From: Bolinopsis microptera
Taxonomy: Eukaryota > Ctenophora > Tentaculata > Lobata > Bolinopsidae
Direction of reading: 5' to 3'
Assembly: GCF_026151205.1 (NCBI RefSeq)
Contig: NC_087078.1
Coordinates: 10,182,675-10,246,674, forward strand
Length of the DNA stretch: 64,000 nucleotides
The notes below the pieces were generated by a model. It had not been told where the DNA came from, searched no databases, and was given only the letters and a program-made list of their open reading frames with translations. Of the stretch, positions 1 through 64,000 are shown in pieces; position 1 is the first letter of the stretch; each line of letters begins with the position of its first letter. The position numbers and the translations under genes were made by a program.

Positions 1-326
1 TGATAATTAGACAACTGCAGTTAACTAAGTCACACAAAATGTGACATTTGAACCATTATAGTGCCTAACAACAATAGATTTTCTTTCTGAGCAGTGCATA
101 TGGGAGTATGGGTTACGTGGCTAATGTTCAGAACTTCTGAACGTGCTAGGTTAATAGATGTCAAAATTAAGCCACTATCGTCAAAAACGCTATTATTTTT
201 GTTTACCAATATCCTCAAACTCAAACGAACGTGTCCATATCATTTTTAATCCCGGGATTCAAAAAGTCCATGTCCTTTTTTGAACTGCTGCCAAGCAGCA
301 GAACATTTCGAAGAAAAAAGAACTTC
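1..326. other. Left-edge sequence, no gene recognised
   Basis: Only short random reading frames are present. No splice-supported exon, RNA gene or repeat is recognisable up to the start of the foldback arm. Confidence 0.5.
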
Positions 327-1789
327 GGCACTATCCGTCGCGGAGTAGAGTCCGCGGCGGAGCCGCCGGACTCCGAGGCGGAGTCCGACGGTGCTCCGCC
401 AAAATGTATTTACACTGGACTCGAGTACATTTTGGCGGACTCCGAGCGGAGCCGAGCGGACTTTAAAGTCCGCCGCGGACTCCGAGCGGCTCCGCGGCGG
501 CTCGGCGGAGTGTCCGCCGCGGACTAAGCCACTAGGCGGACTCCGGTCCGCCGCGGACTCCGGCGAAGTGCTTGGCGGACTCCGGCGGACCTCTCCGGCG
601 GACTTGAATCCGGCGGAGTCCGGCGGAGCTTGGACTCCGCTCGGAGTCCGCCGGACTCCAACAGAGTCCACTGACTTCCGACTTCCGACTTCCGACTTCC
701 GACCCTCGGCTAAATTTACCTGAGGACCCCAGGCTTTAATGTTGGTAAACATTACAACGAATAGAGATTAGGCGGAATGACAGGCTGAGCGCGGCCCAGT
801 AAGGCTAAATTTGTCACGTGACATACAACATAGCATTTTGCGATATTGTGGTCAGATGAAAAGGTCGCTAGTGATAAACCTTAACCATTACCCTCACAAT
901 GTCAATAGTGTACAACTCTAGTCCTAACTTTGACCCTATAATGTATAAACGTTGACCCTAACCCTCCACCAAACCGCCAGCAGCGAAATATCAATGTCAT
1001 TGACTGGTCACGTGACCAAAACAATTTTTGTCATATTATCTCATATAGGGAAGCGTTTTTAGTTTTACCCTACACGTTGCATGTGGCGTCATTCGGCCGG
1101 ATCCCAGCAAGCAAAAATACGTCGACCATCACAGGACGACGCCAGCACTCTCTACGCTCGTCGAGCTCCGATCGTCCTGTGACGAAGTAAGGACGAAGCC
1201 TGAGGTCCTCAGGTAACATCGACCACCGATTGAAAATTCAGAGATTTTTTGACATAAAGGTCAAATGTAAAACTAAAATCTTGATGTTAATTGATTGACG
1301 ACGTCAATTTTTGAGCACAGCGCGAGCGCATGCGGAAAAAGACCGCGTAGCTAGTCAAGATGTTGATAAATATTTGGCTTGTGGCGCGATGTGTTGCTCT
1401 AAGTCTAACTATAGCCCTCTCGCTTGCAGTAGCGCGCGACCGCCGGAGGCGGAAATTATGACCTGGTTAGCTAGTGGCTAGGTAAACGCGATGTGCCTTG
1501 TAGGATGAAATCCTACTAGCTGACGCCACTCGCAGCTGTGATGCTCGCTGTACGTCAGCGATCGAAATTTATACGCGTATCACCCGTTAAGATGTGCCAT
1601 CCGACGTGCCACACAATTTTTCTCGTTGCTCGTCGCACGTCGACGAACAACGAAGCTCGTTGCGACGCGCAATGAGCTGCCAGGCTAGGACATCGTCCTG
1701 GTCCAACAAATTTTGGCGAGCGATTTTCTCCAAAAATTTAATGAGGGCGCCGACTTCCACTCTGGCTAGGTTTCTTGTTACCCAGCGCG
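327..1789 (+). repeat. Left arm of a large foldback (inverted repeat) element
   Basis: This arm is the near-perfect reverse complement of 2324-3707. Both contain the same GC-rich block (about 331-690 here) built from variants of the CGGACTCCGC motif, a GGTCACGTGACC palindrome, and the same inner end CTGGCTAGGTTTCTTG. The arm carries an extra 87-bp element (716-802) that is absent from the other arm, so its net length matches the 1384-bp partner. The long reading frames in the GC-rich block arise from simple sequence on both strands and are not genes. The element class is unknown; no transposase is visible. Confidence 0.85.
716..802 (+). mobile_element. Short TTAC...GTAA MITE, copy 1
   Basis: An 87-bp element begins TTACCTGAGGACCCCAGGC and ends GCGCGGCCCAGTAA. 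It is flanked by direct repeats GGCTAAAT (708-715 and 803-810). The right foldback arm at about 3281-3306 keeps the uninterrupted site with one copy of GGCTAAAT, so this is an insertion into one arm after the arms formed. Sister copies lie at 4792-4853 and 21427-21514. It is too short to code for anything. An 8-9 bp duplication would suit a MULE or Merlin-type transposase in trans. Confidence 0.85.
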
Positions 1790-2323
1790 CGTTCCTTAAT
1801 GGGATGATGTTGACATACGTTCCATGCCACTTTTCGCGCGCGAAGCGCGCGCCGCCGAAATAATAATAAATATCTCTGATATTTGGATACGAAACATGTA
1901 TCAAGGATGATGTAAAATTAGGTAAAAAGAATTCACTGACTTGGCCAGAGTGCTTTCATAAAACTCTATTACTAGCTTGGCGTTGTAGGATTATATACTT
2001 TAATTTCGGATCGAGTGAAGCGAGCGATACACATTACTTTGATTAAACTCATGCTGATCACAATACAGTACAGGGAAGTGGGTAACACGGCTTGCAGTCG
2101 CAGCTGCAGCTCCTCGCTGGCGGTAATATTTCAATGCAAATGAACAAGAATTAAGAAAAAGAGAATTTAAGAAAAAGATAATTTTATTTGCCACAGAATA
2201 ATCAATACATATAATATACTTCAAAAACTTCAAAATATATTGTAACATGTAAGTTCATCTATCGTTCATAAGATGGGCCCGTGGGGTACTCTCAATAATC
2301 AAGTACATGAGTACCCGACCCGC
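1790..2323. other. Spacer between the foldback arms
   Basis: This unique, AT-richer DNA lies between the two arms. It contains a 7-bp-stem hairpin with a GAA loop at its left edge (1835-1851). No gene is recognised. Confidence 0.6.
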
Positions 2324-3707
2324 CGCGCTGGGTAACAAGAAACCTAGCCAGAGTGGAAGTCGGCGCCCTCATTAAATTTTTGGACAAATCGCTCGCCAAA
2401 ATTTGTTGGACCAGGACGATGTCCTAGCCTGGCAGCTCATTGCGCGTCGCAACGAGCTTCGTTGTTCGTCGACGTGCGACGAGCAACGAAAAAAATTGTG
2501 TGGCGCGTCGGGTGGCACATCTTAACGGGTGATACGCGTATAAATTTCGATCGCTGACGTACCGGTACAGCGAGCAGCACAGCTGCAAGTGGCGTCAGCT
2601 AGTAGGATTTCATCCTACAAGGCACATTGCGTTTACCTAGCTAACCAGGTCATTTCCGCCTCCGGCGGTCGCGCGCTACTGCAAGCGAGAGGGCTATAGT
2701 TAGACTTAGAGCAACACATCGCGCCACAAGCTTATAAACATCTTGACTAGCTACGCGGTCCTTTTCCGCATGCGCTCGCGCTGTGCTCAAAAATTGACGT
2801 CGTCAATCAATTAACATCAAGATTTTAGTTTTACATTTGACCTTTATGTCAAAAAATCTCTAAATTTTCAATCGGTGGTCGATGTTACCTGAGGACCTCA
2901 GGCTTCGTCCTTACTTCGTCACAGGACGATCGGAGCTCGAAGAGCGTAGAGAGTTCTGGCTGGCGTCGTCCTGTGATGGTCGACGTATTTTTGCTTGCTG
3001 GGATCCGGCCGAATGACGCCACATGCAACGTGTAGGGTAAAACTAAAAACGCTTCCCTATATGAGATAATATGACAAAAATTGTTTTGGTCACGTGACCA
3101 GTCAATGACATTGATATTTCGCTGCTGACGGTTTGGTGGAGGGTTAGGGTCAACGTTTATACATTATAGGGTCAAAGTTAGGACTAGAGTTGTACACTAT
3201 TGACATTGTGAGGGTAATGGTTAAGGTTTATCACTAGCGACCTTTTCATCTGACCACAATATTGCAAAATGCTATGTTGTATGTCACGTGACAAATTTAG
3301 CCGAGGGTTGGAAGTCGGAGGTCGGAAGTCAGTGGACTCTGTTGGAGTTCGGCGGACTCCGAGTGGAGTCCGCCGAGCTGGTGGACTCCGCCAAGCTCCG
3401 CCGGACTCCGCCGGATTCAAGTCCGCCGGAGAGGTCCGCCGGAGTCCGCCAAGCACTCCGCCGGAGTCCGCGGCGGACCGGAGTCCGCCTAGTGGCTTAG
3501 TCCGCGGCGGACACTCCGCCGAGCCGCGGCGGAGCCGCTCGGAGTCCGCGGCGGACTTTAAATTCCGCTCGGAGTCCGCTCGGCTCCGCTCGGAGTCCGC
3601 CAAAATGTATTCGAGTCCAGTGTAAATACATTTTGGCGGAGCACCGCCGGACTCCGCTCGGAGTCCGGCGGCTCCGCTGCGGACTCTACTCCGCGACGGA
3701 TAGTGCC
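2324..3707 (-). repeat. Right arm of the large foldback element
   Basis: Reverse complement of 327-1789 without the 87-bp insertion. Outer ends match at GGCACTATCC (327) and its complement ending at 3707. Scattered single-base differences and small indels show that the arms have diverged slightly, so this is not an assembly reflection. Confidence 0.85.
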
Positions 3708-3950
3708 AAAACTTTGAAAAGAATTGTTCGGTGTTGGTGGTTTCATGCAGAAAGCGAAAAATAATCATCTTAATTGAGAGTGATCTGAATTCGCATTAGA
3801 CTGGGACATCCAGCTTTGTTTGCAAAAAGTAATAACGTCGGAATGATCAATTGACGTGTAAACAAAACAAACTCTGCATATAATTATATTTGAACTCGCG
3901 CGCAGCAAAGCAACCACACTCCACAGAATTAAAAACATAGTGGTCGGATC

Positions 3951-4262
3951 CGCTCCTACTAAACCGCTCGCCCAAATTTTAAGAAAATTCTTGTGAAAAG
4001 ACCCTTTGCACTTTGGTCCGGTTGTGAAATTGGTCTATATTGGTGTATTTTTGGACGCTGACTCCAAATAACCCCCATGACGTAGGGTAAAAAATGCTTC
4101 CCTGGAGAGTTATGGGCAAAAAACCGTTCTGGTCACGTGACAGGCTAGTAAAACATGAAGTCGATTGTTTAGGGCTCAGGTTAGGGTTAGGGTTGTGGTA
4201 AGGGTTATGGAAAGCTTCGGGGTTATGGTTATACTTATGGTTAGGGTTGGGATTTGGGTTTT
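3951..4262 (+). mobile_element. TTAGGG-rich MITE, 3'-truncated copy
   Basis: It starts CGCTCCTACTAAACCGCTCG and aligns to the complete copy at 4373-4748, including the CCCTGGAGAGTTATGGGC block, the GGTCACGTGAC palindrome and a stretch of TTAGGG-type repeats. The match fades near 4262 and there is no right terminal repeat, so this copy has lost its end. Confidence 0.75.
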
Positions 4263-4372
4263 GTTGCTTGTTACACACACCCTACAGTATCAAGGTAAGC
4301 GCTGCTTATCATCCTGTATGATTATATGTACATTGTACAACTCATCCAAATTCTACCTCCACTGTCATGTTG

Positions 4373-4748
4373 CGCTCCTACTAAATCGCTCGCCCAAATT
4401 TTAAGAAAATTTTTGTGAAAAGGCCCTTTGGGTATGAAATTGATCGGAATCGGTGTATTTTTGGACGCTGATTCCGAATCACCCCCCATGACGTAGGGTA
4501 AAAATGCTTCCCTGGAGAGTTATGGGCAAAAAAACCGTTTTGGTCACGTGACAGGCTAGTAAAACATGAATTCGATTGTTTAGGGCCCGGGTTAGGGTTA
4601 GGGTTGTGGTAAGGGTTATGGTTAGCTTCGGGGTTATGGTTAGGGTTAGGGTTGGGATTAGGGTTTATGTAAAACCGTTTTGTACGGCTGTAAAACCATA
4701 AAAACCAAAGTCACGTGAAATTTTTGGGCGAGCGAATTAGTAAAAGCC
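4373..4748 (+). mobile_element. TTAGGG-rich MITE, complete copy
   Basis: This is a 376-bp element with imperfect terminal inverted repeats of about 30 bp (left CTACTAAATCGCTCGCCC, right GGGCGAGCGAATTAGTAAAA). It is flanked by a perfect 9-bp direct repeat GTCATGTTG (4364-4372 and 4749-4757). The interior carries several TTAGGG/TTAGGGT units. No coding capacity. The 9-bp duplication suits a Mutator-like or similar transposase. Confidence 0.85.
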
Positions 4749-4791
4749 GTCATGTTGAGGAAAGAGGCCACATAATCACCACCATATTATC

Positions 4792-4853
4792 TTACCTCAG
4801 GCTATCATGTTCATTAGATTAGGCGGAATGACAGGCTGAGCGCGGCCCAGTAA
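4792..4853 (+). mobile_element. Short TTAC...GTAA MITE, copy 2
   Basis: A 62-bp member of the family at 716-802, with the shared right half GGCGGAATGACAGGCTGAGC. It is flanked by a perfect 9-bp direct repeat CATATTATC (4783-4791 and 4854-4862). Confidence 0.85.
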
Positions 4854-5239
4854 CATATTATCATAACAAACTGACGCTTAGTTAGTATCATTACCTCCTG
4901 GCGGGATACCTTTTGAATAGTCATCGTTTATAACACCAACCAGCTCTGAGTTCAACAGAGAGTTAATTTCCAGATCACTCTGATCTCAAACTCCTCGCCC
5001 AATACACTGTGCACAGTGTCTTGGACTTGGAGTGTGCAGGCTTTGTTATCAAGCCACTCGCTAAAACTCTCGGCTGCTGGTAAATCACATAATCCGTACT
5101 CAAACAATACTGCCCTCATGAGGGAAACACAAAATTAGCATGATTTTTTCACAAGCCTCGAGACTCGAGAGCTTGCCTCCCCCATTACACGCTCTCCTTA
5201 ATATTGAAGTAACTGTTCTATTTAAATTACTGTACATTG
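4854..5239. other. Intergenic sequence upstream of the receptor pseudogene
   Basis: No coding exon or RNA gene is recognisable. A TATTTAAA box-like stretch lies just upstream of the receptor start codon, too close to assign as a core promoter. Confidence 0.4.
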
Positions 5240-8200
5240 ATGATACCGAAAACTACTGTTACTCTGATCACTCTTTTTGTGACGACTCTTTCGCAGTCAA
5301 CGTCGGGTACCGGTAAGTTTAGTTTTAAAGTCAATATCTTCGAATAATTTACAATTAAATCAATGGTCTGAATTGATTGACGATGTCAATCCTTCGCAGC
5401 TTGGTGAGGCCCAGTGGTGCATCTTGCCAATCAATTGTCACTGTGGTTGCGAGGAGAATTATTTGATGAGCGGCGCGGCCCAGTACTAGTAGTAGTATTG
5501 CTTTGCACTACAATGGTCTAAATGCTGAAGTGCATAACATATTATAGTAAACAGTATGATATTCTCAGCCCTTCGATTGAATATTATTCCGCGTCAATTC
5601 AAATTTGATCTTGATACTAGCTCTGACTTATGTAAAACAAATGCTTTCTATTTGAAAGAAATGATCAATAACGCTTCAGAGACGTCATGCCAGATTCAAG
5701 AACAGCGTGGCTTCCTAAAGTACGTATGCAAGAAAGGAACCTCTACTTACAACAAATGCCATAATTAATGAGGTCTGATCGTCATCTTCTTACAGCGTTC
5801 GATGTCTGTGTGAAGGTAAAATGGTGATATCCTCTGGATCAGGCAGAGGTTGAGTGTTATCGGGATTATTTCTTTAGTAGTGGAACAGCAATACTAAGGT
5901 AATGGGACTACTGCGGACCCTCTACCGGCCAAACCTTGTTAACAAAGCCGCAGTCAAGGTTCGGTGAACGGTAGTTAAAAGCGCTTAAGGGACATAAGTC
6001 AAATTGGTAGAGCAACATCATGTAGTGGACATCTTAAGAAATGAGGAGTGGGTAGAATGTTAGGTTGCTCCTTTATAAATCGTCTTTTTCTCCGATAATA
6101 AGTTGACATCAAGTCTTGAAAATTATTCGAAAAGAATCTCGAATAATTTAGTTGCAGCGTGCCACATGGCTATCTAAACTGCAAACCCTACCCATTGCTG
6201 AGCAAGGCCTTTATCTTCTCCGACGAGCGGGATCATCAATAATGAGGTCTGATCGTCATCTTCTTACAGCGTTCGATGTCTGTGTGAAGGTAAAATGGTG
6301 ATATCCTCTGGATCAGGCAGAGGTTGAGTGTTATCGGGATTATTTCTTTAGTAGTGGAACAGCAATACTAAGGTAATGGGACTACTGCGGACCCTCTACC
6401 GGCCAAACCTTGTTAACAAAGCCGCAGTCAAGGTTCGGTGAACGGTAGTTAAAAGCGCTTAAGGGACATAAGTCAAATTGGTAGAGCAACATCATGTAGT
6501 GGACATCTTAAGAAATGAGGAGTGGGTAGAATGTTAGGTTGCTCCTTTATAAATCGTCTTTTTCTCCGATAATAAGTTGACATCAAGTCTTGAAAATTAT
6601 TCGAGAAGAATCTCGAATAATTTAGTTGCAGCGTGCCACATGGCTATCTAAACTGCAAACCCTACCCATTGCTGAGCAAGGCCTTTATCTTCTCCGACGA
6701 GCGGGATCATCAATAATGAGGTCTGATCGTCATCTTCTTACAGCGTTCGATGTCTGTGTGAAGGTAAAATGGTGATATCCTCTGGATCAGGCAGAGGTTG
6801 AGTGTTATCGGGATTATTTCTTTAGTAGTGGAACAGCAATACTAAGGTAATGGGACTACTGCGGACCCTCTACCGGCCAAACCTTGTTAACAAAGCCGCA
6901 GTCAAGGTTCGGTGAACGGTAGTTAAAAGCGCTTAAGGGACATAAGTCAAATTGGTAGAGCAACATCATGTAGTGGACATCTTAAGAAATGAGGAGTGGG
7001 TAGAATGTTAGGTTGCTCCTTTATAAATCGTCTTTTTCTCCGATAATAAGTTGACATCAAGTCTTGAAAATTATTCGAGAAGAATCTCGAATAATTTAGT
7101 TGCAGCGTGCCACATGGCTATCTAAACTGCAAACCCTACCCATTGCTGAGCAAGGCCTTTATCTTCTCCGACGAGCGGGATCATCAATAATGAGGTCTGA
7201 TCGTCATCTTCTTACAGCGTTCGATGTCTGTGTGAAGGTAAAATGGTGATATCCTCTGGATCAGGCAGAGGTTGAGTGTTATCGGGATTATTTCTTTAGT
7301 AGTGGAACAGCAATACTAAGGTAATGGGACTACTGCGGACCCTCTACCGGCCAAACCTTGTTAACAAAGCCGCAGTCAAGGTTCGGTGAACGGTAGTTAA
7401 AAGCGCTTAAGGGACATAAGTCAAATTGGTAGAGCAACATCATGTAGTGGACATCTTAAGAAATGAGGAGTGGGTAGAATGTTAGGTTGCTCCTTTATAA
7501 ATCGTCTTTTTCTCCGATAATAAGTTGACATCAAGTCTTGAAAATTATTCGAGAAGAATCTCGAATAATTTAGTTGCAGCGTGCCACATGGCTATCTAAA
7601 CTGCAAACCCTACCCATTGCTGAGCAAGGCCTTTATCTTCTCCGACGAGCGGGATCATCAATAATGAGGTCTGATCGTCATCTTCTTACAGCGTTCGATG
7701 TCTGTGTGAAGGTAAAATGGTGATATCCTCTGGATCAGGCAGAGGTTGAGTGTTATCGGGATTATTTCTTTAGTAGTGGAACAGCAATACTAAGGTAATG
7801 GGACTACTGCGGACCCTCTACCGGCCAAACCTTGTTAACAAAGCCGCAGTCAAGGTTCGGTGAACGGTAGTTAAAAGCGCTTAAGGGACATAAGTCAAAT
7901 TGGTAGAGCAACATCATGTAGTGGACATCTTAAGAAATGAGGAGTGGGTAGAATGTTAGGTTGCTCCTTTATAAATCGTCTTTTTCTCCGATAATAAGTT
8001 GACATCAAGTCTTGAAAATTATTCGAGAAGAATCTCGAATAATTTAGTTGCAGCGTGCCACATGGCTATCTAAACTGCAAACCCTACCCATTGCTGAGCA
8101 AGGCCTTTATCTTCTCCGACGAGCGGGATCATCAATAATGAGGTCTGATCGTCATCTTCTTACAGCGTTCGATGTCTGTGTGAAGGTAAAATGGTGATAT

Positions 8201-11200
8201 CCTCTGGATCAGGCAGAGGTTGAGTGTTATCGGGATTATTTCTTTAGTAGTGGAACAGCAATACTAAGGTAATGGGACTACTGCGGACCCTCTACCGGCC
8301 AAACCTTGTTAACAAAGCCGCAGTCAAGGTTCGGTGAACGGTAGTTAAAAGCGCTTAAGGGACATAAGTCAAATTGGTAGAGCAACATCATGTAGTGGAC
8401 ATCTTAAGAAATGAGGAGTGGGTAGAATGTTAGGTTGCTCCTTTATAAATCGTCTTTTTCTCCGATAATAAGTTGACATCAAGTCTTGAAAATTATTCGA
8501 GAAGAATCTCGAATAATTTAGTTGCAGCGTGCCACATGGCTATCTAAACTGCAAACCCTACCCATTGCTGAGCAAGGCCTTTATCTTCTCCGACGAGCGG
8601 GATCATCAATAATGAGGTCTGATCGTCATCTTCTTACAGCGTTCGATGTCTGTGTGAAGGTAAAATGGTGATATCCTCTGGATCAGGCAGAGGTTGAGTG
8701 TTATCGGGATTATTTCTTTAGTAGTGGAACAGCAATACTAAGGTAATGGGACTACTGCGGACCCTCTACCGGCCAAACCTTGTTAACAAAGCCGCAGTCA
8801 AGGTTCGGTGAACGGTAGTTAAAAGCGCTTAAGGGACATAAGTCAAATTGGTAGAGCAACATCATGTAGTGGACATCTTAAGAAATGAGGAGTGGGTAGA
8901 ATGTTAGGTTGCTCCTTTATAAATCGTCTTTTTCTCCGATAATAAGTTGACATCAAGTCTTGAAAATTATTCGAAAAGAATACTTATTATCGGAGAAAAA
9001 GACGATTTATAAAGGAGCAACCTAACATTCTACCCACTCCTCATTTCTTAAGATGTCCACTACATGATGTTGCTCTACCAATTTGACTTATGTCCCTTAA
9101 GCGCTTTTAACTACCGTTCACCGAACCTTGACTGCGGCTTTGTTAACAAGGTTTGGCCGGTAGAGGGTCCGCAGTAGTCCCATTACCTTAGTATTGCTGT
9201 TCCACTACTAAAGAAATAATCCCGATAACACTCAACCTCTGCCTGATCCAGAGGATATCACCATTTTACCTTCACACAGACATCGAACGCTGTAAGAAGA
9301 TGACGATCAGACCTCATTATTGATGATCCCGCTCGTCGGAGAAGATAAAGGCCTTGCTCAGCAATGGGTAGGGTTTGCAGTTTAGATAGCCATGTGGCAC
9401 GCTGCAACTAAATTATTCGAGATTCTTTTCGAATAATTTTCAAGACTTGATGTCAACTTATTATCGGAGAAAAAGACGATTTATAAAGGAGCAACCTAAC
9501 ATTCTACCCACTCCTCATTTCTTAAGATGTCCACTACATGATGTTGCTCTACCAATTTGACTTATGTCCCTTAAGCGCTTTTAACTACCGTTCACCGAAC
9601 CTTGACTGCGGCTTTGTTAACAAGGTTTGGCCGGTAGAGGGTCCGCAGTAGTCCCATTACCTTAGTATTGCTGTTCCACTACTAAAGAAATAATCCCGAT
9701 AACACTCAACCTCTGCCTGATCCAGAGGATATCACCATTTTACCTTCACACAGACATCGAACGCTGTAAGAAGATGACGATCAGACCTCATTATTGATGA
9801 TCCCGCTCGTCGGAGAAGATAAAGGCCTTGCTCAGCAATGGGTAGGGTTTGCAGTTTAGATAGCCATGTGGCACGCTGCAACTAAATTATTCGAGATTCT
9901 TCTCGAATAATTTTCAAGACTTGATGTCAACTTATTATCGGAGAAAAAGACGATTTATAAAGGAGCAACCTAACATTCTACCCACTCCTCATTTCTTAAG
10001 ATGTCCACTACATGATGTTGCTCTACCAATTTGACTTATGTCCCTTAAGCGCTTTTAACTACCGTTCACCGAACCTTGACTGCGGCTTTGTTAACAAGGT
10101 TTGGCCGGTAGAGGGTCCGCAGTAGTCCCATTACCTTAGTATTGCTGTTCCACTACTAAAGAAATAATCCCGATAACACTCAACCTCTGCCTGATCCAGA
10201 GGATATCACCATTTTACCTTCACACAGACATCGAACGCTGTAAGAAGATGACGATCAGACCTCATTATTGATGATCCCGCTCGTCGGAGAAGATAAAGGC
10301 CTTGCTCAGCAATGGGTAGGGTTTGCAGTTTAGATAGCCATGTGGCACGCTGCAACTAAATTATTCGAGATTCTTTTCGAATAATTTTCAAGACTTGATG
10401 TCAACTTATTATCGGAGAAAAAGACGATTTATAAAGGAGCAACCTAACATTCTACCCACTCCTCATTTCTTAAGATGTCCACTACATGATGTTGCTCTAC
10501 CAATTTGACTTATGTCCCTTAAGCGCTTTTAACTACCGTTCACCGAACCTTGACTGCGGCTTTGTTAACAAGGTTTGGCCGGTAGAGGGTCCGCAGTAGT
10601 CCCATTACCTTAGTATTGCTGTTCCACTACTAAAAAAATGCCATAATTCTGAGGAAACATATGATGCAATTGAAAGATCCGAAAGTAGTGAAGTTTTTCC
10701 CGGAGAAACCTGCACAAATGACCCGTTCTTTTACCAAGCTTGTGATAAAGCATCTGGAGGACGAGTAACCAACGATAAGTTCCTCTGTGAGTATTTCGTG
10801 TGTAAATTAGAATGGGCGGGCGATGAACAATGGGTTTATTTCTCAGCTGTGTTAGAAAGAATTGGCCTCGTTTGTAATGGTGATGTAGATTGTAACTCTG
10901 GTATTGATGAAGCAAACTGTCCTAATACAACAACAATAATGCCGAGTGGTGGAAAAATATTTAGTGCTCTCATCTGTAATGATGTATGCGACTACTATCC
11001 GACTTGTGAAGATGAAGCCGTATGTAATGGGTATACCTATGGAATGTACTGCAATATTACTAATCATAAAGGGAACACATATTATAGATATATTATCCCT
11101 GGGTGGATTTGTGATGGAGACCAAAAATGTGACAGTGGTGATGACGAATCTAACTGTCAGGTGACAAATAAAACATTGGACACATGTCAACATACTCGCA

Positions 11201-14200
11201 CTGGGCAACTGGTGCCAGTTCTTAATTTCACACGATGTAATGTTTATGCTAAATCCTCGCATAATTTATGCGAGGATTTAGTTCAATCTCAATTAAACTG
11301 CACCGACCACTCCAAGATAGGCATTATTTGTAGAATAAACGGATATATTTCTACAGTCTCAAAATATATGATATGTTATCAACACGGGAACATTTGTGAC
11401 GATGGGATCGAACAAATGTGTAAACAGTTAACAGAACCATGCTTTATACATAAGCATTTTATGTGTGATAGCCAATTTCACTGTGAAAACAAAGCTGATG
11501 AAAGACACCCCCACTGTCAATCTGTCACCCAAGGAACCTGTGAGAGAAGAGTCGGAGGTCTAGGAAACCTCACGATACCCTTGTCATAGTTAGGAGATGG
11601 TATCCAAGATTGTGTTGATGGAAGCGACGAGGCTGCCATTTGGCCTACCTGTGGAGTTGGACAATCATATCGACTTGTTTCTAGCGAAGAAGCATGTGAA
11701 AATGTTTTTGTTTGTCGATGGGGAAACCCTGGATATGTTGAGGTTAAGGATCTATGTGATGGAATTGAAACTTGCGGGAATGAGAATGAAATATGTTTAT
11801 ATTCCCGAAACTCTATGGAAACAACCCGTCCGTTACCAACATCAGACAAGGGCCTGACCAAACGGATTTCTTATTGTCTGAAAGGTTTAATGCAGATAGA
11901 AATGCAAAAAGGAAGCTGTACATCACATCAGTTTATTTTTCCAAATCACGAATTTTTGGGGTTGACACCAAAACTACTTTGCATCTCCCCTCAAACAAGC
12001 AAGATTGTTCAAACATATTCGGGGAGCAATACGTTTATACTAGCTGTGTAGATAAATGCTCCAGCTCTCCTTGTCCTCTTAGGGAGATTCCAAGATATGA
12101 GGTCTGTCCAGCCCAATATCCAGATCGAGTGGGAACCATAGCAAACGAAGAATACCTTGCATTCTTCACTAAGGCGCACGGAGACGTGTTCACAAACCGA
12201 TATTTTGTGTGTGACGACAAAATCAGGTGTGTCGACTACTCTCAAGTCTGTGATTTGGTTAAAGACTGTGGAGATGGATCAGACGAAAAGCGTTGTGACA
12301 ACCACTTCACATGTCTATCTACATCTCGTTTAATTCCCAAAGTTAAGGTTTGTGATGGTACCTTCGATTGCATGGATGGTTCGGATGATTGTAATGACCT
12401 CTGTTCAAAGCAAATTTTACAAAATGGCTCTCTCAAAGGACTGTCGTGGCTAATAGGGTCTCTGGCTATTTTCGCAAATTCAGTCATCGTGACGAAGAAT
12501 CTTCTGACATTAACTCGTTGCCAGACTTCAGTAGCATTGATAAATAAATCGCTCGTTATATTGATATCCTTAGGAGACTTCTTGATTGGGTGCTACCTGA
12601 TTGTAATAGCCATTTACGATAGCATCATTTTCAAGAAGGATTACTGCCTCCGCCAAATAACTTGGATCACAAGTATCGAATGTTCTGTTATCGGTATTTT
12701 CAGTACGATCGGTTCGCAGATCTCACTATTCTCCATGACAGTTCTCAGCACTGTCAGGATCTATGGTATATGGAACTCAATGAGAGTTCCAGGGGAGGTT
12801 ACCAGGTTGAAAGCAGTCCAAGTAACGACTGGGATCTTCGGCTTAGCTCTGGCATCTGCAGCAATTGCTATCATACCGGTTATCGACCAATTCGAGGACT
12901 TTTTTGTCAATGGATTGAAGTTCAACGAAGAGTTAAGTTTATTTATAGGAACACCTGATAAAAAATTGATCTTTGATGTTCTTGAAGCCTATTATGGACG
13001 GATGAAAACAGCCACTTTAAGTTGGGACACAATAAGACAAATGGTTTCTGAAATGTACTCGCACGATTTAGATTATCATGATTATACTTTGAAACAGACA
13101 AAAGTTGACTTTTACGGCAGTGATGGTGTGTGCCTCTTCAAGTACTTCGTTAAAAGCAACGATCCTCAAAAAATCTTCGTTTGGAGTATTCTTATTCTCA
13201 ACTTTATATGCTTCATGATAATAACACTGTCTTACATCCTCATTGGACTGGTTTCCCTCAGATCCTCTAAAAGTCTAACAAACTTGCAGGGTAATAGACA
13301 AATATCCAACAGAAACCGTAGAATGAACCAGAAAATTGCTATCATCATTGGCACAGATTTCGCTTGTTGGGTGCCTTTCATCATAATCTGCGTTCTCCAC
13401 TCCTTAGAAGTTCTGGATGCCACTCCTTGGTACAGTCTTTTCTTGATGATAATTCTCCCTATAAACTCTGTGATAAACCCCTTCCTTTATGATGATAACG
13501 TAACGAGCTTCTTCATCAATTCAATGAGGCGTTTTACAGCTCGAATGTTAGACTCAACAATTGTTCAAAGCATCCGTGATCGTTTCATGTCAGATCAGGT
13601 TGAAACAATTGAACTTGAGGAAGTTAGAATTCAAAGAGAAGACTTGGTTCAAGATCTTCCAAGTGGACACGGGGTGGTTCGAGAAATACAAAACGAACAA
13701 GATATGGTCCCAGAAACAGCTGAAGAAATATTAGTGGTGGACAAACAAGGAGTGGTTCAAGAAACAGCACACGAACAAATACTTGTCCAGGAAACAGCAG
13801 ATGAACAATTAGGAGTTTTCCAAGAAACAGCAAATGAACAAATAGTTGTCCAAGAACCAGCAGATGAACAGATAGTTGTACAAGAGACAGCAGCTGATGA
13901 ACAGATAGTTGTACAAGAAACAGCAGATGAACAAATAGTTGTCCAAGAAACAGTAAATGAACAAATAGTTGTCCAAGAAACAGTAGATGAACAAGGAATT
14001 GTCCAAGAAACAGAAAATGAACAAATAGTTGTCCAAGAAACAGTAGACAAACAAATAGTTGTCCAAGAAACAGTAGATGAACAGATAGTTGTACAAGAGA
14101 CAGCAGCTGATGAACAGATAGTTGTACAAGAGACAGCAGATGAACAAATAGTTGTCCAAGAAACAGTAGACAAACAAATAGTTGTCCAAGAAACAGCAAA

Positions 14201-14390
14201 TGAACAAATAGTTGTCCAAGAAACAGTAGATGAACAAGGAGTTGTCCAAGAAACAGCAAATGAACAAATAGTTTTCCAAGAAACAGTAGACAAACAAATA
14301 GTTGTCCAAGAAACAGCAGATGAACAAATAGTTTTCCAAGAAACAGTAAATGAACAACTAGTTGTCCAAGGAACAGCAAATGAACAATGA
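5240..14390 (+). pseudogene. LDLa-repeat GPCR (GRL101/relaxin-receptor-like), disrupted
   Basis: Exon 1 (5240-5312) encodes a start and signal peptide and ends in a GTAAG donor. Exon 2 opens at 5569 after TTCTCAG in matching phase and is the rest of the gene. It encodes a cysteine-rich region, several LDL-receptor class A modules (CxxSDE/GDGSDE type, for example 12200-12400) and then a seven-helix domain (about 12430-13510). The helix domain resembles relaxin-type LGRs and has an NPFLY version of NPxxY near the end of helix 7. A long tail of about 20 copies of a 10-residue unit (VVQETADEQI) follows. Family knowledge suggests a plasma-membrane receptor of unknown ligand. Three lesions break it: a satellite array at 5767-10634 that brings an immediate TAA, an amber codon at 11587-11589 where a Trp is expected, and a one-base deletion in the T run at 11953-11957. 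The frame from there to 14390 is open. Confidence 0.85.
5767..10634 (+). repeat. Inverted array of a 474-bp satellite inserted in the receptor exon
   Basis: The left part is six complete direct monomers of exactly 474 bp (starts at 5767, 6241, 6715, 7189, 7663, 8137) and a seventh starting at 8611 and cut near 8981. From 8982 the same sequence runs in reverse for about 3.5 monomers to 10634. Copies are nearly identical; one visible variant is TCGAAAAG versus TCGAGAAG. Each monomer holds a perfect hairpin with 11-bp arms (for example 6596-6621). The host sequence AAATGCCATAATT is duplicated on both sides (5754-5766 and 10636-10648), which marks a single insertion event. No ORF and no recognised transposase ends. 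Confidence 0.92.
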
Positions 14391-14560
14391 GTGGTTCAAG
14401 AAACAGCGGATGAACAAATAGTTGTCCAAGAAACAGCCACCACAGCAGATGAACAATGAGTGCTTTAAGAAACAGCAGATGAACAATGAGTGCTTTAAGA
14501 AACAGCAAATGAACAATGAGTGGTCTAAGAAATATCAGATGAACAAGGAATGGTTCAGAA
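13730..14560 (+). repeat. 30-bp coding minisatellite in the receptor tail
   Basis: A 30-bp unit (occasionally 33 bp) encodes about 20 copies of a 10-residue acidic/glutamine-rich repeat. It continues past the stop codon at 14388-14390 to about 14560 in shifted frames, so the stop lies inside the array. The complementary strand also reads as a long ORF, an antisense shadow. Confidence 0.85.
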
Positions 14561-14889
14561 AACAGAATACGTACAAGGTTTATTTATCAACTATGCAAAT
14601 TTATTACTATTACTATTATATGTATATTTGTTTCCCGCGCTGAGTTGTTCGCTATTGTTTTATTCTTAAAATTTAAAAATATCGCGTATTATTTTGTTTA
14701 TATCGTTCTTGATTTAGAGTTTTGATTTTGGGGCAGGTACATTAATACTCCCTTATTTGTCACTCCAGTAACAGATATGATAATCTTAAACTGGATTACA
14801 GCGGAGTTCCCACCTACGAGTGAAAACTGAGAGGTGACCCCCAATGTCGTTAATTTGACTTTAGAGTTTCTACTTTCTACGATAGATTA

Positions 14890-14934
14890 AAGATTGAAAT
14901 TTAATCCAGCAGTGCTGGATTAAATTTCAATCTT
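14890..14934. repeat. Perfect 21-bp hairpin upstream of the reverse transcriptase
   Basis: AAGATTGAAATTTAATCCAGC (14890-14910) is followed by the loop AGT and its exact reverse complement (14914-14934). It sits about 60 bp before the RT reading frame opens and may be part of the element or of the insertion site. Confidence 0.85.
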
Positions 14935-14997
14935 ACTATATACATTTATAAAGCGAGACGATATAATATATTACACCAGGAATTAGCGGGCACGGTT

Positions 14998-17565
14998 TTG
15001 CCGAAAAAATCCAACTCGCAATCCAAACCGAAACCAGGAAGTAAGAACAGAGTCAAAAGGCACCGGATGAAGCCAAAATCCCCATGGTTTGATGGGTCAT
15101 GCATCAACAGCAAACGGGAGCTTAATAGGCTGGCTAAATCATACGGGAAAAACCCATCAAGTCAATATCTCAGGGAATTGTACTACGATACGCGTCGATC
15201 TTATAGGAAACTCATCAAGTCGAAGAGGTCTGCCTTCATTGAAGAACTCTGCAGAGACATTGAGTCAGGCAAAAATGTCAACTGGGGGAGATTCAAGAGA
15301 CTCAAACAGATGAAAACTAAAGACAGTACGCTGGACGTGTTTGATATGTTCAATTTCTGTAAATTCTTCAAAGATCTTTACAGCAAACTATATATGGACA
15401 ACCTAAAAATCACAGGGCTACAAAACGAGATGGTAAAAGACACCACGCAATCAAGCATTACGGAAATTCTCGACCATGATATCTCTTCTGAAGAGCTGTG
15501 TAACAACATCAGGACGCTTAAAAAAAATAAGGCAGTGTCCGAAGATATGATATCTAATGAGTTCCTAAAATCATCGGGAAATAACATGCAATCAGCTGTG
15601 TTGCACCTATTCAACCAATGTCTGTCATTTGGTGTCTACCCGTGGAGCACATCTGTCGTGACTCCGCTACATAAAAAGGGTAATGTTTATGACCCAAACA
15701 ACTACCGTGCGATAGCAGTGGCCAGCAACTTGGGAAAACTCTTTGCGGGAATTTTGCTCAACCGACTAATTGAATTTAGATCCGTAGTGAACCCTGATAC
15801 TCCGAACCAATTGGGTTTCTGCAAGGGTGCTCAAACAGCAGACCACATACTAACGCTTTCAACATGCATTGAAAAATATGTTAAAGTCGAAAAGAAACTA
15901 GTCTTCTCTTGCTTTGTAGACTATGCAAAGGCTTTTGACACTGTTTGTAGGGAAGCGCTACTCTACAAACTTTGGAAACTAGGAGTTCAAGGGCGATTTT
16001 TCAATTGTATGGAACACATGTACACCCATTCATCTGCAAAAATAAAACTCCTCAACAAGCTCTCTGAGAAAATTGACGTCCTCTGTGGAACAGAACAAGG
16101 GCATCCCATGTCCCCGGAACTGTTCAAATGCTTCGTACATGCCCTCTCCGAAGAACTGAACGAGCTAGATAACATCGAAGTGCCCATCATTAACTCCATC
16201 AAGGTGACACATCTGCTCTGGGCTGATGACTTAGTACTTCTGGCTTTGAATCCTGAAAGCCTACATAAAATGCTTTCTGTTCTGTACGCCTACTGTCAGG
16301 AGTGGGGCCTAGTGGTCAACATGTCTAAAACCGCTATCATGGTGTTCAACCGCGCTGGTCGTATACTCAAAGACAGCAAGACCTTCGCTTTTGGTTCAAC
16401 ACCGATCGACTCAGTTCGTGAGTACACGTACCTAGGAATGACTTTCACTCTGACAGGATCCCTGAAGGTCGCACAGTCCAAACTTAGGCAGAAAGGACTT
16501 CGGAGTTATTTTTCGCTTAAAAGCATGATAGACTTACGACACATAAGGAAAGAGATAATCTTTAAACTCTTCGATGCACTTATTGTCCCAGTAGTCTCTT
16601 ATGGATGCCAGATTTGGCTACCTCAGACATACTTCATGGGTGCCTTCTCATCGGGTAACTTTCCCAACCTAAAACAGATCAGGCAAGATCCACTAGAAAA
16701 ACTTCACATCTCGTTTCTCAAGTGGACTCTCAACGTCAATAAACAAACATCAAATGCGGCAATTTGGGGTGACACAGGACGCTACCCTTTGGCGATAGAG
16801 CTATCATCCCAAGTGTATAACTACTGGGAAAGATTAGATAAAATGGAGAAAGCTGGATCTAACAGTCTTGTGCGACATGCCTTCAAAGAGCAACGCAGCC
16901 TCAGTCTTTCTTGGAACACCAACATCGAGACTGCACGGTCGGTTCTAAACCAACCCAATGGACATCATCTAAAACTCTCACCTTCACAAATCAAAGAAGC
17001 GATGCGTTCCAACTTCAGGCAGATATGGAACACTGAGAGATGGAACAACAAGAAACTAACGTTCTACAACACCATAAAGATGAGTTTTGGCTATGAGCAG
17101 TACCTCAATATGAATCTGTCGCACGCTGAATCCAAAAAGCTGGCTCAATTCAGATCAAGCTCACACAATTTCAATTTTGAGACAGGACGTCATGGAACCC
17201 ACAAAAGAAACCAGATCGTACCTCGGATATGTAAAGCTTGCTCAACAGAGGACATGGACATGCTCGAAAATTTCGCAGAAATGCCATTCTTCGACCCCAT
17301 CATCGAAGATGAGGTACACGTCCTCCGGACCTGCTCCCTGTATGAAGACTACCGACACCGCTTTAGTCAGAGAGCCAAAACCTGTCTTTTCGCTAACTTA
17401 GAGGGGCTATTCACAGATGCCAGCCTCATAAGAGAGACAGCGAGGTTCTTGGTGAGAGCAAACAACAGGCGTTTCCCGAAGAAGGAAGTCACTAAGAAGG
17501 ATCTGCTGAAGTCCAGCTGTAAAGTCCCCGCTACACCTCAACAGAACTCCTCTGCGGACACGTGA
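14998..17565 (+). CDS. Non-LTR retrotransposon reverse transcriptase ORF, 5'-truncated
   Basis: An uninterrupted frame of about 855 codons; the first ATG in frame is at 15067 and the frame is open upstream of it. The start matches the linker usually found after the endonuclease (SPWFD, KRELNRLAK). RT motifs follow: NYRAIAV, QLGF, AFDTV, the GTEQGHPMSPELF block and the catalytic LWADDLVLL. The C-terminal part has the conserved WGDTGRYPLAIE and EDEVHVLRTC blocks of non-LTR elements, including a Cys/His-rich segment. Its role is target-primed reverse transcription of its own RNA. No endonuclease domain is found upstream, which suits the 5' truncation typical of such insertions. The lack of stops suggests a recent copy. 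Clade not assigned with confidence (CR1/Rex/Jockey-like). Confidence 0.92.
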   Translation: MPKKSNSQSKPKPGSKNRVKRHRMKPKSPWFDGSCINSKRELNRLAKSYGKNPSSQYLRELYYDTRRSYRKLIKSKRSAFIEELCRDIESGKNVNWGRFKRLKQMKTKDSTLDVFDMFNFCKFFKDLYSKLYMDNLKITGLQNEMVKDTTQSSITEILDHDISSEELCNNIRTLKKNKAVSEDMISNEFLKSSGNNMQSAVLHLFNQCLSFGVYPWSTSVVTPLHKKGNVYDPNNYRAIAVASNLGKLFAGILLNRLIEFRSVVNPDTPNQLGFCKGAQTADHILTLSTCIEKYVKVEKKLVFSCFVDYAKAFDTVCREALLYKLWKLGVQGRFFNCMEHMYTHSSAKIKLLNKLSEKIDVLCGTEQGHPMSPELFKCFVHALSEELNELDNIEVPIINSIKVTHLLWADDLVLLALNPESLHKMLSVLYAYCQEWGLVVNMSKTAIMVFNRAGRILKDSKTFAFGSTPIDSVREYTYLGMTFTLTGSLKVAQSKLRQKGLRSYFSLKSMIDLRHIRKEIIFKLFDALIVPVVSYGCQIWLPQTYFMGAFSSGNFPNLKQIRQDPLEKLHISFLKWTLNVNKQTSNAAIWGDTGRYPLAIELSSQVYNYWERLDKMEKAGSNSLVRHAFKEQRSLSLSWNTNIETARSVLNQPNGHHLKLSPSQIKEAMRSNFRQIWNTERWNNKKLTFYNTIKMSFGYEQYLNMNLSHAESKKLAQFRSSSHNFNFETGRHGTHKRNQIVPRICKACSTEDMDMLENFAEMPFFDPIIEDEVHVLRTCSLYEDYRHRFSQRAKTCLFANLEGLFTDASLIRETARFLVRANNRRFPKKEVTKKDLLKSSCKVPATPQQNSSADT

Positions 17566-18190
17566 CGGTCAAGTCGAGCTTCATTTCATTTCATATCACG
17601 ATCATCACCATATCATATCATTTTGGAACATGTTCATGGGAATTAAATTATTTTATTTGCACTTGTTTCTCTTTCAACAAAAGATGTGACGAAGTTAAAT
17701 TTTTATGATTTTTAAATTTTTATTTTAAGAAAACTCTTGCACATTATCTATTTATTTATTTCTATTATATTGATGTATAGTCAAGACGTGAGTGTTAGGG
17801 CTCTCATTGACAAATTTATGTTTAATCCTGTTTAATCCTGTTTAATCCTGTTTACACCATGGCATCAACTTTAACGCAACTTTCCGCAAAAACTGTAAAA
17901 AATATACTATACAACTGAAACTTTTTTGACTGGATCAAATGCTTTAATGGACTCCAAATCAGCATGAAAAAATGAAAAAAATGGCCAAGAAAAAGGAGTT
18001 TTGGAGCCCAAAATTTGCACCCCCAAGTGGTGTCAAAAACGCGAATTAAATAGGTAATAATTGTTTCAGTCTCTTCAGTCTTGACACCATTTTAGGGTTA
18101 TACGCGTTCCTGCTAGTTCAAGTAATGCTTTTTAACTCTAGGACCGTTAATGTTTTGTTCCACTTATAAATAAACACGACCATCTTGAGG
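17566..18190 (+). other. 3' flank of the retrotransposon
   Basis: Non-coding AT-rich sequence with a short tandem tail of about 3.5 copies of TGTTTAATCC at 17819-17852, which could be the microsatellite 3' end of the element. No gene is seen. Confidence 0.4.
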
Positions 18191-18194
18191 ATGA

Positions 18195-18600
18195 CCTTTT
18201 GGATATAAAAAAAAAAATGATTGCATCCAAAATCTTACTATTATGTCCAGTGTCCACTATACTTATAAGCAGTCTGTCCAAAACAAAAGGGAATGATATC
18301 TATTTGAATGACCATTTTCAAATGCAAAATAATACCGAGAATGAAATCCGAATCAGTCGCTCGACGCTCGCTTTTCCCATTCATTTACAATTGTAATACT
18401 AATAGTCATAGATAAAGGAGTACTTATACCCGGAGGCAGCTGTACTCGGCAATATCGACTCGATAAACCTCAGCTTAAATGGGACACTATAACTACCGCC
18501 CTTATTCCGTAGTGCTGGGTATCGGCCCAAAGGCCAAAAGCCATCCAAGAGAAAAGGCGCGTTTTTAAGTTTTGGAGTACCAGCTGCGATCTCATATCCC
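18195..18600 (+). repeat. Dispersed repeat family, copy 1
   Basis: This segment aligns with 24696-25010, sharing AATGATATNNATTTGAA/TTGACC, CAAATGCAAAATNATACCGAGAATGAAATC, TTTTCCCATTCATTTACAATTG and GGCAGCTGTACTCGGCAAT blocks in the same order. A third, inverted copy lies at 25030-25207. Origin unknown; no intact ORF. Confidence 0.7.
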
Positions 18601-18898
18601 AGCACTATACTATTACAAATATAGTGCTTCCAGACTTACAGATGATGAAGATTAGCTTAAGCTATGCGATATGATTATTAGTCCAGATATCTATGTTAAG
18701 TCTTTTGTTGAAATATATGATGTGTAATCGAATTCGCGCACCGCGGGCGCGTTCAAATAAAAGGGCCTTGAGATCTGATTTTGTCCGAACATTCTATTTG
18801 CAGTGATAGTAGGAGCTTATTGAAATCGCACATAACCTTTCAGTGATATGCATCTGAAGCGAAATCTTAATAAAAACTATAATATCATAATAAATTAC

Positions 18899-19565
18899 CT
18901 GAAACAAATGCCGTAATTTCTTTCATGTGAATACACGCTTCCTTTTTGTAGTTACGGTTATGCCGCAGCGTCAGCTTCACTTTATTTCCACACTTCAGAT
19001 GACAAGGAATTCTATACGTTTGGCCCTTTATAGTCAAAACAGAACTGATTTTTAGAACTCCGCAGAGATTCTCAATTCCTGTATCTGTGTTGACTACAAA
19101 TACTTTCGTATCCTGCATTCGAGAAGCACCATCCTTGTCAAGCTAAGATGAGATTGGATGATCACCACTTCAAAGAAGCAGAAGACTTCAGTCTTCATCA
19201 AACTTCATTTTGAACCACAAGTCAGTGTTGAATACATTCTTAGTGTGCGATATTGTTTCCAGATCACCGTCAGTAGCACGCTCCGCCTTATATACCTTAC
19301 CTCCCCAAGTGAGAGTGCTGCTTTGGGAAACTGATGCGGGTTCAACTTTTTCTGAAAATATTTCAATTATTAATACGAAGTATTTAAGAGCTGCGGAAAT
19401 TAATTTCAGTTTGAAGCTCTGCAATATAGTATCATTGCCACCACTTAAAACTTTTTATGTTTACGTACCTTTGCATACAACACCATTTTCCACCATCAAG
19501 AACATCAGAAGATAAAGGATGATATTCCATCTTGCCGTGATAGGTCGGATAACAGAACTCATCAT
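18899..19565 (-). pseudogene. Secreted lectin-like (F5/8C or fucolectin-type) gene, broken
   Basis: Exon 1 (19565-19469) encodes a start and a hydrophobic signal peptide and ends in GTACG. Exon 2 begins at 19351 after TATTTTCAG in matching phase and encodes SQSSTLTWGGK, then AERATDGDLETISHT, the N-terminal signature of discoidin/fucolectin-like domains. This frame stops at a TGA at 19188-19190. The next part of the domain (EVVIIQSHLSL) is in another frame, and the rest (GASRMQDTKVFVV to the donor at 18899) returns to the first. I read this as two compensating frameshifts in a decaying gene; a missed intron is the alternative. Family members bind cell-surface sugars outside the cell. Confidence 0.6.
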
Positions 19566-20576
19566 CTAAGTTATTTTAGTCGGAAGGATACAAAGAAAGC
19601 CAAGTTAGTCGGTTGAAATTGTATTTGATACCTGTGTGGCCATCGAAGTATTATATTTATGACTTCATAAGTTTTAAAACAGACGGCGGTGTGCCGTTCA
19701 ATACTAAATGAAAAGCAATGAGACAAAATACTAATGATTAATTAATGGGTAATGCCAATGGGTCAACGATTTGGGGTATTACTATTATTCATTAGCTTGC
19801 AAAGAGCCATAAGTCACAAATGAATGGGCCATAACTGAGTATTATAGTATTATGCTACTAGTATCTTTTTGATTGAAAGGTAAAATAACAGAACTTGTTG
19901 AAGGGGCGGTAATTCGTCCAACTACTACAACTATCATAATAATTACCATATACAGTAGTTGTAGTTGTAGTTGTAGTTAAGTAGTTGGACACAATACTGT
20001 TCTAGTACGGGGTATAAGAAAAGTTAATATTATTATTGATATTCCGTGACTTATCCTGGCCAGAATTTATTAACTTTAACGTTCGGTAAGGAAATGGTAT
20101 TGTTTATGACGCAGGTAGCTGGAAAGTATATTTATAGATTTATGAGCGATAATCTACTAAATTGCACTGTTTCAACTCTCTAAGCGATTATTGTAACTTG
20201 CCACACGGAGATGACATTCTCATGAGAACAGTTTAATTAAAGTTTAAAGAATAAATAAGGTGTGGTGATGACTGCCTGCCTCTTTTATAGATGGATCATA
20301 ACTGAGTACTACTGAGTAGTAATTTTGCAATCGATTTTGGATACAGTAGGAAAGCAAGATAAACAGTTTTTAAGAAATAAAAATAAAATGTTGATACAAT
20401 TTAGTTTTATGATTTTGACAAAAATTGAAATTTACCAAAATTAAAAAGTTGTCACAATTCACATACAATAAGTTCGTAGAGAAATATTTTTGGGAAGTTG
20501 ACGGACGTGACTTGGATGGACTGTTAAAAAAACAGTTTTTATTTGAACGGACATTAAAATTAATGTCCGCGTCCGG
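19566..20576. other. Repeat-rich intergenic sequence
   Basis: No gene is recognised. A GTAGTT-rich inverted repeat at about 19917-19987 can fold. The GAAAGGTAAAATAACAGAACTTG block near 19875 recurs in altered form at about 20787, so short dispersed repeats are present. Confidence 0.5.
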
Positions 20577-20587
20577 TCATGGCGTTG

Positions 20588-20700
20588 GTTGACGATGTCA
20601 ACCCATCGAGATCGTTGCTCTGCGAAGCAGAGCAACGATCGACGATGCGAAGCAAGAATGCTAGTTCGCGCGGCGCGTCGAAGCGGCGAAGTCCTCCAAG
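20588..20700 (+). mobile_element. 113-bp hairpin-bearing insertion with 11-bp duplication
   Basis: The 113 bp are flanked by a perfect direct repeat TCATGGCGTTG (20577-20587 and 20701-20711). The insert starts GTTGACGATGTCAACCC and has a 14-bp perfect stem closed by a GAA loop (20610-20640) and a second GCGAAGC at about 20646. There are no terminal inverted repeats and no poly-A. The duplication shows it moved as a unit; a SINE-like or hairpin element is possible. Confidence 0.75.
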
Positions 20701-20918
20701 TCATGGCGTTGAAATAAAGTCCAGTAAGGTATAATGGTATGCTATTACAAGTAGATACTAGAATTTATCTGACTTCGAAATTCTGAAAGGTAAAATAACG
20801 GAGCTTGCTGGAAGAGAGCAGTATTTCGTCCAGCTACAACAATGATAAGTTTTTAGACAACAAAATAGCGGTAGCCTCACCACTCACGGATACAGGATAA
20901 TGCACTGTATTAAACTCC

Positions 20919-20998
20919 CTCCCCCTCTCTCCCTCCCTCCCTCTCTCCCTCCCTCCCTCTCTCCCTCTCTCCCTCTCTCCCTCCCTCCTTACTCCCTA
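20919..20998 (+). repeat. CCCTCTCT pyrimidine tract
   Basis: Simple sequence made of CCCTC and CTCT units on the plus strand. Confidence 0.9.
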
Positions 20999-21191
20999 GC
21001 TGGCAGACAACAAAATAGCCTCACGGATAATGCACTGTAGACACAGGGAACATGCTTTCTGGAATTGAAATGTGACAAATGACAAATTTTATATTGTCTA
21101 AGTAGTTCCTGTTAAGTATACGCAAAATACACACGTACAAAGTGTTTAGTATTTGAGGCAAAATCCACACGTACAAAGTATTTAGTATTCA

Positions 21192-21422
<231 letters not shown>

Positions 21423-21426
21423 AAAT

Positions 21427-21514
21427 TTACCTGAGGACCCCAGGCTATTATGTTCATTATGTTCATTAACGAATAAAGATTTGGCGGAATGACAGGCTGA
21501 GCGCGGCCCAGTAA
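21427..21514 (+). mobile_element. Short TTAC...GTAA MITE, copy 3
   Basis: An 88-bp member of the family at 716-802, with the same TTACCTGAGGACCCCAGGC start and GAGCGCGGCCCAGTAA end. It is flanked by 9-bp direct repeats TCGCAAAAT (21418-21426 and 21515-21523) and inserted at the end of the CT tract. Confidence 0.85.
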
Positions 21515-21550
21515 TCGCAAAATCCACACGTACAAAGTGTTTAATATTCA

Positions 21551-21657
21551 ACTCTCTCCTTCCCTCCCTCCCTCCCTCCCTCCCTCCCTCCCTCCCTCCC
21601 TCCCTCCCTCCCTCCCTCCCTCCCTCCCTCCCTCCCTCCCTCCCTCCCTCCCTCCCT
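21551..21657 (+). repeat. (CCCT)n microsatellite
   Basis: About 25 copies of the CCCT tetranucleotide. Confidence 0.95.
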
Positions 21658-21878
21658 AAATATTGAGCTTTCGTTCAGATAAATATTTTGCTAAGAACTT
21701 AAGAAAGCGCATATTTAATCCTCTCGCAAATAAATCATAGGGAGTCGAATATTTCGCTAAGAAAGCGTAGATTTATTTGCGTCGCGCAAATAATGTATAT
21801 ATCACAGTGCTGGCAAGCACGACCGTTGCATTTATTGTGGGTATACTATGTTCCCCATTTACTATTATACCCCCTTTA

Positions 21879-22750
21879 TAGTAGAGGCTCTTACGGGCAA
21901 AAAGACGTGTTTTCTGCTACGAGTTTAGAGACCTAACCGCTAATTGGACACAATAGTATGATGTCTAAGGATCGATAATATGTTAAGAAGTATAAATTTG
22001 GCCTTATTAGTCACGTGCTATACCAATGCGCGTTTTAAACTTTGACAGTCTATTACTCTAAGGCAAATAGAGTAATTATATTCATATTTTGTCAGCAATA
22101 AGATCACATTATTTTCTATTTAGTGTGAAAATATGAGCTAGAACGGACATAATCTCGCTGAGTTATAGCTGTTTGAAATTTATGATGAACGCGCGGGTGC
22201 CAATTGATAACAACTAAATGCTTTTGCGCGTAGTGCGCGTCGAAAATTTGGCAAAAACGCTTGCGGAGTGAAAATATTCAAACTTCGATAAAGTATATGA
22301 AGTGGGTACTTCTCGGAAAGGAAAAATTTAGGCAAACACGATGTGACTATTTTTGGGTTGATTTAATACAACTGCAAAAAATTATTCAAACTTCAAGCAA
22401 AAAAGTCAAAATTTTTACCACTTTTTTGGATTTTTACCTCAGAACAAATAGAGGGATTTGTTTTATTTTTATACAATCTTGTGCGGCTGTCTTTTAGCTA
22501 TCTTTATGCAAGTTTTGCCGACATGCCAACAAAATTAACTTGCTCAAAATATCAAAAAACATGGTTTTTTGGCCTATTTTTGGCCCAAAAATCGGTTTTT
22601 TTGCGATTTTACCCCAGAACAATCAGTCCAATCATCTTGAAACCACTTTCAATCGATTCTACGGTCAAAAATACGTCTAGTAAGGTGTATCTGGGGTCCC
22701 TAACGTATCGAGCAGACAATGCCCGTAAGAGCCTCTACTATTACTATTAT
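21879..22750 (+). mobile_element. 872-bp element with 20-bp terminal inverted repeats
   Basis: Perfect 20-bp inverted termini TAGTAGAGGCTCTTACGGGC (21879-21898 and its complement at 22731-22750). If the termini are read as GTAGAGGCTC they are flanked by TA on both sides, as in Tc1/mariner-type insertions. The surroundings are copies of a CTATTATACCCCCTTT unit, which blurs the junctions. The interior holds no convincing ORF, so it would be non-autonomous. Confidence 0.6.
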
Positions 22751-22799
22751 ACCCCCTTTACTATTATACCCCCTTTGGTACACGTTACAAGCCTCTTTT

Positions 22800-22857
22800 G
22801 TGCACGCGAAGCGTGCACTCCGGCCGGAGGCGGCGGCCGAAGGCCGCCGCCTCCGGC
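22800..22857. repeat. Two adjacent GAA-loop hairpins
   Basis: An 8-bp stem with loop GAA (22800-22818) is followed by a 16-bp GC-rich stem with loop GAA (22823-22857). Both are perfect. The local GC content contrasts sharply with the AT-rich surroundings. Confidence 0.85.
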
Positions 22858-24690
22858 AGGAGTTTTCCAGGCATTAAGACTCATCGGAAGTCGTTAAGCA
22901 GAATTATTTTTAGTTCAAAACATTCTAATTTGATGTCAAAGATGACAGGAATAAAAAATAGTTATGTTGAGATTTTTAAGAAATTTGCATAAAATACTCG
23001 CCAGCACTGTTATACGAAATTCGGTAAAAAACCCAAAATCGCCATATTCAGGTGCCTTAAAAACCATGTTAAAATTGAGTTAGAGATCTGAAATTTTTCA
23101 GGGCGTCTAGACGTTGATCAAATCGACTACAAAAAAAGTTTCAGGTTTCAGGAGTATCGGGAAATGGGTTTTCTAGAACCCCTGTTTTACGACAGATTGT
23201 CGTGATATATATCACAATTATTTGACGTCATAAACACCCCTTGATGACGTCATCAAGTTAACCGTTTTTAAAACTTGATTTTTGACAAAGTAATAACTTT
23301 TAAAATTAATTTTAAACCATTAAGGAGTAATTTTATTCAAAATCTGAGGAGATTTTCATCTTAGATAATTGTTCAAGCATTCTGAAAATCTACCGGAAAG
23401 TTTTTCTAGCTTGCTCCTTCATAAAGATATTCGTCATTGAAGTTTGTGCTTTTTTGAAGAATTATTTTATAAAAACGTCAATTTTGCGATTTAGTATTCT
23501 CTGGTGTTGGGCCATGCCTTGAGTTGAGGAGCTCAGTTCTGCTTCCTATAGGTATAAATTGTGCATTAGGCTAGTTTTGAAGTTGAAAATCGAAAAGTTG
23601 CACACGTGGGGACACGCCCAAATTGATAGAAAATTGCTAAAATCACTGAAAATTGCTGTTTTCGTCATTTTCTGTCAACTTTAGAGTTAGGCGGTGCACT
23701 ATAAAAATAAACTTGCTCGGATTTTCAAAATTTTTTTACCATCGTTTTCTAGAGACTGTGAGAATTTTCACAGTACCAAATTTATTATACCTTTTTGGAA
23801 TGATCAGTGAGTTTCTCCTAGGTGCCATATTTGATGGTGCGCGGCTTTTGGAGCAAAATTAGGTGTAAAAGTTGCGTAATTTGACGAAATTCGTTGATTT
23901 TTGTCGTATTATTCTGTCGTATCTTCGGTTCCTGAACATGAATCATGCTGAAAATTTGTCAGAACCTTCCAATCATACTTAACTACCGAACCTAATTTAG
24001 TTGGGAGGGATTGGCCTTGATTAAGAGGTCTAAAAATGACAAAAAAGGTATAAATTCGTTGATAACTCAAATTTTGACCATCGAAATTGCTCAAACTAAA
24101 TTAGGTTCAGCAGAACATAAGTGTTTACGTAAGCTGACCAAATTTCAACAAAATTGTTATATGGGAAGTATTATAACTTTTCGATTGTTTCCAAAATAAT
24201 GTGCTGGCCGAAATAAGAGCTAAAAAACCATTCAATGGTCAGCGCGCGCGTCTTATTGTCGATGGCGCACTGCCTATTAGAGTGCCGTTGTGATTACAGT
24301 TCTTCTTGAAATACTTTGAAACTTTGCATGCTTATCAAGCTATATATAAAACAATTACATGAAAAAAATTTACGGCGATTCAATATTGGATGCGCACGCA
24401 ACGTCCGCTCAAAGTTTGCACGTGCGAAAGGTGAGAATTTTGCTTATTCGTGATTTCCAACAAATTCTGCTTTGCCACGACAGTTTAATGTCATTATATA
24501 TGAATTTAATGCCAACTTGAATGAGTATTAGGTGGCATATTCAGTCAGTGATCGACCGATATGCTTACCTAAACACAAGGAAATGTTTTTAAAGGAAAAT
24601 TTCGAAATCGTTGAAACTTCCTCCTTATTAATTAATGAAGATATCAGTTTATATTTCGACTTTATAAAGTACCCTGACATTATAATCAAA
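22858..24690. other. Intergenic sequence without recognised genes
   Basis: AT-rich sequence with only short random reading frames. The absence of paired splice sites or family motifs argues against coding exons. Confidence 0.5.
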
Positions 24691-24695
24691 AAGAG

Positions 24696-25010
24696 ATGAT
24701 ATTTTACCAAAACCCATATTCATGGGTAGAGTGGACCGCTGCCAGTGTCTCTCTTTCCCAAACAAAAGGAAATGATATTAATTTGATTGACCGTTCTCAA
24801 ATGCAAAATGATACCGAGAATGAAATCGGTCGCTCGCTTTTCCCATTCATTTACAATTGTAATAGATTAAGAAGATCTATTCAAAGGCAGCTGTACTCGG
24901 CAATAAAGATTCAATAAACTTCAGCTAATTCAATAAGCAATAACTACTACCCTTACCCCGAAATACTAGGTATCGATCCGAACGCAACCCAAAGAGGTTT
25001 TTACAGCATC
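24696..25010 (+). repeat. Dispersed repeat family, copy 2
   Basis: Same family as 18195-18600. Its first 165 bp are repeated in inverse orientation at 25030-25207, giving an imperfect palindrome with a spacer of about 170 bp. Confidence 0.75.
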
Positions 25011-25029
25011 TGACTGATGTAATCAATCG

Positions 25030-25207
25030 AAATTTATTACAATTCGTAAGCCGTGAATGAATGGAAAAAGCGAGCGACCGATTTCATTCTCGGTATCATT
25101 TTGCATTTGAGAACGGTCAATCAAATTAATATCATTTCCTTTTGTTTGGGAAAGAGAGACACTGGCAGCGGTCCACTCTACCCATGAATATGGGTTTTGG
25201 TAAAATA
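25030..25207 (-). repeat. Dispersed repeat family, inverted copy 3
   Basis: Reverse complement of about 24701-24857, including TTTACCAAAACCCATATTCATGGG and the CTGCCAGTGTCTCTCTTTCCC block. Identity to copy 2 is almost complete. Confidence 0.85.
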
Positions 25208-26741
25208 TAAATATAGTATTTATATAAGGAGGCGAATATTTTGCTAAAAATGCGAAGATTACATTTTCGCGTATAGTAAACAAATCATCGCGTGCAACGC
25301 GCGTCAAACCGTTATTAGGCAAATATTTTTCTAAGAATACGAGTAAAATCGATTGAAAATATCACGAAGTTTTAAATTTGTAAAGAAACGTAACTCAATT
25401 AGAATATGATGTTACTGGAAGTGGATCATCATATCCATAAATGAATTAGGTAGGTTATGGAACTGCTGGAGCAACGAGTGAAGACATATTTTCACCATGT
25501 TGTGATGTTAATGTTGTATAATTGTGTCAATATTTAAATCTAGATCTTACTACCTCTTAATAATATATGTGACCGGTACGTGGTTACAATCATTTTGATT
25601 GATCAATGTATTGTGTAAAAATTAAACGCGACGTAACGGTAAAGTCGGTGTCGTACACATCATGATTGCTTTCACTTCTTACTTTTTTAGCATAATTCCA
25701 ATATGTGAGATCAGAGATGATAATGATAAATTGTGGTAGCTGAAGCTCACAACGACTTCATCTGACGACTTAAGTTCGTCAGATTAGATCTTTCAGTATA
25801 TTCCCCTGGTGGACTTTAGTGCATGTTCAGTAGTTGACTTTAGTTCGGGTTATGTTAACTTTAGTTTGGGTAATGTTCAGGTTCTGCAAAGAATTCGAAT
25901 TTGTCGTACGCACAGCACTTACTCACTTAGTGCATGAGAACATACTACAGTGGGTAAATAAACATAATCATTAATCATACATTAATTAACGTGTGCGCCA
26001 GCTCATTGACATTATATCCGGCATTATTGATTCAATTTCACGTACTGTAAGTGTAGTTTGAAACGATACGGACTGAAATATGGGCGTGGCTGCCCCGCAG
26101 GCACCGTTTGGCGGTCGGGGTCCGGGACCCCCTCAAAAGTTCGGTCACTGGGCCTAGTTTGTTGGTCAACTGCTATCTCGAAACCAAGTTTCACAAAAAA
26201 TCAGGGTGAACCCCCCCCCCTTAAGTTTCTAAGCCGTACTTCTGAGATAAGCCGTACTTCTGAGATAAGCCGTACTTCTGAGATATAAATTTCACATATA
26301 TCCGCCTAATATGAAATATGGGCGTGGTCCCACAGGGTTGGGACTAGCGACACAACATGCGCACCTAAGTGATTTGATCTGAGTTACCAATGACCTATTT
26401 AACCCAATTATGTAGCAAAAAACTCTGTAAACCCTAGTGCACACTCAACTACAGTTACACCCTGCTACTGGAGTACTACCAGTAGAACATTTTCAGATTT
26501 CAGCTTAAAGTTAAAGATTGAGTTTTTATATCACAAGTATTATTTAAATCATATTGCAAATATTATCATTGGAATATTTTTATAAAACCCGATGAAAAGT
26601 ATTATTCCTTCTCCTGGTCCTTGATCTCAAAATTTTCCAAATTCAATCTCAAAATTCATACAAATATAAGTTGAAGATCATCCAAAATAGTGTCGACGAT
26701 GTCGATCATCCTGTGGCTTTGTAGCTGATTCCTGTTACATT
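25208..26741. other. Intergenic sequence with a small 18-bp tandem repeat
   Basis: No gene is recognised. Three copies of GCCGTACTTCTGAGATAA lie at about 26233-26284, next to a C9 run. A GGGTCCGGGACCC palindrome is found near 26120. Confidence 0.5.
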
Positions 26742-29700
26742 TTACCACGGAATTTTGTAAGACCAGAAGAATTTCTCAATGTCAGCGTTCTTTCCGGGAA
26801 AATCAAACGTCTTATAAGTAGAGGTCATGTCATTACACAACTCCCTAGTGAGGAGCTTGGTTCCAACGTAGTCTCTTTTAGGGTAGTGTTCATACTCATC
26901 ACTCCGAACTTCCAAGTAGTGCAAGTCCGCTTTCACTGATACCTGTAATATTATGTCGACTTTTTAATGTTAGATCATATCAAATTATTAGGGATAAGAA
27001 ATAGATTTGATGAAGACGTTTGGGCTAATGTTTAGAACTGTTAGGGCACGGAATCGTTAGGGTGGACGTTCTGGGAGTGGGACAAACGGCTGATTTTCCG
27101 TTTTATCTGTTCTGAATTGGACGGTATGAACTATATTAATATAGTTCATACCGTCCAATTCAGAACAGACCAAAATTTGCAGCTTTTGCCGTGCCTGCGA
27201 TCGTTTTTTGAAATTTCTGCTTGTGAAGGACCCAATAAAGCAATAGCCGGATGACATGCATTTAAAGCATTTGTATCAATTATTATCCATTAGAATGGCT
27301 TAAATAGCCGGTATAGTGTGAACTGCGAGGGGCAGGTTGAGAACATGCGTGAAACATGAACACAGCTCGGACGATGATAACTTACAAATCTATAGAACTG
27401 TCTAGTCAGACTATCAGGTGCTACCTTCATTATAACCTGCAGGTGAGGCCCAGCTAAAGGTACATTCTTTAAATCGGATTCATAGCATGGAGATATTGTC
27501 GTGTCATAAATAATTAATGTAATACCAATCAATTCAATCGCATGTGCTGAAATTTTGAACGGCGAAGTTTCTTTGTTTTCCACCCGTTAGGTTATAGTTG
27601 GAAGGCTACTTTTGATCAAGAGAACTTATTCATACATTGTATAAATAATTTTCAAAACAAGATTAAATCCGATATTATTGTACATAATCTGTAATCATTA
27701 TATTATATACTTTCAAATATGGTGCTGAAACACACTAGCCCCAGTGTGAGTAGAGAGAGTGGAAGGTAGCTAACCGCAGTGTGAGTTGAGAGAGTGGAAG
27801 GTAACTAACCCCAGTGTGAGTTGAGAGAGTGGAAGGTAACTAACCCCAGTGTGAGTTGAGAGAGTGGAAGGTAACTAACCCCAGTGTGAGTTGAGAGAGT
27901 GGAAGGTAACTAGCCCCAGTGTGAGTTGAGAGAGTGGAAGGTAACTAGCCCCAGTGTGAGTTGAAAGAGTGGAAGGTAACTAACCCCAGTGTGAGTAGAG
28001 AGAGTGGAAGGTAACTAACCCCAGTGTGAGTTGAGAGAGTGGAAGGTAACTAGCCCCAGTGTGAGTTAAGAGAGTGGAAGGTAACTAGCCCCAGTGTGAG
28101 TTGAAAGAGTGGAAGGTAACTAACCCCAGTGTGAGTAGAGAGAGTGGAAGGTAACTAACCCCAGTGTGAGTAGAGAGGGTGGAAGGTAACTAACCGCAGT
28201 GTGAGTAGAGAGAGTGGAAGGTAACTAACCCCAGTGTGAGTAGAGAGGGTGGAAGGTAACTAACCCCAGTGTGAGTAGAGAGAGTGGAAGGTAACTAACC
28301 CCAGTGTGAGTTGAAAGAGTGGAAGGTAACTAACCCCAGTGTGAGTTGAGAGAGTGGAAGGTAACTAACCCCAGTGTGAGTAGAGAGGGTGGAAGGTAAC
28401 TAACCGCAGTGTGAGTAGAGAGAGTGGAAGGTAACTAACCCCAGTGTGAGTAGAGAGGGTGGAAGGTAACTAACCCCAGTGTGAGTAGAGAGAGTGGAAG
28501 GTAACTAACCCCAGTGTGAGTAGAGAGAGTGGAAGGTAACTAACCCCAGTGTGAGTAGAGAGGGTGGAAGGTAACTAACCCCAGTGTGAGTAGAGAGAGT
28601 GGAAGGTAACTAACCCCAGTGTGAGTAGAGAGGGTGGAAGGTAACTAACCCCAGTGTGAGTAGAGAGAGTGGAAGGTAACTAACCCCAGTGTGAGTTGAG
28701 AGAGTGGAAGGTAACTAACCCCAGTGTGAGTAGAGAGAGTGGAAGGTAACTAACCCCAGTGTGAGTTGAGAGAGTGGAAGGTAACTAACCCCAGTGTGAG
28801 TTGAGAGAGTGGAAGGTAACTAACCCCAGTGTGAGTTGAGAGAGTGGAAGGTAACTAACCCCAGTGTGAGTTGAGAGAGTGGAAGGTAACTAGCCCCAGT
28901 GTGAGTTGAGAGAGTGGAAGGTAACTAGCCCCAGTGTGAGTTGAGAGAGTGGAAGGTAACTAACCCCAGTGTGAGTTGAGAGAGTGGAAGGTAACTAACC
29001 CCAGTGTGAGTTGAGAGAGTGGAAGGTAACTAACCCCAGTGTGAGTTGAGAGAGTGGAAGGTAACTAACCCCAGTGTGAGTTGAGAGAGTGGAAGGTAAC
29101 TAACCCCAGTGTGAGTTGAGAGAGTGGAAGGTAACTAACCCCAGTGTGAGTTGAGAGAGTGGAAGGTAACTAACCCCAGTGTGAGTTGAGAGAGTGGAAG
29201 GTAACTAACCCCAGTGTGAGTTGAGAGGGTGGAAGGTGACTAACCCCAGTGTGAGTTGAGAGAGTGGAAGGTAACTAACCCCAGTGTGAGTTGAGAGGGT
29301 GGAAGGTAACTAACCCCAGTGTGAGTAGAGAGAGTGGAAGGTAACTAACCCCAGTGTGAGTTGAGAGAGTGGAAGGTACCTAACCCCAGTGTGAGTTGAG
29401 AGAGTGGAAGGTAGCTAACCCCAGTGTGAGTTGAGAGAGTGGAAGGTAACTAACCCCAGTGTGAGTTGAGAGAGTGGAAGGTAACTAACCCCAGTGTGAG
29501 TTGAGAGAGTGGAAGGTAACTAACCCCAGTGTGAGTTGAGAGAGTGGAAGGTAGCTAACCCCAGTGTGAGTTGAGAGAGTGGAAGGTAACTAACCCCAGT
29601 GTGAGTTGAGAGAGTGGAAGGTAACTAACCCCAGTGTGAGTTGAGAGAGTGGAAGGTAACTAACCCCAGTGTGAGTAGAGAGAGTGGAAGGTAACTAACC

Positions 29701-32700
29701 CCAGTGTGAGTTGAGAGAGTGGAAGGTAACTAACCCCAGTGTGAGTAGAGAGAGTGGAAGGTAACTTACCCCAGTGTGAGTTGAGAGGGTGGAAGGTAAC
29801 TAGCCCCAGTGTGAGTTGAGAGAGTGGAAGGTAACTAACCCCAGTGTGAGTTGAGAGAGTGGAAGGTAACCAGAGAATGTAGTTGCCTCCCTGCCGATCC
29901 ACACATATCACACCGTACAGGTCATTCTCCAAAAGATACCGGGATATCTTGTGTTTGTTCTCTGTTCCACCACTTCCTACGCAGGGTGATTCAGTAAGTA
30001 ATACTAACTATAGTAAAGTTGGTAACCGGGTTAAGATTTTTAGGCCTTTTTGAGATCTGAAAGTCAGATTTTCCAATTTCTGTCCCTTAACCCTATTTCA
30101 GCTTTTCAGTTTTTGAAGATACAATTTTCAGGTGCAAAATTTTAGTTTTGGCTGAATTTGTCACCCGCAAACCGAATTGTCAATTGAGCTACTGGAAGTC
30201 AAAATCACGAAGAAAATTTAAAAATCATACTGTCCCAAACTCTGTCCCATTTTCAGTTTTTGAAGATGAAATTTCCAGGACCGAAATTTTACAGTTTTGA
30301 CTGAACTTCTCACCCGCAACCAATTAGTCAGTCAACTATAGACCCCATACGACATGATTGAGTTGCTGGAAATTTGATTTCGGTCGGAGGAAGCCCACAG
30401 CAGAAAGCCTAACAAAACCAAAAGTTGTATTTTAAAAAGTCTGTCCCATTTTCAAATATGACATTTTCTGAACACAAATTTGACAGATTGGATGAAATGT
30501 TTGCCCAGAAACCAATTAGTAAGTTAATTGATGATGGTATGAAACCAAATTGAGCTACTGAAAATCAAAATCACGAAGAAAATTAAAAATCATATTATCC
30601 CAAACTCTGTCCCATTTTCAGTTTTTGAAGATGAAATTTCCAGGACCGAAATTTTACAGTTTTGACTGAACTTCTCACCCGCAACCAATTAGTCAGTCAA
30701 CTATAGACCCCATACGACATGATTGAGTTGCTAAAAGTTTGATTTCGATCGGAGGAAGCCCACAGCAGAAAGCTTAACAAAACCAAAAGTTGTATTTTCA
30801 AAAATCTGTCCCATTTTCAAATATGACATTTTCTGAACACAAATTTGACAGATTGGATGAAATGTTTGCCCAGAAACCAATTAGTAAGTTGATTGATGAT
30901 GGTATGAAACCAAATTGAGCTACTGAATGTTAAAATCACGAAGAAAATTTAAAAATCATATTGTCCAAAACTCTGTCCCATTTTCAGTTTTTGAAGATGA
31001 AATATCCAGGACCGAAATTTTACAGTTTTGACTGAATTTCTCACCCGCAACCAATTAGTCAGTCAACTATAGACCCCATACGACATGATTGAGTTGCTGG
31101 AAATTTGATTTCGGTCGGAGGAAGCCCACAGCAGAAAGCTTAACAAAACCAAAAGTTGCATTTTCAAAAGTCTGTCCCATTTTCAAATATGACATTTTCT
31201 GAGCACAAATTTGACAGATTGGATTAAATGTTTGCCCAAAAACTGATTATTCAGTTAATTTACGATGGTATAAAAACAAAATTAACAGGCTGGAAATTTG
31301 ATTTCGATCGGAGGAAGCCCACAGCAGAAATCTTAACAAAACCAAAAATTCCTATTTTCGAATTTCTGTCCCATTTTCAAATACGAAAATGTCTGAACAC
31401 ATATTTGACAGATTGGATGGCTTTTTGTCTAGAGACCAATTAGTCAGTTAATTGATGATGGTATGAAACCAAATTGAGGTACTGGAAGTCAAAAATCATA
31501 TTGTCCCATTTTAAGTTTTGAAGATGAAGTTTCCAGACCGAAATTTTACAGTTTTGGCTGAATTTGTCACCCGTAACCAATTAGTCAGTTAACTATGGAT
31601 AGCATAACAGTGTCTTGGCAAGAAAGAAAGTACCTGTTATTCTATTAAAAATAAAGAAAGTATCTGTTATTCTATTAAAAATAAAGAAGGTACCTGTTAT
31701 ACTATTAAAAATAAAGAAAGTACCTGTTATTCTATTAAAAATTAAAGAAAGTACCTGTTATTCTATTAAAAAACTCCTCTTTGGAACAGTTCCTCTCCCC
31801 GTCAGTAAGCAGCAGACACTGCCTGAACCTCTTACTCTCCGGAAAATGGGTCGACCAGAAACATATCTAAACGCAGACACGATTACAAACTACAAAGTGG
31901 TTATAAATCACTGGATATATGGGGAGAAGTCTATAAATAACAATCAGATAAAATTGTGTGATGAATCATGGTTAATTATAACTAAATAATAGGATAAGTG
32001 GCGATTAGGCATGACCTACATAATATGACCAACATAAGGCCATTGAACACCTTTAAACATTATAGATAATGATTGGTTATAATTCAATGATAATATAGTG
32101 CGTTTATAACCAAGCTGACTACTAAATTCACCTCGCTAGTAGCATGAAGTTCGTCAATTTGGCGCGGTTCCAACTCGAAATACTCAGTATCTGTCTCTGT
32201 AAGAGCACGACATGATGAGTTCTGGCGTGATGCTAGATCCTTCTTTATCTGCCAACCTGGGTACAATTCCAGTTATTGTAATACAGCTTTAGAACCAGTC
32301 ATGTTCTGGGCTCGTTGCTTATCAAACTGGAACAGTCATTTTAACAGAACATGATGCAGAACGTTATCTCCGAAAGTGATTGCAAGTTGTAAGCTGTAAA
32401 GTTGTTATTACTTATTTGCAACCGAAAGAAGCCCGAAAGCAGAATGAGTTTACGCGGTCACTCTACTGTAAACTGTGGTGATGAACCGAAATACCTTTAA
32501 TGACGTCAGTAAACACAGTAGGCCACATCTTAACCTTTTCAGGATTCCTGAAGGTACCACTGATCTTTATCACATTCTCTGATTTGTAAAACTGGTAGAC
32601 TACTTCGCTGTAGCACCACTTAACTCTGTCGAAACATATGCAGCACCTGAAATGTTGTTCAATATACACCAGCTTTAAAAAACGATAATACCATATCACA

Positions 32701-33326
32701 TGCTTTGTAAATGTAATACGATTCTGAAATGTGAAAGCACGAAAAATAATGCAGTTCTTTCACATGGCCGTGTAGCTCAGCTGGTTAGAGCGTCGTGCTA
32801 ATAACGCGAATGTCCAGGGTTCGATCCCCTGCATGGCCAAATTTTTTTTCTCCAGTTTTTCGAAACACAATTTAGTATAGTTCTCGTATTTCAAAACAAA
32901 ACAGAAAACTGTTCATCATCACAGTATACCTTCTTAGAACAGAGTCTCTATAAGATTCAGGTGAGTGGGTTCCTGACTTGGGCTTGCACATTGGAAATGG
33001 CAGCTGCCTCAACCTGAGGGTACAGTTTCCATGAAAACACACCTTATTATCCATGTTATACATATTCTGTTATAGGTGATCTTAGACGAACATACAAAGT
33101 TTATTTGTCTTGTAATTGTATCTGTCAAACGAAAATACGTCATAAAAGTGTATATTATTCGTGTAGTAAATGAAATCGTATCTGTCTTGAACAATCTTTA
33201 ACATCTTGGCGACTATTTTACTCACCAATCCTCCAATAATTGAACGGACTCTTTGTTTGTCGTTGTGGCGTCCATTATAATCCACAGATCAGGTGCCGCT
33301 AGCGGGGGTTTAACAGCTTGAGCCAT
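26742..33326 (-). CDS. Unrecognised multi-exon gene
   Basis: I do not recognise the family. The first four exons chain in phase with good GT-AG sites: 33326-33226 (start MAQAVKPPLAAPDLW), 33013-32930, 32646-32495 (SGTFRNPEKVKMWP) and 32256-32132 (WQIKKDLASRQ, then TEYFELEPRQIDEL). A fifth exon from 30007 encodes ENDLYGVICVDRQGGNYIL and ends at or in the minisatellite. A short exon near 27440-27389 (APDSLTRQFYRF before a GTAAGT donor) and the last exon 26942-26742 (VRSDEYEHYPKRDYVG, ending IPW and a stop) fit, but the link across the array is uncertain. The LYGVICVDRQGG segment recalls roadblock/LAMTOR5-type folds only faintly. No signal peptide or membrane helix is seen. Confidence 0.6.
27736..29870 (+). 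repeat. 35-bp minisatellite, about 61 copies
   Basis: The unit is TAACCCCAGTGTGAGTTGAG followed by AGAGTGGAAGGTAAC. Variants (TAGAG for TTGAG, GGGTGG for GAGTGG, TAGCC for TAACC) recur in patterned runs, which suggests amplification of higher-order blocks. The array lies in an intron of the unrecognised minus-strand gene, directly against its fifth exon. Confidence 0.95.
30050..31605 (+). repeat. Tandem repeat of about 365 bp, four copies
   Basis: Recurring blocks such as GTCCCATTTTCAGTTTTTGAAG appear at 30244, 30609 and 30975, giving a spacing of 365-366 bp. GGAGGAAGCCCACAGCAGAAA also recurs at that spacing. The last copy is more diverged. Intronic in the unrecognised gene. Confidence 0.85.
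31616..31772 (+). repeat. 30-bp tandem repeat, five copies
   Basis: Five copies of AAAGTACCTGTTATTCTATT plus AAAAATAAAG. The in-frame reading frame here is a by-product of the 30-bp period. Confidence 0.85.
32766..32839 (+). tRNA. tRNA-Ile (AAT)
   Basis: Complete 74-nt cloverleaf. The acceptor stem GGCCGTG pairs with CATGGCC with one G-T pair. The D arm is AGCTCAGCTGGTTAGAGC, the anticodon loop CTAATAA gives anticodon AAT, the T arm is AGGGTTCGATCCCCT, and the discriminator is A. Internal A and B boxes are intact, there is no intron, and a run of T follows at once as a Pol III terminator. It lies antisense within intron 2 of the unrecognised minus-strand gene. Confidence 0.97.
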
Positions 33327-34265
33327 TGCCAGGTTCCACCTCACAACTACTGATTATAACCGCTGGTGATAACTACTCAAACTGTTTAAACAGGAGTTGG
33401 AAACTTGCACTCGTTCACTAATTACGTCACCTTCCAAACAAACTTGTGAAACAATCTCCAACAACAAAACTACAAGCCTAGTCCAGGATACAAGCTTACA
33501 GTAGGAAAGTAAACAGAGCAACTTTACTGAGCGTCCTTACGTCAATTGTTAAGACCGGGAAATGCTCAGCACTGGCTCCTAGATACTGTTGTCATGGTAA
33601 CCGTGCGCTTACTACCAATGACTCAGTTCCTGCTGCAGTTGGAGCTCCTGTACTAATGTGTCTGTGGTATCAAGATACTTTGCTTATTAATTAGCAATTA
33701 CCTTAACATTACCCTAATTAACCGTCCTAATCAGTGAAATGACCTGGATTCTGAGTGGATATACTCGATTTGAAGCTTCCCTTCCAACTTGGTTTCTTGT
33801 TGATGTATTGGTGGCGACTTAAACCAATAGAAATAAAATACGAAATTTTAATAAGATAGAAATGTAATTAAAAATATCATTATTTTGTCATAGTGAATGA
33901 GAACGTCGTCTTACTTTTAACTTTATTAGAGTCATGATAATTTCAACTTTTAAATTAAATTCCTCCCGGGTCTCATAATTCTGGAAAATTTCTACTTAAG
34001 TAGCATGAGCAAATAAAACGAGCTATATCAGCCGAAAAGCGGCAGTATTCCCAAAACTATAGAAAAATAAATACGCCCTTTCCTGTCCAATAAAGTTAAA
34101 CAACAAATTTTAAAATTGTATTTACTAGTTACTTAAAATAATGAATAATTAATTCAAATTCACAAAATCTACCTCGTCGATTAATGAACCTGCAATCATC
34201 GAAATATATATTATGTACCATCGGAATTAATCAATCTTTAATAACATTTTATCACTCGTATCGTC
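33327..34265. other. Intergenic region
   Basis: It lies between the start of the unrecognised gene and the 3' end of the RanGAP-RanBP2 fusion gene. AT-rich, with no exon recognised. Confidence 0.5.
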
Positions 34266-37200
34266 TCAAATTTGGAAAGATTTGAACAAATCGGCGCAGT
34301 CACTGATTTTATTAGTTAACACTTCCTTGTCCTTCTTAACAAAAGCAGATATAATTTTAGCACTGGACGGAGGGAAGTACTCCTGCCCGACAGCATGTGC
34401 CATCAATCTCAACATGTTCTCTACGTCAGACTCCGGTTTAAAGTTCTTCTTTTCGCTTTTGATGAGACCCATGGTGACGAGAAGCTCGTTGGTCAACATA
34501 CTGGGACTGTTTTGAGCAAAGCAGGACGAGAGCAAACTATCTACGATCTGGTGGGATGTGTTGGTGGTTTTGTTGCTCATCACCTGGGAGAGTTTCCCGA
34601 CGAAGGACGCTACGTTGCCGGGGTCAGAGCAGCCGACTGCTTCTGCGACGCTCTCTGGTTTGGTGATCTTTTCCAAGATTGCTTCAGAAGGTTCTGCTAC
34701 AAACTCTGGGTAGTCGACTGTTATTTCTACCACTGCACTTGATGCTCCGACTGTTTGTACTGCTTCTAAAGCGGGAGAGTCTGCTTTTGGAACGGTGCCA
34801 AATGAGAACCCAGCAAATAGAGATGGTTTTTCTTCCTCTTTAGCAGGAGTTTTATCCACTGGGGGAAGGGTAGGCGCTGCACCTGAGCCAAATTGGAATG
34901 TGGGCGCTGCTGATGCTGGGGCAGCAGTCCCAAATGAAAACCCAGAGCTAGGAACCTCTGGAGTGGCTACTGGTGCTGGAGTACCAAAGGAAAAGGCAGA
35001 AGCAGCTGCTGCTGGAGCTGGGACGGCTGCAGCTGTGTTGCCAAATGAGAACCCGGAAGTCGGTGGTCCGAAACTGAACCCAGACCCTCCTGTTGCTGCA
35101 GGAACTGTGGCAGCTGGGGTTCCAAATGTGAAACCTCCTATGGCAGAATTAGGCATTCCAAAATTAAACTTGGACCCGGTGCCGGAATCTGTAGTGTTGT
35201 TATCAGCTGCTTCTGGAGGAGCATCAGGGTTCGGGGTCTGACAAGCTATACACTTGTTAGCACTCTGCTCATTGGACAGATCACACGTGTTGCAGGTCCA
35301 GTTATCCTTCTGTTTTGAGAGAAATGCCGCCATGCCTCCAGCCTTAGCTGGGGCGGCAGCGGGCTCTGAGAGGTTCACTTTCTCGATAGCTTCTTCCGCT
35401 TGTTTAGCTTCTGGGTCTTCTGACAAATCCACCTGTGACGAATGTGTGTTGATATTTGAGCAATTTAAAAACAACAACAACTTATGTAATTTACAGGATT
35501 TGTAAATAACATGTAAAAGATTGCAGATTTAGAACATTTTCGTGTTTCTCTCCCGCATCTCACCTTTCCGAGGTTATTCTGACAGTCCTCAAAAGCAGCC
35601 TTGAACTGAGCGGCCGCCTCAGCCGTTTTGAACCTTGCTGCGAGCTGCTCAAATCTCGGTTCTCCCTCCGTGAAGTCAGCAAACGTGTGCCACACCCAAA
35701 ACTTGTCGTTACCTGGAAAATTTCGAGGCATAAAACTCAATTAGACGTATTGACGAAGCAACGGAATAAATAAAGCTTGTAATAATACACGAAGCAAACT
35801 GTGATTTTCTCAAGAAGAGTTTAAGTAACCCTAACCTTGGTGAGGTTTCATTTCCATCTCCGGAGTAATCAGGTGATTGCAACACAACTTTAGGATCTGC
35901 TCTCGTCTCATAAGAACCCTGCCTTTTCCCTCTTTCTTGTTCCACAATACTGATATGTCACCCAGACCCCTCTCCTTCCAGGCGCCAACATCTTTGTCAA
36001 ACCTACAAGGAAAATTTATTAAGAATTCGGGAAATGGAAACTATGCTAAATAAAACAGGCATATCATTATATGCATATAATGTAAAATCGCATGGTTGCA
36101 ATTAAATTCCTTTCCTGGTAAGAGCATTTTTCCTTGTCGCATCAAACGGGATCAATACAATTTTACACAAGAATACATATGCATAATGTTCTGCGTAGGA
36201 ATTTCTCAGTTTCTCAATTTCTCTCTATTCAAGTCAGCCACCATTGAAATTGGCACAAGGTGCAACACAATTTGACAGCTAGTACAAACCTGTACAGTTT
36301 ACAGCGGTGCGTGAACTTGGTCTCCTCGTTCTCCGTTCCTGTGTTAGTCTCCACCTTATCCAACTTCACAATGGGGTCGAACTGCACGTCTGGCTCATAT
36401 GCCTCCTCTCTGTACGCGTCACCGTCACCCACTTTCACTGGAGTCTTTTGGGGAGAGGTTTTGGCGGCAAATGCAGCTTTCTCAGCATTAGCGGCCAGTG
36501 AGGCAAAGGAGAAGGGTGCAGGTGTTGCAGGTTCGGCGGGTTTCGGTGCAGCAGGTTTTGGTGCGGCTGCAGGTTCTGGTTTCTTTGTGGGAGTGGAACC
36601 CGGCTCGGGGGACTCCTCTTTCGCTTTGGTGAATGCTTCCAGAAACTCTGCGCAGATGGCAGGGGTTTTGAATCTGACTGCCAGCTGCTCAGGTTTTGGT
36701 TCTCCTTCCGAATAATCTGAACTGGTGAACCACACGAGGGATTTGTTGCTGCCAGCATTGGGTTTCATCTCTGTTTGTTTGGTGATGAGGTGGTTGCAGC
36801 AGATCTTTAGGATGATGTCTCGTCTCATGAGAAGCCGGGATTTCTTAGTGAACTTGTTTTGGAGTACCCTGATGTCTCCAACACCACGCTCTTTCCATGC
36901 TCCAACGTCCTTGTCAAACCTGGAGATATAAACAGTCAGTTCTTTAGAGTATCTTAACTTCGTATTGTGTCGAAAAGTCACATACCTTGTCAAAAATTAT
37001 CATCAATTTATAATCTATATACGCCCAATAACCATGTCCGGATGTTACACAAGACATTATTCCTAGTTTAAAGGGACTAAAGTAAAACACCTGAACAGCT
37101 TGGCCCGATGTTTGTACAGTTCTTCATCATCCTCATCTCCTGTCTTCACCTCTACTTTCTCCAGATGAACAAGTGCCTCAAAGTGTACATCCTGTTCCCC

Positions 37201-40200
37201 TTCAGGATTGCCATCGGTTCCAGGGGCTGAGAAGAGCGCTGTACCAACCCCCTTGAACGAGTGATCAGCTGAAATATAGGTGATGAAGGTTTGATCTCTT
37301 CGTCTACAACTTACCTAATATCTACTGACTTCTAATATACATATATCTAAACTTTAAGTCTTTGAACAGTTTGCGGAGAATAATTTAATTATAGATCAGC
37401 TGAAGTTGATGAAGTATTTATCAACATACCTTCGTCCTTTTTAGCGAAGATATTAGTTCCACCCACGTTTCCAAACGAGAAGTCAGCCCCGGCCGGAGCC
37501 CCGAATCCAAATGTTTTGTTCGGATCGTCAGGTCCAACTAATTTTGGTGCAGGGGCTCCGAATACAAACGGAGCAGGAGCTGCTTTGGCTTTTTCTGGAG
37601 AGTCTTGTTTTTCTTCCTTCTCTTCTTCTTTCTCTCCTTCCTCTGCTTCTCCTTCATCGTCAGAGGGTATTCCTTCATCGTTATCGAGACCTGGTGTACA
37701 AGTTCGTTAAGTTTCAATGTCAAGTATAACAATTAGAATGAACTGCTACTTCTGGAGATGTAAAGATGGGCCACGTTCATCGTACATTCTGTCTATAAAC
37801 AACTATAATGACATAAACAATCCAATACCTGGCTTCAGCAGAGAAAGTTTAGCGACTCCTAAAGCGTCGGAAACTTTCGTCTTGCCGTCATCTCCAAAGT
37901 GGTTCCCATCAAGATCTAATGTTGTAAGAGCCCCTAGTTTTGCGCAGGCTTTGGCGATAGCTTCGCCACCATCTGACTGTATTTCGTTGTAGCTGAGTAT
38001 CAGTTCCTGAAATTTAGTTATGTCTTACAATTTGATTTCGGATCTATTTGACTTTTTCTGGCTGAATGCCAGTAAGTACTTCTTTCTACTATCACGGTAT
38101 AACACATAGCTTAAAAAGTGAACGCAATGCACATTAGGATGACTCAAGCAGCGTACTCACATCACAGAATGTTTTAAACACTTAAACTCGTTTATCTCAT
38201 TTAATTAATAATTAAATGTAATAATTGGCTAGCCGCTTATTCTTTCCCTCGTCAGAAATGTCGGATGACTTGCCAATTCTATAGTTTTGCCAAGAATCCA
38301 GATTACAGGATGAATGCTGCACGCATATTATTGGGCAGATTATGAGATTAGATAGGCTTGGTTTCAAATGTAAATGTTATACGGGGCCGGCCCACGTTTT
38401 TGGGCGGGCACATCACATGAATTCTTACAGCCAAGCAACAAAAACAGGCGTAAAGCGCGAAACGCCATTCAAAATTAAATCTTGTCATGAGTTTGTATCG
38501 CAGCGCGCTCCATACACACAACATTTAAACCGGAACAGAAAATGGGCACCTTCAATTTAGTGAGACCCTTTATATTTTCAGCAACTGCAAGAGCTCCTTT
38601 ACTCTTCACAAGACAATCACCAATGTTTAGAACCTCCAGCATCGTTGCTGAGGGAAGGGCCTGAAATAGAAGAATTGTTTGAGGAGTTAAGATGGGATTG
38701 TAAAGTTCGGCAATACAAAACCAAACGTCCAGGGGGCTGGTAATATTGAACAAAGATCAATGAAAGGAAAATGATCAGTTAATTGTCACAGTACCTCAGC
38801 GATGGCAATAGCTCCTCTAGGCGTCATAATATTGTCGTTTAGATTGAGAATCTTAAGATTTGGGCTGTGTTTGATACAGTCTGCTAGAGCTGCAATACCC
38901 TCATACTGTATACCGTTCTGGATAACTTCAATCTGTTCCAATGTACCTAGCAACTGAGGGATGAGGGTTTTAATGACATTAATTAGTTAATTAATTAATT
39001 ATTAATACTAGCTTATTTTAGGGGTGAAGATGCTTCTGTCAGTTAGTTGTACTAAGAGAGATATTGACACAGCACAGCTGTGACGATAGGTATTGTTTCT
39101 GGGGTTGAAGCTGTGTCAACTGACTTTTAGTGTGAGGAGTGACGGAGTCAATATAGTCAGCTTGTTGTACTGACAAGCTAAATAGAGATATTAAACACTG
39201 CCAGTTTATTGTACTAGTAAGCTATGAAAGAGAGAACTAAAGTGCTGTTAATTGTAATAACAAGCTACTAAAGAGGTAAGTGCCGACTCACCGAGAAAGC
39301 GGCTCCCAGCGCTTTAGCACCAGGATTCTCAAGTCTGTTTCGACCAGCGATAAACGTTCTCAGATCAAGTGATTTACCCGCTTTCTTTGCTCGAGCATGG
39401 TTTGCTGTCAGACAATCCGCTATTATCTAAAAAATATGTCGAGTAAATATTAAATTAGACATTTTTAACACACAAATACTGTCTCTTTTTTTCATCAACT
39501 ATCAAAACTAACCATCGACACAGCTCTAAGATCCACAATTACCCAAAAATTAAACATTAACAACTAACCACGCCACCACCACCCAGTCCGTTATTCTGGA
39601 ACTTCAGCGTTTGTATAGTGTACGCTACAGGGCTAGTCAACAACCCTCTGATCGCTTCCGCACCGTCAGGACCGAACGCGTTATCAGACAGATCCAGCTC
39701 TACTAGCTGTGTGTTAGCTATTATCATGGCGCTCGAGAGGGAGCGCAGGACTGCGGGGATCTCTGAGCGGAGTCTACCTGTGAACATGTCCTTCCACAGG
39801 GCAAACTGAAAGAGGGGGTTAGCAGGGTTAGCAGGGTTGGGGGAGGGAGTAAGCAGGGTTCCGGTGTTCTTGGTAACACGTTAAATTCGGTTAAAGAATA
39901 TTATTATGATGTTCTGTACTGTTTTAAAATAAATATGCTGAAAAGAAGCAGGAAATGTTCCTACCTTGAATGTAGGTCTGCTTTGTAAAGCATTAGCTAT
40001 CTCTTGTGCGGCTTCAACACCGAGAGTGTTACCAGCTAGATTCAGGATCTCCATACTGGCACATGTCTCTATTGCTCTCACTATATCTTCAGCTGTAAAA
40101 TTTACATCTGTTACGTTTGTAATAAAAATGAAATGTTACATTTTTGGTTGTTAGTTATGATTTTTATCAGAAGTTTGAGTTTTAACAAGCTTTGAAAAAC

Positions 40201-40317
40201 TGCACTGTACATACCAAGCTGTGCATTGTCTAGTTTGAGGCCCTGCCCCTCGAATGAGACAATCCTGTCGTCCTTGACATTGAACTTGGCCAAGTTCGCT
40301 GCTAGATTATCGGCCAT
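34266..40317 (-). CDS. RANGAP1: RanGAP1-RanBP2/Nup358 fusion protein
   Basis: Thirteen exons chain in phase: 40317-40215, 40092-39965, 39805-39569, 39426-39292, 38953-38795, 38660-38550, 38006-37829, 37690-37430, 37268-37091, 36919-36290, 36002-35836, 35712-35564, 35432-34266; 3603 nt, 1200 residues. Residues about 1-350 are the RanGAP leucine-rich GAP domain (FTGR at 85-88, [15 protein letters not shown]). An acidic linker and three FxFG motifs follow. Ran-binding domain 1 spans about 450-600 (KERG, LLMRR, KPNAGS) and domain 2 about 665-812 (WVWHT, DFTEGEP). A RanBP2 zinc finger has W857 and C859, C862, C873, C876. Eight FxFG-type motifs precede the RanGAP1 C-terminal domain, with the SUMO-type site IKSE at K1137. 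It should stimulate GTP hydrolysis by Ran at the nuclear pore. Human RanGAP1 has 587 residues; the insertion lies between its two domains. Confidence 0.92.
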
Positions 40318-41603
40318 TGCTACAGCTGAGATTGTCAGGGTTGAATAACACACTTTTCAAGTTACTTTTCAAGTTACTTTTCAAGATATTCATACCAACA
40401 TTGAATGGATAGTTGAATATGATTAACAATACAGTTCATTAGTTTGAGTTTTTACAAAATAACATAAAATACGGATTAGCAAGATTTAGTGATCCGTGTA
40501 TATCCCGGAATCTAGGATCAAACACTTTAAAACACAGATAAACACCAGAGTAATACTCTTTTTGTATGAAATAACTGTAAGTTTACTGGTTCAATTGAAT
40601 AACGAAATATTTAATTGTAAAAAAGGAAGCTAATTTGATTTAAAAAGTCTTAGCATATTGGAAACTCGAACAAACAAATTCGCTGATAGGTTAAAAATAC
40701 AGTCATTCTGCGAAGAACAACACACAATATCTTCACCATATCGAAGCATCACTTTGTGAGCTAATTGCTAGCTATTCCTTCGTATGTTCAGTCTAATTAT
40801 ACGTATACCATGCTAAAGAAGTATCGAGATATACCGATCTCGGGAAGGCAAATAAATAGCAGTTAAATTAGAATATTGTATAACTTTATTCAAATCAAAA
40901 AAGGGTTTATAATTTACTTTGTAAACACTATTGATTAACTTGTAATAGGATATTGACAATTAATCTGAGTATTACTCAATTAAAATATCAATCACTAGTA
41001 ATATAAGGAGTTTTATTTTATTTAGCAACTACAAAATTCTAATAAGTTAAGTTTTGAATTACATAGATCTTGGTTCTATCACTATTCTCTAATAAGTAAT
41101 AACTCTAAAAACTGGTTTCTGAAAACTTAGATTTTATTCAATATCGCAAAAGAAATATAAAAATAACCAGTAAAATGGTAGTTATTATAATCAGTAAGTT
41201 ATTCAAGAAAATAATCAATTGTAAAAACAGCGATTGATGCAAAAAACAATTATGTAAATAGAAATGTAATTTATTAGTTAATAAATTAATTAAAAATGAA
41301 GATTTGTGGTTTGATATATTCAACGGGACAACGTTCTGTCAGTTATGAAAAATTCAATGATTCTAATGTCGATTATAAAGTAATGATCGATAAGAAAATA
41401 GGAGTTAGTTTCCATATCAAACCGAATAATTTCATAGAGTACGGTAATAAGTTAGTCAAAAATGTCACAATTCAGGTAAATATTTTAATAGAATTCCGTT
41501 CCGTACATAACGATGTCAAGGATCCGAAATCATGTGTTTCAACCCGAAAGCAACCATATAGCATGTAGCCACGACACCCCACACAAGTCGTATAGCCTTG
41601 TAG
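40318..41603. other. Intergenic region between the Ran gene and PCLAF
   Basis: AT-rich DNA holding the presumed promoter of the RanGAP fusion gene. A plus-strand ORF at 41296-41475 ends in a GTAAAT donor-like site, but I found no partner exon. Confidence 0.4.
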
Positions 41604-43919
41604 CTACATTCTGGAGCTGGGGCCAGGTTGTTCACCATCATCACTCCCCGCACTACAAACACTACCGCTACTACTGGGACCACTCTCTTCGGCATCTGAG
41701 GGGTTTAAAGGTAAGTGTACTCAACTCAACTCAGGTGAACACTGAATATTTTACATAAATGTGGATTTTGGTGGCCTAGCAATTCTGTCGGTCCCTATAA
41801 AGCTATAACACATTATCAGTCATCAGTCATTTGGTCAGCCAGTCGATAGGTTAAGTTGTAAAAACCGGTGGAACATGCTGTGTAATTAATATTTGATGGG
41901 CTGACTGATGACTGAAAACAACTGTTAAATTTCAAGTCTCACAGAAATGAACCACAGACTAACTGACTGTATATTAAATAAAACCTAAATTACACTTAAA
42001 ATGTTAACTTGAATTAAACTTGATATATCCACCAATTAGTTACCGAATATGCTAAGAACAGTAGCAGTGATGGGAGCCTCATTGAGATCTATAGTATGAG
42101 TACTGCTCTGAGAACACACCGCCTCCCCTTCCTCAGTTACACTGTCTGAGTCTTCTCCTAGCTTTGTTATTTTAGTTTCCACCTCCTTCTTCTGAAGGGG
42201 TTAGTTAGGTTAGGTTACTATACCGTTTAGGTTACTGTTTAGGTTACTATACCGTTTAGGTTACAATACTGTTTAGGTCACTGTTAAGGTTACTGTTTCA
42301 CACATAAAGATCGGTATTAAATAAGCTGAAAAGCTAAAAATCATGGCTAATTATAGGCTTATTATTGGCAGTTGCTGCTTTTTTATGTAAACTTTGTAGT
42401 TAAGGGGGCCGGGGGGGGGGGGGGGGTCTTCATCAAAATTCTCTCGAAATCGACTTTATAGTTGTTTCTGATAGAGGGGAGTGATATCTATCAGCTGCTT
42501 TTAGTCCCATGGAAAAATATTGTTCCTAGCCGAAATTATCGCTGGTCAAAGGTCAGCGCTTATGTGTAATTGTATTGCGCGAGCGATTTTCAATCACGCG
42601 TTCTGAAAATCGAGTCTAAAAATCTATCTTCTCCTACATTTTTTGAGCAATCACCCTCAAACTTTCAGGATATGTTCTTTGGATCAGTAAGAAGAGAACT
42701 CTAGAGCCAGAATTTCGAGATAGGCCTTTAAAGATTTTTAATCCGATTTTGAAATTCTTGGACCTCTAAAAATTAAGGTCCAAGAATTTCAAAATCGAAT
42801 TAAAAATCTTTAAAGGCCTATCTCAAAATTCTGGCTCTAGAGTTCTCTTCTTACTGATCCTAAGAACATATCCTGAAAGTTTGAGGGTGATCGCTCAAAA
42901 AATGTAGGATGAGATAGATTTTTAGACTCGATTTTCAGAACGCGCGATTGAAAATCGCTCGCGCAATACAATTACACATAAGCGCTGACCTTTGACCAGC
43001 GATAATTTCGGCTAGGGACAATATTTTTCCATGGGACCAAAAGCAGCTGAAAGATATCACTCCCCTCTATCAGAAACAACTATGAAGTCGATTTCGAGAG
43101 AATTTTGATGAAGACCCCCCCCCGGCCCCCTTAAGCTATATAGTACAGGGAACAAGAAGGAATCTCAATTTAGCCTCAACATTAAAATACACTGGCACAG
43201 GTATAATACTCACAAAGAAGCAGGTAATGCCCTTCTGCCACTTGGGGGCATCCCACTGAGTAGCTGCGTTACCCCCACTAGCTCTAGATTTAGCTTTACC
43301 CGCTCTACCAGGAGAGAAAACAGAGGAGACAGCTGCACTGGAGGAGGAGGAGGAGGAGCAGCCTACTGATTTCCGGGGAGCTTTAGCTGCTACCGCTGGC
43401 AGGGGAGGAGGTTTTAGGAGAGGTTTTGTGGGTTATTTGCTTTTTAATATAAAGAGTTCTATACTTGAAAGATAATGATTCATAATCGTCTCAGTTAAAA
43501 ATGTGAACCAGCCTTTTACGGAATTGTGTGAAAGTGATGTGAGAACATCTGAGTAAAGTGGCACAAATCCATTTTGAAGGGTATGTTCTATAATATTGTA
43601 GTGAAGGTAATATATCTGATGTACAAGTCTATTATAATATCATTTCTTAAAAAGTGGCCTTTCGAGGTGAACATGACATCGCTGTTCCCATGTGCATGCC
43701 CTGTTGTTAGTAAAGATGATGTGAGTATGTGACAATGATTTCAAAGCGCTGAATGTGTTCACTAACAAACCAACATTCGCCTCATGAAACCCAAACTAAT
43801 GAACACGTAACCACGTAACATGTAGTTATTGACATTACAATTATGTGACCAGCCTGCATTAGTGATGGAGCTTTGATGTTATTACCTTTGCGTTGCCCTC
43901 CTGCCATAGTCCTGACCAT
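41604..43919 (-). CDS. PCLAF: PCNA clamp-associated factor (PAF15)
   Basis: Four exons in phase: 43919-43886, 43395-43214, 42191-42044 and 41695-41604, for 151 residues (human 111). It starts MVRT like human PAF15. The APRKSVG block matches human APRKVLG; K11 and K20 correspond to K15 and K24, the monoubiquitylation sites in the human protein. The PIP box is PKWQKGITCFF, so binding to the PCNA sliding clamp at replication forks is expected. A serine run precedes the PIP box. The acidic tail is longer than in human and I see no KEN box. Intron 2 contains the TTAA-flanked palindrome. The protein is probably disordered and nuclear. Confidence 0.93.
42195..42300 (+). repeat. TTTAGGTTACTATACCG short tandem repeat
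   Basis: Imperfect repeats of GTTTAGGTTACTATACC in PCLAF intron 2. Confidence 0.7.
42404..43130. mobile_element. TTAA-flanked 727-bp palindromic element
   Basis: Arms 42404-42765 and 42776-43130 are near-perfect reverse complements around a 10-nt centre. The ends are GGGGGCCGGGGG...CCCCCGGCCCCC, and TTAA abuts both (42400-42403 and 43131-43134). A TTAA target is characteristic of piggyBac-type transposition, so a palindromic piggyBac-family MITE is a fair guess, though the ends lack its usual CCC start. It is inside PCLAF intron 2, so the pre-mRNA can form a hairpin of about 360 bp. Confidence 0.85.
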
Positions 43920-44999
43920 TTTGTCTTGATTTCCTTCCTAAAAATTGTAAATTAGTTAGTCAGTGTAAGTTCTATCACAAGAGTTATACACAATTACATT
44001 GACACATTGTGTTAATATTTCTCTAAATTGTATAATATTTAACCCAGAAATTACCATCACCAACACGCCGCGAGGGGCTATTATAATTGAAATAATCCTA
44101 GAAACTGGGGACCGTAATTTTACATTATTTACTGCACAAACTCCAATGTTTATTTCAGCGTGTTCAGCCATCCGTGAAATTTAAGTAAACTATTTCACCA
44201 TTGATATAGTTCCCAGTCCCCACAGTTACTTTCAGCAATTACCATATATTGAGTGATGATCAAACAAATTCCGCTAATTCCGCCTGGAAAGATGGCAGAC
44301 CAAACACATGAGATAAAGGTGGTGTGCAATGTTCATTTGTTAGCTCTCTTTGCAGCACTTTAAAGGGTGGTGTGCAATGTTAGCACTGGCGGCAGCAGCA
44401 CTCGGCTCTTTGCAGCACTGTAAAGGGTGGAACTTTCTGCTTGATCCGCTGTGGATCTCTAGTTATTATCTCTAGTTATTAGTTGTGGTGTACGTCTATT
44501 GATTATTCTAGCAGAGTTTCTGTAAGGTGCCATTGTTACGCAATGAGCCAGGAGCCTTTACTGTATTAACTTAACTTGTATTAAACTTAATATTATTTGT
44601 CGTGTTAACTGTTAATATAATGAACGTCAGAGTTGTAATAGAGCCGCTCCGCCCTTTGGTTGCGAATTCCATTACAAAATCAATCACATGGATTAAAAGT
44701 TAGGGACCAGATGTTGAATTTCGGCCGAGTGATCTGAGAAACGTTCAGACTTGACAGACTTCTAGCAATTTAACTTTCATTATTTTCTAGTCGTATTGTG
44801 TGACTTGGAGAAGTTAGAATGTTGACTGTCAGAAAAACTCGAAACAGATGTGCCCATGCCATGATAAGGATCGTATATTCTACAGCTTTTAGTCTGATTA
44901 TATCCTAGTCTGATTATATCCTAGTCTGATTATATCCTATCAATGTGGCACCTATTTATTTCTTACTAATTATTTTATTTGCATAAACTCACAGCAGCA
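43920..44999. other. Intergenic region upstream of PCLAF and the peptide gene
   Basis: Divergent-promoter region for PCLAF (minus) and the first cysteine-rich gene (plus). It has three copies of TAGTCTGATTATATCC at about 44890-44940 and a repeated GGTGTGCAATGTT / CTCTTTGCAGCACT pair at about 44330-44430. No coding exon. Confidence 0.5.
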
Positions 45000-45485
45000 A
45001 TGAGATACGCTATCTTCACCCTACTCTTAGCAACCCTCCTACACGTCGCTACTTCCAACCCTCAATGCAGTAAGAAAAACCTCAAGTGTAGGAGCACACT
45101 GGCTAGGAACTATATGGGATGTCTAGTGAAGGGGTTCAAGTCTAAACGTCATTGCCAGCCTCCTACTGTTATGAACCTGCCTTTTGAATCAGACTGTTGC
45201 ACCGTGAGTCAACTTATTATCTACGATTTATCTACTACATTATTTAGATCTAGTTCATCATTTTATAACGTTACAGCTAAACTACTAAAATGCAAGTTTA
45301 CATTTTCCTTATTTGCTAACTTTTGTTGAACTGTTCCAATTTAATCAATTTATTGAACATCAAGGCAAATTTTCTAACTCTCATATCAATCCCAGATCAT
45401 TGAGAAGAAACTGTTCAAGTGTATGGGCAAAGGACAGGTTACGTTTAACTGCAACGCCTACAAGGATGAGAAAGAAGATTATTAA
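45000..45485 (+). CDS. Small secreted cysteine-rich protein, copy 1
   Basis: Exon 1 (45000-45203) and exon 2 (45396-45485) encode 97 residues. I chose the ATG at 45000 rather than 44979 because it gives the same 68-codon first exon as the paralogue at 47327. An N-terminal signal peptide is followed by a mature part with eight cysteines, including one CC pair immediately before the splice site, and many lysines. Conserved blocks with copy 2 are STLARNYM, CLVKGFKSK, CQPPTV and EKKLFKC. I do not recognise the family; a secreted defence, venom or signalling peptide are all possible. Confidence 0.8.
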
Positions 45486-47326
45486 TCTTAGAAGATATCC
45501 CAAGCAGAGTTTAAAGTAGTATCACCTTGCCATGATCTTAAACTGAACATTGTGGGACTTGCTGGAAATGTGATTTAATTGTTACAACTTTAATTGACAT
45601 TTTGACTCGTTTATTAAATGGTTTTCGGTGTTACACAATATGTTATATGATATTTTTAAACATTTAATAGACAATGTATCGCATTTTTATTTTTATGGTC
45701 TTATAATAATTGATAAGAATTCAGGAAGTTTTGCCGTTCTTGCTTCTAAACTTTCACTAATTCAATAATTAAATTCCTACTGTTTTCAAAAAACCTCCAG
45801 CCAATTCAAGGTCAAAAGGAAATCGCGGCACGTGCGGAATCGCCTTTGCGAACACAATATTGACAAAAACTCATGAGGGTAAAGGAAATATTTCTACGAA
45901 CATAGTGATAGTGAAAAACTTATACAAAGGATGCCATAATGCTGGCAACATGCCGCAACCTCTAAGTAGCCACCTCTAAGTCGTACACACAAACCAACTA
46001 GCAAGTCATTACCCTACAAACCAGTATACCCCTAATTCATAATTCTATTCGTGCTGCAAATACACGGTGAGTAAAAAACTATACACTTTGTAGTTTAATA
46101 ATTAACTTTCTAATTAAATTAGAAAGTTTATCTCAATCTTTCTGAAAATTTCTAGTCAATAATCTGGATTTTTTCCTGATAGTAGCCGCAGAGTTTTTTG
46201 GAATCGGCCAAATATTTTTTCCACAATCGGCAACTCCCTGGAATACCCATTAAGAAATCCTTGCTTTTCTCAATTTTACCCTAATATTCGGCTATCTAAT
46301 TAGGACTCCAAATAAAAATATATGGTGTTCTGAATGTCAGGTCATATGGGGTTGGCCATTAGAAGTATCCTGTAAAATTGTAGAAGTTTCTGAGGGCGAT
46401 AATCGGGCAAAAATCGTCAAAATGGGCGGTTTTTCGTAATAAAATAGGCGTGGCGGTCAAATTATTAAATTTGACACCAAACAGACTTCACTACTGTGTT
46501 CCTTGATACATTTTACAACTAAAACCATAAGATTAAGATAAATTATGGTAATTTTTGTGGTTTTAAGACAGAAATTGCGCTTGAGCTAGATGTGGCTCAT
46601 TTTTGGGTATGAGGAGCGCCCCACATTACATTATCTCAATAACCAATTGATATCTTTATATGGGGACTTTTTTAGCACATCAAGGAGTGTCCAAGCTAGA
46701 TCTGTATGGAAAGATGGCATAAAATGTCTCACGAATCACCAATTACGGCAATATTTACAACCGATGAAACGTATCACAGCCACCATCTGGTTGTAAACAT
46801 GACGATATCTTATAAGGCACGTCACACTCCCGTACGTAAAACTAAATTGCGTAGCTCAACCACCAGCTGCAGTTTTGAGGATATTATTTTTCCAGATCGT
46901 TCATTTCAGTGCACAATTTGTTTTGTTAGCGGTAGCTCACATATCTTTTATCTTCATAATTCTATTCTATTTAGAGACTCTAACTGCAGTGGTGTTAGGA
47001 ATAGGGTTGCTTTTCGCAAGATAACGTTTGTTTGAAGATGATTATTGCTCTTTATAATAGTTCTAGTGATCTGTATTCGCTTACTAAACACATTTCACAT
47101 TTGTGTTGCAAAAGTTACATAATTGAATTACAGTTTCGTAATATCGATACAATCGAACCCTTATTTATGGTGCCTTGATTCACCGTGAACCTCGATTTAT
47201 CGGGAAACTAGTCTTCCTGCTTCCACTAGTCTTAATAACCGAAAAGTTCTGGTACAGTTAGTGTATCTAAATTCGTCAATAAGTTTTAATTTCGACTTGA
47301 TAATCACAGGTGCCTAGCGGCTAGCA
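45486..47326. other. Intergenic region between the peptide paralogues
   Basis: AT-rich, with only short random frames. No gene or clear repeat is recognised. Confidence 0.5.
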
Positions 47327-47885
47327 ATGAACCAAGCTATCTTCATCCTGCTTGTAGCTGTAATGTTACACTCTGCTATATCCAACTCACAATGCAGTAA
47401 TAGTAACCTCAAGTGTAAGAGTACATTGGCTAGGAACTATATGGTATGTTTGGTGAAGGGATTCAAGTCTAAGGATAAGTGCCAACCTCCTACTGTATTG
47501 GACCTGCCCTACGATACAGAGTGTTGCACGGTGAGTTTGTTTGATATCTTGATGGTGAGGTGTACACTTCACTGTTTAGTTACGGGGTTGAAATTCCATG
47601 ATAGTAACATTTGTATCTTTATAGTTGCCATATTGTGGTTGTTTTGATGACTTGTCTAAATGCTAAAGTGACATTTACAATACAAGTTTTATTCTGCGAT
47701 CATCTTACAATCAATTTCAATTCCAATTTTACATATTTTAAGATGATTAAACTGAAATCCGCTGACTTTCTGAACCATTTCAGACGATAGAAAAGAAACT
47801 GTTCAAGTGTATAAAACAAGGAAAAGTTGATTTTGATTGCAAGAAATACAGAGATGCCAATGAAGACATCCCAAACCGAGTTTAA
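47327..47885 (+). CDS. Small secreted cysteine-rich protein, copy 2
   Basis: Exons 47327-47530 and 47784-47885 encode 101 residues. The signal peptide and all eight cysteines line up with copy 1 at 45000, and the intron is at the same place and phase (0, right after the CC pair and Thr). The C-terminus is four residues longer. The same-strand arrangement 2 kb apart shows a tandem duplication. Function unknown. Confidence 0.82.
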
Positions 47886-48741
47886 AATTTCCTAGCTTTT
47901 AACCATGAACATTGAAAATGTAACGAGAAACTCCTAGGCATTTGAGATTAGATTGTAATTATTTGAGATATTTTTTAAATGATTCAAGTTATTCCAAAAT
48001 GAAATGTTCATTTTTCATACAGGCTCCTCTCTGCACTCATGTCAATAAGTTGTTTACAATATCGATAGCCAGGTGACTCCTTTACCATTCTTATTACTTC
48101 TATAAAGCTATAATACGAACAAAGGCAAAGATTCGGGAAGAGGTTCGAATCAAAAATTAGACTTCAGTATGTTAACCGATCACGATGAACAATGTTTGAG
48201 ACCTAAAGGCAATGCATTTCATATAAAATTCTGGCTCGAGGTGAGCTCAAAAATATTTCATATTATGTTATATTCTTATTTCATCAACTGTCACCCAATG
48301 CAAAGCTGTGAATTTCCCAGATCAGAGGGTACATGGTTAAATAAAAAATGAATCAATAACAATACTGCAGATGACAAACAATAAATATCGTACCATCATG
48401 TTTCTTCAATTTCAACAAATAAAAATTTGACCTGATGCGGACCTCGTTATAAAAACCTTTCTAAAATAAACATCATTAACAGCCGCACTTTCAAAGATAT
48501 ATGATTTATAAGCTTCTAATCCATCAATTATTCAGGTATGAAAATAAATTCGCCCAAGCTCTTTTCAAAAAAGCGAAAATTAAAGAATTAAAACTTAAGG
48601 AACTTATAAATAGAAGGAAACTGCTCCAGCAGATCAGAAATTTAAACGGAGCAAAGTTGTAGCCTACCCGATATTAAGCAGAGTGCAGTAATGAACTCTT
48701 TATCTACAAACAAAGCAGCAATTTCAAAACACCAGCAGCCT
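47886..48741. other. Intergenic region
   Basis: Between the second peptide gene and HYPK. No coding exon recognised; short ORFs are unsupported. Confidence 0.5.
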
Positions 48742-49074
48742 CTAACAGTTGACTAAATAAACAAGTGCTGACTTAACATCCCCCTTGTGATCTCTCAAAC
48801 ATTTCTCAGCAACAGTAACCGAGACCATCATCTCACTTGCTATCATATCAATATCTTCTTTATTCAGCTTTATCTTGATCTGTGCCTCTGCGTTGTTGTG
48901 GTTGCTGATCAGCATGGAAGTGTCGATGGCACCAACATCCACTTCTTCGTCGCGGAAGTCTCTGATTCCTTCGAGGTCAGATCTGCCGGCGTCGTGCTGT
49001 TTTGGTTTTGCTTGTCTGACGGCGTTGTCTTCTTCGTCGTCACTGGCATGATCAGCCGGCCGTTCGTTTGCCAT
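48742..49074 (-). CDS. HYPK: Huntingtin-interacting protein K (HYPK)
   Basis: A single exon of 110 residues. The ATG at 49074 is preferred to the one 14 codons upstream because it starts the usual acidic N-terminus. KQHDAGRSDLEGIRDF matches the conserved KHDSGAADLERVTDY block of human HYPK. The C-terminal part (LNKEDIDMIASEM, then AEKCLRDHKGDVKSALVYL) is the UBA-like domain that docks on the NatA N-terminal acetyltransferase. Expected role: regulator of NatA at the ribosome, with chaperone-like activity. No intron is seen. Confidence 0.93.
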   Translation of the reverse strand: MANERPADHASDDEEDNAVRQAKPKQHDAGRSDLEGIRDFRDEEVDVGAIDTSMLISNHNNAEAQIKIKLNKEDIDMIASEMMVSVTVAEKCLRDHKGDVKSALVYLVNC

Positions 49075-50191
49075 GGCTAGTGTTTGAAGTTCAATTAGCA
49101 ACTGTCGAACTTGCAAATATAGGCTAATTAAATTTAGCCTGAACTAAAATTCCAAAAGTTTAACGTGAAAGAGTGGAAGTGTCTATTTGGTAACGGTATG
49201 GTCTATAGATAACATAACAAAATCCTAGCATTTCGTCGACTCGAAAAGTATCAAAAACACAAATTTTGAAATTAAATATTGTATAAATTAACATAAATAT
49301 TAAAAATTCAGTACAATATAATTCTGCTAGCAGAATCTTCAAACTTTTAAAGAACGTAAAATATCAACTAGGTTAAAATTGCCCCGATTCAACCATGCAA
49401 AATTTAAAGCGTGAGCTTCCACTGCGTCGTGAATCATTTATCTGTTCATAAAAATTAACCTTAAACAGCATAATCTTTCCCACAGTGGATAGTCGAGCTC
49501 GGCATAATCACGGCCTTAAAATTTAAAAAAATGTTCACTGCTTCTATTTTTACAGTAAGACAGTAAAATCCACACCAAACCACTCCTTACTGCTGGAGAT
49601 ATTATCTTGAAATGGCAGAAAAAAAAAACCTTCAGGGACCAGGGTATTGACAATTAAGTTAGAACTGAAAAGCGTTCAATTAAAAGAATCTCTGCCATTG
49701 TACCACTAGAGTGTTTCCAATTTAAATTAGCCTCTGAGATCACTTAAAATAACACCTTCTCCCCGCTTTATTCATTCTTCTAAAACACCAAGTTCATATC
49801 AATTATCATAGTAATAGTAATAGTAATATCATGGGCCATTCTAAAAACAAGGGGTTCTCACAAATATACACCGTGTATAATTGGGATATGGAAGAATGTC
49901 TAATGTTCTTTACTTGGCAAATGGCATGGTTAACGAGTGACGGTTACATATTAAAAGCTGTTAGCTATTATGGGTATTATTATACAGCTAGCACTTCAGA
50001 TTGTTCTCATGAGGACTGAGGAGCAGTGTGTTCTAGTGAGGGTTAACGAGTTCTCTATACTCTAGATAATTTGAATTGCGTGGTCATTAAGTGTGTTACG
50101 AGCTAAATTGTGGAATTATCGAGCGATTCCTAATCGAGCGCTTTATACACTTATAAATCTGAAGTTGTTATTCAACCAATTAGTTAATTGA
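49075..50191. other. Intergenic region between HYPK and GINS2
   Basis: No gene is supported. The ORF at 49831-50019 lacks splice partners and family motifs. Confidence 0.5.
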
Positions 50192-51778
50192 CTAATTGTA
50201 TCTAGGATCGTTGAGACACAACTCTGCGTGGTTTCTAAGGTTGTGTAGGTGGTCTAGGGAGGCGGTGAAGAAACCCCGTATCGTGTTCAGTTCCAGAACT
50301 GTTATGTTGTTTATCTGCGGAGGGGTACGCGATTACTGGCGAGATTACTGGCGAGATTAAAAGATCAAAAGATTACTGGCGATGGTCCTAATTGTAAATA
50401 TTTGAAAATAGTGCTCTGAAATACATTTTACCTTCGGCAAATTAAGTCATTATATACGTAAGTATAATATTGTAAAATCAATGATATTTAATTGTCTATA
50501 ATATCGTGCGCTGTGTCTACACCATTGTTATTTCAACGTTCCAAATGCTGGTCTAATAATAATAACAGGTAAACCTATACCTCAACATGTGTGAGCGGTT
50601 TCCCGCCCCCTCCGTCGTGGTTTATCATCTTGTTTACACTCTTCCGCAACTTGGCTGCCCTAACATCCCAGATATCTTTTATTAGAGTCCGTACTTCGTC
50701 AGCATCTTTCACCTCATCCGATATTCTGCGGAGGGGGGAAGAGTTTTAGTCTTGTGCAGATGTTCACTATAACTAAACAGTAAACATTGAAACGCCGTTT
50801 CTATTTTTACTGTTTCAGTGAAACGTTCTATAAATTACAGCTGAATAAACGGACGTATTTCAATTCACCACACCTCTTCATGGGAAACTATGCGCTAGTG
50901 AATTAAGTTAAATCACACCTAAAAAATACGAGATCAAGGATGTGACAATCATATTAAATAACACGTATCTAGATAGTTGTAACTAGTCTTGTAACTAGTC
51001 TTGGTACTAGTCTTGGTACTAGTCTTGTAACTAGTTTTGTAACTAGTCTTGCTACTAGTCTTGCAGCTCACCCGAGAATAATAGTGCTGAGTTCCAGAAA
51101 GTGAGGGTGTAATGGTATTGAAAATAAGTGTCCTTCAAGTTCCTCTGCTTTCTTTTCTTTCAGTAGCTCTGAAGATAATTACAGATCACAGTCAGTCTCA
51201 TTAATTGTGCTGATCACCATTATAATTGAACTATGTAGCCATTATTTATTAAATTACTTAAACTGAAATAAACCAAGGTTTTATTGGATAAAAGTAGTGA
51301 TTATCATAGTCTCACCTACATCCATCCACTCAGGAGTTATAATCCTGCATTTCTGTCTCTGCTTCAGATTAGCAGCTAACCACAGTGGCACTCTTACCGG
51401 TACTTGGGGCTGAAACGGGCCGACTTCTCCCTGGGTTAACATTGTGCTATAAATAGATTTATAAATCATATAAATATTTACAGAAATATACAAATAAGCA
51501 GCTGAGTGATGTGAGTAATATTCTATTTTTAGATATTCAGTCTTTTAGGTTCTCGAGAGACGAGCCTACTTGCTCAACATATAAGGTCAAATAGATTTGG
51601 GAGGGTAGATATTAAATAACTCATCAGTATTTAAGCTATATTATCATATTATATAATTAGATATTATATTATCATTAATACAACTCACGCTGATTAGATA
51701 GAGTTTGTCCTCGGTAAAGTTTGGTAATATCGAGATGCTTTCCTTTTCTGATATAAATTCGATCTGGGCTGGATCCAT
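50192..51778 (-). CDS. GINS2: DNA replication complex GINS subunit PSF2
   Basis: Five exons in phase: 51778-51689, 51430-51316, 51168-51072, 50725-50581 and 50314-50192, for 189 residues (human 185). Diagnostic segments are [57 protein letters not shown] and AKLRKSV. PSF2 is part of the GINS tetramer in the CMG replicative helicase. The second exon is set by the acceptor TTAACCCAG, which restores phase after Ile-Ser. Intron 3 carries ACTAGTCTTG repeats. Confidence 0.96.
50975..51066 (+). repeat. ACTAGTCTTGT short tandem repeat
   Basis: About seven imperfect copies of TAGTCTTGTAAC / TAGTCTTGGTAC in GINS2 intron 3. Confidence 0.85.
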
Positions 51779-51822
51779 AAAACTTGAGGGAATAGTCGAT
51801 ATCAATTACAAACGAACTCAGA

Positions 51823-53148
51823 CAGGGGTGTAGGAATGATTTTCTTCATGGGGGGGCCAAATTCTAAATATTTTTTGGCGCTTCGCGCCAAAGCCTGAAT
51901 TTCGAGGGTAAGGACAAAAGGAAATTGCAGCATGTGCGGTATCGCGATTTTTCACATTTGCCGCGACAAATCGCGATTTTTAAAATCCTGGCCTCACAAC
52001 AAATCGCGATTTTTTCAGTTCCCGCGTCAAATTGCGCATTTTCCTTTAAATCTGAGGACCAAATTCGCGTATTTTCCTTCAAATCTGTGGGCCAAATATT
52101 ACGTTTTCTATAATTAGTAAATAGTACATGAAACCAATCAGTATCACATCCACAACCTTCCGATTGTAGGTACGGGACTTCAAAAAACCGAAAAATATAT
52201 TTTCGGCTCAGAATGATCAGGGTAGCATGAAACATGAACAAAAGTAATTTCCAGAAAAACTTTGAAAAATTTTGACTTAGAAAATTTTCGGTCCGAGTCA
52301 TTCTCGTCTCTCGATACGTACCTCTGAAAGCAGAGCTCCCGCGTCCGAGCTCGTATTGCGAAGGGTAGGCCTGCCTTCCGAGATCGCATTACAAAGGGGC
52401 ACCCCGAGTCCAAAATCGTATATCGAAGGGTAGGTGCGGACTTCGAAAACCGAAAAAAATATTTTCGGCTCAGAATGATCATGGTAGCATGAAACATGAA
52501 AAAAAGTAATTTCCAGAAAAACTTTTATTTGAAAAATTTTGACTTAGAAAATTTCGGTCCGAGTCATTCTCGATACGTACCTCTGAAAGCAGAGCTCCGG
52601 CTTCCGAGCTCGTATTGCGAAGGAGAGGCCTGCCTTCCGAGATCGCATTACAAAGGGGCACCCTCGAGTCCAAATTCGTATATCGAACTTCGAAAACCGA
52701 AAAAAATATTTTTGGCTCATAATGATCAGGGTAGCATGAAACATGAACAAAAGTAGTTTCCAAGAAAACTTTGAAAATTTCTGACTTAGAAAATTTCGGT
52801 CCGAGTCATTCTCGATACGTACCTCTGAAAGCAGAGCTCCCGCTTCCGAGCTCGTATTACAAAGGGGAACCCTCGAGTCCAAAATCGTATATCGAACTTC
52901 GAAAACAACAAAAATATTTTTGGCTCATAATGATCAGGGTAGCATGAAACATGAACAAAAGTAGTTTCCAAGAAAACTTTGAAAATTTTTGACTGAGAAA
53001 ATTTTCGACTTAAAAAATTTTCGGGGGAAAAATTTTTTGAAACTTAAATTAAAAAGTTGGCCCTTTTTGGCCCCTTGGCCAGATTTCATGGGGGGGGGGG
53101 GGGGGGGGGGGCGATGGCCCCCCCTGCCCCCCGCTTCCTACACCCCTG
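51823..53148 (+). mobile_element. hAT-type non-autonomous element
   Basis: The 1326-bp element starts CAGGGGTGTAGGAA and ends TTCCTACACCCCTG. It is flanked by an 8-bp direct repeat AACTCAGA (51815-51822 and 53149-53156), the hAT hallmark. The interior has three to four imperfect copies of a unit of about 200 bp containing CATTCTCGATACGTACCTCTG and CGAGCTCGTATT. A GAA-loop hairpin (minus strand) is at 51874-51892 and a G run near the right end. No transposase. It sits just upstream of GINS2. Confidence 0.93.
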
Positions 53149-53156
53149 AACTCAGA

Positions 53157-53529
53157 TATTTTAGTTGAAACACATAGAAAGAGAGAGAGAGAGAGTGAGG
53201 AAAGTTGAAAAATGTAGATCTTGGAATTATTGGTATACCAATGGTATGTTTTAACACAATTATGTATGACAGACGTATATAGGAATGACATTTCAAATCA
53301 TACACTTGCACTCATTATCTTCATTCATTACAACAACAACTGACATGATCATTTTGTAGAATAAGACAGCCACAGACCGAAATAATAAAAACTTGTCGTC
53401 ACCATAAAACTGATATATCCCAGAAAGGATAGTTTGATAAAGTTTAATAAATTAACTACCGACCTAAAACGCTGAAAACAACTAAAAATTACCCTAATGT
53501 TAAAAGAAATTCAAGAAATACAAAGAATT
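53157..53529. other. Intergenic sequence downstream of TTC27
   Basis: Short AT-rich segment with a GA run. No gene seen. Confidence 0.5.
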
Positions 53530-55866
53530 TCACACAAATAACTGTGCTTCCTCGACTTCTTCTAATTGCTGATAAGCGTTTTTCAAATACTCCAAAATCA
53601 ACTTCCTTTCCTCAGCCTCTTCATTAGGCATAGATTCGGATAGTTTGTGACCTTTTGTTATCAATATTTGAAGGATGGATTTCAAGGACTGAAGATGTTG
53701 AGTGTAGGTAGGAGAATCTTTTGCTTCTGCCATGACGTACTTATGAAGAACTTTGGAACACTCGGTGCACTTCAAGAAGTCTTCCATTGACTTCTCAATG
53801 TGCAAAGAAGCTGAATGATATGCTTTGATAAGGTAACCGATACCCATACCAACATCCTCTCTACCATGAACATCAAGGTACATGGCAGCATAAGACCTCC
53901 ACAGATCAAAGCTTGTTGTGACTTTTGAGCTAGCAAATTTGAAGAGATCTATAATCTTGTCGTAGTACCTGATTCCTTCTTCCCCAGATACTGACGTCAT
54001 ATTATCTCTAACTGCAGACACGAGACTATTCAGTATTATTTTATCACAGTACTTCTGTCCGGTTGTTATGATTTGCCGATAAGCAAATATCATGCTTGCA
54101 AAATCTTTTATCTGAGCGGCAGCAGTCAGGAAATTCTCCCAAACTCTCCAGTTGTTAAAAGATCGCCGTGTAGCCTCTTTGAAACAGCTGAAAGCTTTAC
54201 GCAACTGTCCTGTTTTCTGAAAGCAAGCTCCCAGGTTGCTCCATGCTTCAGAATACTCGTCATCTATATGTAGAGAGGTCTGGAAACACTTGATGGCAGT
54301 CTCAAATTCTGGTATGGCAAGAGCTGTGCATCCAGCTGTGAACCACAAACCTCCCTGCAAATAGTTGCATTCCAGAGAATTCTGCATGCAGACTAAAGCC
54401 CTCCGGTACTCCTTGATGTTAAAATAGTGATATCCCAGGGACTTCATGGCTCTAGCTGACGACTCGCCTGACAGTTCCCAGGCTCTCTCGTAATGAGTGA
54501 TGTCCTGAGTTGTGTCCCCTAGGATGCAATACAATTTGGGGGTTTCACCTTGAGCAATTAGTGATCTAGTCAGCTTCTCAGCAGCCTCATATCTTCCAGA
54601 ACCAATGAGAGAGTTTATCTGCTCCTCTCTCAATTGCAACTTCTCATAGAGATCTAAAGCACTCTTGTGGGACCCAATACCTGAATACATCTCTGCAAGT
54701 ACTTTTTGTTGTTTCCACATTGGAGGAAGTCCGGATTGGAATAGACTCCCTGTTCTCGAGCAAACCTTTTTACAGTCGAACCCAAGAACCACTTCTTCCA
54801 ACTGTTCCATGCAACGGCTGAGCCTTCTAATGGATGTTTTTTCAAGTTTGCTCCTCAGAAAGTAGGCATGTGTGGCAATGCAATATGAAAATGTCCTTCC
54901 TTCTATAATTCCCTCAAGAAAGGCTATCACTTCCTCACGTAACATGTCTTCCATGGCAAAGTCCTTCAACTTGAGTGAGGCCATGTGCAACAAAAATGGA
55001 GCAGTCAGGTTTGAGACTGAGTTCTTAATATTTTCGTCCTCGAATGAGATTTTGTCCAGCAAAGTGTCGTCATTTAAATCAATGATCTGGGGTTCATTCT
55101 CTAAAGGAGTCACATCGACAACGTTTTCCTCAATGATGGTCTCAACTCTAAGTTGCGCTAAAGGTGTCTCCTGATATTTCGTTCTTTTTCCTAAGGCACC
55201 AGTGAGATTAAAGCTGAAACTAATCAGCTTTTTAGCCATCTCCATGTACCTCCGTGATTTCGAAATGTGTTGAAAGTTTAGATATACAAATCCAAACTCA
55301 ACCAAAATCTTGCATCGAACCTCTTTTGATAATGCGGCAAATTCGCTATGATCCTCTATAATGCTAATAAGTTTTTCGATGTTATCAAAGAGATCTGGAG
55401 ATAAATCATCCATCAACATTTGCTCGATGAATATGCATCGCAATTTAAACAGTTGATTGGTCAACACTGAATAATCTTGGGATGAAAAATAGTCACGACA
55501 CAGTTCAAAAAGCTTAGTGCACTTGACTAAAGGATACATTGCATTATTAATGGTACTCAAACGTTTAGTAGCAGCAGAATCCTCATCTTCAATTGACTTA
55601 AGAATATCTGCAGAAAGCAGAGGTCCAGTAAAGTTATTCTGTATAAAAACATTCAGGGCTGAAACCACCAACACTAATTTCTCATGGTCCGACTTCAGAT
55701 TTGTAAAAGAATCCAAAATGTTGGCATAACAAGCCTGATCATCTTCTACCTTGCAGATTTGCTTCATTAGTTCCCAGTAAGCACCACGTTTTATGTTATC
55801 AGAGTATTCATTGTCCGTTAGTTCGTGGAGAGACAGGGAAACTAGTGTCACTTCTGATCCAAGCAT
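53530..55866 (-). CDS. TTC27: Tetratricopeptide repeat protein 27
   Basis: A single exon of 778 residues (human about 843). The start is taken at ATG 55866 (MLGSEVTLVSLSL); just upstream CCGTACTAG could be the acceptor of an intron in the 5' leader. TPR-like helix pairs fill the C-terminal half (YHYFNIKEYRRALVCMQNSL, then GGLWFTAGCTALAIPEFETA and SEAWSNLGACFQKTG). NWRVWENFLTAAA is a family signature. TTC27 is the homologue of yeast Emw1; its biochemical role is not settled. It shares a promoter region of about 500 bp with the divergent gene at 56369. Confidence 0.92.
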   Translation of the reverse strand: MLGSEVTLVSLSLHELTDNEYSDNIKRGAYWELMKQICKVEDDQACYANILDSFTNLKSDHEKLVLVVSALNVFIQNNFTGPLLSADILKSIEDEDSAATKRLSTINNAMYPLVKCTKLFELCRDYFSSQDYSVLTNQLFKLRCIFIEQMLMDDLSPDLFDNIEKLISIIEDHSEFAALSKEVRCKILVEFGFVYLNFQHISKSRRYMEMAKKLISFSFNLTGALGKRTKYQETPLAQLRVETIIEENVVDVTPLENEPQIIDLNDDTLLDKISFEDENIKNSVSNLTAPFLLHMASLKLKDFAMEDMLREEVIAFLEGIIEGRTFSYCIATHAYFLRSKLEKTSIRRLSRCMEQLEEVVLGFDCKKVCSRTGSLFQSGLPPMWKQQKVLAEMYSGIGSHKSALDLYEKLQLREEQINSLIGSGRYEAAEKLTRSLIAQGETPKLYCILGDTTQDITHYERAWELSGESSARAMKSLGYHYFNIKEYRRALVCMQNSLECNYLQGGLWFTAGCTALAIPEFETAIKCFQTSLHIDDEYSEAWSNLGACFQKTGQLRKAFSCFKEATRRSFNNWRVWENFLTAAAQIKDFASMIFAYRQIITTGQKYCDKIILNSLVSAVRDNMTSVSGEEGIRYYDKIIDLFKFASSKVTTSFDLWRSYAAMYLDVHGREDVGMGIGYLIKAYHSASLHIEKSMEDFLKCTECSKVLHKYVMAEAKDSPTYTQHLQSLKSILQILITKGHKLSESMPNEEAEERKLILEYLKNAYQQLEEVEEAQLFV

Positions 55867-56368
55867 GGCGAACCTAGTACGGGGAGAAATTAAGTTATGT
55901 TCTGTTAAAAGCAAATTTGGTGAATATAATTAGCAAGACGTGGTCATGATGTATAGTTTACATTTGATATTATTGTGGACGTTTTGATGATAATATCACG
56001 ACAGATTAAGGGATTTTATAAAACCCAACTCCTTAAGAACTACTCCATTTCAATTAAATTGGTACCATTAGAACTTTGAGGGGACGTGTGTGACCTTGTG
56101 TTATATAATATAGAACAGCAAAATACAGATCTACGGAGACAAATTGATGGGCTAAAGCTATCAACAAAAGCCAAATTGATGAGCTCTCACCAAAAGTCTA
56201 ATTGAGGAGCCATCACAAAGTGACAAAAGTGAGCTATTACCAGGTGAACTTCCGAACAGTAATATGGTCATTCACTGAAGCAAGTTTCTCGGAAGCGTTG
56301 TTGTTAGATCTCTGTTAGACTTCACAGTTATAGCTTCACGTCGTCGACAGTCTACTCAAGGAGTGAGT
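55867..56368. promoter_or_regulatory. Bidirectional intergenic region
   Basis: About 500 bp between the start codons of TTC27 (minus) and the intronless gene at 56369 (plus). No specific box can be assigned with confidence. The AAATTGATGAGCT / AATTGAGGAGC segments repeat near 56170-56215. Confidence 0.4.
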
Positions 56369-57535
56369 ATGGCCACGTTAAAGAAAGGCTCCGTAGCAGC
56401 TACCTCTACAGGTGACAAATCAAGAGAAAAGATCCGTCCTAACAAGACAACCAATTCAGTGGCAGGAACCACGTCACAATCTGGAGACCACACCTTGGCC
56501 TTTAGAAAGTATTATGTGCCCAACTACTTTGGGGCGGGAGGGAACATGAAGCAGTCAGAGGAGGATCTGGATTGGAATACTTACATGAACAAACCAATGT
56601 CACTGCAGCATAGGATAATTACCAAACTGAAGATGTTCTTTCAGACCCGGTTTGATATTGTTATCTTGGGCAACGATCAGGCAAAGAACACCATGTTGGG
56701 AAACATGATGTTCAAATGTTTTCTGGACCCGCTTGGTAAGGAGATCGAGGATCATTTTGGAAACGTTTACGCCAGAGGTAGGGCAGAGGCAAATCTTATT
56801 ATCAATCTGGACAACACAGAGGAAACTAAGATGATCAAAGACATGCTCTCAGTCAAAGAAGACAAAATACGGTACACACTGATAAACGTCCTCAAAGTGT
56901 ATGGTCTGGGATTGAGGTTCCACATTGCTGGAAATATTGATAAGAGCGAAAAGATTGCAGCTAGCGTGGCTCAACAGCAGATCCAGGTGATGGCCAATTA
57001 CCTTAGATTCAAGAAGAGATACAAGTCAGGTTTTGGAATGAATACTTTCTTGCTCATCTTGGATTTTAGTGGGAAACTAAACAAAGTGAGCGACTGTATG
57101 ATAGATCTTTTAGTGTCAGTCTTTACTCTGGAAGTATTCAACTCAATCATCTTCCTCATTGAAATAGCTGACGAATCGGATGAAAGTACGCAAAAGTTGG
57201 TAAATGAAGTGAAATCTAACATCTCCCAAAGAGCCTGCTGTAAACCAGAGCTGGTGCACATATTTCCAATAAGACCACTCACAAAAGTGGAGAAGAAGAA
57301 GAAAGTTGAAGAGGAAGCTGATGATATGATGAAAGAAACACCAGTGGGTGCTACTCTCAAGATACTTGACGAAGTGGCAAGACAAACTTACATAGATCCC
57401 AACCCATTTGAACCGGAGGGGATGGACTACCATGATTGTCTGGCTGTGATAGAGGTGGTAAAGAAGAAGTATCAACTGAAGGAGAAGGCTTGGTATGATA
57501 TCATCAATCATGTCTATACTATGATACCGAATTAG
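56369..57535 (+). CDS. Intronless gene of unknown function, possible degenerate NTPase
   Basis: The 388-residue ORF starts at ATG 56369. I do not recognise it. After a basic, low-complexity N-terminus of about 60 residues comes FDIVILGNDQAKNTMLGN (about residue 95-112), which sits where a beta1-P-loop would be (compare GKTGAGKSATGN in AIG1/GIMAP GTPases) but lacks the GKS/T triad. NTFLLILDFSGKLN, then IIFLIEIADESDES, resemble the later strands of such a fold. A lysine-rich stretch (KVEKKKKVEEEADD) precedes the C-terminus. No signal peptide or membrane helix. The assignment to a P-loop fold is only an inference from spacing. Confidence 0.75.
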   Translation: MATLKKGSVAATSTGDKSREKIRPNKTTNSVAGTTSQSGDHTLAFRKYYVPNYFGAGGNMKQSEEDLDWNTYMNKPMSLQHRIITKLKMFFQTRFDIVILGNDQAKNTMLGNMMFKCFLDPLGKEIEDHFGNVYARGRAEANLIINLDNTEETKMIKDMLSVKEDKIRYTLINVLKVYGLGLRFHIAGNIDKSEKIAASVAQQQIQVMANYLRFKKRYKSGFGMNTFLLILDFSGKLNKVSDCMIDLLVSVFTLEVFNSIIFLIEIADESDESTQKLVNEVKSNISQRACCKPELVHIFPIRPLTKVEKKKKVEEEADDMMKETPVGATLKILDEVARQTYIDPNPFEPEGMDYHDCLAVIEVVKKKYQLKEKAWYDIINHVYTMIPN

Positions 57536-58793
57536 CTATCTGAACACTGAACACTCAACTCCATAATAATATAATAATATGTACGTCATGAACTTCAAAC
57601 TTGGATGATGTGAATTTCGGAAAACTATTCAGATTCAGATTAAACAAGAATTCGCTACAATGAGCAAATATTTATTTGGGCATGCTCTACATCATTTGAT
57701 AAATGTTTTTGTTCATTATTTTGTTTGATTATAATTTAAAACATTATAACTACTGTGTCTGTATTTTTGAAAAGTCAAACCCGTATAGCAATACAGCATT
57801 AAATATGGTTAGAATGATAAAGCAAACATTATAACATTTTCTCTGAGTAATACACCCACCAAAATATGATCCCCAGCACTATTAGAGGAATTTGCGATGT
57901 CAATTAAAAGCTATCAAATTTAATGAAAAGTTATGGTTAAACAGTACTAGACCTGCACCATCTTATAGAATTTGATTGAAAGATCAAAAATTAAGTAAAT
58001 AAGTTTTAATAAATATGGCAAATACACGATAAACATAGATCATAAAAACTCCAAAAAATTGAGCATAATAAAAACTGTGAGACATACTTAGGCTTAGCAT
58101 CTTATTTCATAGTTTTAGAATAAACCATAGCAGCTATAAATCTATAAAATGATAATTATTATTAACATAATATTTACTGACGAGTATAATGTCAACCCCT
58201 TTCAATTTAACCTTGTTTTTAACAGCATCAGACAATGTACAAAGGCGAAGGTTATTTTATCTTTTATACACTGAACACTCTAATATTAGTCTTAGTAAAA
58301 ACCGCAAATCGAACGAGAAACAATTTGAAACTGTCAAGTATCATTTATCAATTATGAGACCAATTTTATTAGTTCATCTAAAATCAAATAATTATTTTCT
58401 TATCCGACAACATTCCCAAAGTGACATAGCAGCGATGGTTCACTACAAACTAACACTAACTGTCTGATTCAAACAAGTATTCCGTGTCCCAAACACTCTA
58501 CACAGCTTACATATTGTCACTCAAAATGTCCGTAATATGATGATAAAGCCGACTTAACTTAGGACCTATTAAAAAAGATATTGCAATTGGCAACCCACTG
58601 AACATTGTCGGGTAAGAAATATCGAGAAATTATAAACTTAATAGTTAGTTCAAATTACAGTGATGTTAGTCATTGAGTATAAAGTAAATAATATAAGGAA
58701 GCTCCAACTTATAAGTCAAGCAAAAACGTGAGCCCCAAAATCCAGCTTACATGTCCGCAACAAAATCCATTTCTGCACTAACTGACAATCCGT
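57536..58793. other. Intergenic region
   Basis: Very AT-rich and without supported exons or clear repeats. It lies between the 3' ends of two convergent genes. Confidence 0.5.
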
Positions 58794-59904
58794 TCAGATC
58801 TCCAGGACAACAACCTCCTTTTCCTCCTTCTCTTTAATTTGTGTAACACCCGTAACTTCAATAGTGGCACCCTCCGTTTCAGTCAGGACCTCTTGGAGTG
58901 TCTCACTTGTAACCAACAACAGAGAGTCTCTGAGGACGAGAGGTATCGGCTGGAGGACCACAGGGGATATAACCACCGTGTCATCTTCTTTGTCATCAGG
59001 AGTAGGGGCTTCACTGAAACTTGTGTTAATCTTGACACAAACAGGACAACAGCTCCCATCTTCTGGTGACTTGGACTTGGTGTGCCAGTACTGGTAGCAG
59101 GAGGTGTGGAAGAGATGGAAGCAGGTGAGGGGAGTCACGAGGGAGGGGGGAGTCACGTGTGAGGGCGAGGTCACGAGGGACCAGTCTGTGAGCTCCGTGT
59201 GGCAGATCTTACAGTCCGCCTGAAGTTATGTTGTTGTTTACTTTATTTATAGAGCGATCTATCATGCTGCATCGAAAGTGATTATAGAATTAAATTATTA
59301 CATAATAATAATGCGTATTCCATTAACATTAAGAAAACGAATTAAAATTATACTATTAACATATTCATTTGATATAATACATTAATCCTATTGAATTCCA
59401 AAGGTCGATCAAGCACAATGCACGGTCTAACCCTAAAAACTGTTAAAATTAAATTATTTGAGATATTTGAAAGTGTTTACCTGTCTCTTGCCACGAAGAG
59501 ATGGTCGAGAGTTGCGTCTAGCATTAGACCAGTACTTATCAGAATATTCAACCTCCATTTCATTGTAACAATCCCTAGCTCTGTTCAATGACAGTAGCTT
59601 CCTCCTCCTCTCGAACCTAGAAATTAGAACTTTTTAGTTGAAGAAAAACGAGGATATTAGTTATCTGAATCTAAAAGTTAGCAATTAATGGACCTAATTC
59701 GACAATATCAGGATTCAGGATCACAGTTGTTCCTAATTCCCCTCACCTCTGATCAGCAATGATCTCCTCCCTGAACCAGGCACTATACAGGGGAGAAGAC
59801 TCCACATCCCCGGAGTTGCGGCGGTAGTACTTAGCAATAACACCAGCCCGGGTACACTGGGACCTGATGGCAGGTGGCGCTGACTCCACGTCAGGGGAGG
59901 TCAT
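58794..59904 (-). CDS. RING-H2 finger protein
   Basis: Three exons in phase: 59904-59747, 59616-59481 and 59219-58794, for about 239 residues. The last exon opens with DCKICHTELTDW and continues with TCFHLFHTSC and CCPVC, a C-x2-C ... C-x-H-x2-H-x2-C ... C-x2-C RING-H2 pattern expected to bind two zincs and recruit an E2 enzyme. The N-terminal part is charged (YYRRNSGDVESSPLYSAWFR), and the C-terminus is acidic and ends in EVVVLEI. TTCCTATAG just before the ATG is a good acceptor, so an upstream exon is likely and the N-terminus may be longer. I cannot name the orthologue. Confidence 0.75.
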
Positions 59905-60789
59905 CCTTCCTATAGGAACAAGGTTAGACGTTTTATTTACTGTTGTGCCATTATATTGTGGACATTCAAGAGATTATTTAAAAATGACTTTGGTTTCTTG
60001 GATACTGCCCGGATGGAAGTATCCAATGGTGAAAAATGGTGAAAAATGGTGTAAAATGGTGAAAATTGGTGATTGATTTTTATGGTGAATCAGGTTTCAA
60101 ATTGTAACATTTTGCCATTTTTCGCCATTTTTAACCATTTTTTTGATGACTATTATATTAATTGCGTTCTAGTTTTCGTTTTAACCTGGAGTTATCAGTA
60201 TCACTCCATTTGTTGCTTATTAACTCAGATTTTGAGGACATAAAGAAATAATTAAACAAGTGTAGTAACCTACACTTACTTCATTAACTTTAAAGTAAGT
60301 GTAGGTTTTACAATTCGGAAACTCGATTAACCAAAACTATCAATCGTGCCATTTTTCATAAAAAATAGTGAACACTGAACATGGTGAGATAGGTACATTG
60401 AAAATGGTAACTTTAAATGAAAATGGTGCAGTGAGAAAGATACATTGATACAGGAAACTTTTGGTAAACATGGCGAGTAAGGTAAATCAAAATCGGTTAC
60501 TTTATAGTGAACATGGCGAGTAAGATACATCATATCTAGTAACTTTCAAATTATTACGCTCTAGTAGTGTAATTTTGACACAATAGCTATTTGCGAAACT
60601 GATTACGGGGGGATTTCAAACAGATACAACCACGACGATGCTCCAATACTTAATGTCAATAAAGGTACCAAATCATAATGTCTCACCATCTTAACATCTT
60701 ATCAAGAACTGAACAACATCTTGCAGTAGTGGTCCACTGCCAATTTAGTTTCTCACCGTAGTGGATTCTAATATTTCTTGTAGGATCAC
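59905..60789. other. Intergenic region with short ATGGTG-type repeats
   Basis: AAAATGGTGA repeats at about 60025-60075. At 60340-60540 there are degenerate repeats sharing GAACATGGCGAGTAAGRTACAT. An inverted pair AGTGTAGGTT...ACCTACACTTA lies at about 60260-60308. No gene is seen beyond a possible 5' exon of the RING gene. Confidence 0.5.
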
Positions 60790-62139
60790 TCATTTTTCTT
60801 GCAGCATTAGAGCTCTGTGAACATTTGAATCATTTCTCCTCAGTGTGAGTTCTCTTGTGTCTAGTAAGATGCATTGCTTGTCTTGCAGCATATATAAACA
60901 CTCAGAAAATTTGAAGGGTTTCTCACCTGAGTGAGTTATCATATGTCTAATAAGATCACCTGCTTGTTTTGTAGCAAATGAACACTCAGAGCACTTGAAG
61001 GGTTTTTCACCTGAGTGAGTTCTCATATGTACAGTAAGATGACCTGGTTGTCTTGCAGCATATGAACACTCAGAACACTTGAAGGGTTTCTCACCTGAGT
61101 GGGTTCTCATATGTACCGTAAGATTACATGCTTGTTTTGTAGCAAATGAACACTCTGAACACTTGAAGGGTTTTTCACCTGAGTGAGTTCTCATATGTAC
61201 AGTAAGATGACCTGGTTGTCTTGCAGCATATGAACACTCAGAACACATGAAGGGTTTCTCACCTGAGTGAGTTCTCATATGTACCGTAAGATTACATGCT
61301 TGTTTTGCAGCAAATGAACACTCTGAACACTTGAAGGGTTTCTCACCTGAGTGAGTTCTCATATGTACAGTAAGATGACCTGGTTGTCTTGCAGCATATG
61401 AACACTCAGAACACATGAAGGGTTTCTCACCTGAGTGAGTTCTCATATGTACCGTAAGATTACATGCTTGTTTTGCAGCAAATGAACACTCTGAACACTT
61501 GAAGGGTTTCTCACCTGAGTGAGTTCTCATATGTACAGTAAGATGACCTGGTTGTCTTGCAGCATATGAACACTCAGAACACATGAAGGGTTTCTCACCT
61601 GAGTGAGTTCTCATATGTACCGTAAGATTACATGCTTGTTTTGCAGCAAATGAACACTCTGAACACTTGAAGAGTTTCTCACCTGAGTGAATCTTTTGAT
61701 GTTCTTTAAGTATTCTCCAATATGCCGCACTGAATGTACACTGTGAACACCCAAATGGTCGCACAGGCGGGCTCTCACTAGGAGACAGAACTAATGTCCT
61801 CTGAAGATCTGTTCCAGTCAAGTTATCTGAAGTATCAAAGTAGTCAGGTACTTCTGGGCTGCTATGATCATGGTGCTGCTTTACATGTTCTATTAACTGA
61901 GTGTCTGAGTAAACATGTTCAGCACAAACCTTGCATATAAAAATAGATGGTTTATCTGATTCAGATGTAAGTTCTTGTTTTATTGTACAATTTGATATTG
62001 TTTTATGTTCTTTGATGTGCTCAACAAAGTAGTCTTCTGAAAAGTAATGTGCTCCACACATTGGGCAGAGGAAACCGTTTGACTTTTCTGGGATCTCCAC
62101 TTGTTCTGATTTGATCTCTTGTTTACAGTCTTTAGACAT
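60790..62139 (-). CDS. C2H2 zinc-finger protein with amplified two-finger unit
   Basis: A single exon of 449 residues. Two N-terminal fingers (CPMCGAHYF, CKVCAEHVY) and a linker come first, then a third finger (CSQCTFSAAYW) and nine tandem fingers joined by HSGEKPF linkers. The array alternates two finger types, SFAAKQACNLTVH and SYAARQPGHLTVH, as a 168-bp unit in about four near-identical copies. Expected role: sequence-specific DNA binding in the nucleus. After the HMITHSGEKPFK linker the next finger has Phe for the first zinc Cys pair partner (FKFSEC), and an extra AT (TTATATATGC for TCATATGC) shifts the frame. The last 45 residues are therefore out-of-frame finger sequence. Confidence 0.9.
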   Translation of the reverse strand: MSKDCKQEIKSEQVEIPEKSNGFLCPMCGAHYFSEDYFVEHIKEHKTISNCTIKQELTSESDKPSIFICKVCAEHVYSDTQLIEHVKQHHDHSSPEVPDYFDTSDNLTGTDLQRTLVLSPSESPPVRPFGCSQCTFSAAYWRILKEHQKIHSGEKLFKCSECSFAAKQACNLTVHMRTHSGEKPFMCSECSYAARQPGHLTVHMRTHSGEKPFKCSECSFAAKQACNLTVHMRTHSGEKPFMCSECSYAARQPGHLTVHMRTHSGEKPFKCSECSFAAKQACNLTVHMRTHSGEKPFMCSECSYAARQPGHLTVHMRTHSGEKPFKCSECSFATKQACNLTVHMRTHSGEKPFKCSECSYAARQPGHLTVHMRTHSGEKPFKCSECSFATKQAGDLIRHMITHSGEKPFKFSECLYMLQDKQCILLDTRELTLRRNDSNVHRALMLQEK

Positions 62140-62632
62140 TCTGAGGTATTGAAATATAAGAGGTATATAAAGTACATTTATTTAAAATTCGATCGTGAAG
62201 GAATTTGGCATTAATAACGTGCCTTATCCAATGAAAATTAAAAATATTTGCCCAGTTCAACCACCGGGACAGAATCCCAAAATTTATAATCTTATTTCAT
62301 TAACTAAAGTCTCTAATTTTAGAAACGATGACTCAAGCTCAAACGTTTATTATATTCGAAAGAAACAACCAAGCTAAAATAATAGTTATAGTAACATAAA
62401 ATTAAAACTTACTAATATTCACACCACATGATCAAAGCACATAAATTATTAACAATGTAAATTATCACATTTAAACGTTAACTTTAAAAAAAAACTGTTT
62501 GTAATATATGATATCATACTCAATACAATAATATCAATAATAACTTATCCCCGAATTTACAAATTCAACAAAATACTGCACATGATCGAAATGAAATTTC
62601 GCAGAAAGGACTACAATTCAAGTTGTTAAGAT
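62140..62632. other. Intergenic region
   Basis: Between the zinc-finger gene start and the 3' end of the PDE12-like gene. No gene is supported. Confidence 0.5.
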
Positions 62633-64000
62633 CTAAACAGTACCTCCAAGTAAGATATCAGATATAATGGGAAGATGATCAGAGGGGAATATAGCACTAG
62701 GACATCCCTCACTTTTCTCCAGATCAGACAGATTTGGAGATGCAATCACGTGACCAGCCTGACAAATTAGAAAAAGGTATTTAAAGTATAAAATCACGAT
62801 CTCTACGATATGCGACAAGATTAACGCCATCTTAGGCCGCGAGGAGAGTGATGACTCCTTGGACTAATTTAAATATATTCCTTCTTTAACGTCCTCAATA
62901 AATTTATTTGATTATAGTTGTGAAAATAGTTCTGATGTAAAATCCAAATATTAGCTTATATCTTTTTAAGACGAGAACATCAGAACAAGATAGTATTAAG
63001 TGAGAATTTATTTGTAATCATTATGATCAAAAGAGATTATTATAGCTTTAACAACTTACCGTTAAATTTTCGTCACACACGATATAATCAATAACGTCTT
63101 TAAAGTCAGCAGTATAGTTTGTGTAGTTTGGTTCACCCCGGGCCTGAGTAAGTTTTAAAGGATTCCGAACATTTTTATGCAAGAAGTTTTACAATTCGTC
63201 CCCATTCTCGACCTGGATTGATATGTATATAATAAATATAATAATAAAATTTGGTAGCTTAAACACAAACTCTAAGCCCAGTGGATAAACCACAAAACTT
63301 ATGCTCTATTGTGTGAAACAAAGATACTAGATCAAGATAACTATCAAGGAGTGTATGCATAGCTATAGGACATAAAAAGTTTTGGAACGAAGATGACATG
63401 CTTATGAAGCGAGCTAACAGTCTAATTGCTAATAAGTTCAAAAAGATCATGACATTAAAGGTTGCATCCTAAACAGTTAAAGCAAATAACATAAAGTTAT
63501 ATTGTCAATTAATCGCTCAAGCCATAACTTTTCTTAAACAGGTGAGTTTTTAATAATGTTTTGAACAGATCAACATCAGAACAAGTCTTAATTTCAATTG
63601 GTATAGGTAGTTGGTTCCAGATTTTCGGAGCAACAGTCTGAAACGCTCTATAATGGTGTGTTGTGAAAAATGTTCCGATGAAGTAAACCACTTGAACTAT
63701 AAGCAAAACAGCCTAACCTGTATTGCAGTACAACACAATATATAAAATACAATTAGTAACTGAGAATAAGAATACTTCAGATACCTGTGAGACCACTCCA
63801 TCAGTGAGATAAGCATGAACTAAACTGGTTGTCTGAGAGTTCATATCACCACAAATAACCACACTGACACCCTCACCCTGCTTCTGATAAACCTCCCTAA
63901 CAGCCTGGATCTTGCTACACAGGGCGTGTATGTGGAACAGTGCTATTATGTGGTATTTAGGATTCCAGTACAGATGTGTGTTGCCAACTATTACTAGTTT
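62633..64000 (-). CDS. EEP-family phosphodiesterase (PDE12-like), 3' part
   Basis: Three 3' exons in phase: 63785 to beyond 64000 (72 codons visible), 63143-63060 and 62758-62633. The first has GNTHLYWNPKYHIIALFHIHAL and the catalytic VVICGDMNS; the second has YTADFKDVIDYIV; the last has FPSDHLPIISDI and the stop. These are the endonuclease-exonuclease-phosphatase fold motifs of the CCR4/Angel/PDE12 group. NTHLYWNP and the closeness of SDH to the C-terminus favour PDE12, a mitochondrial 2'-phosphodiesterase that trims poly(A) and degrades 2-5A. Angel is the alternative. The N-terminal part is outside the window. Confidence 0.82.
63509..63706 (-). pseudogene. Non-LTR retrotransposon remnant, C-terminal end
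   Basis: HYRAFQTVAPKIWNQLPIPI, then FKTLLKTHLFKKSYGL, is the conserved C-terminal end of many non-LTR RT ORFs. It is isolated, without an RT domain, inside an intron of the PDE12-like gene, so it is a truncated fossil. Confidence 0.8.

Follow-up and report, generated by a model that had tools for sequence, protein, structure and literature searches.

In vertebrates, SUMO keeps RanGAP1 beside the Ran-binding domains (RanBDs) of RanBP2 (Nup358), and in animals other than the one described here the Ran-binding and FG parts sit on proteins separate from RanGAP1. According to the available part of PMC4866044, transport receptors protect RanGTP against RanGAP as long as no RanBD has bound, RanGAP and RanBP1 form the basic disassembly machine, RanGAP1 and RanBP1 do not bind one another, RanBDs are more effective in cis than in trans, and FG patches bind or hold Crm1; the paper describes it as unsettled whether the closeness of RanGAP1 and RanBD is important or whether RanGAP and RanBP1 are enough when free. 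Regarding the human complex, the available part of PMC12246119 places RanGAP1 and RBD4 both on one Ran, with the C-terminal helices of RanGAP1 touching Crm1, its N-terminal helix docked in the Crm1 NES pocket and its K524 carrying SUMO1. Nup358 is marked in 12 animals and in Monosiga in the table of PMC2951903, in the part of that paper that was available.

The window analysed here is a stretch of 64,000 nucleotides from Bolinopsis microptera (C7:10182675-10246674); the genome searched comprises 264,652,675 bases in 232 contigs, and matches of the genome searches lie on contigs C1 to C13, apart from one on C209. Receptor genes likewise make a ctenophore likely: two of the 32 ionotropic glutamate receptor matches listed were compared with PDB sequences, and the ligand-binding domain of Mnemiopsis leidyi ML032222a came first for one frame (187 bits, next protein 179) and for the C-terminal part of the other (203.5 versus 195.6); with the whole of the latter frame, kainate receptor 2 chains led (254.8 versus 212.8), since the ML032222a chain spans that domain only. 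A RanGAP1/RanBD gene was reconstructed on the minus strand of the window (ATG at 40317, stop at 34266), with 12 of 12 introns being GT-AG and 122-543 bases in length. The domain order from N- to C-terminus is RanGAP LRR, acidic/FG linker, two RanBDs separated by an FG-poor linker, RanBP2-type zinc finger, eight FxFG motifs and RanGAP1 C-terminal domain, which agrees with the original prediction of one phase-consistent chain of 13 exons with a RanBP2-like block between the two halves of RanGAP1. The FG motifs of the first linker are located at residues 392, 410 and 421. A summary of the features is shown in Table 1.

Table 1. Features of the fused RanGAP1/RanBD locus (positions in the window)
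Feature	Position	Strand	Basis
Fused RanGAP1/RanBD gene, 13 exons, 3603-nt CDS, 1200 aa	34266..40317	-	all introns GT-AG, one frame; Pfam
N-terminal helix, aligned with human RanGAP1 LAETLAKTQV...	40243..40305	-	PDB alignment
Exons 1-7: RanGAP leucine-rich GAP domain (aa 1-350)	37829..40317	-	PDB matches; Pfam LRR_6
R88, aligned with the TGR-motif Arg of S. pombe Rna1p	39773..39775	-	alignment
Exon 8: acidic linker and three FG motifs, without Met	37430..37690	-	exon model, motif scan
Exons 9-10: RanBD-A (Pfam aa 477-598)	36616..37268	-	Pfam
Exons 10-12: RanBD-B (about aa 684-808)	35576..36360	-	Pfam, comparison with human RBDs
RanBP2-type zinc finger (aa 855-882)	35223..35306	-	Pfam 31.2 bits, cut-off 27
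Eight FxFG motifs (aa 901-1024)	34797..35168	-	motif scan
SIM-like VVEI (aa 1046-1049), short	34722..34733	-	motif scan
RanGAP1 C-terminal domain (aa 1050-1187)	34308..34721	-	Pfam 1.1e-15; human RanGAP1 alignment
IKSE (aa 1136-1139), with K1137 aligned to K524, the SUMO acceptor in human	34452..34463	-	alignment
Segment repeated, inverted, at about C7:10518242-10527674, 99.2% identical	32811..42244		genome alignment

A Pfam search of the 1200-residue model matched LRR_6 (2.4e-23), Ran_BP1 (5.4e-89, two stretches), Zn_ribbon_RanBP (1.3e-7) and RanGAP1_C (1.1e-15), each above its own curated cut-off. Among PDB sequences, residues 5-385 gave 337 bits with human RanGAP1 (9b62_G) and 160 bits with S. 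pombe Rna1p, the best non-RanGAP LRR chain giving 54 bits, and residues 1051-1184 matched the C-terminal domain in the same human RanGAP1 chain (33.8 bits). N148 aligns with the NNG Asn of Rna1p; the Rna1p residues aligned with R88 and N148 are presumably functional. The LRR domain is that of a RanGAP1 and is predicted to act as a GAP on Ran. Regarding the characters of RanBP2/Nup358, the fused gene has two RanBDs, a RanBP2-type zinc finger and FG motifs, and the protein has no N-terminal TPR, IR repeats or C-terminal cyclophilin (no Pfam match to IR1-M, TPR or cyclophilin at E up to 1), its C-terminus being RanGAP1_C.

Some invertebrates have operons with short intergenic gaps, and a RanGAP1 gene and a neighbouring RanBD gene could in principle have been merged in the gene model only. 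This reading is very improbable, as the original prediction had already held from the order of the parts: RanGAP1 matches lie at either end, the introns from exon 7 to exon 13 measure only 123-287 bases, and exon 13 carries the zinc finger, the FxFG motifs and RanGAP1_C together. Moreover, no nearby in-frame AUG could start an intact RanBD-A, because Met is absent from residue 261 to 528, exon 8 included, where a start codon had been considered beforehand, and reading backwards from the start of exons 8, 9, 10, 11 and 13 reaches a stop without any Met; the corresponding run upstream of exon 12 has one Met, but inside RanBD-B. A reading by exon skipping was set aside, since the phase 1 ends of exons 7 and 8 do not fit the phase 0 start of exon 13, so that splicing of either to exon 13 shifts the frame and yields no RanGAP1-only form; a splice from exon 6 to exon 13 would be in frame, at the cost of the last part of the LRR domain. 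Poly(A)-like hexamers are present within the gene (e.g., at 37389 and 36020), and truncated transcripts or an alternative first exon may exist. Judging from the reading frame, the gene would make one polypeptide.

A second copy of the locus lies 0.3 Mb from the first (Table 1) and retains 13 of 13 exons together with their splice dinucleotides. Window positions 42244-32811 align with this copy at 99.165% identity (9456 alignment columns), the differences being 34 substitutions and eight indels. Six substitutions fall in the 3603 coding bases (four synonymous; two non-synonymous, V967A and L1001P) versus 28 in the roughly 5830 noncoding ones (Fisher p 0.008), and none of the indels is coding, versus eight noncoding (p 0.02). 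This copy could have arisen by recent duplication, or it may be no independent gene but a haplotype left uncollapsed in the assembly; in either case the reading frame looks to be under constraint across the insert and the two RanGAP1 halves. The search was confined to one assembly, and the gene might accordingly be suspected of being an assembly chimera, which we regard as barely credible. The same 13-exon chain is found in the second copy, so that a single false join cannot account for the fusion; the flanks of the copies differ, RanGAP1 on both sides would take two false joins, no further RanGAP1 was matched in the assembly, and GC3 is alike across the three parts of the gene (0.45, 0.51 and 0.45).

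The genome was searched exon by exon for other genes of the Ran pathway. RanGAP1_C yielded two matches, which are the two copies of the fused gene, and the RanGAP LRR query yielded 17, of which 14 are the seven exons of each copy and the other three are LRRs at 27-30% identity; as far as the searches reach, the fused gene would thus be the sole RanGAP1 of the animal. Ran_BP1 yielded eight matches, six in the copies, one in a separate gene (C7:11938552) and one on C2. The latter (C2:10092505) was set aside, as it looks like RanBP3, a family assignment that we presume. A stand-alone RanBP1 was not found with human RanBP1 as query at E up to 1 (12 matches, ten in the copies and two in the separate C7 gene), in a search that scored the best candidates only and could miss a RanBP1 whose exons are short or that lies in a gap; the original prediction had not anticipated this absence. 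Regarding Zn_ribbon_RanBP at E up to 1, one match was seen in each fused copy among the at least 100 matches listed. In 14 control genomes Ran_BP1, RanGAP1_C, IR1-M and Rad60-SLD gave no matches and the zinc finger gave three below the cut-off. Exon 3 had 15 and 204 pattern matches in viral_contigs and genome_contigs, respectively, none of them upheld by tblastn.

The RanBDs of the fused protein match RanBP2 best among PDB sequences, and the transfer of the Ran-discharge domains of RanBP2 to RanGAP1 is the preferred origin, with independent gain as the alternative. It is unlikely that the RanBDs were instead captured from RanBP1, with FG motifs and zinc finger gained separately and without RanBP2 as donor. 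Such a capture would fit the failure to find a stand-alone RanBP1, the score of RanBD-A with the yeast RanBP1 chain 4gpt_B (150.2 bits versus 149.9 for RBD4 in full human RanBP2, the best of its four), and the ranking of the human RBDs for RanBD-B, in which RBD1, located before the zinc fingers in human, comes lowest (RBD2 148.9, RBD4 148.4, RBD3 139.1 and RBD1 137.9 bits). However, the isolated RBD4 (4l6e_A) gave 155.2 bits with each RanBD, versus 135.3 and 140.6 bits for human RanBP1, and RanBD-B and the zinc finger matched human RBD1-ZnF as a single stretch (161 bits). In a RanBD tree of 12 rows, one of them RanBP1, RanBD-A and RanBD-B were sisters (83/86) and grouped with vertebrate RBD2-4 (76/79), a weak placement as neither reaches the mark for firm support; RBD1 of the separate RanBP2-like gene formed a long branch. 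RanBD-A, RanBD-B and RBD1 of the RanBP2-like gene (the latter by eye) are all interrupted at the same Arg codon by a phase-2 intron, the intron comparison being with that gene alone.

This RanBP2-like gene is located on the minus strand of C7, from about 11.946 down to 11.933 Mb, 1.7 Mb from the fused gene, and from order and strand we infer that its parts form one gene. The parts, in the same order as in human RanBP2, are TPRs, frames without Pfam match, a coiled-coil-like stretch and a proline/tyrosine-rich stretch (both judged by eye), a RanBD, IR-like repeats, a diverged second RanBD, another IR-like repeat, FG-type repeats and an acidic end. The TPRs matched TPR_14 (24.2 bits, cut-off 23.5) and TPR_1 (26.2, below 27.8), and the RanBP2 TPR chain 4ga1 was among their 59 PDB matches (E 8e-4), designed and other TPR chains scoring higher. 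The first RanBD gave 83.5 bits, the second showed 26% identity to human RanBP1 (E 0.002), and no zinc finger of this gene was among the 100 Zn_ribbon_RanBP matches listed. A motif scan, judged by eye, gave six IR-like repeats; an extra LPPSFY place at about 11.9298 Mb on C7, which lacks the IR pattern on its flanks, had been excluded before counting. The frame holding two of the repeats matched IR1-M in one stretch (2.6e-7, 30.8 bits, cut-off 25); three others gave 0.0075, 0.038 and 0.52, all below the cut-off, and the sixth gave no match. Genome-wide, IR1-M yielded a single match, in this gene (25 bits, E 0.0046), and missed its weaker repeats, so that weak IRs are possible elsewhere.

Regarding SUMO attachment, the acceptor motif is kept (LKSE in human, IKSE here), and 10 of 13 residues of the human acceptor-loop window (516-528, LLVHMGLLKSEDK) are identical in the fused protein. 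The fused protein and human RanGAP1 share 49 of 132 aligned residues over the whole C-terminal domain and 39 of 119 outside the acceptor window (p 0.003, window chosen by eye); in a scan of all 13-residue windows the acceptor window was the top of the domain, tied only with overlapping windows. E1139 aligns with human E526, F1176 with F562 and K1179 with K565. We take F562 and K565 to be Ubc9 contacts; F562 or Phe562 did not appear among the papers listed in a literature search for Ubc9-contact residues. The VVEI motif, which fits what we assume to be the SIM definition, may be a chance match. Rad60-SLD yielded 20 matches genome-wide, many of them ubiquitin (including a tandem array on C1), and a SUMO-like gene was recognized in a pair at C1:8234089-8235414 with SUMO-like exons (GIPINSVRFLFEGQRI); its EQTGG end is one frame off in the assembly, either through an error of assembly or because the copy is damaged.

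With the acceptor loop kept, an IR-repeat gene present and a SUMO-like gene present, SUMO docking can be argued to persist, and the fused protein is probably still SUMO-modified at K1137 and docked at the pore via IR repeats. The original prediction had concluded that a single polypeptide makes SUMO-dependent coupling unnecessary, and this part of it was not supported. A fusion that replaces RanBP2 and makes SUMO coupling unnecessary would account for GAP, RanBD and FG parts on one chain, and the lack of IR1-M, TPR and cyclophilin matches in that chain speaks for it as well, but the conserved loop with F1176 and K1179 and the separate gene with TPRs, a RanBD and six IR-like repeats render it quite improbable. 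RanBP2 has not simply been absorbed into RanGAP1, since the separate RanBP2-like gene is present.

The best explanation, which we consider very likely, is that a RanBP2-type block was placed in the linker of RanGAP1, where GAP, RanBD and FG parts act in cis, with SUMO/IR docking kept. Sequence counterparts of all the interaction parts described for the known machinery are found on the one chain. As Crm1 or importin-beta/RanGTP complexes exit the pore, FG motifs and the N-terminal NES helix would capture them; a RanBD would then bind RanGTP in cis, lifting receptor protection and releasing the cargo, and the GAP domain of the same chain would trigger hydrolysis. The chain, SUMO-modified at K1137, would dock through SUMO/Ubc9 onto the IR repeats that the separate RanBP2-like protein carries. 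Discharge of RanGTP in cis, this order of events and the replacement of RanBP1 by the fused protein are what we infer from the arrangement of the parts. More tentatively, it is quite possible that in this lineage the whole cytoplasmic Ran-discharge step (GAP, RanBP1-like RanBD and FG/Crm1 capture) has come to lie on one polypeptide with loss of the stand-alone RanBP1, that the scaffold (RanBP2) passed domains on to its client (RanGAP1), and that RanBP2 is now mainly a SUMO docking rod whose six IR repeats could hold several RanGAP1-RanBD chains per filament.

The locus appears to be a natural experiment: a covalent chain links GAP and RanBD, and the SUMO loop and IR repeats are nonetheless kept. 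This points to functions of the SUMO/IR link beyond bringing the GAP to the RanBD, such as pore anchoring, an E3 function or Crm1 retention, and the two roles of the link would become separable within one animal.

The supposition that such a gene had not been described in an animal was upheld within the open-licence literature searched (titles and starts of abstracts of the papers listed). A RanGAP1/RanBD fusion is not mentioned in the available parts of PMC6371224, PMC1257468 and PMC2951903, and a search for ctenophores and RanGAP returned one paper, PMC6177115, which in its available part is not about a fusion. Database entries or uncurated models of the same fusion may exist.

Compared with the vertebrate RanBP2/RanGAP1-SUMO1/Ubc9 complex, the GAP domain, the NES helix, RanBDs, FG motifs, the SUMO loop and IR repeats on a TPR-bearing RanBP2 are alike, whereas RanBDs, a zinc finger and FG motifs here lie inside RanGAP1 itself, and the RanBP2-like partner differs from vertebrate RanBP2 in having one good and one diverged RanBD, six IR-like repeats and no zinc finger among the matches listed. 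To our knowledge, the WPP-type RanGAP of plants carries no RanBD or FG. It is likewise a RanGAP with a lineage-specific addition serving pore targeting, according to the available part of PMC11825100, but the WPP addition is a targeting domain. Soluble RanGAP and RanBP1 resemble the fused protein in pairing GAP and RanBD activities, predicted here from sequence, as the basic disassembly pair (PMC4866044, available part), whereas they are two non-binding proteins and here there is one chain and no separate RanBP1 was found. Human RanGAP1 (9b62_G, 591 aa) is co-linear with the fused protein in its LRR and C-terminal domains and shares the SUMO motif, but where it has a short acidic linker, about 700 residues (350-1050) with other domains lie between the two halves here.

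In the separate RanBP2-like gene, a motif scan of the two stretches of contig C7 that hold its IR-like repeats (L018 and L023, about 11.933-11.9385 Mb) placed a C-x-G-C-x-G-C motif after each repeat (6 of 6). This motif is possibly a metal site. The SUMO-like gene (contig C1 of the searched genome, 8234089-8235414) has, in the present assembly, its EQTGG end one frame off relative to the residues before it.

One end (32811) of the 9.4-kb inverted duplication that holds the fused RanGAP1/RanBD gene lies within a tRNA-Ile gene (window 32765-32840). Some other frames of the window are summarized in the table.

Other frames in the window
Feature	Window position	Strand	Match
LDL-receptor-A modules and rhodopsin-type receptor, joined; tail repetitive-looking	10600-14387	+	
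Reverse transcriptase frame, 886 residues	14905-17562	+	RVT_1 1.7e-28
Two short cysteine-rich frames, alike, in tandem, secreted-looking	44970-45326, 47318-47644	+	
TPR-repeat frame, 799 residues	53533-55929	-	TPR_2 1.1e-8

Elsewhere in the genome, ionotropic glutamate receptor frames were found, among the matches listed, in tandem clusters on contigs C3 (15.86-15.94 Mb) and C12 (11.78-11.81 Mb), and some of these listed frames are open for more than 900 residues. Among the matches listed for RanBP2-type zinc fingers there are clusters, each rich in such fingers, at C6:12.288-12.300 Mb, C6:18.76 Mb and C10:13.079-13.098 Mb. The three frames inspected from these clusters appear to encode FUS/ZRANB2-like RNA-binding proteins, in which some stretches are RG-rich or of a similar kind.
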